From positions 1 through 63,702 of the forward strand of contig NZ_JACDCW010000005.1 in NCBI RefSeq assembly GCF_013817345.1: a stretch of DNA of 63,702 bases, in the 5' to 3' direction. This DNA comes from Methylibium sp. (lineage in GTDB: Bacteria > Pseudomonadota > Gammaproteobacteria > Burkholderiales > Burkholderiaceae_C). Under the pieces are notes generated by a model, which was not told the DNA's origin, ran no database searches, and saw nothing but the letters and a program-made list of their open reading frames with translations. Position 1 is the first letter of the stretch, and each line of letters begins with the position of its first letter. Positions 1 to 63,702 of the stretch are shown piece after piece. The translations under genes were made by a program, and so were the position numbers.

Positions 1-621
1 CGCCGCGACCGCACCGAAGGCGCCGTGGTTGGCGAAGGCAACGTCGAGGCGTCGGACGCCGAGACCCAGGCCAGCGGCGGCGAAGGCGCCGCAGCGAGCG
101 AAGCAGTGTCCGGCGGCGCGGTCACGGGCGATGCGCTCGGCAGCGAAACCGTGCGTGCCGCAACGCCGACCCCGGTCGAGCCGGTCATGCCGGTCGCCGA
201 GGCAGCGGTGCCGCCGGCCTTTACGGCTCTCGAGTTGCCGCCGCAGCCAAGCGCCGCACAGCCCGTCGCAACGGCGCCTCGTCCTTCACCCGAGCCAGTG
301 GCCCCGCCTGCGTCCGAGTCCGAGTCCGAGTCCGAGTCCGCCGTCACGCCAGCACCTGCTGCGCCGGTTGCTGCCGAGCTTGCCGCCTATGAGCTGCCCA
401 TGAACGAGTTGGCAGCGGTGGCCGAAGGTTCGGGTCTCGAATGGGTGAACACCGACGCACAAAAAGTGCGTCAGGCCCAGGAGGCGATGGCCAACGCGCC
501 GAAGCCGACTCCTTCGCCCCGTGCTCCCAAACCGGTGGTCGAGCTCGACGACGGCCCGCTGGTGCTCGTGGAAACGCGCAAGGATCTTTCGCAGGTCAAG
601 TTGCCCTTCGAGCGGCACTGA
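1..621 (+). CDS. rne: Ribonuclease E, C-terminal tail (5' end outside window)
   Basis: The frame is open from the first base, so only the last 206 residues are visible. They are rich in Ala, Pro and Glu with no folded domain, as expected for the disordered C-terminal half of RNase E, which scaffolds the RNA degradosome. The final part, with LEWVNTDAQKV and then GPLVLVETRKDL, resembles the conserved end of RNase E in Burkholderiales, from memory. The catalytic S1 and DNase I-like parts lie upstream. A Ser-Glu run is encoded by a hexanucleotide repeat. A strong intrinsic terminator follows 47 nt after the stop. Assignment rests on the tail only, so another disordered protein is possible but less likely. 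Confidence 0.72.
   Translation, partial: RRDRTEGAVVGEGNVEASDAETQASGGEGAAASEAVSGGAVTGDALGSETVRAATPTPVEPVMPVAEAAVPPAFTALELPPQPSAAQPVATAPRPSPEPVAPPASESESESESAVTPAPAAPVAAELAAYELPMNELAAVAEGSGLEWVNTDAQKVRQAQEAMANAPKPTPSPRAPKPVVELDDGPLVLVETRKDLSQVKLPFERH
313..340 (+). repeat. Hexanucleotide tandem repeat in rne tail
   Basis: Four perfect copies of TCCGAG followed by a partial fifth encode alternating Ser and Glu. The period is a multiple of three, so copy-number change would lengthen or shorten the acidic run without a frameshift. Confidence 0.85.
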
Positions 622-667
622 CGCCACTGGCCGCAGTCTTGAACGCGGCATGCGATCCGGAACGTGA

Positions 668-705
668 AAACGCCCTCGTGCCGAAAGGCCGAGGGCGTTT
701 TTCTT
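668..705 (+). terminator. Intrinsic terminator after rne
   Basis: An 11-bp perfect stem (AAACGCCCTCG pairing with CGAGGGCGTTT) encloses a loop that contains a nested GCC-GAAA-GGC hairpin and is followed by a short T run. A-rich sequence precedes the stem, so it may also stop minus-strand transcription from the small gene at 761-1036. Confidence 0.9.
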
Positions 706-760
706 GTGGCCGGGCGATGCGGCATCGGCCGCTCTGACCGGGCGCTCGGCGCGGGCTGCT

Positions 761-1036
761 TCAGGCCGCTTGTGCGCCTCGGGCGTGTCGCCCGCCGTTC
801 AGCATCAAGCCTTGCACCCACATCGCCGACTGTGTGATTTCCTCGAAGCGCCGTTCCGGCTGATGGCGCAGCCCGATGGCCACACGGCCGGTCCACCAGA
901 TCGTGCGGCCGCTGCCGGGCAGCACGACGGGGCCGACGTGGCCCCTGGGTATCGTCACCGGCGGGACGGCCGAGATGTGACGAATCTTCGTGGGTACGAC
1001 AACGGCCGGGTCGAGTTCGAAAGTGGCATCGATCAT
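761..1036 (-). CDS. Small conserved-looking protein of unknown function (91 aa)
   Basis: I do not recognise a named family. The protein has a compact core with PRGHVGPVVLPGSGRTIWWTG, which looks like a small beta-rich fold, and a short Arg/Ala tail. No signal peptide or membrane segment is seen. I chose the ATG at 1036 because GGAG lies six bases upstream; an ATG at 1042 directly abuts that GGAG and a TTG at 1048 precedes it. The gene lies on the same strand as nagZ, 163 nt downstream of it, and faces the rne terminator. Coding potential is supported by the non-repetitive composition and position, but function is unknown. Confidence 0.6.
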   Translation of the reverse strand: MIDATFELDPAVVVPTKIRHISAVPPVTIPRGHVGPVVLPGSGRTIWWTGRVAIGLRHQPERRFEEITQSAMWVQGLMLNGGRHARGAQAA

Positions 1037-1199
1037 GTTCATCTCCAAGGAGTGGATGAACGGATCATTGCGGTAAACACCGAGTCCGGCATCGCCTCGA
1101 TTGCGGGCGCTTGTTCAGGGGATACCCGAGCAAAGTGTGTTCTGCACCGCACACACGGCTCGATCAGAAAGCCTCATAGGCGGTGCCGGACGCCGAGGC

Positions 1200-2285
1200 T
1201 CAGGGCAGGCGGTCGAGCGCGTGCAAGTAAGCTGCGTGGTGCATCAGTTCGTCCCAGGGCAGCGGCTCGGTCTGCGGCACAAGGCCCTGCCGGCGCGACT
1301 CGCTGGTGGCGCTGGTCTGCCAGCTGCCCTTGTCGAGCGCCGCCTCCAGCCCGTCGATCAGCGCATCGAGCGGCGCGCCGCCATCCACCGACTGGTTGCA
1401 CAGCATCACCAGATCGCATCCGGCGTTGAGCGCGGCGACTGCGGCCTCGACCGGCGTGCCGGCAACCGTGGCCCCCTGCATGCTGAGGTCGTCGCTGAAC
1501 ACCGCGCCATCGAAACGCAGACGCTGGCGCAGGATGTCCTTGAGCCAGCGGGCCGAGAAACCGGCGGGTTGGGCATCGACCTTGGGGTAGATCACGTGCG
1601 CCGGCATCACGCTCGCCAGCGAGGTGCCGAGCCATTCGTAGGGCCGCGCATCGTCCTCGAGAATCGCCTTGAGCGAACGCCGGTCCACCGGCACCGCGGT
1701 GTGCGAGTCGGCCGCGACGAACCCGTGACCGGGAAAGTGCTTGCCGCAGCTCGCCATGCCGGCCAGCAGCAGGCCGTGCATGAGGCTCTTGGCCAACAAG
1801 GTGGCAACGCGGGGGTCACGGTGGAAGGCGCGGTCGCCGATCACGCCGCTCGGGCCGTGGTCGAGGTCGAGCACCGGCGTGAAGCTGAAGTCCACTCCGC
1901 AGGCACGCAGTTCCGCCGCCAGCACATAGCCGCAAGCCGTGGCGGCCTCGGTCGCACGCAGCACTCCGCTGCCCGCACCGGCCTTGCCGTCCTGCAGCCA
2001 CAGATCTCCCAGCGCGCGCATCGGTGGCAGGTGCGTGAAGCCGTCGCTGCGGAATCGCTGCACCCGCCCGCCTTCATGATCGACGCACACGAGCATGTCG
2101 GGCCGCAGGGCCTTGATCTCGGCCGTTAGCTCGGTGAGCTGAGCGCGGTCGCGCCAGTTGCGCGCGAACAGGATCAGGCCGCCGACCAGCGGGTGTTGCA
2201 GGCGGCGCCGGTCCTCGGCATCGAGCGACAGACCGGCGACGTCGAGCACGATCGGCGCGTGCGGTGTGTGGGTGGTTTCGGTCAT
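1200..2285 (-). CDS. nagZ: Beta-N-acetylhexosaminidase NagZ
   Basis: A cytoplasmic family GH3 glycosidase that removes N-acetylglucosamine from 1,6-anhydro-muropeptides during peptidoglycan recycling. The 361 residues match the usual single-domain length. Visible motifs are [10 protein letters not shown] (residues 68-77), KHFPGHG (182-188, the His-containing catalytic loop) and FSDDLSM (263-269), which contains the nucleophilic Asp. The start ATG overlaps the acpS stop as ATGA, so translation is probably coupled. It is the last gene of the recO-pdxJ-acpS-nagZ run. Confidence 0.96.
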
Positions 2286-2677
2286 GGCAGTTGTTCGACC
2301 ACCACGAAGGCGGCCGCGTGGTCGGATTCATCGGTGAGGCTGACGTGCGCCAGCAGGCGACGCTCGGCAAACCATTGAGCCAGCTCGCCGTGCAGCGCGA
2401 TCTCCGGCTTGCCACCGGGTGCGTTGACGATTTCGCAATGACGCCAGGTCATCGGCCAGCGCATGCCCAGGCCGATCGCCTTGGAGAACGCCTCCTTGGC
2501 GGAGAAGCGGGTGCCGAGGTAGCGCAGACCGCGCAACGGCAGCTTGGCGGCGCGGGCACGAAAGACCGCCAGCTCCTGCGGACCGAGGACCTTCTCGGCA
2601 AAGCGTTCGCCGCGCCGCTCGACGCTCGCGGCGACGCGTCGCAGGTCGCACAGATCGGTGCCGATGCCGTAGATCAT
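2282..2677 (-). CDS. acpS: Holo-[acyl-carrier-protein] synthase
   Basis: Transfers 4'-phosphopantetheine from coenzyme A to the Ser of acyl carrier protein. The 131-residue protein has [12 protein letters not shown] near the N terminus with the metal-binding Asp8, and [11 protein letters not shown] (57-67) with the metal-binding Glu62. Both ends overlap neighbours by 4 nt (ATGA with pdxJ upstream and nagZ downstream), indicating one operon. Its substrate, AcpP, is encoded about 13 kb away in the same co-directional block. Confidence 0.96.
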
Positions 2678-3498
2678 CGCGCCGAGGAAGCAGCTTGCGG
2701 AGCCTGTGCACGGTGGATGCAGCGCAGGTAGTCGCGCACCGTCTCGGCCAAGCCGAGCTCTAGCGCATCGGCGATCAGCGCATGCCCGATCGATACCTCC
2801 CGCACGCCCGGCACCGCGCGCAGGAAATCGGTGAGGTTGTCGCGATTGAGGTCGTGTCCGGCGTTAAGGCCCAGGCCCGCCCGCAGCGCCGTCTCGGCGG
2901 CCGCCGTATAGCGCGCCAATTGCTCGCCGGCCTGCGGCGTGCCGTGGGCACGCGCATAGGCCTCGGTGTAGAGCTCGACCCTTTCGGCGCCCAGATTCCG
3001 GGCATGAGTCATCGCCTGTGGCAGTGGGTCCATGAACAGGCTCACGCGCACACCCAGCACGCGCGCTTCGTCGATAAGGGGGCGCAGCCGCTCCCCGTCG
3101 GTGGGCAGGTTCCAGCCGTGGTCGGAGGTCGCCTGCTCCGCGCTGTCGGGCACGAAGGTCACCTGCTGCACCGGCAAGCCCTTGCCCCTCAGCTCGCGCA
3201 GCAGGTCCATCAGGTTGTGGAAAGGGTTGCCTTCGATGTTGAACTCGGCCTGCGGCCAGTCGCTGCGCAACAGTGCCGCGAGGTCGTGCGCGTCATGGGC
3301 GCGAATGTGCCGCTCGTCCGGCCGCGGGTGCACGGTGATGCCACTCGCGCCGGCTTCGAGCACCAGGGCTGCCGCGCGCGTCACGCTTGGAATCGTCAGG
3401 GTGCGCTGGTTGCGCAGCAGCGCGACCTTGTTCAGATTGACCGACAGCGCCGTGGCGCCGCGGTGGCCAGCAAGGCCGGTGGAGATCAGCGGGTTCAT
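2674..3498 (-). CDS. pdxJ: Pyridoxine 5'-phosphate synthase PdxJ
   Basis: Condenses 3-amino-2-oxopropyl phosphate with 1-deoxyxylulose 5-phosphate to make pyridoxine 5'-phosphate, the last step of DXP-dependent vitamin B6 synthesis. The TIM-barrel protein has 274 residues. Motifs include [15 protein letters not shown] near the N terminus, [11 protein letters not shown] and FNIEGNP. The loop usually written as VPE-K-R-E in E. coli is here [14 protein letters not shown], a variant I recall from Comamonadaceae-like betaproteobacteria. The start is 12 nt after recO and the stop overlaps acpS. Confidence 0.95.
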
Positions 3499-3510
3499 GG
3501 CGGCGGTCGG

Positions 3511-4287
3511 TCAGGGCTCGAGGTTCTGCAGTTCCATCATCAACTGCCGCGTGCGCAGTGCGGAGCTGCCGAGATGATAGTGAAGCAGCTGGCGCAACAT
3601 GGGCTTGAGTTCCGAGAGCGCCGGCAGGCAGGCGCGCTGGATGTCGGCGAGATCCTTGCCGTCGAGCGATCGCTGCAGCGCACGCCAGCGCGGAGCGTCG
3701 ATGCCCGGCTCGCCGGGCGCCACGGCGACGATCCCGCTTTCGGGCCGCAGCGCAAGCAGTGCGGCCGGCGGGAGCGGCTGCTGCGTGAGCGTGACGATGT
3801 CCAGCGTCGGAAGCAGGCCGATTTCGCGCAGCAGCACCAGCTCGAACGCGCGCAGCGCTGCCTCGACGCGAAGATCCTCGCCGAGCGCCAGTGCCGGCAA
3901 GGTCTGTGCATAGGCGTCGAACAGCACGGGAAATGGATCGTGGCGCGCGAGCAGCTTCATCAGCAACTCGTTCAGATAAAAGCCGGTCATCAGCGCCGCA
4001 CCGCCCAGCATGGCCGGGCCACCGGCCCATTCGGCCGTCCTGAGCGGCTGCACCTCGGTGTCGGATGAAGCCTCGCCCCGCGCGCGGCGCACACCGTAGT
4101 TGACGTTGAGACGCTGGAACGGCAGCAGCACGGAGCGCAACTGCGAGTAAGGGCGCTTGGCGCCCTTGGCGGCGACGACGACGCGACCCTGCTCACGGGT
4201 GAACAGATCGAGGATCAGGCTGGTTTCGCTCCAGTCGTAGCGGTGCAGCAGGTAGGCCGAGTGAAGCTGAGACGAATGCCGGGGCAT
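3511..4287 (-). CDS. recO: DNA repair protein RecO
   Basis: Mediates RecA loading in the RecFOR pathway and anneals single-stranded DNA. The 258-residue protein begins with an OB-fold region containing AYLLHRYDWSETSLILDLFT, followed by a helical region with LNELLMKLLARHDPFPVLFD, typical of RecO. The usual Cys zinc cluster is not obvious, as in many proteobacterial RecO proteins. It lies 67 nt after era and 12 nt before pdxJ, the standard betaproteobacterial order. Confidence 0.94.
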   Translation of the reverse strand: MPRHSSQLHSAYLLHRYDWSETSLILDLFTREQGRVVVAAKGAKRPYSQLRSVLLPFQRLNVNYGVRRARGEASSDTEVQPLRTAEWAGGPAMLGGAALMTGFYLNELLMKLLARHDPFPVLFDAYAQTLPALALGEDLRVEAALRAFELVLLREIGLLPTLDIVTLTQQPLPPAALLALRPESGIVAVAPGEPGIDAPRWRALQRSLDGKDLADIQRACLPALSELKPMLRQLLHYHLGSSALRTRQLMMELQNLEP

Positions 4288-4354
4288 GGCAGAAGCAATG
4301 AAGGATGAAGAACGGATAACTCACGCGCGCCATAGCGCGCGTCTCGCCCGATCA

Positions 4355-5293
4355 TCACTCGTAACCGTAGCTTTTGAGCCGCGCCGCATCGTCCGCCCAG
4401 CCGGAGCGGACCTTCACCCAGAGTTCGAGAAAGACCTTGCCATCCAACAGCCGCTCCAGCTCGACGCGCGCCTCGGTGCCGATGCGCTTGAGCCGCTCGC
4501 CTTTTTCGCCGATGACGATGCCCTTGTGGCTGTCCCGCTCCACCACGATGGTCGCGGCGATGCGGCGCAAGGCGCCGTCTTCCTTGAACTGGTCGATGAC
4601 GACGGTGGAGGTGTAGGGCAGCTCGTCGCCGGTCAGGCGGAACAGCTTCTCGCGAATGATTTCGCTGGCCAGGAAGCGCTCGCTGCGGTCGGTGAGCGTA
4701 CCTTCCTCGTAGTACCAGGGTTGCTCGGGCAGGTAGGGCCTCACCACACCGAACAGTCGGCGTGCGTCTTTCTCGTCGGTGGCCGCCAGTGGCACGAACT
4801 CGCTGAACGGATGGCGCTCCTGCATGCTCTTGAGCCAAGGTGCGAGCTCGGCGCGGCGATGCACGAGGTCGAGCTTGTTGGCGACCAGGATCGTCGGCTT
4901 GCCCGGCGGCACCAGGGCGAGCACCTTGGCGTCGTCCAGCCCGAAGCGGCCGGCCTCCACGACGAAAAGCACCACGTCCACGTCGCCCAGCACCGACTGC
5001 ACGGTCTTGTTGAGGTTGCGATTGAGCGCCCCCGCGCCCTTGACGGTGTGCCGCGTCTGGAAACCCGGCGTATCGACGAAGACGAACTGCGTGTCGCCTT
5101 CGGTATGCACCGCGGTGATGCGGTGGCGCGTGGTCTGCGCCTTGCGCGAGGTGATGCTGACCTTCTGACCGATCAGCACATTGAGCAGGGTCGACTTGCC
5201 GACATTGGGTCGGCCGACGATGGCCACCAGGCCACAGCGCAGTGCCGCCACGCCAGGCTCCGGTGAGGCCGCGGGGGGGAAGGGTTCTGTCAT
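4355..5293 (-). CDS. era: GTPase Era
   Basis: A Ras-like GTPase with a KH RNA-binding domain that acts in 16S rRNA maturation and 30S assembly. The 312-residue protein shows G1 GRPNVGKST, switch region KAQTTRH, G3 DTPGF and G4 NKLD. The C-terminal KH domain includes [13 protein letters not shown]. The frame stays open upstream to 5500, but the ATG at 5293 overlaps the rnc stop as ATGA and places the G domain at the expected distance from the N terminus. The rnc-era coupling is widely conserved. Confidence 0.96.
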
Positions 5294-5991
5294 TCGCTGG
5301 GCAACTCGCTGCGTTCCAGTGTAGCGAGCGCGCTGCGCGCGGCTTCCTGTTCGGCGGCGCGGCGCGATCGGCCCTCGCCGCGCGCCTCGAGCCCGCTGGC
5401 CGGCACGCTGCACACGACCACGAACAATTGCTCGTGCTGGCGCCCGCGCGTCTCCTCGATGCGATAGGTTGGCACCGGCTGGCGGCGCGCCTGCAGCCAT
5501 TCCTGCAGCGCGGTCTTGGGGTCGCGGCTCCAGCCCGGTGCTTCGGTGCTCGTCACCAGGGGCGTGAACAGCCGCTCGACCATGACGCGCGCCGCGTCGA
5601 AACCGCCGTCCAGATAGACCGCACCGATCAGCGCCTCCAGCGCATCGGCCAGGATCGAGGCCCGCTGGGCACCGCCGCTGCGGGCCTCGCCCTCGGACAG
5701 ACGCAGCAGCGCCGGCAGACCCAGCTCCAGCGCGAGACGGTGCAGCGTCTCTTCGCGGACCAAGTGAGCGCGCACGCGCGTCAGATCACCTTCCGCCGAA
5801 TTTTCGAAGAGCCGGTAGAGCAACCCGGAGACCGCGCTTGTCAGCACCGCATCGCCTAGAAACTCCAAACGCTCATTGTTGTGAGCGCCGAAACTCTTGT
5901 GGGTGAGCGCGCGCTCGAGCAGCGACGCGTCGATGAAGCGGTGCCCGAAACAAGCCTGCAGCGACGCCAGGGCAGGACTCGATGCACTCAC
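5290..5991 (-). CDS. rnc: Ribonuclease III
   Basis: A double-strand-specific endoribonuclease for rRNA and mRNA processing. The 233 residues contain the signature [12 protein letters not shown] with acidic catalytic residues, a second acidic segment in [16 protein letters not shown], and a C-terminal dsRNA-binding domain starting near [11 protein letters not shown] and ending with [13 protein letters not shown]. The start is a GTG. The stop overlaps era by 4 nt, and the DUF4845 gene lies 49 nt upstream. Confidence 0.96.
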
Positions 5992-6040
5992 GGCAGAAAC
6001 CGAAAAGCAATGCGCATTGCTGCCGCGCTGCGGCGCACGC

Positions 6041-6433
6041 TCACTGCGACTGACCGCGGTACTTGATGACCAGGTACACCGGCTCGACCAGCTCGATCTC
6101 CTTGTCGTAGCCGAAACGGATCACGACGCGATCGTTTTCCTTGGTGATCTCCAGATCCTTCCCGCTGATCGAGGTGATCGAGTACTCGATGTCCTTCTGG
6201 CGCTCGAAGGCGGTGCGGATCTCCGGCACCGTGCTGCCGCCCGACTGCACGAGCTTGTTGACCGCGCGCTGAATGGTGAAGTACTCGTTCAGTGTCGGCA
6301 GCACCTTGAGTGCTATCAAGCCGAGACAAGCGATCAGGATGGCCCAGAACAACAGACCGATCAGGGTGACTCCCCGCTGTCGACGGACCGCGGTTGCGGA
6401 CGTCCTCCCCGCGGCAGACGCTGCACAGGCCAT
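6041..6433 (-). CDS. DUF4845 single-pass membrane protein
   Basis: A 130-residue protein with a short basic N terminus containing RRQRGVTLIGLLFWAILIA, a pilin-like leader followed by one transmembrane helix. A periplasmic portion resembling the DUF4845 family found between lepB and rnc in betaproteobacteria follows. Function is unknown. I chose ATG 6433 because an excellent AGGAGG (complement at 6440-6445) precedes it by seven bases; an ATG at 6463 would overlap lepB but has no such site. The location suggests an envelope role alongside signal peptidase, but that is inference. Confidence 0.85.
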   Translation of the reverse strand: MACAASAAGRTSATAVRRQRGVTLIGLLFWAILIACLGLIALKVLPTLNEYFTIQRAVNKLVQSGGSTVPEIRTAFERQKDIEYSITSISGKDLEITKENDRVVIRFGYDKEIELVEPVYLVIKYRGQSQ

Positions 6434-6459
6434 CGAAGTCCTCCTCTTGTTGTGCCGGC

Positions 6460-7428
6460 TCAATCGAATGCGCCGATGCGTTCTAGGTTACCGAAATTCA
6501 TCCACACGAAGAAGGCTTTGCCGACGATGTTCTTGTCCGACACGAAGCCCCAGAAGCGCGAGTCCTGAGAATTGTCTCGGTTGTCGCCCATCATGAAATA
6601 GTGTCCGGGCGGCACGGTGCAGACCACGCCCTCGGCGTTGTAGCGACAGTTGTCGCGGTGCTGCTGGAACTGCGGCATCGGAATCACGAAACCCGGACGG
6701 TCCTTGTCGGTCAGGATGCGGTGCTCCTTGCCGCCGAGCACTTCGATGGACTGCTGCGCGTAGCGCAGCGAATCATCGTCGTAGAAATCCGGCAGCGGCT
6801 TCGTCTCCACCGGCTGGCCGTTGATCGACAGTTGCTTGTTCAGGTAGGCAACCTCGTCGCCGGGCAGGCCGATCACGCGCTTGATGTAGTCGATGCTGGG
6901 GTCGACCGGATAACGGAACACCATCACGTCGCCGCGATCGGGATCGTTGTTGTCGATGATCTTCTTGTTGATCACCGGCAGCCGCACGCCGTAGTGGAAT
7001 TTGTTGACGAGGATCAGATCGCCGATGGCCAGCGTCGGGATCATGGAGCCCGAAGGAATCTTGAACGGCTCGAACAGGAACGAGCGCAGCAGGAACACCG
7101 CCAGGATCACCGGGAAGAGGCCCGCGGTCCAGTCGAGCCACCACGGCTGCGCCAGCACCTGCTCGCGAGCCGCCGCCACGTTGCTGTCGACCTGATTGAT
7201 GCCCTGGCGGTGCAGTTCGCTGCGCCGCTGTGTGTCGTGCGCCTCGATCGCCGAGGCGGCCGCAACCCGCTTGGGCATGAAATGCAGGCGCTCCGCCAGC
7301 CAGTAGCCGAAGGTGGCGAGCGTCAAGATGAACAGCAGCAAGGAGAAGTTGCCGCTCCAGGAGCCGATGTACCAGCCGCCCAGGTAAACCGCGAGGGCGC
7401 CGTAAAGCAGCCCGGTCAATGCACTCAT
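6460..7428 (-). CDS. lepB: Signal peptidase I
   Basis: The inner-membrane serine protease that removes signal peptides from secreted preproteins. The protein has 322 residues and two N-terminal transmembrane segments (ALTGLLYGALAVYLGGW and a second around FSLLLFILTLATFGYWL) followed by a third hydrophobic stretch before the catalytic domain. The Ser of SGSMIPTLAIGD and the general-base Lys of DYIKRVIGLPGDE form the dyad; GHYFMMGDNRDNSQDSR is the box E motif. ATG 7428 lies 7 nt after the lepA stop. An in-frame upstream extension to 7461 overlaps lepA and is unlikely. Confidence 0.96.
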   Translation of the reverse strand: MSALTGLLYGALAVYLGGWYIGSWSGNFSLLLFILTLATFGYWLAERLHFMPKRVAAASAIEAHDTQRRSELHRQGINQVDSNVAAAREQVLAQPWWLDWTAGLFPVILAVFLLRSFLFEPFKIPSGSMIPTLAIGDLILVNKFHYGVRLPVINKKIIDNNDPDRGDVMVFRYPVDPSIDYIKRVIGLPGDEVAYLNKQLSINGQPVETKPLPDFYDDDSLRYAQQSIEVLGGKEHRILTDKDRPGFVIPMPQFQQHRDNCRYNAEGVVCTVPPGHYFMMGDNRDNSQDSRFWGFVSDKNIVGKAFFVWMNFGNLERIGAFD

Positions 7429-7435
7429 CGAGGTT

Positions 7436-9250
7436 TCAGTCGTCCACTTGGAGAATGGCAAGGAAGGCTTCCTGCGGCACCTCGACGGTGCCGATCTGCT
7501 TCATCCGCTTCTTGCCGGCCTTCTGCTTTTCGAGCAGTTTCTTCTTGCGGGTGATGTCACCGCCGTAGCATTTTGCCAGCACGTTCTTGCGCAGCGCCTT
7601 GACGTTCTCGCGCGCGATGACGTTGGCGCCGATCGCTGCCTGGATCGCCACGTCGTACATCTGGCGCGAGATGACCTCGCGCATCTTGCTCACCACCGCC
7701 CGGCCGCGGAACTGGCTTTGCACGCGGTGCACGATGATGGAGAGCGCATCGACGCGGTCACCGTTGATAAGGATGTCGACCTTTACGACATCGGCGGCGC
7801 GGTATTCCTTGAACTCGTAGTCCATCGACGCGTAGCCGCGCGACACCGATTTCAGCTTGTCGAAGAAGTCCAGCACGATCTCGGCCAGCGGCATCTCGTA
7901 GGTCAGCATGACCTGGCGGCCGTGATAGGCCATGTTCATCTGCACGCCGCGCTTCAGGTTGGCCAGTGTCATGACCGGGCCGACATAGTCCTGCGGCATG
8001 TACAGATGCACGGTGACGATGGGCTCGCGGATCTCGGCAATCTTGCCCGGCTCGGGCATCTTCGACGGGTTCTCGATCTCGATCACCTCGCCTTCCAGAC
8101 CGCCGAGCTGCACCTGGTAGACCACGCTCGGTGCCGTGGTGATCAGCTCCTGATCGAACTCACGCTCCAGCCGCTCCTGCACGATTTCCATGTGCAGCAA
8201 GCCCAGGAAGCCGCAGCGGAATCCGAAACCCAGCGCCTGGCTCACCTCGGGCTCGTAGCGCAGCGACGAGTCGTTGAGCTTGAGCTTCTCGAGCGCGTCG
8301 CGCAGCGATTCGTACTCGCTGGCCTCCGTAGGGTAGAGGCCGGCAAAGACCTGCGGCTGGATCTCCTTGAAGCCGGGCAGCGGCTCGGTCGCCGGTCCGG
8401 CGTTGTTGGGCAGTTTCTTCTCTAGCGTCAGGGTGTCGCCTACCTTGGCCGCTTGCAGTTCCTTGATGCCCGCGATCAGAAAGCCGACTTCTCCGGCTTT
8501 CAACACTTCACGCGGCACCGACTTGGGCGTGAACACGCCGAGCTGCTCGAGCGGATACACCGTGTTGGTCGCCATCATGCGAATGCGATCGCCCTTCTTC
8601 AGCGAACCATCGACCATGCGCACCAGCATCACGACGCCGACGTAGTTGTCGAACCACGAGTCGATGATCATGGCCCGTGGCGCAGCCTCCGCATGACCGC
8701 GCGGCGCCGGCATGCGCGCGATCACGGCCTCGAGGATGTCTTCGATGCCCTCGCCGGTCTTGGCCGAACAGGGAATGGCGTGTTCGGCGTCGATGCCGAT
8801 CACGTCCTCGATCTCGGCCTTGGCGCTTTCAGGGTCGGCCTGCGGCAGGTCCATCTTGTTGAGGACCGGCACCACTTCGACGCCGAGGTCGAGAGCGGTG
8901 TAGCAATTGGCGACCGTCTGTGCCTCCACGCCCTGGCTCGCATCGACGACCAGCAGGGCGCCTTCGCAAGCCGACAGCGATCGGCTCACTTCGTAGGAGA
9001 AATCGACGTGGCCTGGCGTGTCTATCAGGTTGAGCTGGTAAATCTGCCCATCACGCGCCTTGTAGGTCAGCGCCGCCGTCTGTGCCTTGATGGTGATGCC
9101 GCGCTCGCGCTCGATGTCCATCGAGTCGAGCACCTGCGCCTCCATTTCCCGATCGCTCAGGCCGCCGCAGCGCTGGATGATCCGGTCAGCCAAAGTGCTT
9201 TTGCCGTGATCGATGTGAGCAATGATCGAGAAGTTGCGTATGTGGTCCAT
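7436..9250 (-). CDS. lepA: Elongation factor 4 (LepA)
   Basis: A ribosome-associated translational GTPase. The 604 residues start [19 protein letters not shown], with the P-loop AHIDHGKS, then [13 protein letters not shown] (G3) and NKMDLPQAD (G4). The C terminus with [20 protein letters not shown] is the family-specific CTD. The frame extends upstream to 9292, but alignment to the family supports ATG 9250. Upstream is a 504-bp gap containing a hairpin-terminator element that may regulate this gene. lepB follows after 7 nt. Confidence 0.97.
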
Positions 9251-9363
9251 CTGACCCGTGTACTGCGTTGGCGCCTCGAACAAGAGCCGCATGTGCGATG
9301 GTGCGGCGGCATCGAACGCTCATCGCGAAGCGCGTTGAAGGCTGGAGAGGCCGTGGCGCGCAT

Positions 9364-9397
9364 AAAAAAAAGGCACGTCAAACCGGTGACGCGCCTT
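9364..9397 (-). terminator. Intrinsic terminator between degQ and lepA
   Basis: Read on the minus strand, AAGGCGCGTC pairs with GACGTGCCTT (one G-U pair) around an 8-nt loop and is followed by a T tract of about eight. It separates the rpoE-degQ unit from lepA, and implies a lepA promoter either within 9251-9363 or through read-through. Confidence 0.85.
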
Positions 9398-9430
9398 CCA
9401 ACAAAAAACGTATGGCAACTGCTTTGTTGG
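9364..9430 (-). ncRNA. Candidate small RNA or lepA leader attenuator
   Basis: On the minus strand a -10-like TACAAT (complement at 9437-9442) is followed at once by two hairpins. The first has a perfect 8-bp stem, CCAACAAA with TTTGTTGG (9423-9430 and 9398-9405), and a 17-nt loop. The second is a 10-bp stem with one G-U pair followed by a run of about eight U. A transcript from near 9430 would be about 67 nt and end at this terminator. No convincing -35 box is visible. It could be a free-standing RNA, a lepA attenuator, or simply the terminator of the degQ unit. I cannot name a known RNA family for it. Confidence 0.4.
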
Positions 9431-9436
9431 GACTTC

Positions 9437-9465
9437 ATTGTAGCCAAATCGTCCCTCTCCAAAAC
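9437..9465 (-). promoter_or_regulatory. Possible promoter of the 9364-9430 element
   Basis: TACAAT matches the sigma-70 -10 box at five of six positions and sits about seven bases before the first hairpin. At 17-nt spacing the -35 position reads GTTTTG, a poor match, so activity is uncertain. Confidence 0.3.
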
Positions 9466-9754
9466 CGCGTCCGGGCTCGCTTTTCCGTCGTTGCGGCGCA
9501 CCAACATGAAATCTATCCACAGTTTATCAACAAAGTCCTGTGGGCGTCCTGTGGACGATTGACGGCTGCTCCTATCCAGCAGTGCACATTCGGTAAAGCA
9601 CTCAATTGCCGTGGCGATTCGCGCTAATGTCCGTTGGAAATCAATCGATTTTCCAGCGGCGGTTTACCGGATCGATGTGTTGAAAACAAATCCGTATTCC
9701 ACATTGTGAGAATGCAGAACATTACGCCAACGCCGCAGACCGGCTCGCGTTTTC
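9443..9754 (-). other. Intergenic region downstream of degQ, AT-richer, no gene seen
   Basis: Three hundred bases lie between the degQ stop and the candidate RNA. The region is visibly less GC-rich than its flanks. The longest sensible small frames are about 30 codons without a clear ribosome site. It holds DnaA-box-like 9-mers at 9513-9521, 9524-9532 and 9550-9558. No tRNA-like fold was seen. Confidence 0.6.
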
Positions 9755-11287
9755 TTACTTGACAGGACGGATCAGCGCGTACTGGGCCCACTCCCCCCGG
9801 CGAAACAGCACGTTGACCGGCTTGGTCTTGTCGATCTTCGCCAGCACCGCCTCGAACTGCTTCACGTCAAGCACTTCCGCATTTGCCACGGCAAGAATGA
9901 CGTCGCCTTCGCGCAAACCGGCGCGCTGTGCGGCGCCGTCCACCGCCTCGACCCGCACGCCGCCCTTGAGCTTGAGCTCTCGCTTGGCGTCTTCTCCCAA
10001 ATTGGCAAGTACCAAGCCCATCGCCCCAGCCACGGCGCTGGGCGCCGGGGCCGGCTTGCTTTCGGGAATGGCGGCAACACGGCTGCTTTCGGGTTCGATC
10101 TCGGCCACCGTAACCGCGAGATCTCGGGCGCTGCCCCGCCGAAGCACCTGCACCGTGGACTTGCTGCCCGGCTTGGTGCCGCCGACCATGCGCGGCAGAT
10201 CGCTCGACTTCTCCACGGTCTTCCCGTCGAACCCGGTAATGATGTCGCCGGCCTCGACGCCGCCCTTCTCCGCAGGGCCACCCACTTCGACGGACCGCAC
10301 CAGCGCACCCGCCGCACGCCCGAGCCCCAGCGACTCGGCCACATCCTTCGTGACCTCGCCGATCTGCACGCCGATGCGGCCGCGCACGACGCGGCCGGTG
10401 GCACGCAGCTGGTCGGCAACACGGGTGGCCTCGTCCATGGGAATGGCGAACGAAACGCCCATGAAGCCGCCCGAACGGCTGAGGATCTGCGAGTTGATGC
10501 CGACCACCTCGCCGCGCAGGTTGATGAGCGGGCCGCCCGAGTTGCCTGGATTGATGGCCACGTCGGTCTGAATGAAGGACACGAACTCGCCGGTGTCGCG
10601 CGCTTTCGCGCTGACGATGCCGGCAGTCACGGTGTTGTCGAGCCCGAAGGGCGAGCCGATCGCCATGACCCATTCGCCGACCTTCAGCTGACTCACGTCG
10701 CCGATCCGCACGTAGGGCAACGATGCGGCCTCGATCTTGACCACCGCCACGTCGGTGCGCCGATCGGCACCGATAAGCTTGGCCTTGAACTCGCGTTTGT
10801 CGGTCAAGGTCACGTAGACCTCGTCAGCGCCGGCCACCACATGGGCGTTCGTCATGACGAAGCCGTCGTGCGTGAAGATAAAGCCGGAGCCGACACCGCG
10901 CTGCTGCTCTTCCTCGGGCTGTCCCTCTCGAGGTACGCCTCGTCGCGGCCCGGGCTGCTGCGGGCCAGGGATTTCGCCGGGCGGCGTGCCGAAGAAACGG
11001 CGGAAGAACTCCTGCATCTCCTCGTCCATCTCCGGCCGTGCGGCACCGCGAGCAGCACGGCGCTCGGTCGTGCGGATGTTCACCACAGCCGGACCGACAC
11101 GCTCGACCAGTTCGGTAAAGTCTGGCAGGCCACTCACCAGCGGCGCCGGCACGGTGGGCGTGGGCTGCGAGTGCGCAGGCTGCATGACCGTGACGCCCGC
11201 CATCATCAGAGCGGCGGCCATCCCACCTGCACGTGCGCATAACCCGCCGCGCTGCAATGCACGGGCAATCAGGCTTGTGGTTTTCAT
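9755..11287 (-). CDS. mucD: Periplasmic serine endoprotease, DegQ/MucD type
   Basis: An HtrA-family protease and chaperone that degrades misfolded envelope proteins. The 510-residue protein has an N-terminal signal peptide ending near QPAHSQ, a trypsin-like domain with catalytic His in TNAHVVAGADEV, Asp in DRRTDVAVVKI and Ser in NPGNSGGPL, then two PDZ domains (around VRGRIGVQIGEVTKD and GGVRVEAVDGAAQRAGL). ATG 11287 is chosen because it begins the signal peptide; the frame continues upstream without a better start. It lies 68 nt after rseB in the rpoE-rseA-rseB-degQ unit, which matches Pseudomonas algU-mucA-mucB-mucD. A terminator lies 357 nt past its stop. Confidence 0.93.
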   Translation of the reverse strand: MKTTSLIARALQRGGLCARAGGMAAALMMAGVTVMQPAHSQPTPTVPAPLVSGLPDFTELVERVGPAVVNIRTTERRAARGAARPEMDEEMQEFFRRFFGTPPGEIPGPQQPGPRRGVPREGQPEEEQQRGVGSGFIFTHDGFVMTNAHVVAGADEVYVTLTDKREFKAKLIGADRRTDVAVVKIEAASLPYVRIGDVSQLKVGEWVMAIGSPFGLDNTVTAGIVSAKARDTGEFVSFIQTDVAINPGNSGGPLINLRGEVVGINSQILSRSGGFMGVSFAIPMDEATRVADQLRATGRVVRGRIGVQIGEVTKDVAESLGLGRAAGALVRSVEVGGPAEKGGVEAGDIITGFDGKTVEKSSDLPRMVGGTKPGSKSTVQVLRRGSARDLAVTVAEIEPESSRVAAIPESKPAPAPSAVAGAMGLVLANLGEDAKRELKLKGGVRVEAVDGAAQRAGLREGDVILAVANAEVLDVKQFEAVLAKIDKTKPVNVLFRRGEWAQYALIRPVK

Positions 11288-11355
11288 CTTCACCTCGCGA
11301 ACTAAGGTACGAACGACTCGGTGTGGGGAACCCTGCACCGTAAAGCAGAAAACCA

Positions 11356-12414
11356 TCAACGGAGCCGCTCGAGTCCGTCGGCAAACGCACGCAAGGTCAC
11401 GGGCGGTACGTCGCCGATGACCGTGAGCCACCAGTCACCCTGTCGGCGCACCAGCGTCTGGGTGGCGCCCATCGCCATCAGAATCTCGCGGCGATGCAGG
11501 CCCGCGTCATAGGGCTCGATGAAGACCGAGACGTGAGTGAGGCCATCGGAGTAGATGCTTTGAAGCACTTGGGCAGGGTGCTCCGCTGCATCGTCGGCAC
11601 TCTGCACTGTCGAGCGCGGCGCGGCAGGTGCCGTCATCGGCCGCTTGACGCTGCTGACGTGGCGAAAGCCCGGCGGCATCTGCTTGAATGCCCAACCCTC
11701 GTCGGCCGGATCGGCGGTCGTCAGCACCGGCCGCTTCACATCAAAGCCTTCGAGTTGCTTCATCGCCCGCAGCACCCGCTCGGGCTGCGGCTTCACACCG
11801 ATCATGAGTTCGGAGAAGGCCGAGGCCTCGAGCACGACCTCGCGCGCATCGAACACTTCCGCGCGCAATAGCAAGCCCGAGCGCTTTTCCGCCCACAACC
11901 GGTAGCCAAAACGCCAGCCGTCCTTGGGCCGCAGCAGCAGCACATGCGCTTCGTGACCGGCAACGCGGCCTTCGCCAAGCGGCTCGACGTCGTAGTGTTC
12001 GACGATGCGCTCCGCGCCTGCGGTCAGAAGCGCAGGGAACTCGCGGATCGCCTGGCGGGTCTCGACCACCGCGACTCGTTCGCGCGGCCAGAAGCTGTGC
12101 ACGACCTCGTTGTGGCGATAGATCTGACGCTGCTGTCCGTCGAGCGACTCGATGCGCTCGAACTGGTTTTCACCCCTGCAAAAATGCGCGATGCGCGCAC
12201 TCGCCACCGAACCGCCCGCGCTGACCACGAAGGTGCCCTGGTAGTTGCGCGTGCCGGCTGCGTCGTGAATGCGAGCCAGCCAGTACGTGGCGTCGCGCGT
12301 GTGCTCAGGCAAGTCGTCCGCCTGTGCCTGCACGGAGGGCGCCAGCAGGGCCGCGCCAGCCAGCAGCAGGGCCGGCGCGGCGCGCAGACCCGTCGAGACA
12401 AAGCCGGCCAGCAT
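11356..12414 (-). CDS. rseB: Sigma-E factor regulatory protein RseB/MucB
   Basis: A periplasmic protein that binds the anti-sigma factor RseA and protects it from DegS cleavage until lipid or LPS signals appear. The 352 residues start with a signal peptide (LLLAGAALLAPSVQAQA). The large N-terminal lipoprotein-like domain includes NYQGTFVVSAGG and a RGENQFERIESLDGQQR stretch typical of MucB. A smaller C-terminal domain follows. The gene begins 2 nt after the rseA stop, so translation is probably coupled. Confidence 0.92.
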   Translation of the reverse strand: MLAGFVSTGLRAAPALLLAGAALLAPSVQAQADDLPEHTRDATYWLARIHDAAGTRNYQGTFVVSAGGSVASARIAHFCRGENQFERIESLDGQQRQIYRHNEVVHSFWPRERVAVVETRQAIREFPALLTAGAERIVEHYDVEPLGEGRVAGHEAHVLLLRPKDGWRFGYRLWAEKRSGLLLRAEVFDAREVVLEASAFSELMIGVKPQPERVLRAMKQLEGFDVKRPVLTTADPADEGWAFKQMPPGFRHVSSVKRPMTAPAAPRSTVQSADDAAEHPAQVLQSIYSDGLTHVSVFIEPYDAGLHRREILMAMGATQTLVRRQGDWWLTVIGDVPPVTLRAFADGLERLR

Positions 12415-12416
12415 GC

Positions 12417-13082
12417 TCAGCGCGAACCCGGTGCGGCGCTGGGACGCTCGAAGGTCGCGCTTCGCAGGAAGCCCGAAGGCACCCCCAGCGCCGAGCTGCC
12501 CCCGAACTGCTTGTGCGCCGTAAGGTACTGGTCCAGGCGCGCGTCGCGGATAAGCACGCCGCCGATAAATTCTTCTCGCTCGGACGCCGTATCGACCACT
12601 GCAACCGGGCCGACAAGCCCAGGCGCCCCCGGCACGACGGGTGACGGGGTGAGCTGCGCTAGCTGCGGGGCCGCGGCGTCAGGCGTGATCGGCATGCGCG
12701 TGACCGTGAGCACGCCCGCCACCGCCACGAAACCGGCTGCCACTGCCGCCGGCGTGGCCCAACGTCGCAGCAGGCCGCCGCTCGCCCGCGTGCGACTTGC
12801 CACCGCTGTCGCAGAGGTTTCGAGGGCCGAAGGCGCGAGCACGATCGGCTCGCGCTCGAGCCGTGACCGCAGTCGCTGCAAGAAGGCGACGTCATGCGCA
12901 CAAGCGGCCAGGTCGTCGGAGCGCAGCACATCGCCGATCAGGTGATAGGCATGCCAGCGTTCGCGCAAGCCCGGGTCGTCGCGCCACGCGGCACTGAGCG
13001 ATGCGGCCAGCGCAGCATCGGCTTGACCGTCGGCCAACGCTGAAAGCGCCTGCATCGACGACAGGTTATCGGCTTCTTTCAT
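12417..13082 (-). CDS. rseA: Anti-sigma-E factor RseA/MucA
   Basis: An inner-membrane anti-sigma factor. The 221-residue protein has an N-terminal cytoplasmic domain with SALADGQAD and WHAYHLIGDVLRSDDLA, the conserved sigma-binding signature of the family. One transmembrane segment lies near AAVAAGFVAVAGVLTVTRM, and the rest is periplasmic and able to bind RseB. It lies 24 nt after rpoE and 2 nt before rseB. The sequence agrees with the known cascade in which DegS and RseP cut RseA to free sigma-E. Confidence 0.9.
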   Translation of the reverse strand: MKEADNLSSMQALSALADGQADAALAASLSAAWRDDPGLRERWHAYHLIGDVLRSDDLAACAHDVAFLQRLRSRLEREPIVLAPSALETSATAVASRTRASGGLLRRWATPAAVAAGFVAVAGVLTVTRMPITPDAAAPQLAQLTPSPVVPGAPGLVGPVAVVDTASEREEFIGGVLIRDARLDQYLTAHKQFGGSSALGVPSGFLRSATFERPSAAPGSR

Positions 13083-13106
13083 CGCACCACTCCATCAATC
13101 CGGCGC

Positions 13107-13721
13107 CTACCAGCGCTCGCCCGCGCGCGTGTCCAGCAACGGACGCAGCCGCTCGGCAATCGCCTCGCGGGCCCGGAAAATTCTCGAACGCACCGTGCCG
13201 ATCGGGCAGTTCATCACGGTGGCAATGTCCTCGTAGCTCAAGCCGTCGATCTCGCGCAACGTAATCGCCTGGCGCAGATCTTCGGACAAGGCTTCTATCG
13301 CGGAGTTCACTGCGGCGGCCACTTGCTTGGAAGCCAGCAACGCCTCAGGGGTTTCGCCGTCGGTTAGTTCGTTCTCGACGCGGGAAGTTTCGTCGCCCTC
13401 CTCATCTCGCCCGAAGCGCGCCGACTCCGTCACCAGCGGGTCGCGCTTGAGATCGACCAGCGCCTTCTTGGCGGTATTGACGGCAATGCGGTAGAGCCAG
13501 GTGTAGAAGGCGCTTTCGCCGCGGAACTTGGGGATTGCCCGGTAAGCGCGGATGAAGGTTTCCTGGGCGATGTCCTGAACCAGGTCGGTATCGCGCACCA
13601 TGCGACCGATCAGTCGCTCGATGCGGCGCTGGTACTTGACCACGAGCATCTCGAACGCCCGCACGTCGCCCAATTTGACCCGCTCGATCAACAGGGCGTC
13701 GGCTTCGGTTTCGGGGGTCAT
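13107..13721 (-). CDS. rpoE: RNA polymerase sigma factor RpoE (AlgU)
   Basis: A group 4 (ECF) sigma factor for the envelope-stress regulon. In 204 residues it shows region 2 (AFEMLVVKYQRRIERLIGR, DIAQETFIRAYRAIPKFRG, FYTWLYRIAVNTAKK) and region 4 (LREIDGLSYEDIATVMNCP, GTVRSRIFRAREAI). The long DREE-type linker between them is normal for this subfamily. The start ATG is 3 nt downstream of the preceding membrane-protein stop. Its own anti-sigma factor follows directly, so autoregulation is expected although no sigma-E promoter was identified by eye. Confidence 0.96.
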   Translation of the reverse strand: MTPETEADALLIERVKLGDVRAFEMLVVKYQRRIERLIGRMVRDTDLVQDIAQETFIRAYRAIPKFRGESAFYTWLYRIAVNTAKKALVDLKRDPLVTESARFGRDEEGDETSRVENELTDGETPEALLASKQVAAAVNSAIEALSEDLRQAITLREIDGLSYEDIATVMNCPIGTVRSRIFRAREAIAERLRPLLDTRAGERW

Positions 13722-13724
13722 GCT

Positions 13725-14195
13725 TCAGGCGCTCGGATCGGGCGCAGCGGGCGAGGTTGCCTGCGGGCGCGGCGAATATAGCGCACAGCGCAGCGCATGC
13801 CAGTGCGCTTGCAACCCTGCACGCTGCAGCGGCAACCATCGGCGATGTGGGCGCGCGACGGTGTCCGGCTCGGCGCGAAACTGCAGCAGCAGCCATGCGC
13901 CGAGGTCCATTGCGACCGTGAGATCGCCAGCCATTTCCGCTGAGCCGGCCGGCAGCGCGAGCCACCAGCGCTCGCCATCCCAGCGCAATGTCAGGAGGGA
14001 CCGGCGCCGAGCGCGCCACACACAGTGAGCCGCAAGCGCAGCCGCGCCCAGCCAGACCAGCCAACCAGCGGCATCGCCGCGCTGCCACGCCCAGCAGGCG
14101 GTGGCAGCAAGCATCCCAAAACACAAAGCCAGCAGAGCGGCAAACCATTGCCGCGAAGGTGCTGCGCTCACGCTCACGGCTGGCGCCGCACGCAT
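13725..14195 (-). CDS. Small two-helix membrane protein of unknown function
   Basis: A 156-residue protein with two adjacent hydrophobic segments in the first third (WFAALLALCFGMLAATACWAW and GWLVWLGAAALAAHCVW), a basic RARRR connector, and a soluble C-terminal domain with LTLRWDGERWWLALPAG. This layout resembles YgfX/CptA-like proteins and the unnamed protein often found between fabF and rpoE in betaproteobacteria; the homology is uncertain. It lies 34 nt after fabF and 3 nt before rpoE, so it may be cotranscribed with the stress sigma factor. Confidence 0.75.
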   Translation of the reverse strand: MRAAPAVSVSAAPSRQWFAALLALCFGMLAATACWAWQRGDAAGWLVWLGAAALAAHCVWRARRRSLLTLRWDGERWWLALPAGSAEMAGDLTVAMDLGAWLLLQFRAEPDTVARPHRRWLPLQRAGLQAHWHALRCALYSPRPQATSPAAPDPSA

Positions 14196-14229
14196 GGCCG
14201 GGGCAGATCAGGGGTCGAGGCGATCCGCC

Positions 14230-15474
<1,245 letters not shown>

Positions 15475-15511
15475 TGCGTTGAAGATTTCTTGCTTGCTGC
15501 GGCCGCGGCGC

Positions 15512-15751
15512 TCAGGCCTTGGCGTGGGACTTGGCGTAATCGATCGCGAGCTGGACAGTCGTGATCTTCTCGGCCTCTTCGTCGGGGATCTCGATGCCGA
15601 ACTCGTCTTCGAGGGCCATGACCAGCTCGACGGTGTCCAGCGAATCCGCGCCCAGATCGGCGACGAAGGCTTTCTCGGTGGTGACTTCGCCCTCGGCCAC
15701 GCCGAGTTGTTCGGCGATGATCTTCTTGACGCGTGCTTCTATGTCGCTCAT
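15512..15751 (-). CDS. acpP: Acyl carrier protein
   Basis: A 79-residue acidic carrier of growing acyl chains. The phosphopantetheine Ser lies in [19 protein letters not shown] 15751 ([12 protein letters not shown]) has a GGAG six bases upstream and matches the family N terminus; an upstream in-frame extension to 15775 is unlikely. AcpS, which attaches the prosthetic group, is encoded at 2282-2677. Confidence 0.98.
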
Positions 15752-15866
15752 GACTTCTCCAAGGAGAGTTTGCAAAAACAGCCGGTGATTCTAGTGGCTG
15801 CAGGGTGTCGGGCCCGAGACGCCCGACTGCCCGCTCGCCGGGCTGCCGGACAACCGCCTCGCGGCT

Positions 15867-16613
15867 TCAATTCATGAACATGCCGCCGTTGACGTGCAGT
15901 TCGCAACCGGTGATGTAGGCGGCCTGCGGCGAGGCTAGAAACGCCACCGCATCGGCAATCTCCTGCGGCTGGCCGAGCCGGCCGAGCGGGATCTGCGCGA
16001 GCAGCGCCGCCTTGTGCGCCTCGGGCAGGGCGTCGGTCATGTCGGTGGCGATGAAGCCAGGCGCCACGCAGTTCACGGTGATGCCGCGGCTGCCGAGTTC
16101 GCGTGCCAGCGAGCGCGTCATGCCGGCCACACCGGCCTTCGCTGCCGCGTAATTGGCCTGACCCGCGTTACCGCTGGCGCCGACGACCGAGGTGATGTTG
16201 ACGATGCGCCCGAAGCGCTGCTTCATCATCGGCCGGATGACGGCGCGGCTCGCGCGAAACACCGCCTTGAGGTTGGTGTCCAGCACGGCGTCCCAGTCGT
16301 CGTCCTTCATGCGCATGGAAAGCTGATCGCGGGTGATGCCGGCGTTGTTGACCAGCACGTGCAGGCCGCCGTCCTGCTTGACGATGGCGTCTACAGCGGC
16401 TTCGAGCGCGGCGCCGTCGGTGACGTCGAGCACCAGACCGCGGCCGCCCTGTGCATGCAGCGCCTCACCGATGCTGGCAGCGCCCGCCTCGCTGGTCGCC
16501 GTGCCGATGACCTTGAAGCCGCCCGCCGCCAGGGTGGTGGCGATGGCTCGGCCGATGCCGCGGCTCGCGCCGGTGACGAGGGCGATACGCGCAGGGGAAT
16601 CAGTGACGCTCAT
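15867..16613 (-). CDS. fabG: 3-oxoacyl-[ACP] reductase FabG
   Basis: NADPH-dependent reduction of 3-oxoacyl-ACP. This is a short-chain dehydrogenase of 248 residues with the cofactor motif TGASRGIGRAIA, VNNAGITRDQ, and the catalytic Ser, Tyr and Lys in ITSVVGASGNAGQANYAAAK. ATG 16613 overlaps the fabD stop as ATGA. There is a 115-nt gap before acpP, so acpP may have its own promoter, as is common. Confidence 0.97.
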   Translation of the reverse strand: MSVTDSPARIALVTGASRGIGRAIATTLAAGGFKVIGTATSEAGAASIGEALHAQGGRGLVLDVTDGAALEAAVDAIVKQDGGLHVLVNNAGITRDQLSMRMKDDDWDAVLDTNLKAVFRASRAVIRPMMKQRFGRIVNITSVVGASGNAGQANYAAAKAGVAGMTRSLARELGSRGITVNCVAPGFIATDMTDALPEAHKAALLAQIPLGRLGQPQEIADAVAFLASPQAAYITGCELHVNGGMFMN

Positions 16614-17548
16614 GCCAGCATTTCCCGGGCGTGGGCCAGGCTTGCCGGATCGCCGATGTTGGCCACCAGCAGTTCCGCATCGATGCGCTTGACCAGGCCC
16701 GAAAGCACCCGGCCCGGGCCGCATTCGACGACATGCGTCGCACCGCGCAGCTTGAGCGCCAGAACCAGTTCGACCCAGCGCACCGGGCCGAAGGCCTGGC
16801 GGTAAAGCGCATCGCGAATCGCCGCAGCGTCGGTCTCCAGCGCCACGTCGATGTTGTTCAGCACCGGGATGGCGGGCGTTGCCAGCGGCGTGTCGGCCAG
16901 GCGTTCACGCAGGCGTTCAGCAGCGGGTTTCATCAGGCTGGAATGAAAAGGTGCGGACACCGACAGCGGCAGTGCGCGCTTGGCGCCCGCTGCCTTGGAC
17001 AGCTCGCAAGCCTTGTCCACCGCGCCCTTGCTGCCGGAGATCACGGTCTGCTTCGGATCGTTGTAGTTGGCCGCCTCGACCGCCTCGTGCGTGATCGCCG
17101 CGGCTTCAGCACAGACCGCGCGCACCGAATCGGCCTCCAGGCCCAGGATCGCCGCCATGGCGCCGGTGCCTACAGGCACCGCGTCCTGCATCGCCTGCGC
17201 GCGAAAGCGCACCAGCGGCACGGCGTCGGCCAGACTCAGTACACCAGCGGCCACCAGCGCGCTGTACTCGCCGAGCGAATGACCGGCCACGAAAGCCGGC
17301 TCGCGACCCGTTTCAGCCAGCCAGGCGCGGTAGCAGGCCACACTGGCCGCGAGCATCACCGGCTGCGTGTTGGCGGTGAGGTCGAGCGCTTCCTTGGGGC
17401 CCTGGCGGATGAGCCCGGCAAGATCGGACCCGAGCGCTTGCGAAGCCTCGGCCAGCGTGTCGCGAACGACCGGATGATCGCCCCAGGCGTCGAGCATGCC
17501 GACGCTCTGGGATCCCTGGCCGGGAAAGACGAATGCGAAGACGGACAT
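16610..17548 (-). CDS. fabD: Malonyl-CoA:ACP transacylase FabD
   Basis: Loads malonyl groups onto ACP. The 312-residue protein has the N-terminal FPGQGSQSVGM motif, the catalytic Ser in VAGHSLGEYSALVAAG, and the catalytic His in VSAPFHSSLMKPA. It lies 61 nt downstream of fabH and overlaps fabG. Confidence 0.97.
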   Translation of the reverse strand: MSVFAFVFPGQGSQSVGMLDAWGDHPVVRDTLAEASQALGSDLAGLIRQGPKEALDLTANTQPVMLAASVACYRAWLAETGREPAFVAGHSLGEYSALVAAGVLSLADAVPLVRFRAQAMQDAVPVGTGAMAAILGLEADSVRAVCAEAAAITHEAVEAANYNDPKQTVISGSKGAVDKACELSKAAGAKRALPLSVSAPFHSSLMKPAAERLRERLADTPLATPAIPVLNNIDVALETDAAAIRDALYRQAFGPVRWVELVLALKLRGATHVVECGPGRVLSGLVKRIDAELLVANIGDPASLAHAREMLA

Positions 17549-17609
17549 CCGGAAGTGTTTCTCGTCGTTGTTCTAGGTTGTAGCAAGCTGGCGTCGCGAG
17601 GCTCGAACG

Positions 17610-18608
17610 CTACAGGTCGAGCAGCACCGCGCCCCAGGTGAAGCCGCCGCCCACGCCTTCGAGCATCACCGTGTCACCAGGACGGATCTTGCCGCCGCGC
17701 ACGGCGTGGTCGAGCGCCAACGGAATGGAAGCCGCCGACGTGTTGCCGTGCTCATCGACAGTGACCACCAGCTTGTCCAGCGGCAGCTTGAGCTTCTTCG
17801 CCGTGCTTTGCATGATGCGGATGTTGGCCTGGTGCGGGATCAGCCAGTCGATGTCGCTGTCTTGTCGGCCGGCCTTCACGAGCAGCGAACGGGCCACGCT
17901 CTCGAGCACGCCGACCGCCAGCTTGAAGACCGCCTGGCCGTCCATCTTGAGCAGCGGATCGCCGAGCACTTTTCCGCCCTGCACCGTGCCGGGTGTGCAC
18001 AGAATGCCGGCATGGCGGCCATCGGCATGCAGCTCGCAGGCCAGGATGCCGGGCGTGTCGCTCGCCTCGAGTACCACCGCACCGGCGCCGTCGCCGAACA
18101 GCACGCAGGTGCCTCGGTCGTTGAAGTCGAGGATGCGGGAGAACACTTCCGCGCCGATCACCAGCGCCTTGCTCGCCGCGCCGGTGCGGATCATGGAATC
18201 GGCGACCGCCAGCGCATAGACGAAGCCGGAGCACACCGCCTGAACGTCGAAGGCCGGGCAACCGGCGACGCCGAGCTTCGCCTGCAGCAGGCAGGCGGTC
18301 GACGGAAAGATCATGTCGGGCGTGGACGTCGCGACGATGATCAGATCGATGTCGGCAGCGGAACGGCCCGCGGCTTCGAGCGCGTGGCGCGCGGCGTGCA
18401 AGGCCAGGTCGCTGGAGGTGACGTCGGGCGCAGCGAAGTGGCGAGCGCGGATGCCGGTGCGCTCGACGATCCATTCGTCGGAGGTCTCGACGCCACGCTC
18501 GGCCAACTCGGCAGCGAGCTGTGCGTTGCTCATGCGCCGGGGCGGCAAGTAGCTGCCGGTGCCGGTGATGCGCGAATGGCGCGGCAGCGCGGGAGAAATC
18601 GGAGTCAT
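17610..18608 (-). CDS. fabH: 3-oxoacyl-[ACP] synthase III FabH
   Basis: Starts fatty acid synthesis by condensing acetyl-CoA with malonyl-ACP. The 332 residues contain the Cys nucleophile in [13 protein letters not shown], His in [10 protein letters not shown] and Asn in [14 protein letters not shown]. The start overlaps the plsX stop as ATGA, so the two genes are probably translationally coupled. Confidence 0.97.
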
Positions 18609-19705
18609 GCGGCTTGCGCGACCGGATCGGTCTGGGGCTGCGGCTCGGCCGGCATGGCCTGCAGCGTCTCGAGGATGCGGTCGTGAACGCGGTCCAGCAA
18701 CCGGTTGCGCGCCGCATCATAAGCCCGGTTGAGTGCCTGCTCGAAGGCGAACGCATCGGCCGAACCGTGGCTCTTGAAGACCAACCCGCGCAGGCCGAGC
18801 AGGGCTGCGCCGTTGTAGCGGCGGTGATCGACTCTTTTCTTGAAGTGGTTGAGCACCGGCAGGGCGATCAGCGCTGCAAACTTGCTGTACCAGTTGCGGG
18901 TGAATTCCTGACGGATGAAGCTCGACAGCATCGACGCCAAACCCTCGGCCGTCTTCAAGGCCACATTGCCGACGAAACCATCGCACACCACGATGTCGGC
19001 CTTGCCGGTGAAGATGTCGTTGCCTTCGACGTTGCCGATGAAGTTGACGTGGCCGCCAGCCGCGGCGTCACGCAAGAGTTCGCCGGCCCGCTTGATGGTT
19101 TCACTGCCCTTGATGGCCTCTTCACCGATGTTGAGCAGGCCCACGCTGGGATTCGGCTTGCCTTCCACGGCGGCCACCAGCGCACTGCCCATCACCGCGA
19201 ACTGCAACAGGTGCTCGGCGCTGCAATCGACGTTGGCGCCGAGGTCGAGCACCGTGGTGTGGCCGTCGAGTTGGTTGGGCATTACGGTGGCGATGGCCGG
19301 CCGGTCGATGCCCTCCAGCGTCTTGAGCACGTAGCGCGCAAGCGCCATCAACGCGCCGGTGTTGCCCGCCGACACGCAGGCATGCGCAGCCGCGACGCCC
19401 TCGACCGGCTTGACTTGTGCGATGGCCACACGCAGGGACGAGTCGCGCTTGCGACGCAGCGCGACTTCGATCGAGTCGTCCATTGCGACGACCTCGCTGG
19501 CCGCCACCAGCGTGCAGCGCGGCCAGGCCGCGGCAGGCGCCAGCGCCTCGACACGGCCGACCAGCAGCAACTCGGCTAGCGGATGCGCGTCGAGAAAAGC
19601 GCGACAAGCGGGCAGCGTGACACTCACGCCGTGGTCGCCTCCCATGCAATCGACGGCGAGGCGGACCGTGCCGGACAGAGGCGGGGCGGACTGCGGGGGT
19701 TTCAT
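18605..19705 (-). CDS. plsX: Phosphate acyltransferase PlsX
   Basis: Makes acyl-phosphate from acyl-ACP for phospholipid synthesis by PlsY. The 366-residue protein starts with the family motif [18 protein letters not shown] and contains [20 protein letters not shown]-like active-site sequence and [18 protein letters not shown]. It lies in the conserved rpmF-plsX-fabH order. A 164-nt gap separates it from rpmF. Confidence 0.96.
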
Positions 19706-19869
19706 GGCAACAAAAACGGAATCACGACCACCACGCTAAGCGCTCGGCGCGGTACCGGCAAGTGCCCGCTGCGCACGGAGAACGCTCGTCGGCCGGATCG
19801 CAGACCGTGGGCCGGACGTTCGAAACACGCAAACAGGACCGGCTTCAGCAGGCGCCGGACCGGACCGAC

Positions 19870-20052
19870 TCAGGCATCCGCCTTGGTCTTGAGCACCTTG
19901 CGGCCACGGTAGAAGCCCGTGGGGCTGATGTGATGGCGCAGGTGGTTTTCGCCGGTGGTTGGCTCGATGGCCGTGCCCGGGGTATGCAGCGCATTGTGCG
20001 AGCGGTGCATGCCACGCTTGGACGGCGACTTCTTGTTCTGTTGAACGGCCAT
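19870..20052 (-). CDS. rpmF: 50S ribosomal protein L32
   Basis: A 60-residue basic ribosomal protein, [20 protein letters not shown] at the start, with the [14 protein letters not shown] end. It lacks the Cys zinc ribbon found in some bacteria, as is usual in proteobacteria. An AGGAGC ribosome site lies just upstream of ATG 20052. It sits between yceD and plsX as in E. coli. Confidence 0.97.
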
Positions 20053-20306
20053 GAAGGGCTCCTGGGTCAGGTGGCGCCACTGAGGGCGCTGCCGCGGCTT
20101 ACCGGTGATTGGAAGACGCGGCGGTATCGATGCCGAACCGAGGTTCGGCGATGTCCGCGCTCAAACCGAGCGGTCGAGCGCGGAAAAGCCCGAAAGTGTA
20201 TCACTGAGCCTATGGTCGCCGAGCTTGACCGCACGGCACGGCCACGCCGTCCCTCGCGCGTTTGCCGAGGAAGAGGCGGACAAAAGCACCATCCGCTCCC
20301 GTGCTG

Positions 20307-20867
20307 TCAATGCTTGCCGCCGGACTCCTTGAGCGCCTGCAAGACGGCGAAAGGATGGGGCCGCTCAGCCTGGCCCTCGGGCAACGCGGGCTCGCCGACC
20401 AACGGCAGGGGCTGCGGACACGACTCGTGGCGCGGGACCAGCGGCAGCCCGAGGAGAAGTTCGTCTTCCACGAGTTCGCGCAGATCGAGCCAACGGTTCA
20501 GGGCCAGGACGTCGTCTTCACTGTCCGAGTCCAGCGCCGCGGCCTGATCCTCGCCGGGCACGAAGCGCAACGCCCGGTCGACTTCGAGCGAGGCGACAAC
20601 CGGCCCGAGGCAGCGCTGGCATTCGAGTTCCAGGCACGCGCCGGCCTGCAAATGCAGCCAGATCTCGGCTGGCGCCCCGACACGAATGCGCCGTTCGCCG
20701 CGCGCCGACCAGGTCACGACATCGTCGGCCTTCGGCGGCGCTTCGGCATGGGCGCTCGCGGCGAGTCGCTGCAGCGAAGCCAGCGGCCAGCTTCCGTCAA
20801 GGCTCGCGCCTTGCTCGGCCAAAGCGGCGACATCGAGCCGCAGCGGATCGAATTCACGCGATTTCAT
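20307..20867 (-). CDS. yceD: YceD family protein (DUF177)
   Basis: A 186-residue acidic protein of the YceD/DUF177 family, linked to 23S rRNA accumulation in plants and E. coli. The ECQRCLGPV motif carries the conserved CxxC pair, and a DLRELVEDELLLGLPLVPRH stretch is typical. I chose ATG 20867 (MKSREFDPLR); the open frame extends to 20924 but would run into the divergent yceF start. The yceD-rpmF order is conserved. A 254-nt gap before rpmF shows no other gene. Confidence 0.92.
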   Translation of the reverse strand: MKSREFDPLRLDVAALAEQGASLDGSWPLASLQRLAASAHAEAPPKADDVVTWSARGERRIRVGAPAEIWLHLQAGACLELECQRCLGPVVASLEVDRALRFVPGEDQAAALDSDSEDDVLALNRWLDLRELVEDELLLGLPLVPRHESCPQPLPLVGEPALPEGQAERPHPFAVLQALKESGGKH

Positions 20868-20904
20868 CGGATCGCAGTTTATGACCGGCCCCGACAATGC
20901 CGCC

Positions 20905-21513
20905 ATGAATGCCCCTTTGCCCACCCCCCGATTGATCCTGGGTTCGACCTCGCGCTATCGCCGCGAACTGCTCGAACGCCTGCGCCTGCCCTTCTCGAGC
21001 GATTCGCCGCGCGTGGACGAGACGCCCCTGCGCGGCGAAGCGTCGGCCGCAATGGCCGAGCGGCTGGCCTTGGCCAAGGCCCACGAGGTGTCGCGGCGCC
21101 ATCCCGACGCGGTAGTGATCGGCGCCGATCAGGTGGCCGACCTGGCCGGCGTGCCGCTCGGCAAGCCGGGCAACCACGAACGCGCGGTGGCGCAATTACG
21201 GTCGATGAGCGGGCAGACCGTCGTCTTTCAGACCGCGGTGGCGGTGCTGCGCCCGGCACGTGGTTTCGAGCGCGTGGTGCGCGTGCCGGTGACCGTGCGT
21301 TTTCGCGAACTGAGCGAAGCCGAGATCGCGGCTTACCTGTATGCCGAAGAGCCGTACGACTGTGCCGGCAGCGCCAAGTCCGAAGGTCTGGGCATCGCGC
21401 TGCTGGAAGCCATCGAGTCCGACGACCCGACCGCGCTGATCGGACTGCCGCTGATCGCCACCACGCGGCTGCTGCGCGAGGCCGGTATCGAGCCGCTGCG
21501 GAGCCTCGTGTGA
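20905..21513 (+). CDS. yceF: Maf-type 7-methyl-GTP pyrophosphatase (YceF)
   Basis: A house-cleaning nucleotide pyrophosphatase. The protein has ILGSTSRYRRELLERL near the N terminus, VDETP, VVIGADQVADL, and CAGSAKSEGLGIALLE; these match the YceF subfamily, which prefers 7-methyl-GTP, rather than the dTTP/UTP-specific Maf. ATG 20905 gives MNAPLPTPRLILGSTS; an ATG at 20881 adds eight residues. The gene diverges from yceD with only about 37 nt between the starts, as in E. coli, and overlaps the next gene by 4 nt (GTGA). Confidence 0.93.
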   Translation: MNAPLPTPRLILGSTSRYRRELLERLRLPFSSDSPRVDETPLRGEASAAMAERLALAKAHEVSRRHPDAVVIGADQVADLAGVPLGKPGNHERAVAQLRSMSGQTVVFQTAVAVLRPARGFERVVRVPVTVRFRELSEAEIAAYLYAEEPYDCAGSAKSEGLGIALLEAIESDDPTALIGLPLIATTRLLREAGIEPLRSLV

Positions 21514-22274
21514 GCGGTCGGCTGCTGCTGGTGCCGAACACGCTCGATCTGGGCACCGTGCGCGAAGGCAGCGCGCCTCCCGATCTGCGCGGCGTGCTGC
21601 CGCAACACGTGATCGAGACTGCCGCGCGGCTCACCCACTGGGTCTGCGAAAACGCGAAGACAACGCGCGCCTTTCTCAAGCGCGTCGATGCGCTCGTGCC
21701 CTTGTCACAGCCGCTGCAGGCGCTCGATATTCGCGAGCTGCCGCGCCCGCCCAAGGGCCGCCCCGACGCCGCGCTGCCCAATCTGCGGCCGCTGCTCGCG
21801 CCGGCCCTGGCCGGCCATGACATCGGCCTGATCAGCGAAGCCGGCTTGCCGGCTGTGGCAGACCCCGGCGCCGCGCTGGTCGCCGCCGCCCATGCCACCG
21901 GCGTCACGGTGCAGGCCCTTGCTGGCCCGAGCGCGCTGCTGCTGGCGCTGGCTGCGAGCGGGCTCAACGGCCAGAGCTTCGCCTTTGTCGGCTATGTGCC
22001 GCAGGAGGCTTCGGCCCAGGCGCAACGGCTCAAGGAGCTGGAGGCGCTGTCGCGCCGGCTCGGCCAGACGCAGTTGATGATCGAGACGCCCTACCGCAAC
22101 GCCGCGCTGCTGCGCGGGCTGCTCGCCGCCTTGGCGCCGACCACCCGGTTGAGCGTGAGCTGCGGCCTCACCTTGGCGGCAGGCTGGACCCGCACCGACG
22201 ACGTAGCCGGCTGGCGCGCAAGGCCGCTGGAGTTGCCGAGCGATGTGCCGGCGGTGTTCGCGCTGCTGGCTTGA
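21510..22274 (+). CDS. RsmI-like tetrapyrrole-methylase-fold SAM methyltransferase
   Basis: A 254-residue protein of the tetrapyrrole methylase superfamily. LLLVPNTLDLG, DIGLISEAGLPAVADPGAAL and VQALAGPSALLLALAASGLNGQSFAFVGYVP match the RsmI fold and its SAM-binding loops. It appears to be an RsmI paralogue rather than RsmI itself, because the family N terminus LYVVATPIGNL is replaced by LLLVPNTLDLG. Substrate is unknown, possibly rRNA. The GTG start overlaps the yceF stop as GTGA, so the pair is probably translationally coupled. Confidence 0.85.
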   Translation: MSGRLLLVPNTLDLGTVREGSAPPDLRGVLPQHVIETAARLTHWVCENAKTTRAFLKRVDALVPLSQPLQALDIRELPRPPKGRPDAALPNLRPLLAPALAGHDIGLISEAGLPAVADPGAALVAAAHATGVTVQALAGPSALLLALAASGLNGQSFAFVGYVPQEASAQAQRLKELEALSRRLGQTQLMIETPYRNAALLRGLLAALAPTTRLSVSCGLTLAAGWTRTDDVAGWRARPLELPSDVPAVFALLA

Positions 22275-22371
22275 AGAGCTTTCTCGCGAGCACACTGCTT
22301 ACGGCACGGATCCGGCCGGCGGACACCTTGCTTCATACCGGCTGCTGCGTCCGGCGGCGCCAGGCAGGGCC

Positions 22372-23832
<1,461 letters not shown>

Positions 23833-23901
23833 GTCCAGGGATTATCGGGGAGAGCCGATATCGGCGACTCGAGGGGGCTACCTGTGCTGCAAGGCGGGCC
23901 C

Positions 23902-24996
23902 TCAGCGCCGTGACACCAGCCAGCGCGGCGCCCTGAACCGCACGATGCTGCTGTACAGCACGATGTACGAAAACGCGAACAGCAGGATGAAGCCGCCGAG
24001 CACGCGCGAGTTGTCCCAGAACAGCACGCTCGGCGCAACCGCCAGCATGCACAGCAGCCACAGGTAGGGCGCGGTCATCGAATTGCGGCGCGTGAGTGCG
24101 GCGGCGTCACGATTGCCGACCGCCCAGCGCAGCACACGCCGATAGATCAGGCTGTGCAAATGCACGCCGTCGGGCATGCCGACCGCCCTGCCGCGCACGA
24201 TCCGGCGCCGGTACATGGAAAACAGGGTTTCGAACACCGGGTAGATCACCATCAGCAGCGGGAACAGCGGCGACACCTCGGGGTTGCGCTGCAGCAGCAG
24301 GATGCCGAGCTCGGCGACGAAGAATCCGATGAAGTAGGCCCCGCCATCGCCCAGGAAAATAAGGCCGGCCGGATAGTTCCACACGAAAAAACCGAGCACG
24401 GCCCCGGCCCCGACCAGCGCCACGGTCGTGAGCGCCTCATCGCCCACCTGGCCGGCAACGTAGGCGATGGCCAGCAGCATCATCACAACGCACATGGCCG
24501 CCAGACCGTTGAAGCCATCGATGATATTGACCGCATTGGCGATGCCGGCCACCGTGAAGACCGCCAGGAAGGCGGCACCGAGCGGGAAGGCCGCCACCCA
24601 ATCCAGCCCCCACAGGTCGGTGCGGGTGATGGTGGCGTCGAGCAGCAGGACCGCCAGCGCCGCCGATATCGCGGTGGCTAGCAGCCGCCATCTCGGGCGC
24701 ACGCGCTTGGTGAAGTCTTCGAGCAGACCGGCGGCAAAGGCCGGTGTGCCACACAACAGCAGCGCCACAGCCAGCCACGTCACCTCGACGTCGGCCCACC
24801 ACCACAGCACCATCGTCGTCATCAGCAGGCCGCTGAAGATGCCGATGCCCCCGATGCGCGGCGCCGGTCTGGCGTGAAAATTCTGCGGACCGCCGCGGCC
24901 ACGATCGAGGATCGAGGCGCCCTGCCCGCGTTCCGAGCGCACGGTCAGCAGGGTGAGCGCGGCCGACGCGGCAAACGCGCAGAGAAAAAGCAGCAT
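23902..24996 (-). CDS. WecA/MraY-type undecaprenyl-phosphate sugar-phosphate transferase
   Basis: A polytopic phosphoglycosyl transferase that should start a lipid-linked glycan by moving a HexNAc-1-phosphate from its UDP form to undecaprenyl phosphate. The 364-residue protein has about ten hydrophobic helices. Motifs include RPAPRIGG, GLLEDFTKRVRPRWRL, NIIDGFNGLAAM (Asp pair), FLGDGGAY and GVHLHSLIYRRVLR, close to the WecA H-I-H-HH loop. It diverges from manC with a 77-bp gap that must hold both promoters. The substrate may be GlcNAc, but specificity cannot be read. Confidence 0.88.
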   Translation of the reverse strand: MLLFLCAFAASAALTLLTVRSERGQGASILDRGRGGPQNFHARPAPRIGGIGIFSGLLMTTMVLWWWADVEVTWLAVALLLCGTPAFAAGLLEDFTKRVRPRWRLLATAISAALAVLLLDATITRTDLWGLDWVAAFPLGAAFLAVFTVAGIANAVNIIDGFNGLAAMCVVMMLLAIAYVAGQVGDEALTTVALVGAGAVLGFFVWNYPAGLIFLGDGGAYFIGFFVAELGILLLQRNPEVSPLFPLLMVIYPVFETLFSMYRRRIVRGRAVGMPDGVHLHSLIYRRVLRWAVGNRDAAALTRRNSMTAPYLWLLCMLAVAPSVLFWDNSRVLGGFILLFAFSYIVLYSSIVRFRAPRWLVSRR

Positions 24997-25025
24997 GAAT
25001 CGAGTGTAGCCAGCCGGTCCTGCCG

Positions 25026-25055
25026 TTCATTAGGCCGCGCACTCGCCGATATAGT
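25026..25055 (+). promoter_or_regulatory. Possible manC promoter
   Basis: TATAGT (25050-25055) matches the -10 box at five of six positions. TTCATT (25026-25031) at 18-nt spacing is a weak -35 box. A GGAG lies at 25065-25068 before ATG 25074, so the leader would be very short. It lies in the only gap upstream of the long capsule transcription unit. Confidence 0.3.
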
Positions 25056-25073
25056 GCTGCCGCTGGAGCCCTT

Positions 25074-26561
25074 ATGCATCACATCGTCCCCGTCATCCTC
25101 GCCGGAGGTTCCGGCACCCGCCTGTGGCCGCTGAGCCGCGCGCTGTATCCGAAGCAGTTTCTGGCACTCGCCGGGACACAGACCCTGTTCCAGCAAGCCG
25201 TGCTGCGGCTCACCGGCCTGCAGGGGGACGCTGTGTCGGCCGCGCCGCCGCTGGTGGTGGGCAACGAAGAGCACCGCTTCATGCTGCTCGAGCAGTTGCG
25301 CGAGATCAAGGTCGGCGCTGGCGCGCTGCTGCTCGAGCCGATGGGCCGCAATACCGCGCCGGCGCTGACCCTGGCCGCCATCGCGGCACAAGCCGCGGAG
25401 CCGGGCAACAGCGGGGCCGCCGATCCGATCATGGTCGTGACGCCGGCCGACCAGACCGTCACCGACGCGGCCGCCTTCAGCGCGGCGCTGCTGGCCGCCA
25501 TCGAAGTCGCCGCCGAGGGCGGCATCGTGACGCTGGGCATCGTGCCCGACCGGCCCGAAACCGGCTTCGGCTACATCCACAGTGAGGGACGCGGGCCGGT
25601 GCGGCAGGTCAAGGCTTTTGTCGAGAAGCCCGACCTCGCGACCGCACAGCGTTATCTCGCCGATGGCGGCTACGCCTGGAACAGCGGCATGTTCGTGCTG
25701 CGTGCGTCGGTGTGGCTGGCGGCGCTGAGCCATTTCCGCCCTGACATCGCCACGGCCACGCGAGCGGCCTGGGTGGGGCGCAGCACCGATGCGAGCTTCG
25801 TGCGGCCGGACGCCAAGGCGTTCGCCGCGATCCCGTCGGAATCCATCGACTATGCGGTGATGGAGCCGAGCCCGGCGCAACCCGACGCCGGCTTCACAGT
25901 GAAGATGCTGCCGCTGGCGGCGGGATGGAGCGACCTGGGCGCCTGGGACGCCGTGTGGCAGGTCAGCGAACGCGATGCCGATGGCAACGCCGGCCATGGC
26001 GACACCATGTTCGAGAACAGCCGCAACACGCTGGTGCATGCCACCAGCCGGCTGGTCAGCGCCGTGGGCCTGGACAACGTGATCGTGGTCGAGACGCCCG
26101 ACGCGGTGCTGGTGGCCGACCGCGAGCGCAGCCAAGAGGTCAAGCAGATCGTCGCCCGCCTGCAGAAGAGCGAGCGCAGCGAAGCGAGCCTTCCGCGCCG
26201 CGTGTACCGGCCCTGGGGCTGGTACGACAGCGTCGACGCGGGGCCGCGCTTTCAGGTCAAGCGCATCTGCGTCAAGCCGGGTGGGCGTCTGAGCCTGCAG
26301 ATGCACCACCACCGCGCCGAACACTGGATCGTGGTCTCGGGCACGGCCGAGGTGACCTGCGGCGACAAGACGCTCCTGCTCAGCGAGAACCAGAGCACCT
26401 ACATCCCGCTGGGTCAGACCCACCGGCTCGCCAACCCCGGCAAGCTGCCGCTGGAATTGATCGAAGTGCAATCCGGCAGCTACCTGGGGGAAGACGACAT
26501 CGTGCGCTTCGAAGACACCTACGGCCGCGTGGCCGCCGACAAGCCGGCGGGCCCGCCGTGA
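25074..26561 (+). CDS. manC: Mannose-1-phosphate guanylyltransferase / mannose-6-phosphate isomerase
   Basis: A bifunctional enzyme for GDP-mannose. The 495 residues begin with the nucleotidyltransferase motif [15 protein letters not shown] followed by YPKQFLAL, and contain [14 protein letters not shown]. The C-terminal cupin isomerase domain has [28 protein letters not shown] and [15 protein letters not shown] matching phosphomannomutase is not in the window. The stop overlaps rfbB as GTGA. It is the first gene of the 22.5-kb plus-strand capsule block. Confidence 0.96.
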
Positions 26562-27628
26562 TCCTCGTGACCGGCGGCGCCGGCTTCATCGGCAGCAACT
26601 TCGTGCTCGATTGGATAGAGGCCACCGGCGAGCCGGTGCTCAACCTCGACGCCCTGACCTACGCCGGCAACCTGCGCAACCTGGCCTCGCTGCAGGGCGA
26701 CCCCCGCCACGTGTTCGTGCAGGGCGACATCTGCGACCGCGCGCTGCTCGACCGGCTGTTCGCCGAGCACCGGCCGCGTGCCGTGCTGCACTTCGCCGCC
26801 GAGAGCCATGTCGATCGCTCGATCCACGGGCCGGGCGCTTTCATGCGCACCAACGTGGAAGGCACGTTCACCTTGCTCGAAGCGGCACGCCAGCACTGGG
26901 CCGCATTGCCGGCGGACAAGAAGGCGGCGTTCCGCTTCCACCACGTGAGTACGGACGAGGTCTACGGCTCGCTCGCCCCCGACGCGCCGGCCTTCACGGA
27001 GATCCACCCCTACGAACCGAACAGCCCGTACTCCGCCAGCAAGGCAGCCAGCGACCACCTGGTGCGGGCCTGGCACCACACCTACGGCCTGCCGGTGGTC
27101 ACCACCAACTGCTCCAACAACTACGGGCCTTATCACTTCCCCGAGAAGCTGATTCCGCTGTTGATCGTCAACGCGCTCGCAGGCAAACCGCTGCCGGTCT
27201 ACGGCGACGGCCAGCAAGTGCGCGACTGGCTCTACGTGGGCGACCACTGCAGCGCCATTCGTGCCGTGCTCGCGAACGGCCGCCTCGGGGAAACGTACAA
27301 CATCGGCGGCTGGAACGAGCAGGCCAACATCGACATCGTGCACACGGTGTGCAAGCTGCTCGACGAACTGCGGCCCGATCCGGCAGGACCCTACAAACGC
27401 CTCATCACCTTCGTGACCGACCGGCCCGGCCATGATCGCCGCTACGCGATCGACGCTCGCAAGATCGAGCGCGAGCTCGGTTGGCGCCCGGCGGAAACCT
27501 TCGCCTCGGGCATCCGCAAGACGCTGCAGTGGTACCTGGCCAACGCCGACTGGGTGGCCGAGGTGCAAAGCGGCAGCTACCGCGACTGGGTGGCCCAGAA
27601 CTACGCCGCCCGGGCGCCGGGCGCATGA
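26558..27628 (+). CDS. rfbB: dTDP-glucose 4,6-dehydratase
   Basis: The second step of dTDP-L-rhamnose synthesis. The extended SDR protein has 356 residues, with the NAD motif [22 protein letters not shown], and the catalytic STDEVYGSL and [12 protein letters not shown] (Tyr and Lys). The GTG start at 26558 is coupled to manC, and the stop overlaps rfbD by 4 nt. Confidence 0.97.
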
Positions 27629-28521
27629 AAATCCTGCTGCTCGGCAAGAACGGCCAGGTCGGCTGGGAGCTGCAGCGCTCGCTGGCCCTGCTGGGCGAGC
27701 TGACGGCGCTGGACTTCGACAGCACCGAACTGAGCGCCGATTTCAGCCGGCCAGAATCGCTCGCGGCCACGGTGCACGCGGTGCGGCCGGACGTCATCGT
27801 CAACGCCGCGGCCCACACCGCCGTGGACAAAGCCGAGAGCGAGCCCGAATTGGCGCGCACGATCAACGCCGCCGCCCCCGCTGTGCTGGCGCGCGAAGCG
27901 GCCGCGCTCGGCGCCTGGCTGGTTCACTACAGCACCGATTACGTGTTTGACGGCTCGGGCGCCGCGCCCCGCGCAGAAGACGCGCCGACCGGCCCGCTCA
28001 GCGTCTACGGCCGCACCAAGCTCGAAGGCGAAGAGGCCATCCGCGCCAGCGGCTGCCGGCACATGATCCTGCGCACGAGCTGGGTCTATGCCGCACGCGG
28101 CGGCAATTTCGCCAAGACCATGCTGCGGCTGGCCGCCGAGCGCGACCGGCTAACCGTCATCGACGACCAGATCGGCGCACCGACCGGCGCCGATCTGCTG
28201 GCCGACATCACCGCGCATGCCTTGCGCACGCTGCAGCAGCGCCCGGAGCTGGCCGGCACTTACCACGCGGTGGCAGGCGGCGAAACCAGTTGGCACGGTT
28301 ATGCACGCTTCGTCATCGAGTGGGCGCGGGCGCATGGGCGGGCCGTCAAGGTAACGCCGCAAGCGATCGAGCCGGTTGCGACCAGCGCGTTTCCCACGCC
28401 GGCCAAGCGACCGCACAATTCGCGCCTTGCCACCGACAAGCTGCAGGCGACGTTCGGACTTCACCTTCCGGCCTGGCAGCAGGGTGTGGCGCGCCTGATT
28501 GCGGAGATTTCAGGCACGTGA
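27625..28521 (+). CDS. rfbD: dTDP-4-dehydrorhamnose reductase
   Basis: The last step of dTDP-L-rhamnose synthesis, reducing the 4-keto sugar. The 298 residues have the NAD(P) motif [37 protein letters not shown] and the catalytic YGRTKLEGE. It is followed not by rfbA directly but by an orphan antitoxin gene. Confidence 0.97.
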
Positions 28522-28608
28522 GCGGCAGTACGGCACGGCAATCGATTGACTGTTCCGAGCCGGCTCGCCGAGCTTGGCGTATCGCAATCGCGGAGTTCGC
28601 AGACAACC

Positions 28609-28848
28609 ATGACAACCGTTGACATCCATGAAGCAAAGACTTGGCTGTGCAAGCTGATCGAAGCCGTCAAAGCGGGCGAGGACGTCATCATCACGCGCTC
28701 CGGCAAGCCGGTCGCCAGGCTCATGCCGTTCGAGGCGAGCAAGCCGCCCAGGCGACTGGGCTTGCTTTCAGGCCGGCTATCGGTGCCAGATGACTTCAAT
28801 GCCCCGTTGCCCGAGGAAATGCTGCGCTCTTTCTACACGCCGCTTTAA
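28609..28848 (+). CDS. Phd/YefM-type antitoxin, apparently orphan
   Basis: A 79-residue protein with the Phd/YefM N terminus MTTVDIHEAK, KLIEAVKAGEDVIITRSGKP and VARLMPFE. Such antitoxins bind operator DNA and neutralise a toxin, usually a VapC-like PIN RNase or Doc/YoeB, through their C terminus. No toxin frame follows: only 75 nt separate the stop from rfbA. The gene interrupts the rfbBDAC operon, so it may be a leftover of a lost module or a stand-alone repressor. ATG 28609 begins the family motif; an upstream in-frame start at 28546 is less likely. Confidence 0.82.
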   Translation: MTTVDIHEAKTWLCKLIEAVKAGEDVIITRSGKPVARLMPFEASKPPRRLGLLSGRLSVPDDFNAPLPEEMLRSFYTPL

Positions 28849-28923
28849 GTTTCCTGCTCGACATGAGTGACCTACAGCTCAAGTCGTATCCCGGCGCTGT
28901 TCACTACATCGGACTTTGAATTC

Positions 28924-29808
28924 ATGACGACGCGCAAAGGCATCATCCTCGCTGGCGGCTCCGGCAGCCGGCTCCACCCGGCCACGCTGGCGCTGAGCAA
29001 GCAATTGCTGCCGGTGTACGACAAGCCGATGGTCTATTACCCGCTGAGCACGCTCATGCTGGCGGGCATCCGCGACATTCTGCTAATCAGCACGCCGCAG
29101 GACCTGCCGCGCTTCGAGGCGCTGCTGGGCGATGGTTCGCGCTGGGGCCTGAACCTGAGCTACTGCGTGCAGCCCAGCCCTGATGGGCTGGCGCAGGCTT
29201 TCATCCTCGGCCGCAGTTTCATCGACGGCCAACCGAGCGCCCTGGTGCTGGGCGACAACATCTTTTACGGCCACGACCTGCAGGGCCTGCTGAAAAGTGC
29301 CAACGACCGCAGCGCCGGCGCCAGCGTGTTCGCGTACCACGTGACCGACCCGGAGCGCTACGGCGTGGTGGCCTTCGATGCGCAGCAACGCGCGATGAGC
29401 ATCGAGGAAAAGCCCAAGTCCCCGCAAAGCAACTACGCTGTCACCGGCCTGTACTTCTACGACGCGCAGGTGTGCGACATCGCGGCCGACATCCGACCCA
29501 GCGCCCGCGGCGAACTCGAGATCACCGATGTGAATGCGCACTATCTGGCACGCGGCGAACTTGGGGTGGAGATCATGGGCCGCGGCTATGCCTGGCTCGA
29601 CACCGGCACGCACGACAGCCTCATGGAAGCTGGGCAATTCATCGCCACGCTTGAAAAGCGCCAGGGCCTGAAGGTGTCCTGCCCCGAGGAGATCGCCTAC
29701 CGCTCGGGGTGGATCACGGCCGAGCAGTTGGAAGCGCATGCGCGGCCGATGCTGAAGAACGGGTACGGGCAGTACCTGATGAAGGTGCTGAGCGAGCGGG
29801 TTTTTTGA
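28924..29808 (+). CDS. rfbA: Glucose-1-phosphate thymidylyltransferase
   Basis: The first step of dTDP-L-rhamnose synthesis. The 294 residues start [19 protein letters not shown] and contain [27 protein letters not shown] and the C-terminal [15 protein letters not shown] 28924 is chosen because it begins the nucleotide-binding motif; an upstream in-frame start at 28867 is not conserved in the family. Confidence 0.97.
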
Positions 29809-29822
29809 GCGAGAGGTAGACG

Positions 29823-30110
29823 ATGCGCTTGAATCCGCAACAAACCCGGCTCGTGCGCGATTGCGTGCGGCACCACCTGGGGCCGAAAACGAGGGTCTGG
29901 CTGTTCGGCTCACGAGTCGACGAGTCCAAACGTGGCGGAGACGTCGACCTCTACGTGGAGCCGCAGCAGCCAGTCGAATTGCTGAGCGAGCTGAAATGTC
30001 GAGTGGCGTTGAAAGACGGCCTTGACTTGAATGTTGACCTTGTCGTCGGTTCCGCCGGAACGCCGTCTCCCATCGCCAGCATTGCCAAACGCACAGGGGT
30101 GCCGCTGTGA
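29823..30110 (+). CDS. MNT-type nucleotidyltransferase (MntA-like antitoxin)
   Basis: A 95-residue minimal nucleotidyltransferase with the signature FGSRVDESKRGGDVDLYVE, in which Gly-Ser and Asp-x-Asp form the active site. In known MntA-HepT pairs such proteins transfer AMP to a partner RNase and silence it. The gene starts 14 nt after rfbA. A partner frame follows but is truncated (see 30107-30300), so this half may lack a target. It could also act on another HEPN protein. Confidence 0.8.
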   Translation: MRLNPQQTRLVRDCVRHHLGPKTRVWLFGSRVDESKRGGDVDLYVEPQQPVELLSELKCRVALKDGLDLNVDLVVGSAGTPSPIASIAKRTGVPL

Positions 30111-30300
30111 CGAACATCTTCAGTTGCTGCAGAGGAAACTCGACCAACTCCGGCGCATGGAGGGCTATCTGCGCTATTCACAGAGCCAGGTGAGCGCTTT
30201 CCTGCCGCAGAAAACGCCTAAGCGCCAGCCCTTCAACCGTGACTCCAATCTTCTTGGGCCCGAATTGCCTCCAATTGCCGCTTGCCGCGCACTGAACTGA
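30107..30300 (+). pseudogene. Remnant of the MNT partner gene
   Basis: Right after the nucleotidyltransferase, one frame reads EHLQLLQRKLDQLRRMEG then YLRYSQSQVSAFLP, which resembles the N terminus of helical partner proteins of MNT nucleotidyltransferases. It lacks a proper start: the GTG overlapping the upstream stop is one base out of frame with it. After about 35 residues the similarity ends and the frame stops at 30300, far short of a normal partner. I read it as a frameshifted and truncated gene; family assignment is from memory. Confidence 0.5.
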
Positions 30301-30307
30301 CAGGGCC

Positions 30308-30862
30308 ATGAACATCACCCACACCACCCTGCCCGAGGTGCTCATCCTCGAGCCGAAAGTCTTCGGCGACGAGCGCGGCTTCTTCATGGAGAGCTTCAAC
30401 CAGCAGGCCTTCGATGCCGCGGTCGGCTACTCCGTGACCTTCGTGCAGGACAACCACTCGCGCTCGGCGCGCGGCGTGCTGCGCGGCCTGCACTACCAGT
30501 TGCCGCCGCACGCGCAGGGCAAGCTGGTGCGGGTGACCTCGGGCGCGGTGTTCGACGTGGCGGTCGATATGCGGCGCTCGAGCCCGCGCTTCGGGCGCTG
30601 GGTGGGGGTGGAACTGAGCGCGGCGGCGAATCACCGGCAATTGTGGATACCGCCGGGGTTCGCGCATGGGTTCCTGGTGTTGAGCGAGAGCGCGGATTTT
30701 CTGTACAAAACGACCGATTACTACAGCCCGCAGTCCGAAGGGTCCGTGCGCTGGAACGACGAGGACCTCGGCATCGCATGGGCCGATGCCGGCGTGGCGC
30801 CGGTGCTCTCTAGCAAAGACAGCATCGCGCCCGCCTTGGCGCGAGCGCCCGCCTTTGACTGA
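30308..30862 (+). CDS. rfbC: dTDP-4-dehydrorhamnose 3,5-epimerase
   Basis: The third step of dTDP-L-rhamnose synthesis. The 184-residue cupin protein has FGDERGFFMESFN, the catalytic region QDNHSRSARGVLRGLHYQ with its His, and LWIPPGFAHGFLVLSE. With rfbB, rfbD and rfbA it completes the pathway, in the order B-D-A-C broken by two toxin-antitoxin fragments. Confidence 0.97.
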   Translation: MNITHTTLPEVLILEPKVFGDERGFFMESFNQQAFDAAVGYSVTFVQDNHSRSARGVLRGLHYQLPPHAQGKLVRVTSGAVFDVAVDMRRSSPRFGRWVGVELSAAANHRQLWIPPGFAHGFLVLSESADFLYKTTDYYSPQSEGSVRWNDEDLGIAWADAGVAPVLSSKDSIAPALARAPAFD

Positions 30863-30916
30863 CGGCAGGAGCCGCGGCGGGGTAAAGCACAATCCGGGGC
30901 TTGCCCATCTCGTCCG

Positions 30917-31726
30917 ATGAACGTTCAAGCTTCGCATACGTCCCGCTCCACCCGTACGCCTTGGCAGATCCAGCTTGCAGTGCTGTTCGCGCTGCTGCAA
31001 CGGGACCTAAAAGCGCGGTTCGGCGGCCGTTGGATGGGCGCGTTCTGGATTTTTTTGGAGCCGATCGCGCATGTCACTCTGATGATGCTGCTCTTCGTTT
31101 ACCTGCGCGAGCGCTTGGTGCCGGGCGTACCCTTCGTTCTCTTCCTGATAACAGGCCTGTTTCCGTTTTTCATTTTTCGTGGAATGTCGCTGAGAGTCAT
31201 GGGAGCCATCGACGGCAGTCGCGGGCTATTCGGCTACCGTCAGGTCAAACCCATCGACGCCCTGCTAGTGCGCGGGGCGCTCGATGCCCTGCTCAACAGT
31301 GCCGTCTACGTGGTGTTTCTTGCAGCAATGGGTTGGCACGGCCTGCAATGGTTTCCAGACGAACCGCTGCAGCTCATCTTCGCCAGCGGCGTCCTGATAG
31401 TTCTTGGCTTCAGCCTAGGGCTGCTGTTCGCGGTGCTCACCGACGACCTGCCCCAACTGCGCGTGTTCATTCGCATCGCCTATCTTCCGCTCTACATAAT
31501 ATCCGGCGTGATCTTTCCGATCAACGCGCTTCCGCCAGCGGCGCTTCCCTGGTTGTTGTGGAATCCGATATTGCATCTGATCGAAGTACAACGGGGTTAC
31601 TTCTTCAAGCACTACCCGGTAATCGACCAAGTCAGTCTATCCTATCCGGCCGGGCTGGCCGTTCTGCTGTTGGCATCGGCGTTAAGCCTCTATCGCGTAC
31701 GACGCCACCGGCTGTTGGCAAGTTGA
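30917..31726 (+). CDS. kpsM: Capsule ABC transporter permease KpsM
   Basis: The inner-membrane half of an ABC-2 exporter that moves lipid-linked capsular polysaccharide to the periplasm. The 269-residue protein has an amphipathic N terminus followed by ALLQRDLKARFGGRWMGAFW and about six transmembrane helices, the KpsM/CtrC/BexB layout. It begins the kpsM-T-E-D run, 54 nt after rfbC, and lies 4 nt before kpsT. Confidence 0.94.
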   Translation: MNVQASHTSRSTRTPWQIQLAVLFALLQRDLKARFGGRWMGAFWIFLEPIAHVTLMMLLFVYLRERLVPGVPFVLFLITGLFPFFIFRGMSLRVMGAIDGSRGLFGYRQVKPIDALLVRGALDALLNSAVYVVFLAAMGWHGLQWFPDEPLQLIFASGVLIVLGFSLGLLFAVLTDDLPQLRVFIRIAYLPLYIISGVIFPINALPPAALPWLLWNPILHLIEVQRGYFFKHYPVIDQVSLSYPAGLAVLLLASALSLYRVRRHRLLAS

Positions 31727-31730
31727 ATCC

Positions 31731-32459
31731 ATGATCGAGTTGCGTGCCGTCACCAAGTCGTATCCGTCACCCATTGGTCGGCGTTATGTGTTTCGGGACC
31801 TTAATTTCCGTTTCCCTGATGATGCAAGCATCGGACTTATCGGTCCGAACGGCGCTGGAAAATCCACATTGATGCGCCTTCTTGGCGGCATCGACAGCCC
31901 CGACCATGGTCGCGTCGTCAGCGACGTGAACATTTCCTGGCCTGTCGGTTTGGCCGGCGGCTTGCAGGGCTCGCTCAATGGACGCGACAACGTGCGATTC
32001 GTGTGCCGAGTTTACGGCGCGACGGGTAACGCCATGCGTGAAAAAATGAAATTTGTCGAGGCGTTTGCTGAAATCGGTGAATACTTTAATCTCCCAGTCA
32101 AGTCGTACTCATCGGGTATGCGCACTCGGCTTGCTTTTGGTCTGAGCATGGCATTCGACTTCGACTATTACTTGATCGACGAAGCCACGGCTGTGGGAGA
32201 CGTGCAGTTTCGCCAGAAATGCCAAGAAGTGTTTCGCATGCGTCTTTCCAACGCCAAGCTGATTCTTGTGTCGCACAGCATGGCTGAAATTCGTCAATGG
32301 TGCGACGTGGTTGTTCTGGTCAAGGATGGAACGGCCACGCTGTTCGAAGACGTCGAAGCCGGCATCCTGGCCTATCAGGGACCGCTTGTGCCAACCCCGC
32401 CCCGCGCTAAACGTAAGGCCGTCGCATCTGGCGCTTCAGTTGCGCTCGCGGCTCTCTGA
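31731..32459 (+). CDS. kpsT: Capsule ABC transporter ATP-binding protein KpsT
   Basis: The ATPase partner of KpsM. The 242 residues have Walker A GPNGAGKSTLMRL, the signature region KSYSSGMRTRLAFGLSMA, Walker B YYLIDEATAVGD and the switch His in LVSHSMAEI. The length and lack of a C-terminal carbohydrate-binding domain fit KpsT rather than O-antigen Wzt, so export should not depend on a modified non-reducing end. Confidence 0.95.
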   Translation: MIELRAVTKSYPSPIGRRYVFRDLNFRFPDDASIGLIGPNGAGKSTLMRLLGGIDSPDHGRVVSDVNISWPVGLAGGLQGSLNGRDNVRFVCRVYGATGNAMREKMKFVEAFAEIGEYFNLPVKSYSSGMRTRLAFGLSMAFDFDYYLIDEATAVGDVQFRQKCQEVFRMRLSNAKLILVSHSMAEIRQWCDVVVLVKDGTATLFEDVEAGILAYQGPLVPTPPRAKRKAVASGASVALAAL

Positions 32460-32494
32460 GTAGTTCCTTACTGAACCTCTGCCCAAACTGACCC

Positions 32495-33601
32495 ATGAAC
32501 CAGCTTTTGGCGCTCAACCCGCGCCGCCTCAAACTGCTTCTCATTGCAGTGCCTCTCCTGCTGGCAGCGCTGTACTACACACTGCTCGCTGCAGACCGTT
32601 ATGTCAGCGAGTCGATCGTCACCGTGCGCCAAGCCAGTCAGGATGCAGGAGGTAGCGTGCCGGGTGTCGCGATGTTGCTGGGCGGCGTGAACCCGCCGGC
32701 ACGCGACGACACGCTGTACCTGCGCCAGTACATCCACTCCCTCGCCTTGCTGAACCGGTTGGATGTCGAACTCGATGTGCGCGGGCACTACGAGGCCGAG
32801 ACAGCCGACCCGCTCTACCGGCTGTACGACGGTGTGAGCCAGGAGTGGTTTCTGGAGTACTACCGCAACCGCGTCGAAGTGACTTTCGATGACCTCTCGG
32901 GCCTGCTTACGGTGCGGGTTCAGGGCTTCAAGCCGGTGTTCGCGCAAGCGCTAAATGCCGCCATCATGGAAGAGAGCGAACGCTTCGTGAACGGTTTTTC
33001 GCAGCGCATGGCACGCGAACAGATGGGCTTCGCCGAGACCGAACTCAAGGGTGCTGCGGAGCGTCTGCAGGAGGCCAAGTCCCAAGTGCTGGCCTTCCAG
33101 ACCAAAAATAAGCTGCTCGATCCGCTGACCCAGGCCGAAGCTAGCAGTGCGCTGACCGCAAAACTGCAAGCGATTCAGGCTGAGCAGGAGGCAGAACTGC
33201 GAAATGCGCAGACCTTTTTGAACGACAGCTCCTATCAGATCAAGGCTTTGCGCAGCCAGCTCGACGCGACCCGCTCCCAACTCGACATCGAACGCCTGCG
33301 CGCCACATCGGGTCGGACCGGCGAGCGTCTTAATCGGCTGGCCGCGGACTTTCAGGCGCTGATTCTGCAGGCCGGCTTTGCCGAAGACGCCTACAAGCTA
33401 TCGCTTGCGGCGGTGGAGAACGCTCGCATCGAAGCCTCTCGCAAGCTCAAGAGCCTGGTCGTGATCGAGCCACCCTCGCTGCCCGAGACGGCGCAGTATC
33501 CGCGCCGCCTCTACAACCTCGTGACACTGGCGGTGATCAGCCTGCTGCTTTACGGCATTGCGCGGCTTGTGATCGCCACCATCCGCGAGCATCAGGATTG
33601 A
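32495..33601 (+). CDS. kpsE: Capsule export inner-membrane protein KpsE
   Basis: A polysaccharide co-polymerase-like protein that links the KpsMT exporter to the outer-membrane channel. The 368 residues have transmembrane helices at each end (LKLLLIAVPLLLAALYYTLL and LVTLAVISLLLYGIARLVI) around a large periplasmic part with a coiled-coil region (about residues 170-320). The C-terminal YPRRLYNLVT motif is typical of KpsE/CtrB/BexC. One base separates it from kpsD. Confidence 0.93.
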   Translation: MNQLLALNPRRLKLLLIAVPLLLAALYYTLLAADRYVSESIVTVRQASQDAGGSVPGVAMLLGGVNPPARDDTLYLRQYIHSLALLNRLDVELDVRGHYEAETADPLYRLYDGVSQEWFLEYYRNRVEVTFDDLSGLLTVRVQGFKPVFAQALNAAIMEESERFVNGFSQRMAREQMGFAETELKGAAERLQEAKSQVLAFQTKNKLLDPLTQAEASSALTAKLQAIQAEQEAELRNAQTFLNDSSYQIKALRSQLDATRSQLDIERLRATSGRTGERLNRLAADFQALILQAGFAEDAYKLSLAAVENARIEASRKLKSLVVIEPPSLPETAQYPRRLYNLVTLAVISLLLYGIARLVIATIREHQD

Positions 33602-33602
33602 C

Positions 33603-35357
33603 GTGACCCACGCTGCACCAACGACCGCCATGACTGCATTCTTTCTTCCGCCACGCGCAGGCCTGCGCCGTTGGGGGTGCGCGTTGCTCCTCACGCTGAG
33701 TGCGGCGGCCCACGCGCAGGTCTTCGTGGACCCTCTTAACCTCAGCCCTCGCGGCCTGTCTGACGTATCACCCGCCCGCCCACCTGTGCCTGCTCAGGTA
33801 CCCGCGGCCACCGCGAGCGCTCCGCAGCAATCGCGCGAAACCAACCCGCTGCCCCCCGACCCCTTCACCTCTGCTCAGCCCGTGGTGTTCGGCTCGCAGA
33901 TCTTCACTGGGCGTTTCGGCTCCGAGGCCTTCAGCGGCTTTAACCCCGATTACCAGATCGCCGTGGGTGACCGCATTCACATCCGCATCTGGGGTGCTTT
34001 CAACTTCGACGAAACGCAGCCGGTCGATGCACAAGGCAATGTGTTTATCCCGAACGTCGGCCCGGTGAGCGTGCTGGGCGTGCGCAACGCGGAACTCACG
34101 CGCCAGGTCGAAGCCCAAGCCAAGCGCACCTTCCGCTCGAACGTGGGCGTGTACGCGACGCTCGAGGCAGCCCAGCCGGTGAAGATTTACGTGACTGGCT
34201 TCGTGCGCGCACCCGGCCTGTACGGGGGGTTGTCTTCGGACTCGGTGCTCGCCTACCTGGACCGCGCGGGCGGCATCGACCCCGACCGCGGCAGCTACCT
34301 CGAAGTGGACGTGCTGCGTGCCGGTAAGCTGCGCGCCAGGTTCAACCTCTACCGCTTTCTTCTCGATGGCCAGATCGCGCCTCTACAACTGCAAGACGGC
34401 GACACGATCGTGGCCAACTCACGCAAGCACACGGTGCTGGTACGCGGCGAGGTGCTGAACCCTTATCTGTTCGAGTTCAGCAAGCCAGTGATTAGCGCGG
34501 CCGATCTGGTGGCCGTGGCGCGGCCTCGGCCCAGCGCCACCCACCTAAGCATCGTACGAAAGGTGGGCGCCACAACTCGCAGCGAGTACCACCCGCTTAG
34601 CGCGGTAATTGACGTCACCATTCAAGACGGGGACGAAGTGCTGTTCACGTCGGACAAATATCCGGGCACCATCCTCGTTCGCGTTGAAGGCGCGCACTTG
34701 GGAGAAAGAACGCTGATCCTGCCCTATGGCGCCAAGCTGCAGGATGCTTTGGCGCGACTCAAGCCAGCCCCACAGGCCAATGTCGACGCGCTGCAGTTGT
34801 ACCGTCTCTCTGTAGCCGAGCGCCAAAAGGAAATGCTGGAAGCCTCGCTGCGCAGCCTGCAGACCTACGCGCTAACCTCGCGCTCCGCCACCAGCGAAGA
34901 GGCCGCGCTGCGCACGCGCGAAGCGGACCTCATCTTGCAGTTCATTGAGCGCGCTAGAGAAACAGAGCCACGCGGCCAGGTGCTGCTTGCAGACCGGGTA
35001 CAGGCGGTCGACACCTTACTCGAAGACGGCGACGTGCTGCGCGTGCCCGAGCGCAGCAATCTGGTCCTCGTAAGCGGCGAAGTCCTGCTGCCCAACGCTT
35101 TGGTATGGGACCCGGACGCGAAGGTGTCCGACTACATCGAGCGTGCCGGGGGATTCAACCAGGACGAGGACGACGCCCGCGTAGTCGTGTTGCGCCAAGA
35201 CGGCAGCGTGAGCGAGCCCGGCCGCAACCCGCTGAACCCCGGCGATGAAGTGATGGTGCTGCCCAAGATCGATTCGAAAAACATTGAGATCACTCGCGGT
35301 ATTACCCAAATTATTTATCAGCTTGCGGTGGCCGCCAAAGTCATTCTTGATTTCTAG
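33603..35357 (+). CDS. kpsD: Polysaccharide export outer-membrane protein KpsD
   Basis: An outer-membrane polysaccharide export (Wza/KpsD-type) protein. The 584 residues start with a signal peptide (LLLTLSAAAHAQ), a Pro-rich stretch, then the export domain with YQIAVGDRIHIRIWGAFN and several SLBB-like repeats (LVRGEVLNPYLFEF, LVRVEGAHLG, LVLVSGEVLLPNAL). GTG 33603 has AGGA five bases upstream; an ATG at 33630 would still give a short signal peptide. Last of the four export genes. Confidence 0.92.
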   Translation: MTHAAPTTAMTAFFLPPRAGLRRWGCALLLTLSAAAHAQVFVDPLNLSPRGLSDVSPARPPVPAQVPAATASAPQQSRETNPLPPDPFTSAQPVVFGSQIFTGRFGSEAFSGFNPDYQIAVGDRIHIRIWGAFNFDETQPVDAQGNVFIPNVGPVSVLGVRNAELTRQVEAQAKRTFRSNVGVYATLEAAQPVKIYVTGFVRAPGLYGGLSSDSVLAYLDRAGGIDPDRGSYLEVDVLRAGKLRARFNLYRFLLDGQIAPLQLQDGDTIVANSRKHTVLVRGEVLNPYLFEFSKPVISAADLVAVARPRPSATHLSIVRKVGATTRSEYHPLSAVIDVTIQDGDEVLFTSDKYPGTILVRVEGAHLGERTLILPYGAKLQDALARLKPAPQANVDALQLYRLSVAERQKEMLEASLRSLQTYALTSRSATSEEAALRTREADLILQFIERARETEPRGQVLLADRVQAVDTLLEDGDVLRVPERSNLVLVSGEVLLPNALVWDPDAKVSDYIERAGGFNQDEDDARVVVLRQDGSVSEPGRNPLNPGDEVMVLPKIDSKNIEITRGITQIIYQLAVAAKVILDF

Positions 35358-35395
35358 ATGGCGATATCAATAAGCGTCAGAAAGGGCTTCCATAG

Positions 35396-38300
35396 ATGAA
35401 GCGATTTGTATCTTGGCTCGCGCGGTCGCGCATGAAAAAGAAGCTTGAGAAGCTTCGGCGCAACCCGCAGAGTTTTTTTCTTGATCTGCGCCGTCTCCAG
35501 CCGCTGTGGCGGCGGCTAGGCATTCCGACACGCCACACCCGTACGCAGGCAAGCCCTTCACCGGAGCTATCGCTGGAGATACAGGGCGAACTCCAAGCGG
35601 AATTTCCCACCTTCGCCGCTTTTGACTTGGTGGGAGAAAACTGGTTCGCGGAGGAGCGCAAACCGATTGCGATCATGATCGGCTTTAATCCGTGGAAGCG
35701 GAAATTTGTCTCGAAATACCTGTTGGAATACCGCACCGCATATGTCCGCGGTCGGTCGTCTTGGAGACACCTAGAGCGGCAATGCGAATCGATTGAAGGA
35801 CTTTCATTCATAGTCTGGGGAATGAAGGATGAACCGGAGCTGGCGCACTTAGCGGAGCGACAAAACATTCCGCTGTTGCGGATGGAGGACGGGTTTATTC
35901 GCTCGGCCGAACTCGGTAGTCGTCATACGACCGCGCTTTCGTTGGTACTCGACAGTCGCGGCATCTACTTCGACGCTTCAAAGCCATCGGATCTTGAGAA
36001 GTTTTTAAATGAGCACGACTTTTCGACTACGCCAGCCCTACTGGACAGTGCCGCAGCCTTGATGCAGTTAATGCGCCACCTCGGTATCAGTAAGTACAAC
36101 CTCGGTAGCCTCCGAGCCGTCGAAGATGTGCTGGGCCCCCGACTTAAACGACGGATCCTTGTCATAGGACAAGTCGAGTCGGACGCTTCAATACTCCACG
36201 GCCTCGGAGACGGTTGGACTAATCTTCGCTTGATCGAGATGGCGCGACAAGAAAATGAGGATGCGGACATCATCTACCGACCGCATCCGGATGTCACGCA
36301 AGGCTTTCGAGCGAATACCCACACTTTGGCAGCATTATGCAGGCAGTGCCGCGTCTTGACCGAGGATGTAGCGTTAGCAGATCTGTTTCGAGCTGTCGAT
36401 CGGGTCTACACACTCACCTCGCTGAGTGGCTTCGAAGCGCTGATTCACGGCCTTCCAGTTACCGTAATTGGTGCGCCTTTCTACGCCGGCTGGGGTCTTA
36501 CTGACGACCGCATGGCAGTCCAGAGGCGAACGCGTCGCCTGACAATTGAGCAGCTATTCTGTGTGGCTTACCTTTTGTATCCGCGCTATCTTGGGTCACT
36601 TTCCGATCCAGTACGCGGCTGCCTATCAGCCATGCTTTCAGTGACAGCACAGCGACGGCAAGCCCTGAATGCGAGCATTACCTCACATCTTGTGCAAACG
36701 GAACCCACACTGCTCCTGCAGTCTGAATATTGGCCTGCGGCTTTTCGCCCGGCACTGTATCCATTTATTTCCGCCACAATGGCGCAAAAACTCAGTGCCT
36801 CACTGCCGTTGCAACGGATATTTATGCGTTGTAAAGGTGATCACCACCAACGCTTTGTCGCTTATTTTCTTGCTGGCCAGTTAAAGGACGCAGCATCCGT
36901 TGGCTCGTTGTTCAGCACGCTGCGCACATGTATCAAGCTTGAACATTACGGCGAACTGCTGAGAAATCTACTGATTATCAAACCACTACCCGGACTCATG
37001 GAGCATTGGGCTTGGTATTGTGAAGAATCCGGTCATCTGGAGGAAGCGCGAAAAACGTTAGATCATCTAGCCTACGGAACTGTTTATTCTGTTTCACCTG
37101 ATTCTGAGCGATCTTTTGAAATTCAGAATCAAAAACGCGCACTTCGAGTGGCGGAATTTGATCTTCGTCGCCGCGATTTAAACGGGGCGTACTTGACACT
37201 GAATCGGCTTCTGCTATCCGGTTTCATTAGCGGAGATGTGATAAACGGTTTAGTAGAGATCGCGCGCCTTAGATTTGATTTCAGTTCCGCTGCAGCCTTG
37301 CTGGACTTTTTCAATCGATACGATCCCAATTGGAAGTTAGGCAGAAACTTCGGATTGCAAGCTCAGTGCGCTGCACTGGCAAATGATCCGGATCAAGCGA
37401 GCGAAGCAATGTCAGTTGCTGTCACTTTGAATCCGCAATGGCTTGGCTCGTTCGAAAACTTTACTAGAGTTCTTACAAACGCTTTTGGAAAACTTCCCTT
37501 CATCGACGCTCTTCAGGCAAGCATAGAGAATCAAGAACTGGGCTCGCCGATCAATCGTGCAGTTCGCTTGATTGCCAGCTTCAAGGCGCGGGAGGCGGAA
37601 AGTTTGTTACGTTCACATGAACCGAAGCCTGCTGATCAAATTCATTACTGGGCAGCACTCAGCCTAGCGTACAGCTATCAAGGCAAGCTCGATGAAGCGA
37701 AAGCGCTTATGGTAGAACTTTTAAAGCGACGGCCGGTTAATCTATTGTATAGAGAAGCACTTCGCCTCGCTGTCGTGAAGAATGATTATGACTGGGGCGG
37801 TGATCTGCTTAACCAAGTAATATCTCTTGGCATTGATGTTGGTGACATGCATCGTCGTAAAGTGTATCTAGGAATGGGGAAAATAAAATCGTCGTTTCGA
37901 ACTTTTCGCGACATGAAGAAAACGAGAAAAGTGCTTGGCGCGTATTTTGGCGACCGCTACATTCAATCGCTGGATCGAATCTATGACACGGGCGAAAACA
38001 ATGTGGCGATTCTTGGATTTTTCGGGCCTGGCGATGAATTGCGCTTTTCTAGTTATTATGGTCGACTACGGGAACGGGTAAAAAATAGTAAGTTAACAGT
38101 AACTTGCGACCCGCGATTGTTCACTCTTTTTAAGCGGTCCTTTCCAGCTCTGAAATTCGTCGCGTCTAAACGAGCCCGAAACTTAGCCTCACTTGACGAT
38201 TTTAACGATTTCATATCCTTGCCTGGCTCTGATTTAATTGATGTTTTTGACAACAATGGTTGGAGCGCAGCGAACGATGCTGACCAAACCTTGCTAGCCA

Positions 38301-38944
38301 CGGATTTCCTGGGTGATTTTATTGATGGCTATCACTCATTCAATGGAACTCCGTACCTGATTCCTGACCCTGTTGGTGTCGCTCGCTGGCGAGATCGACT
38401 CAAGCCATGGGCTGAGAAGCCGCTGGTGGGACTGAGTTGGCGCAGCAGTCTGACGACCTATTCCCGCAACGAACACTACTTCAATATCGACGAACTCGGG
38501 CCGCTCTTTGAGGTGCCCGACGTCCAGTTCGTTAATCTCCAATACGATGAGTGCTCGGCGGAATTGACTCAGCTGGAGGCCAAATATCCGGGTCGAGTGC
38601 TTAACTTCCCTGATCTGGATCAGTTCAACGACTTAGACGGCGTTGCCGGCTTAATGAGTTGCATGGATTTGATCATTGCACCGGCCACTACAGTCGTCGA
38701 GTTAGCCGGTGCCGTGGGTCGGCCGACCCTGCTGTTGTCTAACTCTTCGGAACTGCATTGGCGCAAGCGTCCGGGAACCTCAGTTGACGTTTGGCACCGT
38801 TCCGTCACACACGTGGAAGGTGGAAAACTCGGCGACAAGACTTCACTGATCGATGCGGCGGCACAGATCTTGGTACGCCATCCGCTACTCACCACCTGTA
38901 AGGACATGGCGCCTCGAAAGAGCTTTTGGTCGCTACAGCAATGA
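35396..38944 (+). CDS. KpsC-like transferase / repeat / glycosyltransferase fusion (1182 aa)
   Basis: A large three-part protein. Residues about 60-410 match one KpsC-type domain, with MEDGFIRSAELGS (the EDG motif), LDSRGIYFDASKPSDLE, IGQVESDASILHG, YRPHPDV (the HP motif) and LTSLSGFEALIHG...GWGL. Such GT-B domains use CMP-Kdo or related CMP sugars. Residues about 440-850 are helical and TPR-like. Residues about 860-1182 resemble GT9/GT41-like GT-B proteins that follow TPRs (FFGPGDELRFSSYYGRL, LVGLSWRSSL, MDLIIAPATTVVELAGAVG). It sits between kpsD and a pyruvyl transferase and overlaps that gene by 4 nt. Codon use is AT-richer than in kps genes, suggesting transfer. It may be a dual transferase adding pseudaminic acid or Kdo plus another sugar; this is inference. 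Confidence 0.8.
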   Translation: MKRFVSWLARSRMKKKLEKLRRNPQSFFLDLRRLQPLWRRLGIPTRHTRTQASPSPELSLEIQGELQAEFPTFAAFDLVGENWFAEERKPIAIMIGFNPWKRKFVSKYLLEYRTAYVRGRSSWRHLERQCESIEGLSFIVWGMKDEPELAHLAERQNIPLLRMEDGFIRSAELGSRHTTALSLVLDSRGIYFDASKPSDLEKFLNEHDFSTTPALLDSAAALMQLMRHLGISKYNLGSLRAVEDVLGPRLKRRILVIGQVESDASILHGLGDGWTNLRLIEMARQENEDADIIYRPHPDVTQGFRANTHTLAALCRQCRVLTEDVALADLFRAVDRVYTLTSLSGFEALIHGLPVTVIGAPFYAGWGLTDDRMAVQRRTRRLTIEQLFCVAYLLYPRYLGSLSDPVRGCLSAMLSVTAQRRQALNASITSHLVQTEPTLLLQSEYWPAAFRPALYPFISATMAQKLSASLPLQRIFMRCKGDHHQRFVAYFLAGQLKDAASVGSLFSTLRTCIKLEHYGELLRNLLIIKPLPGLMEHWAWYCEESGHLEEARKTLDHLAYGTVYSVSPDSERSFEIQNQKRALRVAEFDLRRRDLNGAYLTLNRLLLSGFISGDVINGLVEIARLRFDFSSAAALLDFFNRYDPNWKLGRNFGLQAQCAALANDPDQASEAMSVAVTLNPQWLGSFENFTRVLTNAFGKLPFIDALQASIENQELGSPINRAVRLIASFKAREAESLLRSHEPKPADQIHYWAALSLAYSYQGKLDEAKALMVELLKRRPVNLLYREALRLAVVKNDYDWGGDLLNQVISLGIDVGDMHRRKVYLGMGKIKSSFRTFRDMKKTRKVLGAYFGDRYIQSLDRIYDTGENNVAILGFFGPGDELRFSSYYGRLRERVKNSKLTVTCDPRLFTLFKRSFPALKFVASKRARNLASLDDFNDFISLPGSDLIDVFDNNGWSAANDADQTLLATDFLGDFIDGYHSFNGTPYLIPDPVGVARWRDRLKPWAEKPLVGLSWRSSLTTYSRNEHYFNIDELGPLFEVPDVQFVNLQYDECSAELTQLEAKYPGRVLNFPDLDQFNDLDGVAGLMSCMDLIIAPATTVVELAGAVGRPTLLLSNSSELHWRKRPGTSVDVWHRSVTHVEGGKLGDKTSLIDAAAQILVRHPLLTTCKDMAPRKSFWSLQQ

Positions 38945-40011
38945 ATCTCTTGCTGACAACCTATCCCGCTCAACGATCACGTAACGTCGGTGATCGACTG
39001 ATCACCGACTCAGCGCTAGACCTAATCAAGGCTCGACATCCACTTTACGCCCCGGATGTCCTATTCCGTGAAACCGATTTAGACAACCTGACGGATAAAA
39101 GGATCGATTCTATCGTTGCACCCGGTTTTTCGGTCAGCGATGGTGTATATCGGGGGACCTTTCGCCTGTTCTCAGACCTCAGTCGAATGAAAAACTTCTT
39201 CCCCATCGGTTGCAGCTTTCAGCAGCCGCTACAGCCAGGAGCATCGTTTTCTGATTTTAGGTATGGAAGTCAAACAGCTGATTTTCTCTCGTTGCTTGCA
39301 GAGCGATTTGGACCTTATCCATGCAGGGATGCCCTGATCGTTAAGGTTCTAACAAATAACAATATTCCAGCAGTATATTGTGGTGATCTGAGCCTTTATG
39401 AGGAACGCGCGCTCAATCGCCATTTCGTGCCGCCCGACCCTGTGCAATCGGCGGTATTCACAGTTGGACATCTGCCAAACTACACGATCCAGTCGATCGA
39501 TGTACTCAACCTCATGCGCGACCTGCTTCCGAAGGCAGATCTTTTCGTTTCTTTTCACTCAAAACCGTCTGAGCATTCTATAAAAATTGCGGAGCATGCC
39601 GTTGAACTTGGTTTTTCCGAGCTGCGCCCGTACGGTTCGTCGAAAAACTTACAAAAACTGTATGCAAGCATTGACGTTCATCTAGGGTACAGACTACATG
39701 GGCATCTTTTTTTTCTGCGCAGTAGGAAACCTTCTATCTTACTGGCCGAAGATGTGCGATCTTATGGTTTTTCACAAACGTCTGACATTTCCACGGGATG
39801 TTTTTTGGCTTTTTCGCCTGAAACCCTAGAGGCAGATAGGGATACGCCACATCGCGCTATCGAATTTCTGCAACAAGAAATTTCGAATCGCTTTTTTTCC
39901 TATCGGGCATGTCTTTCAAATATAGAACGCACCTATCACGAAATAATCGTTCCCTATTTTAATAATCTTGCCAGAAACTTGTCTGTGCTCGACGTTGAAC
40001 TTTCTCTCTAA
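38941..40011 (+). CDS. Polysaccharide pyruvyl transferase family protein
   Basis: A 356-residue protein of the pyruvyl-transferase family, which adds ketal pyruvate from phosphoenolpyruvate to sugars. Visible family features are the start NLLLTTYPAQRSRNVGDRLI, IDSIVAPGFSVSDG, IPAVYCGDLSLYEE and the conserved tail region LYASIDVHLGYRLHGHLFFL followed by SRKPSILLAED. ATG 38941 overlaps the previous stop as ATGA. AT-rich composition matches its upstream neighbour. Some family members act in unrelated roles, so the reaction is not certain. Confidence 0.83.
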   Translation: MNLLLTTYPAQRSRNVGDRLITDSALDLIKARHPLYAPDVLFRETDLDNLTDKRIDSIVAPGFSVSDGVYRGTFRLFSDLSRMKNFFPIGCSFQQPLQPGASFSDFRYGSQTADFLSLLAERFGPYPCRDALIVKVLTNNNIPAVYCGDLSLYEERALNRHFVPPDPVQSAVFTVGHLPNYTIQSIDVLNLMRDLLPKADLFVSFHSKPSEHSIKIAEHAVELGFSELRPYGSSKNLQKLYASIDVHLGYRLHGHLFFLRSRKPSILLAEDVRSYGFSQTSDISTGCFLAFSPETLEADRDTPHRAIEFLQQEISNRFFSYRACLSNIERTYHEIIVPYFNNLARNLSVLDVELSL

Positions 40012-40023
40012 TCATTTATTTTT

Positions 40024-41019
40024 ATGTATAACCAAGTTATTCTTGTTACTGGAGGCACAGGCTCTTTTGGAAACACCTTTGTTCCCATGACTCTAGCCAA
40101 ATATAATCCAAAAAAAATTATTATTTACTCACGAGACGAAATGAAACAATGGGAAATGGCAAAGAAATTTGTGAATGATCCTCGTGTTCGCTTTTTTATC
40201 GGTGACGTCCGTGACCGCGATCGGCTATGCCGGGCACTCGATGACGTCGACTATGTGGTTCATGCTGCAGCAACAAAAATTGTTCCAACTGCAGAATACA
40301 ACCCGTTCGAGTGCGTCAAGACAAATATTTTTGGCGCCATGAATCTAATCGATGCCTGCATCGACAAAAAGGTAAAACGAGTGGTGGCGCTGTCGACCGA
40401 CAAAGCGAGCAGTCCGGTCAACTTGTATGGCGCAACAAAACTCGCATCGGATAAGCTCTTCGTCGCGGGAAATTCTTATGCTGGGGGCCATGACACCAGA
40501 TTTTCGGTGGTCCGTTATGGAAATGTAATGGGTTCGCGCGGCTCTGTAATTCCGTTCTTTTTATCCATCAAAGATAAGGAAGTGCTACCCATCACAGATT
40601 CTCGCATGACGCGCTTCATGATTACTTTAGAGCAGGGGGTCGAATTAGTCTGGCACGCGTTCGATGACATGGAAGGCGGTGAAATTTACGTTAAAAAAAT
40701 TCCCTCAATGAAGGTGACGGACATTGCCAATGCCGTCGCCCCGGAAGCCGAGCTTGACTTCGTGGGAATTCGACCTGGTGAAAAACTTCACGAACAGATG
40801 ATTGGCGCTGAAGACTCCTTTCATACCTACGAGTATCCGGAGCACTTCAAGATCCTGCCGGCGATTCATAAATGGAGCGAGGACACCGTTCGTATTGGCA
40901 GCGGAACCAAAGTGCCCGAGGGCTTCGTGTACGCCAGCGACAGCAACGACGTCTGGATGGGGCCGCAGGAGTTGCGGACTTGGATCGATCAAAACCGATC
41001 GAAAATCGGGACAATCTGA
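40024..41019 (+). CDS. pseB: UDP-N-acetylglucosamine 4,6-dehydratase (5-inverting), PseB
   Basis: The first step of CMP-pseudaminic acid synthesis, giving a UDP-4-keto-6-deoxy-L-sugar. The 331-residue SDR has ILVTGGTGSFGNTFV, SRDEMKQWEM, VVHAAATKIVPTAEYNPFE, ALSTDKASSPVNLYGATK with the catalytic residues, and FSVVRYGNVMGSRGSVIP. The membrane domain found in WbpM is absent. The 5' half is AT-rich and the 3' end GC-rich, so composition shifts within the gene. pseC begins immediately after the stop. Confidence 0.95.
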   Translation: MYNQVILVTGGTGSFGNTFVPMTLAKYNPKKIIIYSRDEMKQWEMAKKFVNDPRVRFFIGDVRDRDRLCRALDDVDYVVHAAATKIVPTAEYNPFECVKTNIFGAMNLIDACIDKKVKRVVALSTDKASSPVNLYGATKLASDKLFVAGNSYAGGHDTRFSVVRYGNVMGSRGSVIPFFLSIKDKEVLPITDSRMTRFMITLEQGVELVWHAFDDMEGGEIYVKKIPSMKVTDIANAVAPEAELDFVGIRPGEKLHEQMIGAEDSFHTYEYPEHFKILPAIHKWSEDTVRIGSGTKVPEGFVYASDSNDVWMGPQELRTWIDQNRSKIGTI

Positions 41020-42177
41020 ATGATTCCGTATGGCCGGCAAGATATCCGCCAAGAAGACATCGACGCCGTTGTCGAGGTCCTGCGGTCTGACTACCTCACG
41101 CAGGGCCCGGCAGTGCCGCGCTTCGAGGCTGCGGTGGCTCAGCATTGCGGCGTCGAGCATGCGATAGCCGCCAACAGTGCCACGTCGGCGCTGCACATCG
41201 CGTGTCTTGCACTCGATCTTGGCCCGGGCGATTGGCTCTGGACCAGCCCGATCACTTTTGTCGCGTCTGCCAATTGCGGCCTCTATTGCGGCGCTCAAGT
41301 CGATTTTGTTGACATCGACCCCCGGACCTACAACCTGTGTCCGCAAGCCCTGGAGCGCAAGCTGGCCGAGGCGCAAAAGAAAGGGCGTCTGCCAAAAGTG
41401 GTCGTCCCCGTTCACTTGTGCGGCCAACCCTGCGACATGCGGGCCATTCATGTACTGGCTCAACGCTATGGTTTCAAGGTTGTGGAGGATGCATCGCACG
41501 CGATCGGTGGCAAGTACGAGAGCGCGCCGGTAGGAAACTGCCGCTACAGCGACATCACCGTCTTTAGCTTCCATCCGGTCAAGATCATCACGACTGCCGA
41601 AGGCGGCATGGCGGTGACAAACGATCCGAAACTTGCCGAGCGCATTGGCCTGCTCCGCAGTCATGGCATCACCCGCGATCCTGCCCACATGACCCGTGAA
41701 TCCGATGGCCCTTGGTACTACCAGCAGATCGATCTGGGCTTCAACTATCGCCTGACGGAGCTGCAGGCCGCGTTGGGCCTGACTCAACTGGAACGGCTCG
41801 ACGCTTACGTCGCGCGCCGCCACGCTTTGTCGCTGCGCTATGACGAGTCGCTGGCCGCCCTGCCGCTCACCTTGCCGTGGCAGCATCCGGACGGGGCCTC
41901 CGCCCGTCATCTCTACGTCGTTCGACTGACTTTGGATCGCATAGCCGTGAGCCACCGACAAGTGTTCGAAGCCCTGCGTGAACAAGGGATCGGCGTGAAC
42001 CTGCACTACATTCCCGTGCATACCCAGCCCTATTACGAACGGCTCGGTTGCGTACAAGGCCGGTACCCCGAGGCGGAACGCTATTACGCCGAAGCGATCA
42101 GCCTTCCGATGTATGCCACCCTTACTGAGGCGCAACAGGACATGGTGGTTGAAGCTTTGCGCCACGCAATGGCCTGA
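41020..42177 (+). CDS. pseC: UDP-4-amino-4,6-dideoxy-AltNAc transaminase, PseC
   Basis: A PLP-dependent aminotransferase of the DegT family, second step of the pseudaminic acid route. The 385 residues contain YGRQDIRQEDIDAV, VEHAIAANSATSALHIACLA, VVEDASHAIGG and VFSFHPVKIITTAEGGM with the PLP-binding Lys. The stop overlaps pseF as TGATGA. Confidence 0.95.
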   Translation: MIPYGRQDIRQEDIDAVVEVLRSDYLTQGPAVPRFEAAVAQHCGVEHAIAANSATSALHIACLALDLGPGDWLWTSPITFVASANCGLYCGAQVDFVDIDPRTYNLCPQALERKLAEAQKKGRLPKVVVPVHLCGQPCDMRAIHVLAQRYGFKVVEDASHAIGGKYESAPVGNCRYSDITVFSFHPVKIITTAEGGMAVTNDPKLAERIGLLRSHGITRDPAHMTRESDGPWYYQQIDLGFNYRLTELQAALGLTQLERLDAYVARRHALSLRYDESLAALPLTLPWQHPDGASARHLYVVRLTLDRIAVSHRQVFEALREQGIGVNLHYIPVHTQPYYERLGCVQGRYPEAERYYAEAISLPMYATLTEAQQDMVVEALRHAMA

Positions 42178-42878
42178 TGAGACTCGCCGTCATCCCCGCC
42201 CGAGGCGGAAGCAAGCGCATTCCGCGGAAAAACATCAAATCGTTCTGCGGCAAGCCCATCATGGCATGGTCTATCGAAGCCGCGTTGGCAAGCGGCTGTT
42301 TCGACGATGTGATCGTCTCGACCGACGACGAAGAGATTAGGACCGTTGCGCGCGAATGGGGCGCGTCGGTGCCGTTTCTCCGGCCGGCCATGTTGTCTGA
42401 CGACCACGCAGGCACCCTTCCGGTGATTCGCCACGCCATCGAGTGGCATTGCGCCAAAGGCCGCACACCTGATGCAGTGTGCTGCGTATACGCCACCGCA
42501 CCCTTTGTCACCGCAATCGATCTCCAGCTCGGACTGGAAATGCTGCAGTCCACCGGCGCTGCTTATTCCTTCTCTGTCACGGACTACGAATTTCCCATTC
42601 AGCGGGCGATCCGGGTAAAGGCCAATGGACGGGTGAGCATGTTCTATCCCGAGCACTGGAACACCCGATCGCAAGACCTCGAACAAGCGTTTCACGATGC
42701 CGGGCAGTTTTATTGGGGCCAAGCCTCAGCCTGGTTGGCAGAGACACCCATCTTCTCGACCGACTCCGCGCCGATCATGCTGCCGCGTCACCGCGTCCAA
42801 GATATCGACACGTTGGATGACTGGACGCGGGCCGAGTGGTTGTTCAAGGCACAGCAGGCATCGTCCGCGGCAGACTGA
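42177..42878 (+). CDS. pseF: Pseudaminic acid cytidylyltransferase, PseF
   Basis: The final step: activates pseudaminic acid with CTP to CMP-pseudaminic acid. The 233-residue protein has AVIPARGGSKRIPRKNIKSF and DDVIVSTDDEEIRTVAREWG, typical of CMP-nonulosonate synthetases, and the PseF-type FHDAGQFYWGQ motif. Its stop shares one base with the pseG start (TGATG). Confidence 0.95.
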   Translation: MRLAVIPARGGSKRIPRKNIKSFCGKPIMAWSIEAALASGCFDDVIVSTDDEEIRTVAREWGASVPFLRPAMLSDDHAGTLPVIRHAIEWHCAKGRTPDAVCCVYATAPFVTAIDLQLGLEMLQSTGAAYSFSVTDYEFPIQRAIRVKANGRVSMFYPEHWNTRSQDLEQAFHDAGQFYWGQASAWLAETPIFSTDSAPIMLPRHRVQDIDTLDDWTRAEWLFKAQQASSAAD

Positions 42879-43990
42879 TGACTCCTGCTGTTGCCTTTCG
42901 CACCGACGCCTCGTTGCAGATTGGCAGCGGACATTTTCTGCGCTGCCTGTCGCTCGCCACCGCGCTCCGGGAGCGGGGAGCTGATTGCCGCTTCATCTGT
43001 CGCGAGCATCCAGGACATCGGATCGATATTGCACGCGAGCGTGGGTTCAGTGTGGCGACGTTACCTGGCACTGCTGATAAAGACGCGCTTGACCTCCCAT
43101 GGAAGCAATTGCCCGCTCACGCCGCTTGGCTAGGCTGTGACTGGCGCACGGACGCCGACCAGACTGTCGCCGCTTTGGATCAGCAAGTCACCGACTGGTT
43201 GGTGGTGGATCATTACGCGCTCGACGGAGCTTGGGAAGCGCAGCTGCAGCGCAGTTGCCGTCAGCTCATGGTGATCGACGACCTGGCCGACAGGCCGCAC
43301 CACTGCGACCTCCTGCTGGATCAGAACCTGGGCCGCCAGCGCAGTGACTACGCAAGCTTGGTATCAAAAAATTGTTCCGTACTTGCCGGCCCGGCTTATG
43401 CGTTGCTGCGCCCGGAATTCGCCGCGCAACGTGCCGAGAGCCTGCACCGCCGAAGTTTTTCGCTACCGCGGCACCTGCTCATTACCATGGGTGGAGGCGA
43501 TCAACGCAATGTCACGAAACGCGTGCTGGACGCGTTGCGGTTGTGTCGTTTGCCGCCGGACTTTCGCATTACCGTGGTCATGGGGCGGGATGCACCTTGG
43601 TTGGAGAGTGTGCAACGGCGAGCGGCAGATATGCCATGGACTTGCAAGGTTCGAGTCGACGTCAGCGATATGGCACACCTGATGACGGAGAGTGATCTTT
43701 CCATTGGCGCCGCAGGCGGAACATCGTGGGAACGGTGCTGCGTCGGGCTGCCCAGCATGCTCCTCGTGCTTGCCGATAATCAACGCCGTGGCGCGCAAGC
43801 ACTGGTCGGAGCGGGAGCGGCCGTTTTGCTTTCGGACGGACCAGATCTGGCTGACCAGCTATCTGAACATTTAGCAGCCCTGCTGAAGGGCGACGCCCTG
43901 TCCACGATGAGCAACGCAGCACGTGCCGTCACAGACGGCCTTGGCGTCGAACGAGTTTTGCCCTACCTCCTGGAGCCCTCCCGTGCCTGA
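42878..43990 (+). CDS. pseG: UDP-2,4-diacetamido-2,4,6-trideoxy-altropyranose hydrolase, PseG
   Basis: Removes UDP in the fourth step. The GT-B-like protein has 370 residues starting MTPAVAFRTDASLQIGSGHF, with the GHFLRCL motif carrying the catalytic His, VIDDLADRPHHCDLLLDQN, LLITMGGGDQRN and GAAGGTSWERCCVGLPSM. ATG 42878 is coupled to the pseF stop, and the tail overlaps pseH by 8 nt. Confidence 0.94.
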   Translation: MTPAVAFRTDASLQIGSGHFLRCLSLATALRERGADCRFICREHPGHRIDIARERGFSVATLPGTADKDALDLPWKQLPAHAAWLGCDWRTDADQTVAALDQQVTDWLVVDHYALDGAWEAQLQRSCRQLMVIDDLADRPHHCDLLLDQNLGRQRSDYASLVSKNCSVLAGPAYALLRPEFAAQRAESLHRRSFSLPRHLLITMGGGDQRNVTKRVLDALRLCRLPPDFRITVVMGRDAPWLESVQRRAADMPWTCKVRVDVSDMAHLMTESDLSIGAAGGTSWERCCVGLPSMLLVLADNQRRGAQALVGAGAAVLLSDGPDLADQLSEHLAALLKGDALSTMSNAARAVTDGLGVERVLPYLLEPSRA

Positions 43991-44504
43991 TGGCGATCAA
44001 AGCGACGATCGCTTAAGGCCCATGGTCAATCAGGACCTTTCAGCAGTGCTGGTCTGGCGCAATCATCCGGACGTAGGCTCGTTCATGTTCAACCAAGCGG
44101 AAATTACGCCGCAGGAACACCAGCAATGGTTCAAACGCACATCGATGGAAGAAGGCCGACATTTGCTTATATTCGAGTGCGACGGCCGGCCCCGAGGTTT
44201 TGTCAACGTGCACATGCGCGCGGCCGATCGCATCGCTGATTGGGGGTTTTATGTGGCACCCGACGCGGTAAGAGGGACCGGCCGGCGATTGGGTGATACT
44301 GCTTTGAACTATACGTTTAGTTTTCTCGAAGCGCACAAGTTGTGCGCTCGGGCACTGGCTTATAACCGTAAGTCCATCAAGTTTCATCTCGCGCTGGGCT
44401 TCCAGCAGGAGGGCGTTTTGCGCGATCAGCATTTTGATGGTCACGGCTACCACGATGTAGCTTGTTTCGGCCTGTTGAGCGGTGAATGGCACCGGAGCAA
44501 ATGA
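43983..44504 (+). CDS. pseH: UDP-4-amino-4,6-dideoxy-AltNAc N-acetyltransferase, PseH
   Basis: A GNAT-fold acetyltransferase, third step. The 173-residue protein has LRPMVNQDLSAVLVWRNHPD, a common start for sugar GNATs, APDAVRGTGRRLGD (acetyl-CoA loop) and YNRKSIKFHLALGF. GTG 43983 lies after a TGGAG and gives an 8-nt overlap with pseG. The stop overlaps the pseI start as ATGA. Confidence 0.9.
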   Translation: MPDGDQSDDRLRPMVNQDLSAVLVWRNHPDVGSFMFNQAEITPQEHQQWFKRTSMEEGRHLLIFECDGRPRGFVNVHMRAADRIADWGFYVAPDAVRGTGRRLGDTALNYTFSFLEAHKLCARALAYNRKSIKFHLALGFQQEGVLRDQHFDGHGYHDVACFGLLSGEWHRSK

Positions 44505-45568
44505 AGGTCACCATGTCCAACAATCCAAGTATCGAGATCGCCGGGCGCCGCATCGCTGTCGATGTGCCTCCCTTCGTCATCGCCGAGTTGTCCGCCAACC
44601 ACAACGGCAAGCTAGAGACTGCGCTCAAGATCATCGAAGCCGCCAAGGTGGCAGGCGCCGACGCGATAAAGCTTCAAACTTATCGCCCGGACACGATAAC
44701 GCTCGATTCAGACGCGGCGGAGTTTCAGATTCGCGGCGGTCTTTGGGACGGCCGGACGCTCTACGAGCTGTACCGGGAAGCGCACATGCCGTGGGAATGG
44801 CACGCGCCGCTGTTCGCTCGCGCGCAGGAACTGGGCATTACGATTTTCAGTTCCCCCTTCGACCCTACAGCAGTCGACTTGCTTGAGAGTCTCGGCGCTC
44901 CCGCCTACAAGATCGCCTCGTTCGAAGCGGTGGATTTACCGCTGATCAAGTACGTGGCGCGTACCGGCAAACCCATGATCATCTCTACCGGCATGGCGGA
45001 TGCCGAAGAGATTCAGGAAGCCATCGACGCGGCCCGCGCCGGCGGCTGCACGCAACTCGCTGTACTGCATTGCGTGAGCGGCTATCCCGCGCCCGCTGCC
45101 GATTACAACCTGCGCACCATGAGCGACATGATGTCGCGCTATGGTGTGGTCACCGGCTTGTCGGACCACACACTGGACAACACCACCGCGATTGCCAGCG
45201 TAGCGCTCGGCGGCTGCATCATCGAGAAGCACTTCACTCTCGATCGTAGCGGCGGTGGGCCTGACGACAGTTTTTCGCTTGAGCCGAACGAGCTGCAAGC
45301 CTTGTGTCGCGGCGCGCGCACCGCTTGGAGCGCCTTGGGCCAAGTGGATTACGGACGAAAGTCCAGCGAGCAAGGAAACGCGCAGTTTCGAAGATCGCTT
45401 TACTTTGTCAAACCACTTCGTGCGGGCGATGTAGTGACGCCGGATGCGGTTCGCAGCGTTCGTCCCGGCAGTGGCCTGCCACCCAAATTTCTCGATCGCG
45501 TAATCGGTAGGAAAGTCAGGAACGACACGCCGATGAATACGCCGGTTTCGCTGGATCAACTTTTGTAG
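44501..45568 (+). CDS. pseI: Pseudaminic acid synthase, PseI
   Basis: Condenses the trideoxy sugar with phosphoenolpyruvate. The 355 residues have a NeuB-type TIM barrel with FVIAELSANHNGKLETALKI and DAIKLQTYRPDTITLD, SDHTLDNTTAIASVALGG and IEKHFTLDRSGGGPDDSFSL, plus a C-terminal SAF antifreeze-like domain (RPGSGLPPKFLDRVIGRKV). ATG 44501 overlaps the pseH stop as ATGA and follows GGAG; ATGs at 44486 and 44513 are alternatives. It completes the pathway. Confidence 0.95.
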   Translation: MKVTMSNNPSIEIAGRRIAVDVPPFVIAELSANHNGKLETALKIIEAAKVAGADAIKLQTYRPDTITLDSDAAEFQIRGGLWDGRTLYELYREAHMPWEWHAPLFARAQELGITIFSSPFDPTAVDLLESLGAPAYKIASFEAVDLPLIKYVARTGKPMIISTGMADAEEIQEAIDAARAGGCTQLAVLHCVSGYPAPAADYNLRTMSDMMSRYGVVTGLSDHTLDNTTAIASVALGGCIIEKHFTLDRSGGGPDDSFSLEPNELQALCRGARTAWSALGQVDYGRKSSEQGNAQFRRSLYFVKPLRAGDVVTPDAVRSVRPGSGLPPKFLDRVIGRKVRNDTPMNTPVSLDQLL

Positions 45569-45573
45569 TCACG

Positions 45574-47628
45574 TTGATCCGCGGAGGCCTTTCACAGCCG
45601 GGAACTCTGGTTGCCCGGAATATCGGCATGTTGATGATCAGCGGCCTGCCGGCATTGTTGGGTCAGCGCATCCGTTTCCAGCCCTATGGGAGACCCGCCG
45701 GCGATTGCGCCGCGGTCGTCGGCTGGGGCCTGAAAGGCGTCGCGCTGAAAGCGAAGGCGGACGCCGATCGATATGGACTGCCTTACCTGGCGCTAGAAGA
45801 CGGCTTCCTGCGTTCGATTTCCCTTGGCGATATCGATCCACCTCGATCGGTTGTCGTCGACGACATTGGCATCTACTACAACGCCCGAGCGCCATCAAGA
45901 CTTGAACAACTCATCGCTGCGCCTCACGAGCAGCCAGAGATAGAACGGGCTCGGGCGGTCGTTCGATCCTGGCGCGACCAGAGGTTGTCCAAGTACAACC
46001 ACGCGCGCGAGCAAACGGTGGCTTTTGCGGCTCATGTCTTGGTGGTTGATCAAACCGCCGGCGACGCTTCGATCGCTTACGGTCTGGCCGACGAACGAAG
46101 CTTCCGCCGGATGCTTGAAGCCGCTCTTGACGAACATCCGTCGCTTGGCGTGATAGTGAAAGTGCATCCGGACGTCATCGCCGGCAGAAAGCGGGCGCAT
46201 TTCGACGCACTGACAGCCGGGCAATCGAAGCGGGTGATGTTGCTGGCGACAGACGCCCACCCGCCGGGTCTGTTGGAGCACGCCGAGGCGGTGTACGTAG
46301 TCACCTCCCAGATGGGCTTCGAGGCGTTGATATGGGGCAAGCCGGTTCGTACCTTTGGCACGCCGTTCTATGCAGGCTGGGGCTTGACCAAAGACGAGTT
46401 GCAAGCACCTGAGCGGCGCCGCACCTTGCACCGCGCTTCTTTGGAAGACCTGGTGCACGCCGCCCTCGTCGAGTATCCGCGCTACATCGACCCCGAGACG
46501 CTGGAGCGCTGCGAAGTCGAACGAGTAATGGACTGGCTGGCACTGCAGCGCCGACAGCGCGAGCGATTTGCACCTCATGTACAGGCCATCGCATTTCCGA
46601 ATTGGAAGCGCCCGATCGCGCGTGCGTTTTTCGGGGGCAGTACGCTTTGCTTTGCCGGAGCCCCCGTGCAAAGGCAGGCTCCGCTCGATGAAAGGCTTGC
46701 TGATGCACCGGTGCGTGCCGTATGGGGCCGACCGGCTGACAAGGCGCTCGTTTCCCGCGACAACGCTCTACTGCTGCGCGTCGAGGATGGTTTCCTTCGT
46801 TCCGTCGGCCTCAGCGCCAACGCCAAGCGGGTTCAACCGCTTTCGTGGGTAATCGACCGCAGCGGTATGTACTACGACGCGACTGCACCTTCCGACCTTG
46901 AGACGCTGCTGGAGACCGCGACCTTCGACGAAGCTCTTCTTTCCCGTGCCCGCTCCCTGCGGGCGAAAGTCGTCGGGGCTGGCATCACCAGACACGACGT
47001 CGGCAGCAGGAAATGGCAACGCCCTGCAGGCGCGAAGTGGGTAGTGCTGGTTCCTGGACAAGTGGAATCCGAGGCATCGATCACCTATGGTGCTCCAGGG
47101 TTGCGTACCAACCTTGGACTGTTGCAGGCGGCACGGCGCGCCGCGCCGGACGGGCACTTGGTATATGCGCCTCACCTCGATGTGTCTGCCGAGAAACGAT
47201 CAAGGGGCAAAGACGAGCGCCAGACGCGCGAGCACTGCGATGAGGTGGTCACCGATGTGCCGATCCATTCGCTACTGAGTGCCGTCGATGAAGTGCATGT
47301 CCTCACATCCCTCGCCGGTTTCGAGGCACTTCTGCGGGGCAAGCGGGTGGTTTGCCATGGCCTGCCTTTTTATGCCGGCTGGGGCCTGACGGAGGACGTT
47401 CAACCGCACCCGCGGCGCACCCGAAAGCTGGCACTCGACGAATTGGTTGCCGCGTCGCTGATCCTCTATCCGACCTACGTCAGTGGCGTCAGCGGCGCCT
47501 TCACTACGCCAGAGCGGGCGCTGCATGAGTTGCTGCACGGGCATGATCTGCAGCCGCCGGTCGAAGCGCGATGGCTTCGGATGCTGCGACGACTTAAGCG
47601 CACGCGTGATCGCTGGCGGCGCCGGTGA
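45574..47628 (+). CDS. kpsC: Capsule beta-Kdo transferase KpsC (two domains)
   Basis: In E. coli-type capsules KpsC and KpsS build a short beta-Kdo linker on lyso-phosphatidylglycerol before export. This 684-residue protein is a tandem of two related domains. The first has LEDGFLRSISLG, VDDIGIYYNAR, VKVHPDV and GFEALIWG...FYAGWGL. The second has VEDGFLRSVGLS, IDRSGMYYDATAPS, VPGQVESEASITYG and FYAGWGL. In the second domain the usual HPDV reads HLDV, a change in a motif thought to bind the CMP part of the donor. Start is uncertain: TTG 45574 keeps the N-terminal strand; ATG 45628 is the first ATG. Confidence 0.92.
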   Translation: MIRGGLSQPGTLVARNIGMLMISGLPALLGQRIRFQPYGRPAGDCAAVVGWGLKGVALKAKADADRYGLPYLALEDGFLRSISLGDIDPPRSVVVDDIGIYYNARAPSRLEQLIAAPHEQPEIERARAVVRSWRDQRLSKYNHAREQTVAFAAHVLVVDQTAGDASIAYGLADERSFRRMLEAALDEHPSLGVIVKVHPDVIAGRKRAHFDALTAGQSKRVMLLATDAHPPGLLEHAEAVYVVTSQMGFEALIWGKPVRTFGTPFYAGWGLTKDELQAPERRRTLHRASLEDLVHAALVEYPRYIDPETLERCEVERVMDWLALQRRQRERFAPHVQAIAFPNWKRPIARAFFGGSTLCFAGAPVQRQAPLDERLADAPVRAVWGRPADKALVSRDNALLLRVEDGFLRSVGLSANAKRVQPLSWVIDRSGMYYDATAPSDLETLLETATFDEALLSRARSLRAKVVGAGITRHDVGSRKWQRPAGAKWVVLVPGQVESEASITYGAPGLRTNLGLLQAARRAAPDGHLVYAPHLDVSAEKRSRGKDERQTREHCDEVVTDVPIHSLLSAVDEVHVLTSLAGFEALLRGKRVVCHGLPFYAGWGLTEDVQPHPRRTRKLALDELVAASLILYPTYVSGVSGAFTTPERALHELLHGHDLQPPVEARWLRMLRRLKRTRDRWRRR

Positions 47629-47631
47629 TCC

Positions 47632-49026
47632 TCAACGCGTGATTGCGACGTGCGCCCGGTCTGATACCGCAGCCAAGCCGTGCCGCACCGAGGGCGTTGC
47701 CGTGACGGGTCGTTGCAACGAAGCTGCAGTTATCGCCGCAGGCGAAAACTGCCTGTGCCGCGCCCCGCGTGCCGCTGCCACATGCTGTAGCACGATGCCG
47801 ACGGTCGCCTCTAGATCCTCGTCGGTATAAGCCCACGCGTCTCCGGGTGCCTGGTAGCAGCGCAGCACCGCTGCCTTGAGCTCATGTCCGGCGACGGGAT
47901 CGTCGCCCTGCGCCACAGCTGTCTTCGCCTGCTCCACGAAGTTGTCACGGCTCACCCGCCGGATGCAGCGGCGGTCAGGCCCCGTGTAGAAGCTGTCGCC
48001 GAAGCACAGCACAGTCTTGCCGCAGATCGCAGCTTCGAAGCCTGCGTTGGAGTTCAGGCACACGACGAACGCGGTGCGCGGATAAAAGCGCGCCAGGTTG
48101 CCGTCGATCAGGCGCGCGCCCTCGGGCAACCGATAGCGTCGCACGTCCATCGGGTGCATCTTCACCAGCACCTCGGCGTTCGGCAGAGCCTTGCGCACGC
48201 CACTCACCACGAAGTCAATCAACTCCTGGTTGTGACGGAACGGGGAATACATGACGAACTGCGAGTCGGTCGGCAACTGCAGCGGCAGGATGACCAGCGG
48301 CGTGTTGCCTTGCGGCGGCTCGTGCTCGGGCTCGTGCGGCATGGGCAGTTCCGGATGCTCGGCGCGAAACTGCTTGAGCGCGATGCGGGTGTAGTTGAAG
48401 ACGTGGTAGCGCTTGTGCTGCATCAGCCCGCGCGCCGGCTCCACCGCACGGGCCAGCGCATTGCGGATGAGGAACTTCGCGAAGCGCAGCCTGAGCCAGG
48501 GTTCGGTAGCGCGCCGCGTGGGCAGGTCCGCTTCGTTCATGCCCGAGATGTGCTCGCAGCCTTCAGCGGCCTGCAGATTGAAACGCGCGTTGATGCCGTG
48601 CGTGCTCAGGCTCGAGGTCCGCAGCCGAAAGGCGCCACGCTCGAAATACACGCAAACGACGCCCAGTTCCTGGGCCGCCAGTTGCGCGGCCACCGAGAAC
48701 GGCCGCGCATCGGAGAACAGCAGGCAGGTGTCGATGCGCTCGGCCTGGAAGCGGGCCTTTAACCAGCTCACGGCATGAGAGAACGCGCGGGTGAAGGCGG
48801 GGCATTCGGCATTCGCCCATTCGGCCCGCTCGAACGAGGGCGGCACCGAATAGAGTTGCTCCGTATCGCCCGGTTTCCACACGATGCTGCGATCGCCTTG
48901 CGTGTACATCCGGTAGGCCGGGCACGACAGCAAGGCTACCGAGCTGCCGCCCGTGCGCCGCGCCAGGCGTGAGGACAGGGCCTGGAAATAGCGGCTGTAG
49001 GGCGGGTCGAGGTAAGCGATGTTCAT
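47632..49026 (-). CDS. kpsS: Capsule polysaccharide transferase KpsS
   Basis: A 464-residue KpsS-type beta-Kdo transferase that adds the first Kdo to the phospholipid acceptor in known systems. Motifs are MNIAYLDPPYSRYFQALS, CVYFERGAFRLRTSSLST, VLVKMHPMD (HP motif) and CLNSNAGFEAAICGKTVLCF. It lies on the opposite strand to all other kps genes, with only three bases between its stop and that of kpsC. The C-terminal 40 residues are Ala/Arg-rich and look unconserved. It lies 52 nt after the ParE-like toxin gene. Confidence 0.9.
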   Translation of the reverse strand: MNIAYLDPPYSRYFQALSSRLARRTGGSSVALLSCPAYRMYTQGDRSIVWKPGDTEQLYSVPPSFERAEWANAECPAFTRAFSHAVSWLKARFQAERIDTCLLFSDARPFSVAAQLAAQELGVVCVYFERGAFRLRTSSLSTHGINARFNLQAAEGCEHISGMNEADLPTRRATEPWLRLRFAKFLIRNALARAVEPARGLMQHKRYHVFNYTRIALKQFRAEHPELPMPHEPEHEPPQGNTPLVILPLQLPTDSQFVMYSPFRHNQELIDFVVSGVRKALPNAEVLVKMHPMDVRRYRLPEGARLIDGNLARFYPRTAFVVCLNSNAGFEAAICGKTVLCFGDSFYTGPDRRCIRRVSRDNFVEQAKTAVAQGDDPVAGHELKAAVLRCYQAPGDAWAYTDEDLEATVGIVLQHVAAARGARHRQFSPAAITAASLQRPVTATPSVRHGLAAVSDRAHVAITR

Positions 49027-49078
49027 GCGAAGGCGCGGGTGGCTGGGGGCATGGTTTTGATCGTTTCAGGCAGGCGCA

Positions 49079-49369
49079 TCAGTACTCGAGCTCACGTTGA
49101 TGGCGAAAGGTCAGAATCACCACGGTCTGCCCGTCGAACCGGTACATCACCACATAGCCGCTGTTCCGGGAATCGATCAGCCACTCCCGATACTCCGTCT
49201 CCACGTCCTCGACGGGTCGGCCGACGCCTGGCTGAAGCTCTGGGATTCTCACACCCTTGCGAAGTGCCTTCACCGCTCTCTCGGCAGCGCCGGTGTTTTT
49301 CTCGGCCAGGAAGCGGTGGAGGCACTGCACATCGCGCAGCGCCCGCGGCGACCAGATCAGGCGTGACAT
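49079..49369 (-). CDS. RelE/ParE-family toxin
   Basis: A 96-residue protein with SPRALRDVQCLHRFLAEKN, YREWLIDSRNSGYVVMYRF and VVILTFRHQRELEY, the fold and C-terminal His/Arg of RelE/ParE toxins. It would act on gyrase (ParE) or ribosome-bound mRNA (RelE); which cannot be told. The upstream antitoxin frame overlaps by 13 nt but is disrupted. The frame of the toxin is intact. Confidence 0.85.
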   Translation of the reverse strand: MSRLIWSPRALRDVQCLHRFLAEKNTGAAERAVKALRKGVRIPELQPGVGRPVEDVETEYREWLIDSRNSGYVVMYRFDGQTVVILTFRHQRELEY

Positions 49370-49653
49370 TCAGGCGGCTCGACATCCTTTGCTGCTTCCA
49401 GCTTGGCGAGCCAGGCGTCGGCCTCTTCCATCGTCACATGCAAGCCAGTGGCTTGACTCGTTCCAGGCCGACATCGCGTCCTGCCTGAACGCCTCGCGCT
49501 TTTCCTCGCGTTCGACGTACTGATGGATGGCCTCTCGCACGAGCCAATGCGCGCTCCGGTGACGCGCATCGGCCAAGCGCTTACGCGGTCCCTGATCTCG
49601 GGTTCGATCTTGATCGCCACGGGGCGAACGACCGCCGCGCTCAATGCTGACAC
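49357..49653 (-). pseudogene. Antitoxin gene with two offsetting frameshifts
   Basis: The start (VAIKIEPEIRDRV) and end (GLHVTMEEADAWLAKLEA then EPPECHA) are in one frame, but the middle part (RSAHWLVREAIHQYVERE and AMSAWNE) is in another. A base appears missing near 49582 and a compensating shift is near 49457. Joined, they give a CopG/ribbon-helix-helix-type antitoxin of about 97 residues, the usual partner of ParE toxins. As written the full frame still translates, but with about 43 wrong residues in the DNA-binding and dimer region. Either decay or sequencing error. Confidence 0.65.
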
Positions 49654-49657
49654 CAAT

Positions 49658-49678
49658 AGGTATTTATAGGAAATACCT
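49658..49678 (-). promoter_or_regulatory. Inverted repeat upstream of the ParE-type module
   Basis: An 8-bp perfect inverted repeat (AGGTATTT, five bases, AAATACCT) is adjacent to the antitoxin start and contains a TATAAA that could be a -10 box for the minus strand. Such sites are typical autoregulatory operators of toxin-antitoxin modules. It stands out as AT-rich in GC-rich DNA. Confidence 0.4.
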
Positions 49679-49769
49679 TAGCACAGGCCTCTGGCAACGC
49701 CTGCAAGGGGCTGCCACGCTGCTGGCTCGTCGCGGGGTCGTGCCGCATGCCGGCCCCCATACTGAAATC

Positions 49770-50069
49770 ATGCGCCTGACCCGAGAGCAGCAAGACGTAA
49801 TCGTCGCGGCCACGGCCGAGTTGGCCGGTGCCGATGCGCACGTGGTGTTGTTCGGCTCCCGGGTGCATGACGAGTTGCGCGGCGGCGATCTTGACTTGCT
49901 GGTGGAGTGCCCGCATCGCGTGGAGCGGCCTGTTCGTCTTGCAATACAGCTCACCGCCCGAATGCAGCGCGCGCTGGGTGATCGCAAAGTCGATGTGCTG
50001 GTGGTTGACCCCTCGACACCGCTGGAGGCCGTTCACCTGGCGGCGCGCCGGGAAGGCGTTGCGCTGTGA
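49770..50069 (+). CDS. MNT-type nucleotidyltransferase (MntA-like antitoxin)
   Basis: A 99-residue minimal nucleotidyltransferase with FGSRVHDELRGGDLDLLVE, the Gly-Ser and Asp-x-Asp active-site signature. It overlaps the HEPN-type gene by 4 nt (GTGA), the classical MntA-HepT arrangement in which the nucleotidyltransferase modifies and neutralises the HEPN RNase. It diverges from the ParE-type module with 116 nt between. It is a second copy of the same type as at 29823-30110, with a different sequence. Confidence 0.85.
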   Translation: MRLTREQQDVIVAATAELAGADAHVVLFGSRVHDELRGGDLDLLVECPHRVERPVRLAIQLTARMQRALGDRKVDVLVVDPSTPLEAVHLAARREGVAL

Positions 50070-50544
50070 GAGCCGGTGCGCCGAAAGGCACTCGTCTGCG
50101 CTTTCTGCTCGAGACCGTGGCGCTCGAATCAGAGCATTTACGCGGCACCGACGAGCGCTTGTTCGTGCAGCCTTCACCGCAGAGCGCGCCGCCACTTTGC
50201 GCGACGACGCGCTGCTTGCGGAGCGAGTGGATGCATTCGCCGCACGCTTCGCTCGGCTGCAAGACACGGCAGGCGACAGGTTGTTACCCGAGCTGCTGAG
50301 CTGCCTTGCCGAGCCGATTGGGAGTGTGCTCGACAACCTGGACCGCGCAGAGAAGCTCGGCTTGCTGGAGTCGACCCAAACGTGGGTCGAGACGCGTGCC
50401 CTTCGCAACCGCATGGTTCACGAGTACATCCGCAATCCCGCCATTCTGGCCGAGGCCTTGAACGAAGCACACGACAAGCTGCCGCTGCTGATGCACTTCG
50501 TCGAGGCTTGCCAGGCTTACGCGCCCCAGCGCAATCTGGCGTGA
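50066..50544 (+). pseudogene. HEPN-domain toxin gene with a frameshift
   Basis: The first 34 codons (GTG start, LRFLLETVALESEHLRG) run in one frame; from about 50167 the rest continues in another frame to 50544 and carries the HEPN catalytic motif ALRNRMVHEYIRNP (R-x4-H). Inserting one G near 50167 would restore about 159 residues. As written, translation ends early at 50299 with an unrelated tail, so the RNase is not made. The neighbouring nucleotidyltransferase is intact. Confidence 0.7.
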
Positions 50545-50593
50545 GCAGCGGGGTGGGGCATCTCGGGCTGCAGCAGCAGCCCGAACAGTCGCC

Positions 50594-52480
50594 TCACCCG
50601 CTCGTGGCAACGAATTCCGGCACGAGCTGCCGCAGGCACTCGCGCACCGCCGGATCATCTGCTGCTTGCGTCGCCCACGCATTGCCCACCAACCACTCGG
50701 CCACCCTGCCCCGCGCTGCGGCATCGTCGAGCCGTGCGACGCGAAGTTGCCGCACGGCCGTCGGCAGGGTGGTGTCGCCGTCGGCCAGCAGCTCCTCGTA
50801 CAGCTTCTCACCAGGCCGCAAGCCGCTGAAGACGATGCGGATGTCGGAGGGCGCATGCCCGGCCAGACGGATCAGGTCTCGCGCCAGCTCGACCAGTTTG
50901 ACCGGCTCGCCCATCTCCAGCACCAGCACCTGCCCGCTCGCGCCGATGGCCGCCGCCTGCACGACCAGCCGCGCCGCCTCGGGGATGGTCATGAAGTAGC
51001 GGGTGATGTCGGGGTGCGTGACGGTCACCGGCCCGCCGCGAGCGATCTGTTCCTTGAACTTCGGGACCACGCTGCCGCTCGAGCCGAGCACGTTGCCGAA
51101 GCGCACCGCCATGAAATGCGTGGCATGGCCTTGCGAGGCCATGTGCGAGACCACCATCTCGGCCGCGCGCTTGGTCGCACCCATCACGTTGGTCGGGTTG
51201 ACGGCCTTGTCGGTGCTGATCAGCACGAAGCGCTCCGCGCCGGCGTCGGCCGCCGCCGTGGCCGCGTGCCAGGTGCCCAAGGTGTTGTTCTGCAGCGCGG
51301 CCCAGGCGTTGTGCTCTTCCATCAGCGGCACATGCTTGTAGGCGGCCGCGTGGAACACGATGTGCGGCCGCCACCGCGCCATGGCCCGGCGCAGATGCTC
51401 GAGGTTCTTCACGTCGCCGATGAGCCGCGCCAGCGGCAGGTGCGGGAAGCTCTCGCTGAGCTCCTGCTCGATCGTGTAGAGGTTGAACTCACTCAGCTCG
51501 TACAGCACCAGCCGCGCCGGGCCGTAGCGGGCGACCTGGCGGCACAGTTCGGCGCCGATGCTGCCGCCGGCACCGGTGATCATCACGGTCTTGCCGCCCA
51601 GGCATTCGGCGATGCCGGCTTCGTCCAGCACGACCGGTTCGCGGCCGAGCAGGTCTTCGGGCTGGATGCTGCGCACGCGGGCGACCGTCGCGCCTTCCAG
51701 CAGCTCCTGCGCGGAAGGCACGGTGAGCACCGGCAGGCCGGTCCCGGTGGCGAGCTCGATCACGCGGCGCCGCCGCGCGCCGCGCACCGAGGGCATGGCG
51801 ACGATCACATGCGTGGCATCGAGGCTGCGCGCCAAGTCGGGCAGGCTTTCCAGAGCACCGAGCACCGGCACGCCGGCCACGCGCGTGCGCTGCTTGGCGG
51901 CGTCGTCGTCGAGCACGCCGATCACCACCCAGCCCTGGTGTTGTATGCCGGCCAACAGGAGCCGCGCCGCATCGCCAGCGCCGAGCACGAGCGCGCGCCG
52001 GGCATGCGGCGCGCCGCCGGCGATCTGTGCGCGCAGGTGTTCGTAGAGCATGCGGTAGGCCAGGCGCACGCTGGCCAGGCCGAACAGCGTGATGACAGGG
52101 TGCAGCGCCAGCACCGCGCGCGGCACCGCGCGCAACTCGGCCATGAGCACGATCACCGCGGCCAGCGCGCCGGCCAGGCTACAGGCGATGGTCAGGCGCT
52201 TGATCTCGCCGAAGCCCGAAAAGCGCCACATGCCGCGCGGCACGCCGAGCACCACGAAGACCACGAGATACAGCGCCACGATGCCGAGCAGCACCCAGCC
52301 GTCGTACGCCGGCCGCGCCGACCACCAGCGCTCGAAGCCGAGCCGAAAAAGGTAGGTGAAGTTCCAGCAGGCTGCGATGACCAAGGCGTCGAGCACCAGC
52401 GAGAGCGGCTGGCGGTGCGGGCGCAGGCGGCGCAGCGCGGCGTCGAGTCGGTGCCAGAGCGTGGAATCGGGAGGCGGCAT
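50594..52480 (-). CDS. Membrane nucleotide-sugar 4,6-dehydratase, WbpM/PglF type
   Basis: A 628-residue protein with four N-terminal transmembrane helices, a CoA-binding-like Rossmann domain (ALVLGAGDAA, 163-172) and a SDR dehydratase domain starting MITGAGGSIGAEL (300-312). The catalytic region LISTDKAVNPTNVMGATK has the Met that replaces Tyr in the WbpM/PglF/CapD group. It likely turns UDP-GlcNAc into the 4-keto-6-deoxy sugar. With the DegT aminotransferase and the sugar transferase it mirrors the Pgl F-E-C set. Last gene of the second glycan unit. Confidence 0.92.
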   Translation of the reverse strand: MPPPDSTLWHRLDAALRRLRPHRQPLSLVLDALVIAACWNFTYLFRLGFERWWSARPAYDGWVLLGIVALYLVVFVVLGVPRGMWRFSGFGEIKRLTIACSLAGALAAVIVLMAELRAVPRAVLALHPVITLFGLASVRLAYRMLYEHLRAQIAGGAPHARRALVLGAGDAARLLLAGIQHQGWVVIGVLDDDAAKQRTRVAGVPVLGALESLPDLARSLDATHVIVAMPSVRGARRRRVIELATGTGLPVLTVPSAQELLEGATVARVRSIQPEDLLGREPVVLDEAGIAECLGGKTVMITGAGGSIGAELCRQVARYGPARLVLYELSEFNLYTIEQELSESFPHLPLARLIGDVKNLEHLRRAMARWRPHIVFHAAAYKHVPLMEEHNAWAALQNNTLGTWHAATAAADAGAERFVLISTDKAVNPTNVMGATKRAAEMVVSHMASQGHATHFMAVRFGNVLGSSGSVVPKFKEQIARGGPVTVTHPDITRYFMTIPEAARLVVQAAAIGASGQVLVLEMGEPVKLVELARDLIRLAGHAPSDIRIVFSGLRPGEKLYEELLADGDTTLPTAVRQLRVARLDDAAARGRVAEWLVGNAWATQAADDPAVRECLRQLVPEFVATSG

Positions 52481-52534
52481 GGGGGCCTGTATTGACCGTT
52501 TCGGCGTCGCGGCGAGCTCGGTGGCAGCCAGTGA

Positions 52535-53164
52535 TTATCGGCCGCGGGGGCTGCCTTGGCCCTTGCCGCCGACGCCGAAAAGCCGCGCCAGGGTGCGCAC
52601 GAGTACGCGCAGGTCGGTGCCCAGCGAGGCGCTCGCAGCGTAGTCGGCAGAGGCTTGCAGCTTGGCGGGCATCAGCACCTCCACGTACTCGCGCTCGGGG
52701 TCGGCGGCCCGGGCGAGCAAGGCGCTCTCGTCCAGGTAGGCGAGCGCGGCGGGGTCGGTGAGGCCGGGGCGAACGGCGAGCACGCGCTCGCGCAAGGCAG
52801 CCGGATACAGGGCCACATAGCGCGGCAGCTCGGGGCGGGGCCCGACCAGGCTCATGTCGCCCTTGATCACATCGATCAGTTGCGGCAGCTCGTCGAGCCG
52901 GCGTGCGCGCAGGAAGCGGCCCATGCGGGTGATGCGCGCGTCGTCGCCGACGGTGATGGGCGGGCCGCGCTCGGGCGCGTCGGCCACCATGGTGCGGAAC
53001 TTGTGGATGTCGAAGAGGGCGCCGTGCCGGCCCACGCGCTGCTGGCGGAACAGGACCGGGCCGCGTGAGTCGAGCTTGATGGCCAACGCAATGATCACGA
53101 AAAACGGCGCCAGCAGCAGCAGGCCCAAGAGTGACAGCAGAAGGTCGCAGGCGCGTTTGAGCAC
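52535..53164 (-). CDS. Undecaprenyl-phosphate sugar phosphotransferase (PglC/WcaJ family)
   Basis: A monotopic phosphoglycosyl transferase of 209 residues, starting with one hydrophobic re-entrant helix (LLLSLLGLLLLAPFFVIIAL). Motifs are FRQQRVGRHGALFDIHKFRTM, the catalytic Asp-Glu in RARRLDELPQLIDVIKGDMS and LVGPRPELPRYV. The small size, without the extra membrane part of WcaJ, resembles PglC. It should start the lipid-linked oligosaccharide. GTG 53164 has GAGGGG upstream and lies 16 nt after vapC. Confidence 0.92.
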   Translation of the reverse strand: MLKRACDLLLSLLGLLLLAPFFVIIALAIKLDSRGPVLFRQQRVGRHGALFDIHKFRTMVADAPERGPPITVGDDARITRMGRFLRARRLDELPQLIDVIKGDMSLVGPRPELPRYVALYPAALRERVLAVRPGLTDPAALAYLDESALLARAADPEREYVEVLMPAKLQASADYAASASLGTDLRVLVRTLARLFGVGGKGQGSPRGR

Positions 53165-53180
53165 CGCGTGCCCCTCGCTG

Positions 53181-53612
53181 TCAAACCAGCACGACGCAGT
53201 GGCGCTTCTGGGCGCCGGGCACGGCGTCCAGCGCAACGCGCTGATCGAGGCTGACGAAACGGCCTCCGTTCTCCACAGCCAGTGCCAGCAGGTAGGCATC
53301 GGCGATCTGGCGCGGGCCGAGCAGCCGCAGCCAGTCGAAGCGGCCCGGCTCCAGCAGGTTCACGGCGTCGGGCCAGAACTCGTGGCTGCGATCGGCCGCT
53401 GCTTCGCTGAGCCGCTGGGCTACCTCGGCGGTCGGCAAGGCGTTCGGGTAACTCGGCTGCGACATGATGCGCACACAGCCGTTCTGCGTGATGGGACACG
53501 ACGCCCAGCCTTGTCCGACGTGCCGCGAGAGCCAATCGGTCGCCCGCGCATGGTGGACATGGCTGGCATCGAGCAGAGCGATCAGGACGTTGACGTCGAG
53601 CAAGGCCCTCAT
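53181..53612 (-). CDS. vapC: PIN-domain RNase toxin, VapC family
   Basis: A 143-residue PIN protein. The Asp residues expected at the active site are in MRALLDVNVLIALLDASH, ATDWLSRH, and QIADAYLLALAVEN (with Asp) and GRFVSLDQR. It follows the antitoxin by 4 nt. Its place in the middle of a polysaccharide gene run, same strand and with small gaps, suggests cotranscription with the glycan genes. Confidence 0.88.
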   Translation of the reverse strand: MRALLDVNVLIALLDASHVHHARATDWLSRHVGQGWASCPITQNGCVRIMSQPSYPNALPTAEVAQRLSEAAADRSHEFWPDAVNLLEPGRFDWLRLLGPRQIADAYLLALAVENGGRFVSLDQRVALDAVPGAQKRHCVVLV

Positions 53613-53616
53613 GAGC

Positions 53617-53871
53617 TCAGAGGCCCTCGGCGTCGCGCAAGGCGTCGATCAACTCGTCGGTGACCACCTTGCCGCGCGCGGGAAAGGCGCGGAAGCCGGC
53701 CACTGCGGGCTTCCTGCCGCTGCGTGCGGGCGCCGTGCCCGACGCCGGTGCGCCGGTGAGTGCGCGACGCGCCAGCTCGGAGAGCACGGCGCCCGCGCTT
53801 TTCCGTTCACGCCGCGCCAGTTCCTTGGCGGCGGCGAGGACGTCGTCCTCGATATCGAGAGTCGTTCGCAC
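53617..53871 (-). CDS. vapB: VapB-type ribbon-helix-helix antitoxin
   Basis: An 84-residue protein with a ribbon-helix-helix N terminus (RTTLDIEDDVLAAAKELARR) and a C-terminal PIN-binding tail (GFRAFPARGKVVTDELIDAL). GTG 53871 is the start. The gene lies 59 nt after the aminotransferase start region and directly before vapC; both genes are intact, in contrast to the other modules here. Confidence 0.85.
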   Translation of the reverse strand: MRTTLDIEDDVLAAAKELARRERKSAGAVLSELARRALTGAPASGTAPARSGRKPAVAGFRAFPARGKVVTDELIDALRDAEGL

Positions 53872-53930
53872 AACAGTTTGATGAGTTGATGCGGTGATTC
53901 TAGGTCACCAACCATCACTGCGGCGGCGCG

Positions 53931-55205
53931 TCACGCTCGCAGTGCCGTTCTCACTGCGGCGATCACGCGATCGACATCCGCCTCGCTCATCTTCGAGTAG
54001 ATCGGCAGGCTCGCCATGCGTTCGTAGGCGTGCTGGCTGTGCGGGAACTGTGCAGCGCCGAGCGCATAGCGCTCGCGCCAGTAGGGGTGCTGGTGCAGCG
54101 GGATGTAGTGCACGCTGGCGCCGATGCCGAGCGCGTAGAGGCGCTCGATGAAACGGTCTCGATCGACCGGTGCATCGTCGCTCAGGCGCACGACGTAGAG
54201 GTGCCAGGCGTGCAGGTCGCCGGGTTGTGCGACGGGCGGCAGCAGCAGCGGCAGATCGGCAAAGGCGGTGTTGAAGCGCTCCGCGATCTCTGCGCGACGC
54301 TGCCGGAAAGCACAGGCGCGCCTGAGCTGGTGGATGCCCAGCGCCGCGGCGATGTCGGTCAGGTTGTATTTGAAGCCGGGGGCCACCACTTCGTAGTACC
54401 AGCTCGGCGTCTTGGCGGTGAAGCGGTCGAACGCATCGCGATTGATGCCGTGCAGGCGCATCACCTTCACGCGTTGGGCGAGTTCGGCGTTGCGCGTGAC
54501 GACCATGCCGCCCTCGCCGGTGGTGATGGTCTTGTTGGCGTAGAAGCTGAACACGGTGGCGTCGCTGCCGAGCGTGCCGATGAGCGCGCCACCACAGGTG
54601 GTCGGCAGCGCGTGGGCGGCGTCTTCCACCACCTTCAGACCGTGGCGGCGGGCGATGGACAGCAGCGCCGGCATGTCGGCGGCGAGGCCGGCGTAGTGCA
54701 CGGGAATCACGGCCTTGGTGCGCGGCGTGAGCGCGGCCTCGACGAGGGCGGGGTCGATGTTGAGCGTGGCCGGGTCGATGTCGACCAGCACCACATCGGC
54801 GCCGAGATAGCGCACGACTTCGGCGGTGGCGGTGAAGGTGTGGGTGGTGGTGATGACCTCGTCGCCGGGGCCGATGCCCAAGGATTCCAGCGCAAGGTGC
54901 AGTCCGGCGGTGGCGGAGTTGACGGCGATGGCGTGGAGCGGCGCTGCGTCGGCACCTGCGAGGCCTGCTCCCTCGCCCCCGGGAGGGGGAGAGGGTTGGG
55001 GTGAGGGGGGGTCCGGCCGGCCCTCACCCCAACCCTCTCCCAGAGGGAGAGGGGGCAACGCCAGAAACGCCGAGAAATCTTCTTCGAAGCGCTTTGCCTT
55101 CGGCCCCGTCGTGACCCACCCCGACCGCAGCGTATCGATTACTTCCGCAATCTCCTCCTCGCCGATCTCGGGGAGCGCGAACGGCAGGAAGGGCAGATCG
55201 CTCAT
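53931..55205 (-). CDS. DegT/DnrJ/EryC1-type sugar aminotransferase with repeat insertion
   Basis: A PLP-dependent enzyme that would aminate the 4-keto sugar made by the WbpM/PglF homologue. Of 424 residues, about 390 match the family: [54 protein letters not shown] and [17 protein letters not shown] with the PLP Lys. Residues about 50-85 are foreign, Gly/Pro/Glu-rich sequence encoded by a palindromic repeat inserted in frame in the loop before the substrate-binding motif. Whether activity survives is unknown. ugd lies 22 nt away on the same strand. Confidence 0.9.
54970..55055. repeat. REP-like palindrome inserted in the aminotransferase gene
   Basis: A perfect 21-bp inverted repeat (54987-55007 and 55021-55041) separated by 13 bases, flanked by further short palindromes (CCCTCTCCC-AGA-GGGAGAGGG on the right). 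The same core, CCCTCACCCC followed by CCCTCTCCC, occurs at 61980-62000 and in reverse at 62160-62179. The insertion keeps the reading frame open. Confidence 0.85.
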
Positions 55206-55227
55206 GCGGCTTCGAGTGCGTGGCGGC

Positions 55228-56556
55228 TCACGCCTTGCCGCGGCCGATGCCGTGGTATTCGATGCCCAGTTCTTCCATCAGCGCCGGCTCGAACAGATTG
55301 CGCCCGTCGAACACCAGCGGTTCCTTCAGCGTGTTGCGGATGGCATCGAAGTCCGGGCTGCGGAATTCCTTCCATTCCGTGACGATGACCAGCGCATCCG
55401 CACCCTCCAGTGCGGCGTTAGCGGAGTCCGCATACGACAGGCCCTCCTGGTCCGGCATGGCACGCCGCGCTTCGTCGGCCGCCACCGGGTCGTAGGCCAC
55501 CACTTCGGCGCCGAGCGACGTGAGGCGGTCGATCAGCACGCGGCTCGGCGCTTCGCGCATGTCGTCGGTGCCGGGCTTGAAGGCGAGGCCCCAAAGGGCG
55601 AAGCGCTTACCGGACAAGTCTTTGCCGTAGCGCGCGACGATCTTGTCGGCCAGCAACTGCTTCTGCCGCTCGTTGACCGATTCCACGGCGCCCAGCAGTT
55701 CCAACTCGTGTCCGGCCTCGCTGGCCGAGCGGATCAGCGCCTTCACGTCTTTCGGGAAGCACGAGCCGCCATAGCCAGCCCCGGCATAGAGGAACTGCGT
55801 GCCGATGCGCGGATCGCTGCCGATGCCCTGTCGCACCAATTCGATGTCCGCGCCCACCGCCTCGGCCACGCGCGAGAGCTCGTTCATGAAACTGATGCGC
55901 GTGGCGAGCATCGCGTTGGCGGCGTACTTGGTGAACTCGGCGCTTCGAATGTCCATCACCAGCACGCGGTCGCGGTTGCGCACATAGGGCGCGTAGAGCG
56001 AGCGCATGAGCAGCACGGCGCGTTCGTCCTCGGCCCCGATCACCACGCGGTCCGGCCGCATGAAGTCGGCCACCGCCGCGCCTTCCTTCAGGAATTCGGG
56101 GTTGCTGACCACCGCGTACTCGCATTTCACGCCGCGCGCGGCGAGCGCCGCGTCGATGGCGGCGCGCACCTTGTCGGCCGTGCCGACCGGCACCGTGCTC
56201 TTGTCGATGACGACCTTGTAGTCGGTCATGCGCTCGCCGATGGCGCGGGCCGCGGCCACCACGTACTGCAGGTCGGCCGAGCCGTCTTCGTCGGGAGGCG
56301 TGCCCACCGCGATGAACTGCAGCGTGCCGTGAGCGACGGCGCGGTCCACGTCGGTCGTGAACTCCAGGCGCTTGGCGGCGGCGTTGCGCTGGACCACTTC
56401 TTCCAGACCCGGCTCGTGGATCGGGATGCCGCCGGTGTTGAGCATGTCGATCTTGCGGGCGTCGAGATCCATGCACAGCACGTGGTTGCCCATCTCGGCG
56501 AGGCAAGCGCCGGTAACCAGGCCCACATAGCCGGTGCCCACCACGGTGATCTTCAT
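55228..56556 (-). CDS. ugd: UDP-glucose 6-dehydrogenase
   Basis: Oxidises UDP-glucose to UDP-glucuronate. The 442 residues have the NAD motif [20 protein letters not shown], the substrate-binding [16 protein letters not shown] with the catalytic Cys, and [18 protein letters not shown]. It supplies a uronic acid donor to one of the two polysaccharides. It lies 22 nt from the aminotransferase and 21 nt from the methyltransferase gene, in one unit. Confidence 0.96.
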
Positions 56557-56577
56557 GAGTCAGGTCCTTGTCGAGTT

Positions 56578-57297
56578 TCATTGCATCGGTTTTTCGAGCC
56601 AGCACAGCCGGTGTGTTCGCAGCAGCGGCAGCGCATTGACCAGCGCTGGCAAGCCGGCATGCACCCGCGCAGCGGTTCGGGCGATCGGTGGCGCCAGCGT
56701 GACGCGCCTCGCCCGCAGGCGCGCCTGAGGGAAGAGGTGGCGTACTCGAGCCAGCGGCACGCCCCGCACGTCGGCGTTGCGCGGATTGTCCACGCAGAAG
56801 TCGTGCCACAGCACGCCGCCGCCGGGCCGCACCCAGCGCCACAGCGTCTGGGCGAGACGCTCCTGAGCGGTGTCGTCGAGCAGCGAGGAGAACACCGTGA
56901 AAACGAGCACGGCATCCCGGCTGCCGGCCGCGATGTCGGCCTGGTTGGCATCGCCTTCGATCAGCCGCACCGCAACGGGCAGCACCGCGCGCGCCGCCGT
57001 GATGCGCTCGGGCAGCAAGTCGATGCCCGCGAGACGCGAAGGTTCAGCACCCAGGCGCAGCAGGTCCAGCAGGTTGCCACCGCTGCCGCAGCCGACCTCC
57101 AGCAGATCGCGGCCCTGCAACCCACACCAGCCGTGGGCGCGCCACAACGCCAGCATGACGTGCAGGCGCTCCTGCTGCGCCTGCAGCGCCGCGGGATCGA
57201 AGAGGCTGTAGCGCGCGGCGTCGGCCACAAGGTCGCGACGGGCGTAGCGCTGCGCGATGGCGGCGGCTTCGTCGGCATCGGGCGGGGGGGCGCTCAT
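56578..57297 (-). CDS. SAM-dependent methyltransferase
   Basis: A class I Rossmann-fold methyltransferase of 239 residues. LLEVGCGSGGNLLDLLRLG is motif I, GIDLLPERI motif II, and DAVLVFTVFSSLLDD and WVRPGGGVLWHDF the later motifs. It may methylate a sugar or lipid-linked glycan, judged from context only. ATG 57297 is chosen over a GTG at 57309 that lies inside the repeat. A tandem repeat array separates it from the next gene. Confidence 0.85.
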   Translation of the reverse strand: MSAPPPDADEAAAIAQRYARRDLVADAARYSLFDPAALQAQQERLHVMLALWRAHGWCGLQGRDLLEVGCGSGGNLLDLLRLGAEPSRLAGIDLLPERITAARAVLPVAVRLIEGDANQADIAAGSRDAVLVFTVFSSLLDDTAQERLAQTLWRWVRPGGGVLWHDFCVDNPRNADVRGVPLARVRHLFPQARLRARRVTLAPPIARTAARVHAGLPALVNALPLLRTHRLCWLEKPMQ

Positions 57298-57299
57298 TG

Positions 57300-57519
57300 C
57301 ACCCCCCACGTCGTCACGCTGCTGCGCCCGGAAGTGGCGAAACCGAGCTCGAGGCGGCCGCGCATTGGGTTCATGTCGGCCCCCCAGGCTCCTGCCCCCG
57401 AGGGGGCGGAGCCGGCTTGGGGCGGTCCAGCGCTGGGCTCATGTCGGCCCCCACGTCGCTACGCTCCTGCCCCGCGAGGGGGTGGAGCCCAGCTTGCGGC
57501 GGCCCGGCGCTCGGCTCAT
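57300..57519. repeat. Degenerate tandem repeat array between methyltransferase and GT2 genes
   Basis: Roughly three copies of a unit near 70 bp, with the core GGCCCCC, then CTCCTGCCCC, GAGGGGG-GGAG and GCTCATGTC. Copies begin near 57300, 57377 and 57445. Each holds an imperfect GC-rich hairpin. The last copy ends in the stop codon of the glycosyltransferase gene. Similar elements are common in Comamonadaceae-like genomes, from memory. No gene lies inside. Confidence 0.75.
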
Positions 57520-58706
57520 CGGGTCAGCGATCCGCAAGCCGGCGAGGGCGCGCCGCGCCGCAGCACGTCGAGCCAGCCGCGCAGGCTGCCCAGGCCGTAG
57601 CCGAAATGGGTCGCGGCGATCACCACCGGCAGGCGCGGCAGCAGCGCCCATCCGGCATTGCGTGCGATGGCGATGGCAGCCGTGGCGACATACGCCGCAT
57701 ACAGCAGCCCGAGCAGCGCCAGTGCACCACGCATTGCCGGCAGCCAAGGCGCAGCCACAGTCAGCAAGGCAAGCAGCGCAACGAAGCCGCCCGGCACCAG
57801 CTGCCGCAGCGAGGCCGCCCTGCCGTGCTTGCGCATGACGAAGGGCTTCCAGTAGCCGTACTGGAGCTGCTGGCGAAACAGCATGGAGAGGCTGGCTCGC
57901 GGCCGGTAGCTCGAGCGGATGCGCGCGCTCTGCCAGACGGTGGCGCCACCGAGAACGAGGCGCAGGTTGTGTTCGTCGTCCTGGTTGCGCACGAGGTTTT
58001 CGTCGAAGCCGCCGAAGCGCTCGAAAGTCGCGCGCGGCCAGCAGCCGAGGTAGACGGTATCGACCGGGCCTTCGTAGTCGAGATTGCGCGAGAGCGCGCC
58101 GCCAGCGACCCAGCGGGATTGGAAGGCGGCGGCAATGGCGCGTCGCGTTGCGCCGTTTCTGTGCTCGCGTTGCGTTGCGCCGCGTCTGTTCTCGCTTTGC
58201 GTTGCGCCGTTCATGCTCGCGCGTTGTGTTTCTCCGGCCATGCCCTCATGCTGCGTCGCGCCAGCCTCTCCGCGTTGCGCCGTTCCGCTTTCGATACCGC
58301 CTTGCAAGGCACCCTCGCTATCCGCCCGCCACGGCCCGCCCACGTTGGCTGCGCCGCTGCGCGCCAGCGCCGCCAGGCATTCGGCGATGTAGTCGTCCGC
58401 ATAGCCGGTGTGCAGGTCCATGCGCACGATGACTTCGCCGTGCGCGCGCTGCAAGCAGCGGTTCAGCCCGCTGGAGACGATGCGCGCCGGGTTGTCGACG
58501 AGCACGAAGCGGGAGTCGGCCGCGCAGCGCGCCGCGAGCAGCTCGCGCGTGCCGTCGTCGCTGTCGCCATCGGCGATCAGCACTTCGAGTTCGACGCCTT
58601 CGGGCAGGCGCTGGTGAGCGACCTCGTCGCAGAAGGCGGCGACGTGCGCGCGCTCGTTGCGGCAGGGCGCGATCACGCTGACCACGCCCGGCAGGCTGGC
58701 GCTCAC
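57516..58706 (-). CDS. Family 2 glycosyltransferase with in-frame minisatellite
   Basis: A GT-A glycosyltransferase of 396 residues. GVVSVIAPCRNERAHVAAF is the nucleotide-binding start, EVLIADGDSDDGTRELL the family motif, VRMDLHTGYADDYI carries the metal-binding Asp-x-His region, and three hydrophobic segments lie at the C terminus (LLALLTVAAPWLPAM, LALLGLLYAAYVATAAIAI). Residues about 131-189 are a repeated, Gly/Ala/Thr/Gln/Arg-rich sequence with a 9-residue period (GATQ-x5) not expected in the family; usually this loop is short. GTG 58706 overlaps the next gene stop as GTGA. Confidence 0.88.
   Translation of the reverse strand: MSASLPGVVSVIAPCRNERAHVAAFCDEVAHQRLPEGVELEVLIADGDSDDGTRELLAARCAADSRFVLVDNPARIVSSGLNRCLQRAHGEVIVRMDLHTGYADDYIAECLAALARSGAANVGGPWRADSEGALQGGIESGTAQRGEAGATQHEGMAGETQRASMNGATQSENRRGATQREHRNGATRRAIAAAFQSRWVAGGALSRNLDYEGPVDTVYLGCWPRATFERFGGFDENLVRNQDDEHNLRLVLGGATVWQSARIRSSYRPRASLSMLFRQQLQYGYWKPFVMRKHGRAASLRQLVPGGFVALLALLTVAAPWLPAMRGALALLGLLYAAYVATAAIAIARNAGWALLPRLPVVIAATHFGYGLGSLRGWLDVLRRGAPSPACGSLTR
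58145..58282. repeat. 27-bp minisatellite inside GT2 gene
   Basis: Four 27-bp units at 58145, 58172, 58199 and 58226, a 24-bp unit at 58253 and a partial unit after it. The conserved head is GCGTTGCGCCG; the rest varies. All units are multiples of three, so the reading frame is kept and each adds about nine residues. Confidence 0.88.
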
Positions 58707-59794
58707 GCCGGCTCCGGTGCGCGCAGCCGCAAGGAGTCGTACAGCACCGCCATGCGCTCCATGTGCGTGCGCCGCGAAGCGCGCTGCACGGCGACCTCGC
58801 GGTTGCGCCGTCCCTGCTGTTCCGCAAACGCGGGCTCGTCGGCAAGGCGAAGCAAGGCGTCGGCCAGCGCGGCTTCGTCGCGCGGCGGCACCAGCAGGCC
58901 GCTGGCCGCATCGATCCACTGCCGGTTGGCGGGCAGATCGCTCGCCACCACCGGCAGGCCGCAGGCCATCGCTTCCAGCAGCGAAACCGAGGTGGCGTCG
59001 CTGCTCGGCACGCTGACCGAGGCGCGCGCGCGCTGCAGCGTCTTCACCATGGCGGCGTCGTCGACACGACCGGTGAATCGCACACTTTCCCCAAGAGCCA
59101 ACTCGCGTGCCAGCTCCTGCAACGAGGCCGCTTCGGGCCCGCCGCCGAGCAGATGAAGCACGGCCTCGTCACGCGGCCGCGCGCTGCGCAACCGGGCCCA
59201 GGCGCGCAGCAGCGTGTCGATGTTGTAGTTGGGCTCCCAGACGCGCAGGCTTGCCACTTCGAAGGCGGACGAGGGCTGGCCCGGCCGGAAGCGCTCGGTG
59301 TCGGCGCCCCACAGCACCTCCTCGCAGCGCGCCTTCACGCCGTAGCCGCGGATCGCGGCCAGCATGTCCTGCGAGTCCGCGGTGATGAGCGCCGCACGGC
59401 GCAGGCTCCAGCCGACGAGGGCCGACATCGTCCCGCCCCGCCAGCCCGGCGCGCGCGGCGTGACGAGGATGTCGCTGCCCCATGCGGTGAGCACGAGCGG
59501 CACCGGCGGGCCGAGGAGCGAGGCCGCCGCCGCCCACAAGCCGTAGGAAGTGACGTAGTGGCCGTGCAGCCATTGCGGCGCGACCCGGCGCGCCACGCGC
59601 TGCACTTCCGGCAGGGCGAGCAGCCAGCCAGCGGCGTCCGAGCCCGGCGCGACCGCAATCACCTGGCTCGCGCCCGGCACATCGGCCGGGCGGCGTGTCG
59701 CCACCACGCAATCGAAGCCGCGCGCCGCGAGCTCGCGCACCCAGCGCTGCGTGTGGATGCTGCTCGCATCGGCGAAGAACAGGATGCGTTTCAT
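58703..59794 (-). CDS. Family 4 glycosyltransferase
   Basis: A GT-B glycosyltransferase of 363 residues. MKRILFFADASSIHTQRWV is the typical N terminus, TAWGSDILV and ADSQDMLAAIRGYGVK belong to the acceptor domain, and SVPSSDATSVSLLEAMACGLPVV includes the E-x7-E motif of the donor site. The start overlaps the acyltransferase stop as ATGA. Donor and acceptor cannot be read. Confidence 0.92.
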   Translation of the reverse strand: MKRILFFADASSIHTQRWVRELAARGFDCVVATRRPADVPGASQVIAVAPGSDAAGWLLALPEVQRVARRVAPQWLHGHYVTSYGLWAAAASLLGPPVPLVLTAWGSDILVTPRAPGWRGGTMSALVGWSLRRAALITADSQDMLAAIRGYGVKARCEEVLWGADTERFRPGQPSSAFEVASLRVWEPNYNIDTLLRAWARLRSARPRDEAVLHLLGGGPEAASLQELARELALGESVRFTGRVDDAAMVKTLQRARASVSVPSSDATSVSLLEAMACGLPVVASDLPANRQWIDAASGLLVPPRDEAALADALLRLADEPAFAEQQGRRNREVAVQRASRRTHMERMAVLYDSLRLRAPEPA

Positions 59795-60414
59795 GGCGGC
59801 GCAGTCGGCGGCGCTGCCGAAGGCACGGCCTCGCGGGCCCAGGCTTCGTAGGCGTCGCGCGCGTCGGTGCCGAAAGCTTCGGCGTGGCGCTCGATCCAGG
59901 CGCGGTCGAGCTCGCGCGTGTCGCCGACCACCCTTGCAGGTTGCCCCTCCAGCACCGCGAAATCGGGCACGTCGCCGCTCACGAAGCTGTAGGCGCGCAC
60001 CAGCACGCCGCGCCCCAGATTCGTTCCCGGCGCGATCACGCTGTGGGGACCGATGAAGCTCCAGGCACCCAGGCGGCTGGGCTCGCGCTGCAGGCCTGCC
60101 GGTTCTGCATGGCCCCAGTAGCGCTCTCGCTCGAGGCGGACCGACAGATGGCTGGAATGCGTGAGCACGGAAACGAAGTTGGTGATCTGGCAACCCTCCT
60201 CGATTTCCAGGCAGCCGGAAGCGTCGATGAAGTTGAAATGACCGATGAAGACGTGATCACCGAGCAGCAGCCGTTCCGGCGCCTCGATGCGGGCGTGGGT
60301 GGAGATGCGGCTGTGTGTGCGCAGCACGCCGTCTGCAGTGCGCTGACCGTAGATCATGCGCGGAGCAGCGAGGCGCTGCCAGCAGCGCGCGAGTAAGCGT
60401 TGGACGACGTTCAT
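59791..60414 (-). CDS. Hexapeptide-repeat O-acetyltransferase
   Basis: A 207-residue left-handed beta-helix protein. Isoleucine-patch repeats are seen in ISTHARIEAPERLLLGDHVF and FIGPHSVIAPGTNLGRGVLV, with a catalytic His in TNFVSVLTHSSH. It resembles WcaF/LacA-type acyltransferases that add acetyl groups to sugars. It overlaps the GT4 gene by 4 nt and lies 67 nt after the flippase gene. Confidence 0.88.
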   Translation of the reverse strand: MNVVQRLLARCWQRLAAPRMIYGQRTADGVLRTHSRISTHARIEAPERLLLGDHVFIGHFNFIDASGCLEIEEGCQITNFVSVLTHSSHLSVRLERERYWGHAEPAGLQREPSRLGAWSFIGPHSVIAPGTNLGRGVLVRAYSFVSGDVPDFAVLEGQPARVVGDTRELDRAWIERHAEAFGTDARDAYEAWAREAVPSAAPPTAPP

Positions 60415-60481
60415 TGAGGCCGTGATTGTCCTTGAGCGCGCGTCCAGGCTGCTCTCTGGAGACATCCGTCTCGCAGGGGGC

Positions 60482-61888
60482 TCAAGGAAACTCGGGGCGG
60501 CGCGGCGTTTTTTCGGAAGGCTTGACGCCCGCCGCGAACAGCGCCCCCCAGCCCAGGCCGGTGTCGCGCAGAAACAAGCCCATCGCCACCGCGATGGCGA
60601 TGGAATAGGCCAACGAGGTGGCCAGCGCTGCGCCGGCCGCACCGAATCGCGGCACGCTCCATGCGGCGATGGCCAAGGTCAGGCCGAGCGACAGCGCCGC
60701 GATGGCCGCCGACCACTGCGGCCGGCCGCGGTGGTTGGTGTAGTAGGCCGACAGGCTCGACGCCGCCGCGTAGCCGGCCACACCCGGCAGCAGCAGCGCC
60801 AGCGGCAGCAAGGCGTCGGCATAGGCGGGGCCGAGCACGCGCGGCAGTGCAAAGGCCGCACCCCAGTACAGGAACGGTGCCGCAACCCAGGTGGCGAGCA
60901 GGTTGAAACGCACGGCGCGCAACGTGGTGGCGGCAGCCTCGGCCGGGTCGGGCACGCCGATGCGGTGATAGGCGGAGACGGTGACCGCCGAAGACAGCAA
61001 CCACAGCAACTCGGCCACCTGCACCGCCACCGAATAGACGCCGGTCTCGGCCAGGCCGCCGTTGCGTTCGACCAGGAAAAGGGTGGCACGGTAGTTCAGC
61101 AGGCTGACGACGTTGGTCGCGCCGATCACTGCAACGAAGCGCCACTGTCCGCGCACCGCGCTCCAGTCGGGCGCCGCCAGGCCGGTGGAGCACGCTGCGG
61201 CCCGCTCGGTCGGCGTGGGCATGTCGGGCGCGACGCCGCCGCCGGAGTGCCCTCGTGTCGGCCCGATTGCCGTCGCCACGTCGTGCGCGACCCGGCCGCT
61301 GGACCGCGCCGCGGCGAGCCCGGTCAGTGCGCCGACGATCGCCTTGCCGACGACCCAGGCTGCGAGCACGGGCAGCACCGACGATAGGCCGCCCGTGTCG
61401 GGACGCAGCAACGCCAGCACGGACAGCGCCGCCAGCACCAGTGCCGGCGCCGCGACCTGCGGGGCGTTGAGCGGCAGCATGCGGCCCTGGCCCAGCCACA
61501 GGCCGCTGGCCGTGGGCACCAGCAGCAGCAGCGGCGCGGCCAGCGCCAGCAGCCAGAGGTGTCGGTAGGGCGCCGCCTCGGCCATGGCGGCGGCGGCGAG
61601 CAGCAGCACCGCCGCCCCGGCGCCGAGGCCTAGCGAGGCACGCAGCAGCGCGGCCAGCAGCGGTGCGGGATCGACCCGGCGGTTGGAAATCTCTCGTGCG
61701 AGCAGCAAGCCCAGGCCGGAGAACAGCGTCAGCAACACCGATTCGATCGCGACGAAGAGCGCGAATGCGCCCTGCACCGCCGGTCCCAGCCGCGCGACCA
61801 TGACGAGGATGCCCAGACCGAGCGCGACGCTTGCAAGCCGGGCCGCCAGATTGATGGCGGCGCCACGGGCAAGCGGTCGAGGGAGCAT
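60482..61888 (-). CDS. Wzx-type polysaccharide flippase with a long loop
   Basis: A 468-residue membrane protein of the MOP/RfbX family, with about twelve hydrophobic helices (for example ALLLAGAALGAG-like and LLALAAPLLLLVPTASGLWLG). It should move a lipid-linked repeat unit across the inner membrane. A polar, Gly/Pro/Thr-rich stretch near the middle (SSGRVAHDVATAIGPTRG, then GGGVAPDMPTPTERAAA) looks inserted in a cytoplasmic or periplasmic loop. No polymerase gene is seen nearby. ATG 61888 is the first codon before a leading helix. Confidence 0.85.
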   Translation of the reverse strand: MLPRPLARGAAINLAARLASVALGLGILVMVARLGPAVQGAFALFVAIESVLLTLFSGLGLLLAREISNRRVDPAPLLAALLRASLGLGAGAAVLLLAAAAMAEAAPYRHLWLLALAAPLLLLVPTASGLWLGQGRMLPLNAPQVAAPALVLAALSVLALLRPDTGGLSSVLPVLAAWVVGKAIVGALTGLAAARSSGRVAHDVATAIGPTRGHSGGGVAPDMPTPTERAAACSTGLAAPDWSAVRGQWRFVAVIGATNVVSLLNYRATLFLVERNGGLAETGVYSVAVQVAELLWLLSSAVTVSAYHRIGVPDPAEAAATTLRAVRFNLLATWVAAPFLYWGAAFALPRVLGPAYADALLPLALLLPGVAGYAAASSLSAYYTNHRGRPQWSAAIAALSLGLTLAIAAWSVPRFGAAGAALATSLAYSIAIAVAMGLFLRDTGLGWGALFAAGVKPSEKTPRRPEFP

Positions 61889-62247
61889 GGTGCGGGCTGC
61901 TGAGAGGCGAACGGCGGATTGTCGGCGAGGGGGTGTCGTTGGGGTTGCGAAGCGGGCTCCGTTTGACGGGCCGGGCTGGCCCTCACCCCAGCCCTCTCCC
62001 AGAGGGAGCGGGAGCAAAGCGGGGCGGCTCCCTGACCAGCGCGGCTCCTGTCCTCTTGGCAAAGAGGTCACCAAGCTGCTGAATTCCCGACGTACAGCGA
62101 AGGCACCATGCAAGCAGCCTGAGCTTTGAAGAAGCGCGGAACCGCTCCTCTCCCCTCTGGGGAGAGGCTGGGTGAGGGGCCAGCCCTCCCCCATAAAATC
62201 GCCGGTTCGCCGCAAGCAGCCCTCGCTGCGGCCCGCCAGGATTTCCG
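61889..62247. other. Intergenic region between wzx and lysS, repeats only
   Basis: A 359-bp divergent gap. It contains a pair of REP-like elements in opposite orientation (61980-62014 and 62144-62182) around about 129 bp of unique sequence. A TAAAAT at 62194-62199 could be a -10 box for lysS, without a clear -35. I see no gene. Confidence 0.6.
61980..62182. repeat. REP-like inverted pair
   Basis: Left element CCCTCACCCCAGCCCTCTCC followed by a GAGGGAGCGGGAG palindrome; right element is nearly its reverse complement with two single-base gaps. The same family sits inside the aminotransferase gene. Layout resembles bacterial interspersed mosaic elements moved by RAYT transposases; no such transposase is in the window. 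Confidence 0.75.
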
Positions 62248-63702
62248 ATGACCATCACGCTCCCCACCGCCGTCGCCGACGACACCGCGCCCGACACGAA
62301 CAAGCTGGTGACGGAGCGCCGCGAGAAGCTGGCGGCGATCCGCGCGCAAGGGGTGGCGTTTCCCAACGACTTCAAGCCGCGCGACCAGGCTGCCGAGCTG
62401 CACCGCCTGCACGAAGGCAAGAGCAACGAAGCGCTCGAAGCCGAGCCGGTCGCCGCGTGCATCGCCGGGCGCATGATGCTCAAGCGCGTGATGGGCAAGG
62501 CCTGCTTCGCGACGCTGCAGGACGGCTCGGGGCGCATTCAGCTCTACGTCACGTCCGACGCGGTCGGGCCCGAGCAGCTCACCGCCTTCAAGCACTGGGA
62601 CCTGGGCGACATCCTCGGCGCCGAAGGCACGCTCTTTCGCACGCGCACGGGCGAGCTCAGCATCAAGGTCAGCGCCATCCGCCTGCTCACCAAAAGTCTG
62701 CGGCCGCTGCCCGACAAGTTCCACGGCATGGCCGACCAGGAGCTGAAGTACCGGCAACGCGAAGTCGATCTCATCATGGACGAGGCCTCGCGCGAACGCT
62801 TCCGTGCGCGCAGCAAGGCGGTGGCCTCGATCCGCGGGTTCATGGTGGAGCACGGTTTTCTCGAGGTCGAGACGCCGATGCTCCACCCGATTCCGGGCGG
62901 CGCCAACGCCAAGCCTTTCACGACCCATCACAACGCCCTCGATCAGCAAATGTTCCTGCGCATCGCGCCGGAGCTCTACCTGAAGCGCCTGGTGGTGGGC
63001 GGCTTCGAGCGGGTGTTCGAAATCAACCGCAACTTCCGCAACGAGGGCGTGTCGGTGCGGCACAACCCCGAGTTCACGATGATGGAGTTCTATGCGGCCT
63101 ACTGGAACCACCATGACCTGATGGACTTCACTGAGGCCATCCTGCGCCACGCCGCGCGCGAGGCGGTCGGCTCCGCGCAACTGAGCTACGCTGGGCAACC
63201 GGTCGATCTGGAAACGCCGTTCGCTCGACTGTCGGTGCGCGATTCACTGATCGCGCATGCCGGGTTGAGTGCATCGGAAGCAAATGACGATTCGGTACTG
63301 CGCGAGAAGCTCAAGGCCGTGGGGCAGGAAGCGCCGGCGCGCTGGAGCCTCGCCGAGCTGCAGTTCGGCCTGTTCGAGGCCGCGGTCGAGGAAAAGCTCT
63401 GGCAGCCGACCTTCATCACCGACTATCCCGTCGAAGTCTCGCCGCTGGCCCGCGCCTCCGACACCGACCCGTCGGTCACCGAACGCTTCGAGCTCTTCAT
63501 CACCGGCCGCGAGTTCGGCAACGGCTTTTCCGAGCTCAACGACCCCGAAGATCAGGCCGCCCGTTTCGCCGCGCAAGCCAGCAACAAGGACGCCGGCGAC
63601 GAGGAGGCCATGTACTTCGACGCCGACTACATCCGCGCACTCGAGCACGGGCTTCCGCCCACGGGCGGCTGCGGCATCGGCATCGACCGGCTGATGATGC
63701 TG
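62248..63702 (+). CDS. lysS: Lysyl-tRNA synthetase, class II (3' end outside window)
   Basis: Charges tRNA-Lys. 485 codons are visible; about 20 residues appear to be missing. The N-terminal OB domain includes [20 protein letters not shown]-like sequence. The class II core has motif 1 ([15 protein letters not shown]), motif 2 ([20 protein letters not shown]) and motif 3 ([13 protein letters not shown]). An AGGA lies before ATG 62248. Ordinary housekeeping gene that marks the right border of the glycan region. Confidence 0.96.

What the first reader, a model, noticed from the sequence alone, without database searches (positions are those of the whole stretch)
35396..38944. KpsC-like domain fused to a TPR-like region and a second glycosyltransferase fold
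The protein joins one complete KpsC-type domain (EDG, HP and GWGL motifs kept), a helical repeat region and a GT9/GT41-like half in 1182 residues. Normal KpsC has two KpsC-type domains and no TPR. It is encoded next to a complete CMP-pseudaminic acid pathway and in addition to ordinary kpsC and kpsS. A plausible job is transfer of pseudaminic acid, or of pseudaminic acid plus a second sugar, by a processive dual enzyme. KpsS1 of Acinetobacter baumannii is, to my recollection, a related transferase that uses CMP-pseudaminic acid, which makes the idea concrete. I have not seen this exact architecture named.
Basis: partly seen in the sequence, partly recalled or inferred. Interest (0 to 1): 0.75.

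Follow-up and report, generated by a model that had tools for sequence, protein, structure and literature searches.

The report
Two-headed capsule enzyme shared with phages
A long protein in a bacterial capsule gene cluster joins two sugar-adding enzymes by a helical linker, and the same three-part protein is carried by phages of root-nodule bacteria, which suggests that phages may swap or rebuild the sugar coat of their hosts.

Summary
ORF 35396-38944 (1182 aa, intact) is a KpsC/GT107-like module (residues ~91-422), an all-helical TPR-like region (~431-855) and a GT9-fold GT-B domain (~864-1165), in an ABC-transporter capsule locus beside a complete pseBCFGHI set. I found five other full-length members: a Sinorhizobium chiapasense K-antigen/pse locus, the isolated Sinorhizobium phage RHph_X2_30, and three IMG/VR phage contigs, where it follows depolymerase-like fibre genes. 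Two of those three contigs also carry a fibre 61% identical to protein H of phage 16-3, which (by a paper title) is involved in adsorption to S. meliloti 41. N- and C-domain trees agree, catalytic residues are kept, and among the three IMG/VR copies dN/dS is below 0.1 in all three parts. Best reading: a dual-glycosyltransferase polymerase of a pseudaminic-acid-containing K antigen, carried by phages to change host capsule. The CMP-pseudaminate donor is inferred: the donor-site residues known from KpsC are also kept, so CMP-Kdo is not excluded. The polymerase reading resembles known TPR capsule polymerases (Cps3D/Cps7D) and phage-encoded Wzy polymerases: a new variant of a known kind. I found no description of this module combination or its phage carriage in the open-licence papers searched.

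The parts
35396..38944 (+). Fused gene F: KpsC-like module + helical (TPR-like) region + GT9-fold glycosyltransferase, 1182 aa
35666..36661 (+). N-domain (residues ~91-422), KpsC/GT107-like; E164-D165-G166, K233-Y234-N235, Q259xxxD263, H297-P298-D299 kept
   Evidence: own clade in tree
36686..37960 (+). Middle region (residues ~431-855), all-helical, TPR-like; weak TPR Pfam match at 750-781
   Evidence: low to moderate confidence
37985..38890 (+). C-domain (residues ~864-1165), GT9-fold GT-B; GPGDE motif at residues 877-881
38926..40011 (+). PF04230 polysaccharide pyruvyl transferase-like protein, overlaps the end of F
40024..41019 (+). pseB
   Evidence: TIGR03589 above cut-off
41020..42177 (+). 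pseC
   Evidence: TIGR03588 above cut-off
42177..42878 (+). pseF (CMP-pseudaminate synthetase)
   Evidence: TIGR03584 above cut-off
42836..43990 (+). pseG
   Evidence: TIGR03590 above cut-off
43923..44504 (+). pseH
   Evidence: TIGR03585 above cut-off
44486..45568 (+). pseI, the only copy found in the genome assembly
   Evidence: TIGR03586 above cut-off
45574..47628 (+). kpsC, two PF05159 modules; C-module has altered catalytic motifs
47632..49026 (-). kpsS-like gene
   Evidence: PF05159; weak NF050054 below cut-off
30917..35357 (+). Capsule export genes: ABC-2 permease, ABC ATPase, KpsE-like (weak Wzz match), KpsD-like (Poly_export)

Best explanation
F is a cytoplasmic dual-glycosyltransferase capsule polymerase for an ABC-transporter-exported, pseudaminic-acid-containing K antigen. 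The KpsC-like N-domain transfers a CMP-activated ulosonic acid, most likely CMP-pseudaminate made by the adjacent pse genes, by KpsC-type double displacement (nucleophile D263, base E164). The GT9-fold C-domain adds a second sugar, giving a Sug-Pse disaccharide repeat like the [GlcA-Pse] and [Glc-Pse] antigens of sinorhizobia. The helical middle holds the growing chain and makes synthesis processive, as the TPR of Cps3D/Cps7D does. Phages carry the same enzyme near tail genes and probably use it to change the host capsule after infection. Shown here: architecture, catalytic residues, gene context, co-inheritance and purifying selection on all three parts, phage carriage. Inferred: donor sugars, polymerisation, TPR role, capsule conversion.
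For: N-domain is KpsC by sequence and fold with catalytic residues kept (roles from PMC10148158 passages). C-domain has GT9 fold. Complete pse set in the same locus, single PseI match in the genome (4 of 4 candidates scored), no other relative of the C-domain reported in the genome (which scored 4 of 7 candidates). Between exporter and kpsC the only glycosyltransferase-like genes, PseG aside, are F and a PF04230 protein. S. chiapasense has the same fusion in a locus with pseBCFGHI and KPS exporter genes. Rm41, whose antigen is [GlcA-Pse]n (PMC4881576 Table 1), has a stand-alone relative of the N-domain that also shares the N-terminal extension, in its pse locus. A sugar plus a Kdo-like acid is a common sinorhizobial repeat (PMC4881576). 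TPR plus two transferases in one chain is an established capsule-polymerase design (PMC11666461 passages). Similar N and C trees and dN/dS 0.045-0.096 in N, M and C among the three IMG/VR phage copies. IMG/VR copies follow depolymerase-like fibre genes (3 of 3), 2 of 3 contigs with a fibre 61% identical to 16-3 H. Integrase found in 2 of 4 phages.
Against: The KpsC donor-site residues tabulated (Y93, K133, Y134, D196) are kept in F, and the set does not separate Pse-locus from poly-Kdo-type proteins. The K/R that binds the acceptor in E. coli KpsC (Lys202) is R in F and X2_30 but A, E, H or G in the other four fused members, in a loop where the alignment is unsure. The Pse association is not confined to one clade: NGR234 makes [Glc-Pse], but its second KpsC-like gene, ~9 kb from its pse genes, groups elsewhere with K101 and an IMG/VR gene. 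Four of six full-length members have no pse gene in the DNA held. In S. chiapasense the fused gene lies about 12 kb from pseI with an IS66 transposase between. The middle region is modelled poorly. The C-domain donor is unknown; the solved GT9 matches are mainly heptosyltransferases. No assay data.
Confidence: 0.5

Rival explanations
1. The N-domain is a beta-Kdo transferase. F makes a sugar-Kdo polymer, or its N-domain makes up for the altered C-module of the window KpsC, and the pse genes feed another transferase (the PF04230 protein, the kpsS-like protein or an enzyme elsewhere).
For: Donor-site and catalytic residues of KpsC kept. The window KpsC C-module lost QxxxD, KYN and HP. Several S. 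fredii K antigens are hexose-Kdo (PMC4881576 Table 1). KpsS1, 30% identical to E. coli KpsS, shows that a KpsS-like protein can be the Pse transferase (PMC12887879 passages). No pse genes seen with the phage copies.
Against: F N-domain lies outside both canonical KpsC module clades. Full pse set in both bacterial loci. The stand-alone relative with the same N-terminal extension is in the Rm41 pse locus, while Rm41 also has a separate gene of the type found in the poly-Kdo strain 1021.
Confidence: 0.26
2. F is a protein glycosyltransferase of FlmG type. The TPR-like region binds a protein (flagellin, or a tail fibre in the phages), the C-domain adds the first sugar and the KpsC-like domain extends it.
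For: TPR + GT-B order matches FlmG, which modifies flagellins with pseudaminic acid in Caulobacter (PMC7591256 passages). GT domains of the C-domain kind are frequent in viral contigs (544 of 574 stretches; presence of TPR not checked there). The IMG/VR copies sit beside tail-fibre genes.
Against: Both bacterial copies sit in capsule export loci. Fusion to a KpsC-type capsule module. FlmG itself was not compared by sequence.
Confidence: 0.12
3. F caps, branches or trims a polymer made by other enzymes (a terminator or decorating enzyme rather than the polymerase).
For: A terminating enzyme with a TPR-like bundle is described in Klebsiella O4, and WbbB is named there as a terminating prototype (PMC11231755 passage); the WbbB Kdo module matches the N-domain fold at Z ~16.
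Against: No other sugar polymerase among the capsule-locus proteins scanned. Two complete transferase domains in one chain fit a disaccharide repeat better.
Confidence: 0.12

Closest known systems
KpsC (dual beta-Kdo transferase of group 2 capsules, GT107)
   Same: N-domain sequence, fold (Z 25.2-26.7) and catalytic residues
   Different: One module instead of two; fused to helical repeats and a GT9-fold domain; outside both KpsC module clades
Cps3D / Cps7D, TPR-containing dual-transferase capsule polymerases of App (PMC11666461)
   Same: Two transferase domains and a TPR region in one chain of 1138 and 1277 aa in a group 2-type capsule system
   Different: Their transferases are CgoT (glycerol-phosphate) and CgaT (galactose) with the TPR at the N-terminus; here KpsC-like and GT9-fold with the helical region between
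KpsS1 (GT118) retaining pseudaminyltransferase of Acinetobacter baumannii (PMC12887879)
   Same: A KpsC/KpsS-type homologue; CMP-Pse context
   Different: KpsS1 is 30% identical to KpsS and lacks the WbbB-equivalent glutamate; F keeps the EDG glutamate
FlmG flagellin glycosyltransferase (PMC7591256)
   Same: TPR followed by a GT-B domain; pseudaminic acid
   Different: No KpsC module described; acts on flagellins. Sequence not compared here
KrkA (GT140 Kdo transferase + ribosyltransferase, PMC12887879)
   Same: Ulosonic-acid transferase fused to a second sugar transferase in one capsule enzyme
   Different: Different GT family; no TPR region in the passages seen
Prophage wzy1Ph/wzy2Ph and epaAB of A. 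baumannii (PMC13228068, PMC12053666)
   Same: Phage genes that change the host capsule polymer, or its pseudaminic acid
   Different: Wzy polymerases and sugar-modifying enzymes, not a KpsC-type fusion in an ABC-type capsule system

Membership tests
KpsC | Two KpsC-type modules in one protein | tested here: not met
   One PF05159 match, residues 150-398
KpsC | KpsC fold and catalytic residues (EDG, QxxxD, KYN, HP) | tested here: met
KpsC | CMP-Kdo as donor | not testable with these tools
   Donor-site residues kept but not discriminating
KpsS1 / GT118 pseudaminyltransferase | Lacks the WbbB-equivalent catalytic glutamate (a YE-motif glutamate is proposed instead) | tested here: not met
   F keeps E164 in EDG; feature from PMC12887879 passage
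GT9 heptosyltransferase | GT9 GT-B fold of the C-domain | tested here: met
   Z 16.6-18.3, rmsd 3.2-4.4, 252-274 residues
GT9 heptosyltransferase | Sequence match to the family model | tested here: not met
   No Pfam glycosyltransferase family at E <= 0.1 for the C-domain
GT9 heptosyltransferase | ADP-heptose donor | not testable with these tools
   no assay
TPR capsule polymerases (Cps3D/Cps7D) | TPR region plus two transferase domains in one chain | tested here: met
   the TPR identity of the middle rests on low-confidence modelling and weak Pfam hits
TPR capsule polymerases (Cps3D/Cps7D) | TagF-like domain | tested here: inconclusive
   TagF only a partial match, 140 residues, Z ~10
FlmG | TPR then GT-B domain | tested here: met
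   with the same caveat on the TPR label
FlmG | Sequence relation to FlmG and flagellin as acceptor | not tested
   FlmG sequence not obtained
Phage capsule-converting gene | Carried by temperate phages | tested here: met
   Integrase match in contig 2791355094_000007 and annotated integrase in RHph_X2_30: 2 of 4 phages; none among the few proteins scanned of the other two
Phage capsule-converting gene | Lysogeny changes the capsule | not testable with these tools
   no experiment

The most novel reading that the evidence does not exclude
The fusion is a mobile capsule polymerase. Temperate phages of Sinorhizobium and relatives carry a complete two-transferase polymerase for ABC-exported K antigens near their receptor-binding fibres and use it to replace the host K antigen after infection. 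Capsule loci in two bacteria share the same gene by transfer. Its KpsC-like half is a second lineage of retaining pseudaminyltransferases, with KpsC-type rather than KpsS1-type catalysis.
Probability: 0.32. Interest if true: 0.82.

Novelty: new variant of a known kind. Interest (0 to 1): 0.63.

Why it matters
Capsule conversion by phage-encoded polymerases is published for Wzy enzymes in Acinetobacter. A phage-borne polymerase for ABC-transporter capsules would extend it to a second assembly pathway and to the K antigens of rhizobia. It would also give a defined enzyme for two open questions: which transferase builds the Sug-Pse repeats of rhizobial K antigens, and whether KpsC-type (GT107) chemistry handles CMP-pseudaminate.

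Tried and rejected
Origin of F from the window's own kpsC: rejected. The F N-domain falls outside both KpsC-N and KpsC-C clades and groups with phage and rhizobial single modules.

Frameshift or chance fusion: rejected. Single intact ORF, and the same order in five other full-length members.

Donor assignment from residues: tried, led nowhere. Catalytic and donor residues are the same in Pse-locus and poly-Kdo-type proteins. A column scan gave eight positions conserved in at least 5 of 6 Pse-set proteins and rare in the KpsC/core set, among them G80, W83, A115 and H177. The set is small and includes one phage copy, the row winKpsC_C was dropped from the comparison, five of the eight lie near the N-terminus, and I draw no conclusion.

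Search for the fusion in genome contigs: two scans, none confirmed (8 and 151 stretches). The patterns were narrow, so this is weak evidence of absence. Whole-genome searches showed no other full-length copy in 1730 genome look-ups: 149; 399; 398; 399; 385. The sets overlap, searches used E <= 1e-60, and at most 4 or 2 (the others) first-look candidates per genome were scored.

A further viral contig (L054) matched 55 residues of one phage copy near its end; no ORF of 100 aa or more there matched the window capsule proteins, so it was not counted.

Hosts of the IMG/VR contigs: megablast of 20 kb of one contig to plasmids gave no match; 20 kb of another to phages gave 7 records with short matches, among them phage 16-3 and AP-16-3. 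Hosts stay unknown.

Flagellin Maf enzymes as users of pseudaminic acid: no PF01973 match in the own genome, but the control genomes that rang were archaea only and the link of PF01973 to Maf is recalled, so inconclusive.

Solved-structure search by sequence for the C-domain profile: only E 0.57 (KrkA) and 0.82. Foldseek's first hit by E-value for the C-domain was a chain of a plant NDH-PSI complex, with GT9 enzymes next. In the viral model library the best hits of the whole model were short phage proteins, some named TPR or GT9.

Literature: searches gave no description of a KpsC-TPR-GT fusion or of a phage-borne KpsC-like polymerase. They cover open-licence PMC papers only, and I saw listings, abstracts or passages, no whole paper.

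Full report
What is there. ORF 35396-38944 encodes 1182 residues without a break. Residues 97-402 match KpsC crystal sequences at E 9.9e-56, and Pfam sees one PF05159 copy. An AlphaFold2 model of the whole protein is only fair (mean pLDDT 66, 11 sequences), but its N-part superposes on KpsC at Z 25.2-26.7 and its C-part on GT9 heptosyltransferases at Z 15.9-17.9. The C-domain modelled alone with 45 sequences has pLDDT 83 and matches GT9 structures, WaaC, heptosyltransferase II and TibC among them, at Z 16.6-18.3 over 252-274 residues. The ~425 residues between are predicted all-helical, with TPR profile hits below the curated cut-off. TPR-type structures appear in the list only at Z ~10-12 with large rmsd, so the TPR label is likely, not proven.

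Context. The gene lies after ABC permease, ATPase, KpsE- and KpsD-like genes and is followed by a PF04230 protein, then pseB, C, F, G, H, I, kpsC and a reversed kpsS-like gene. All six pse proteins pass their NCBIfam equivalog cut-offs, and PseI has one match in the assembly. GC falls from 0.63 in kpsD to 0.55, 0.47 and 0.51 in the three parts of F, 0.46 in the PF04230 gene and 0.48 in pseB, which suggests acquired DNA.

Relatives. In PLSDB 240 of 72,556 records match, but only one covers at least 80% of F: S. chiapasense. Its 1159-aa protein has the same three parts and lies in a locus with pseBCFGHI and KPS export genes, about 12 kb from pseI with an IS66 transposase between. In the phage collection 2 of 50,697 records match, and one covers the whole protein: RHph_X2_30 of S. 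americanum, 440 of 1094 aligned positions identical. In IMG/VR three contigs carry full-length copies. Identities to F over the alignment of six are 39% (X2_30), 33% (S. chiapasense) and 34-35% (IMG/VR). The S. chiapasense protein is 61% identical to one IMG/VR copy. No other full-length copy appeared in 1730 genome look-ups, with overlapping sets and only the best 2 to 4 candidates per genome scored.

The carriers are phages. PHROGs matches include endolysin, tail protein, integrase and depolymerase in contig 2791355094_000007, terminase and tail fibres in 2671180406_000001, and portal, tape measure and tail fibres in 3300048852_000046 (selected proteins only). In each of the three the gene next upstream of F matches the EPS-depolymerase family phrog_4250, as best or lesser hit. 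In two of three, a further fibre is 61% identical over ~705 residues to tail fibre H of phage 16-3. A 2004 paper, whose title I saw only as a citation in PMC10460002, says that H and RkpM of S. meliloti 41 are involved in adsorption of 16-3. In RHph_X2_30 the gene adjoins the tail, endolysin and capsid region, and an integrase is annotated. None of the window pse proteins matched an ORF of 100 aa or more in the phage DNA held: 40 kb of each IMG/VR contig and positions 1785-69699 of X2_30; PseB was also absent from the three whole IMG/VR records.

Evolution. In a tree of 44 selected KpsC-type modules the six fused N-domains form one clade (96/90), with F and X2_30 together (97/88) and S. chiapasense with the three contigs (100/100). 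Canonical KpsC-N and KpsC-C modules form separate clades. The C-domain tree of 31 selected rows shows the same split, with weaker support for F + X2_30 (87/76); its fused group also holds a second, long-branched S. chiapasense protein of 785 aa. The simplest account is one fusion inherited as a unit. Between the three IMG/VR copies dN/dS is 0.045-0.096 in N, middle and C parts; against S. chiapasense it is 0.083-0.092 where computable (3 of 9 comparisons, the rest saturated). All three parts are under constraint.

Mechanism. KpsC works by double displacement with D160 of QxxxD as nucleophile and E66 of EDG as base (PMC10148158, passages). F has the equivalents D263 and E164 and the KYN and HP motifs, and so do all five full-length relatives. 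The HP histidine is 194 by my count of the E. coli sequence; the passage as held reads His94. The C-domain keeps an invariant GPGDE motif at the place where, from recall, GT9 enzymes carry a catalytic aspartate. Two active-looking domains with a helical region resemble Cps3D and Cps7D, where the TPR is needed for processive elongation from the linker (PMC11666461, passages). Known sinorhizobial K antigens are often a sugar plus a Kdo-like acid: Rm41 [GlcA-Pse], NGR234 [Glc-Pse]; others are HH103 poly-Pse and 1021 poly-Kdo (PMC4881576, Table 1). Rm41 carries a stand-alone 453-aa relative of the F N-domain, 40% identical over residues 2-402 of F, in its pse locus. It also has a gene that groups with that of 1021. 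I therefore favour a Sug-Pse polymerase.

Against. Donor and catalytic residues do not differ between Pse-locus proteins and poly-Kdo-type proteins, so CMP-Kdo remains possible. The acceptor-site K/R of KpsC is R in F and X2_30 but A, E, H or G in the other four fused proteins, where the alignment is unsure. The second KpsC-like gene of NGR234, a [Glc-Pse] strain, groups away from F and from the Rm41 gene, so use of pseudaminic acid does not track one clade. The window KpsC C-module has changed nucleophile and donor motifs, so F might supply Kdo instead. The association of the full fusion with pse rests on two bacterial loci, and the phage copies have no pse genes in the DNA held. Protein glycosylation in the manner of FlmG (PMC7591256, passages) is a live rival for the phage copies, since GT domains of this kind are common in viral contigs.

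Novelty. Phage-encoded Wzy polymerases and pseudaminate-modifying enzymes that alter capsule are published (PMC13228068 and PMC12053666, abstracts). I found no account of a KpsC-TPR-GT9 fusion or of a phage-borne polymerase for ABC-type capsules in searches, which cover open-licence PMC papers only. I file it as a new variant of a known kind. The organism of the window was not identified.

Noticed in passing
45574-47628: The C-terminal module of the window KpsC has QxxxE, RHD and HL in place of QxxxD, KYN and HP, so it may be inactive or altered. In three genomes of the same genus the KpsC matches fetched were to an N-type module in ORFs of 326-479 aa.
   Followed up: partly
38926-40011: PF04230 polysaccharide pyruvyl transferase-like gene overlaps the end of F; lowest GC of the locus (0.46). 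It may add a pyruvate ketal or act as another transferase.
   Followed up: no
L039:11989-16071, L082:11950-16074: Two Sinorhizobium pse loci carry 1360-1374 aa proteins with the same kind of N-domain but a different remainder with at most weak TPR signal (Pfam run on L039 only); another domain combination.
   Followed up: partly
L062:14098-16134, L064:2862-4904: Tail fibres of two IMG/VR phage contigs are 61% identical over full length to protein H of phage 16-3, upstream of the fused gene.
   Followed up: yes
L041:11992-13308 and 13107-15836: On a Shinella plasmid a stand-alone KpsC-like gene precedes a protein with a GT2-type domain, a Capsule_synth-like part and weak TPR matches; another modular arrangement.
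   Followed up: no
L094:28767-31124: In S. chiapasense the fused gene is followed by a 785-aa protein whose C-part is a distant relative (26%) of the F C-domain.
   Followed up: partly
L084:11893-13195: In NGR234 the KpsC-like gene next to the exporter appears as two ORFs (169 and 242 aa), so it may be broken there.
   Followed up: no
50594-56556: Another polysaccharide cluster on the minus strand: 4,6-dehydratase-like, sugar transferase, aminotransferase, UDP-sugar dehydrogenase.
   Followed up: no
Viral contigs, L096-L175: GT domains related to the F C-domain kind are very common in viral contigs (544 of 574 stretches confirmed, 80 kept); their role in phages is unclear.
   Followed up: no
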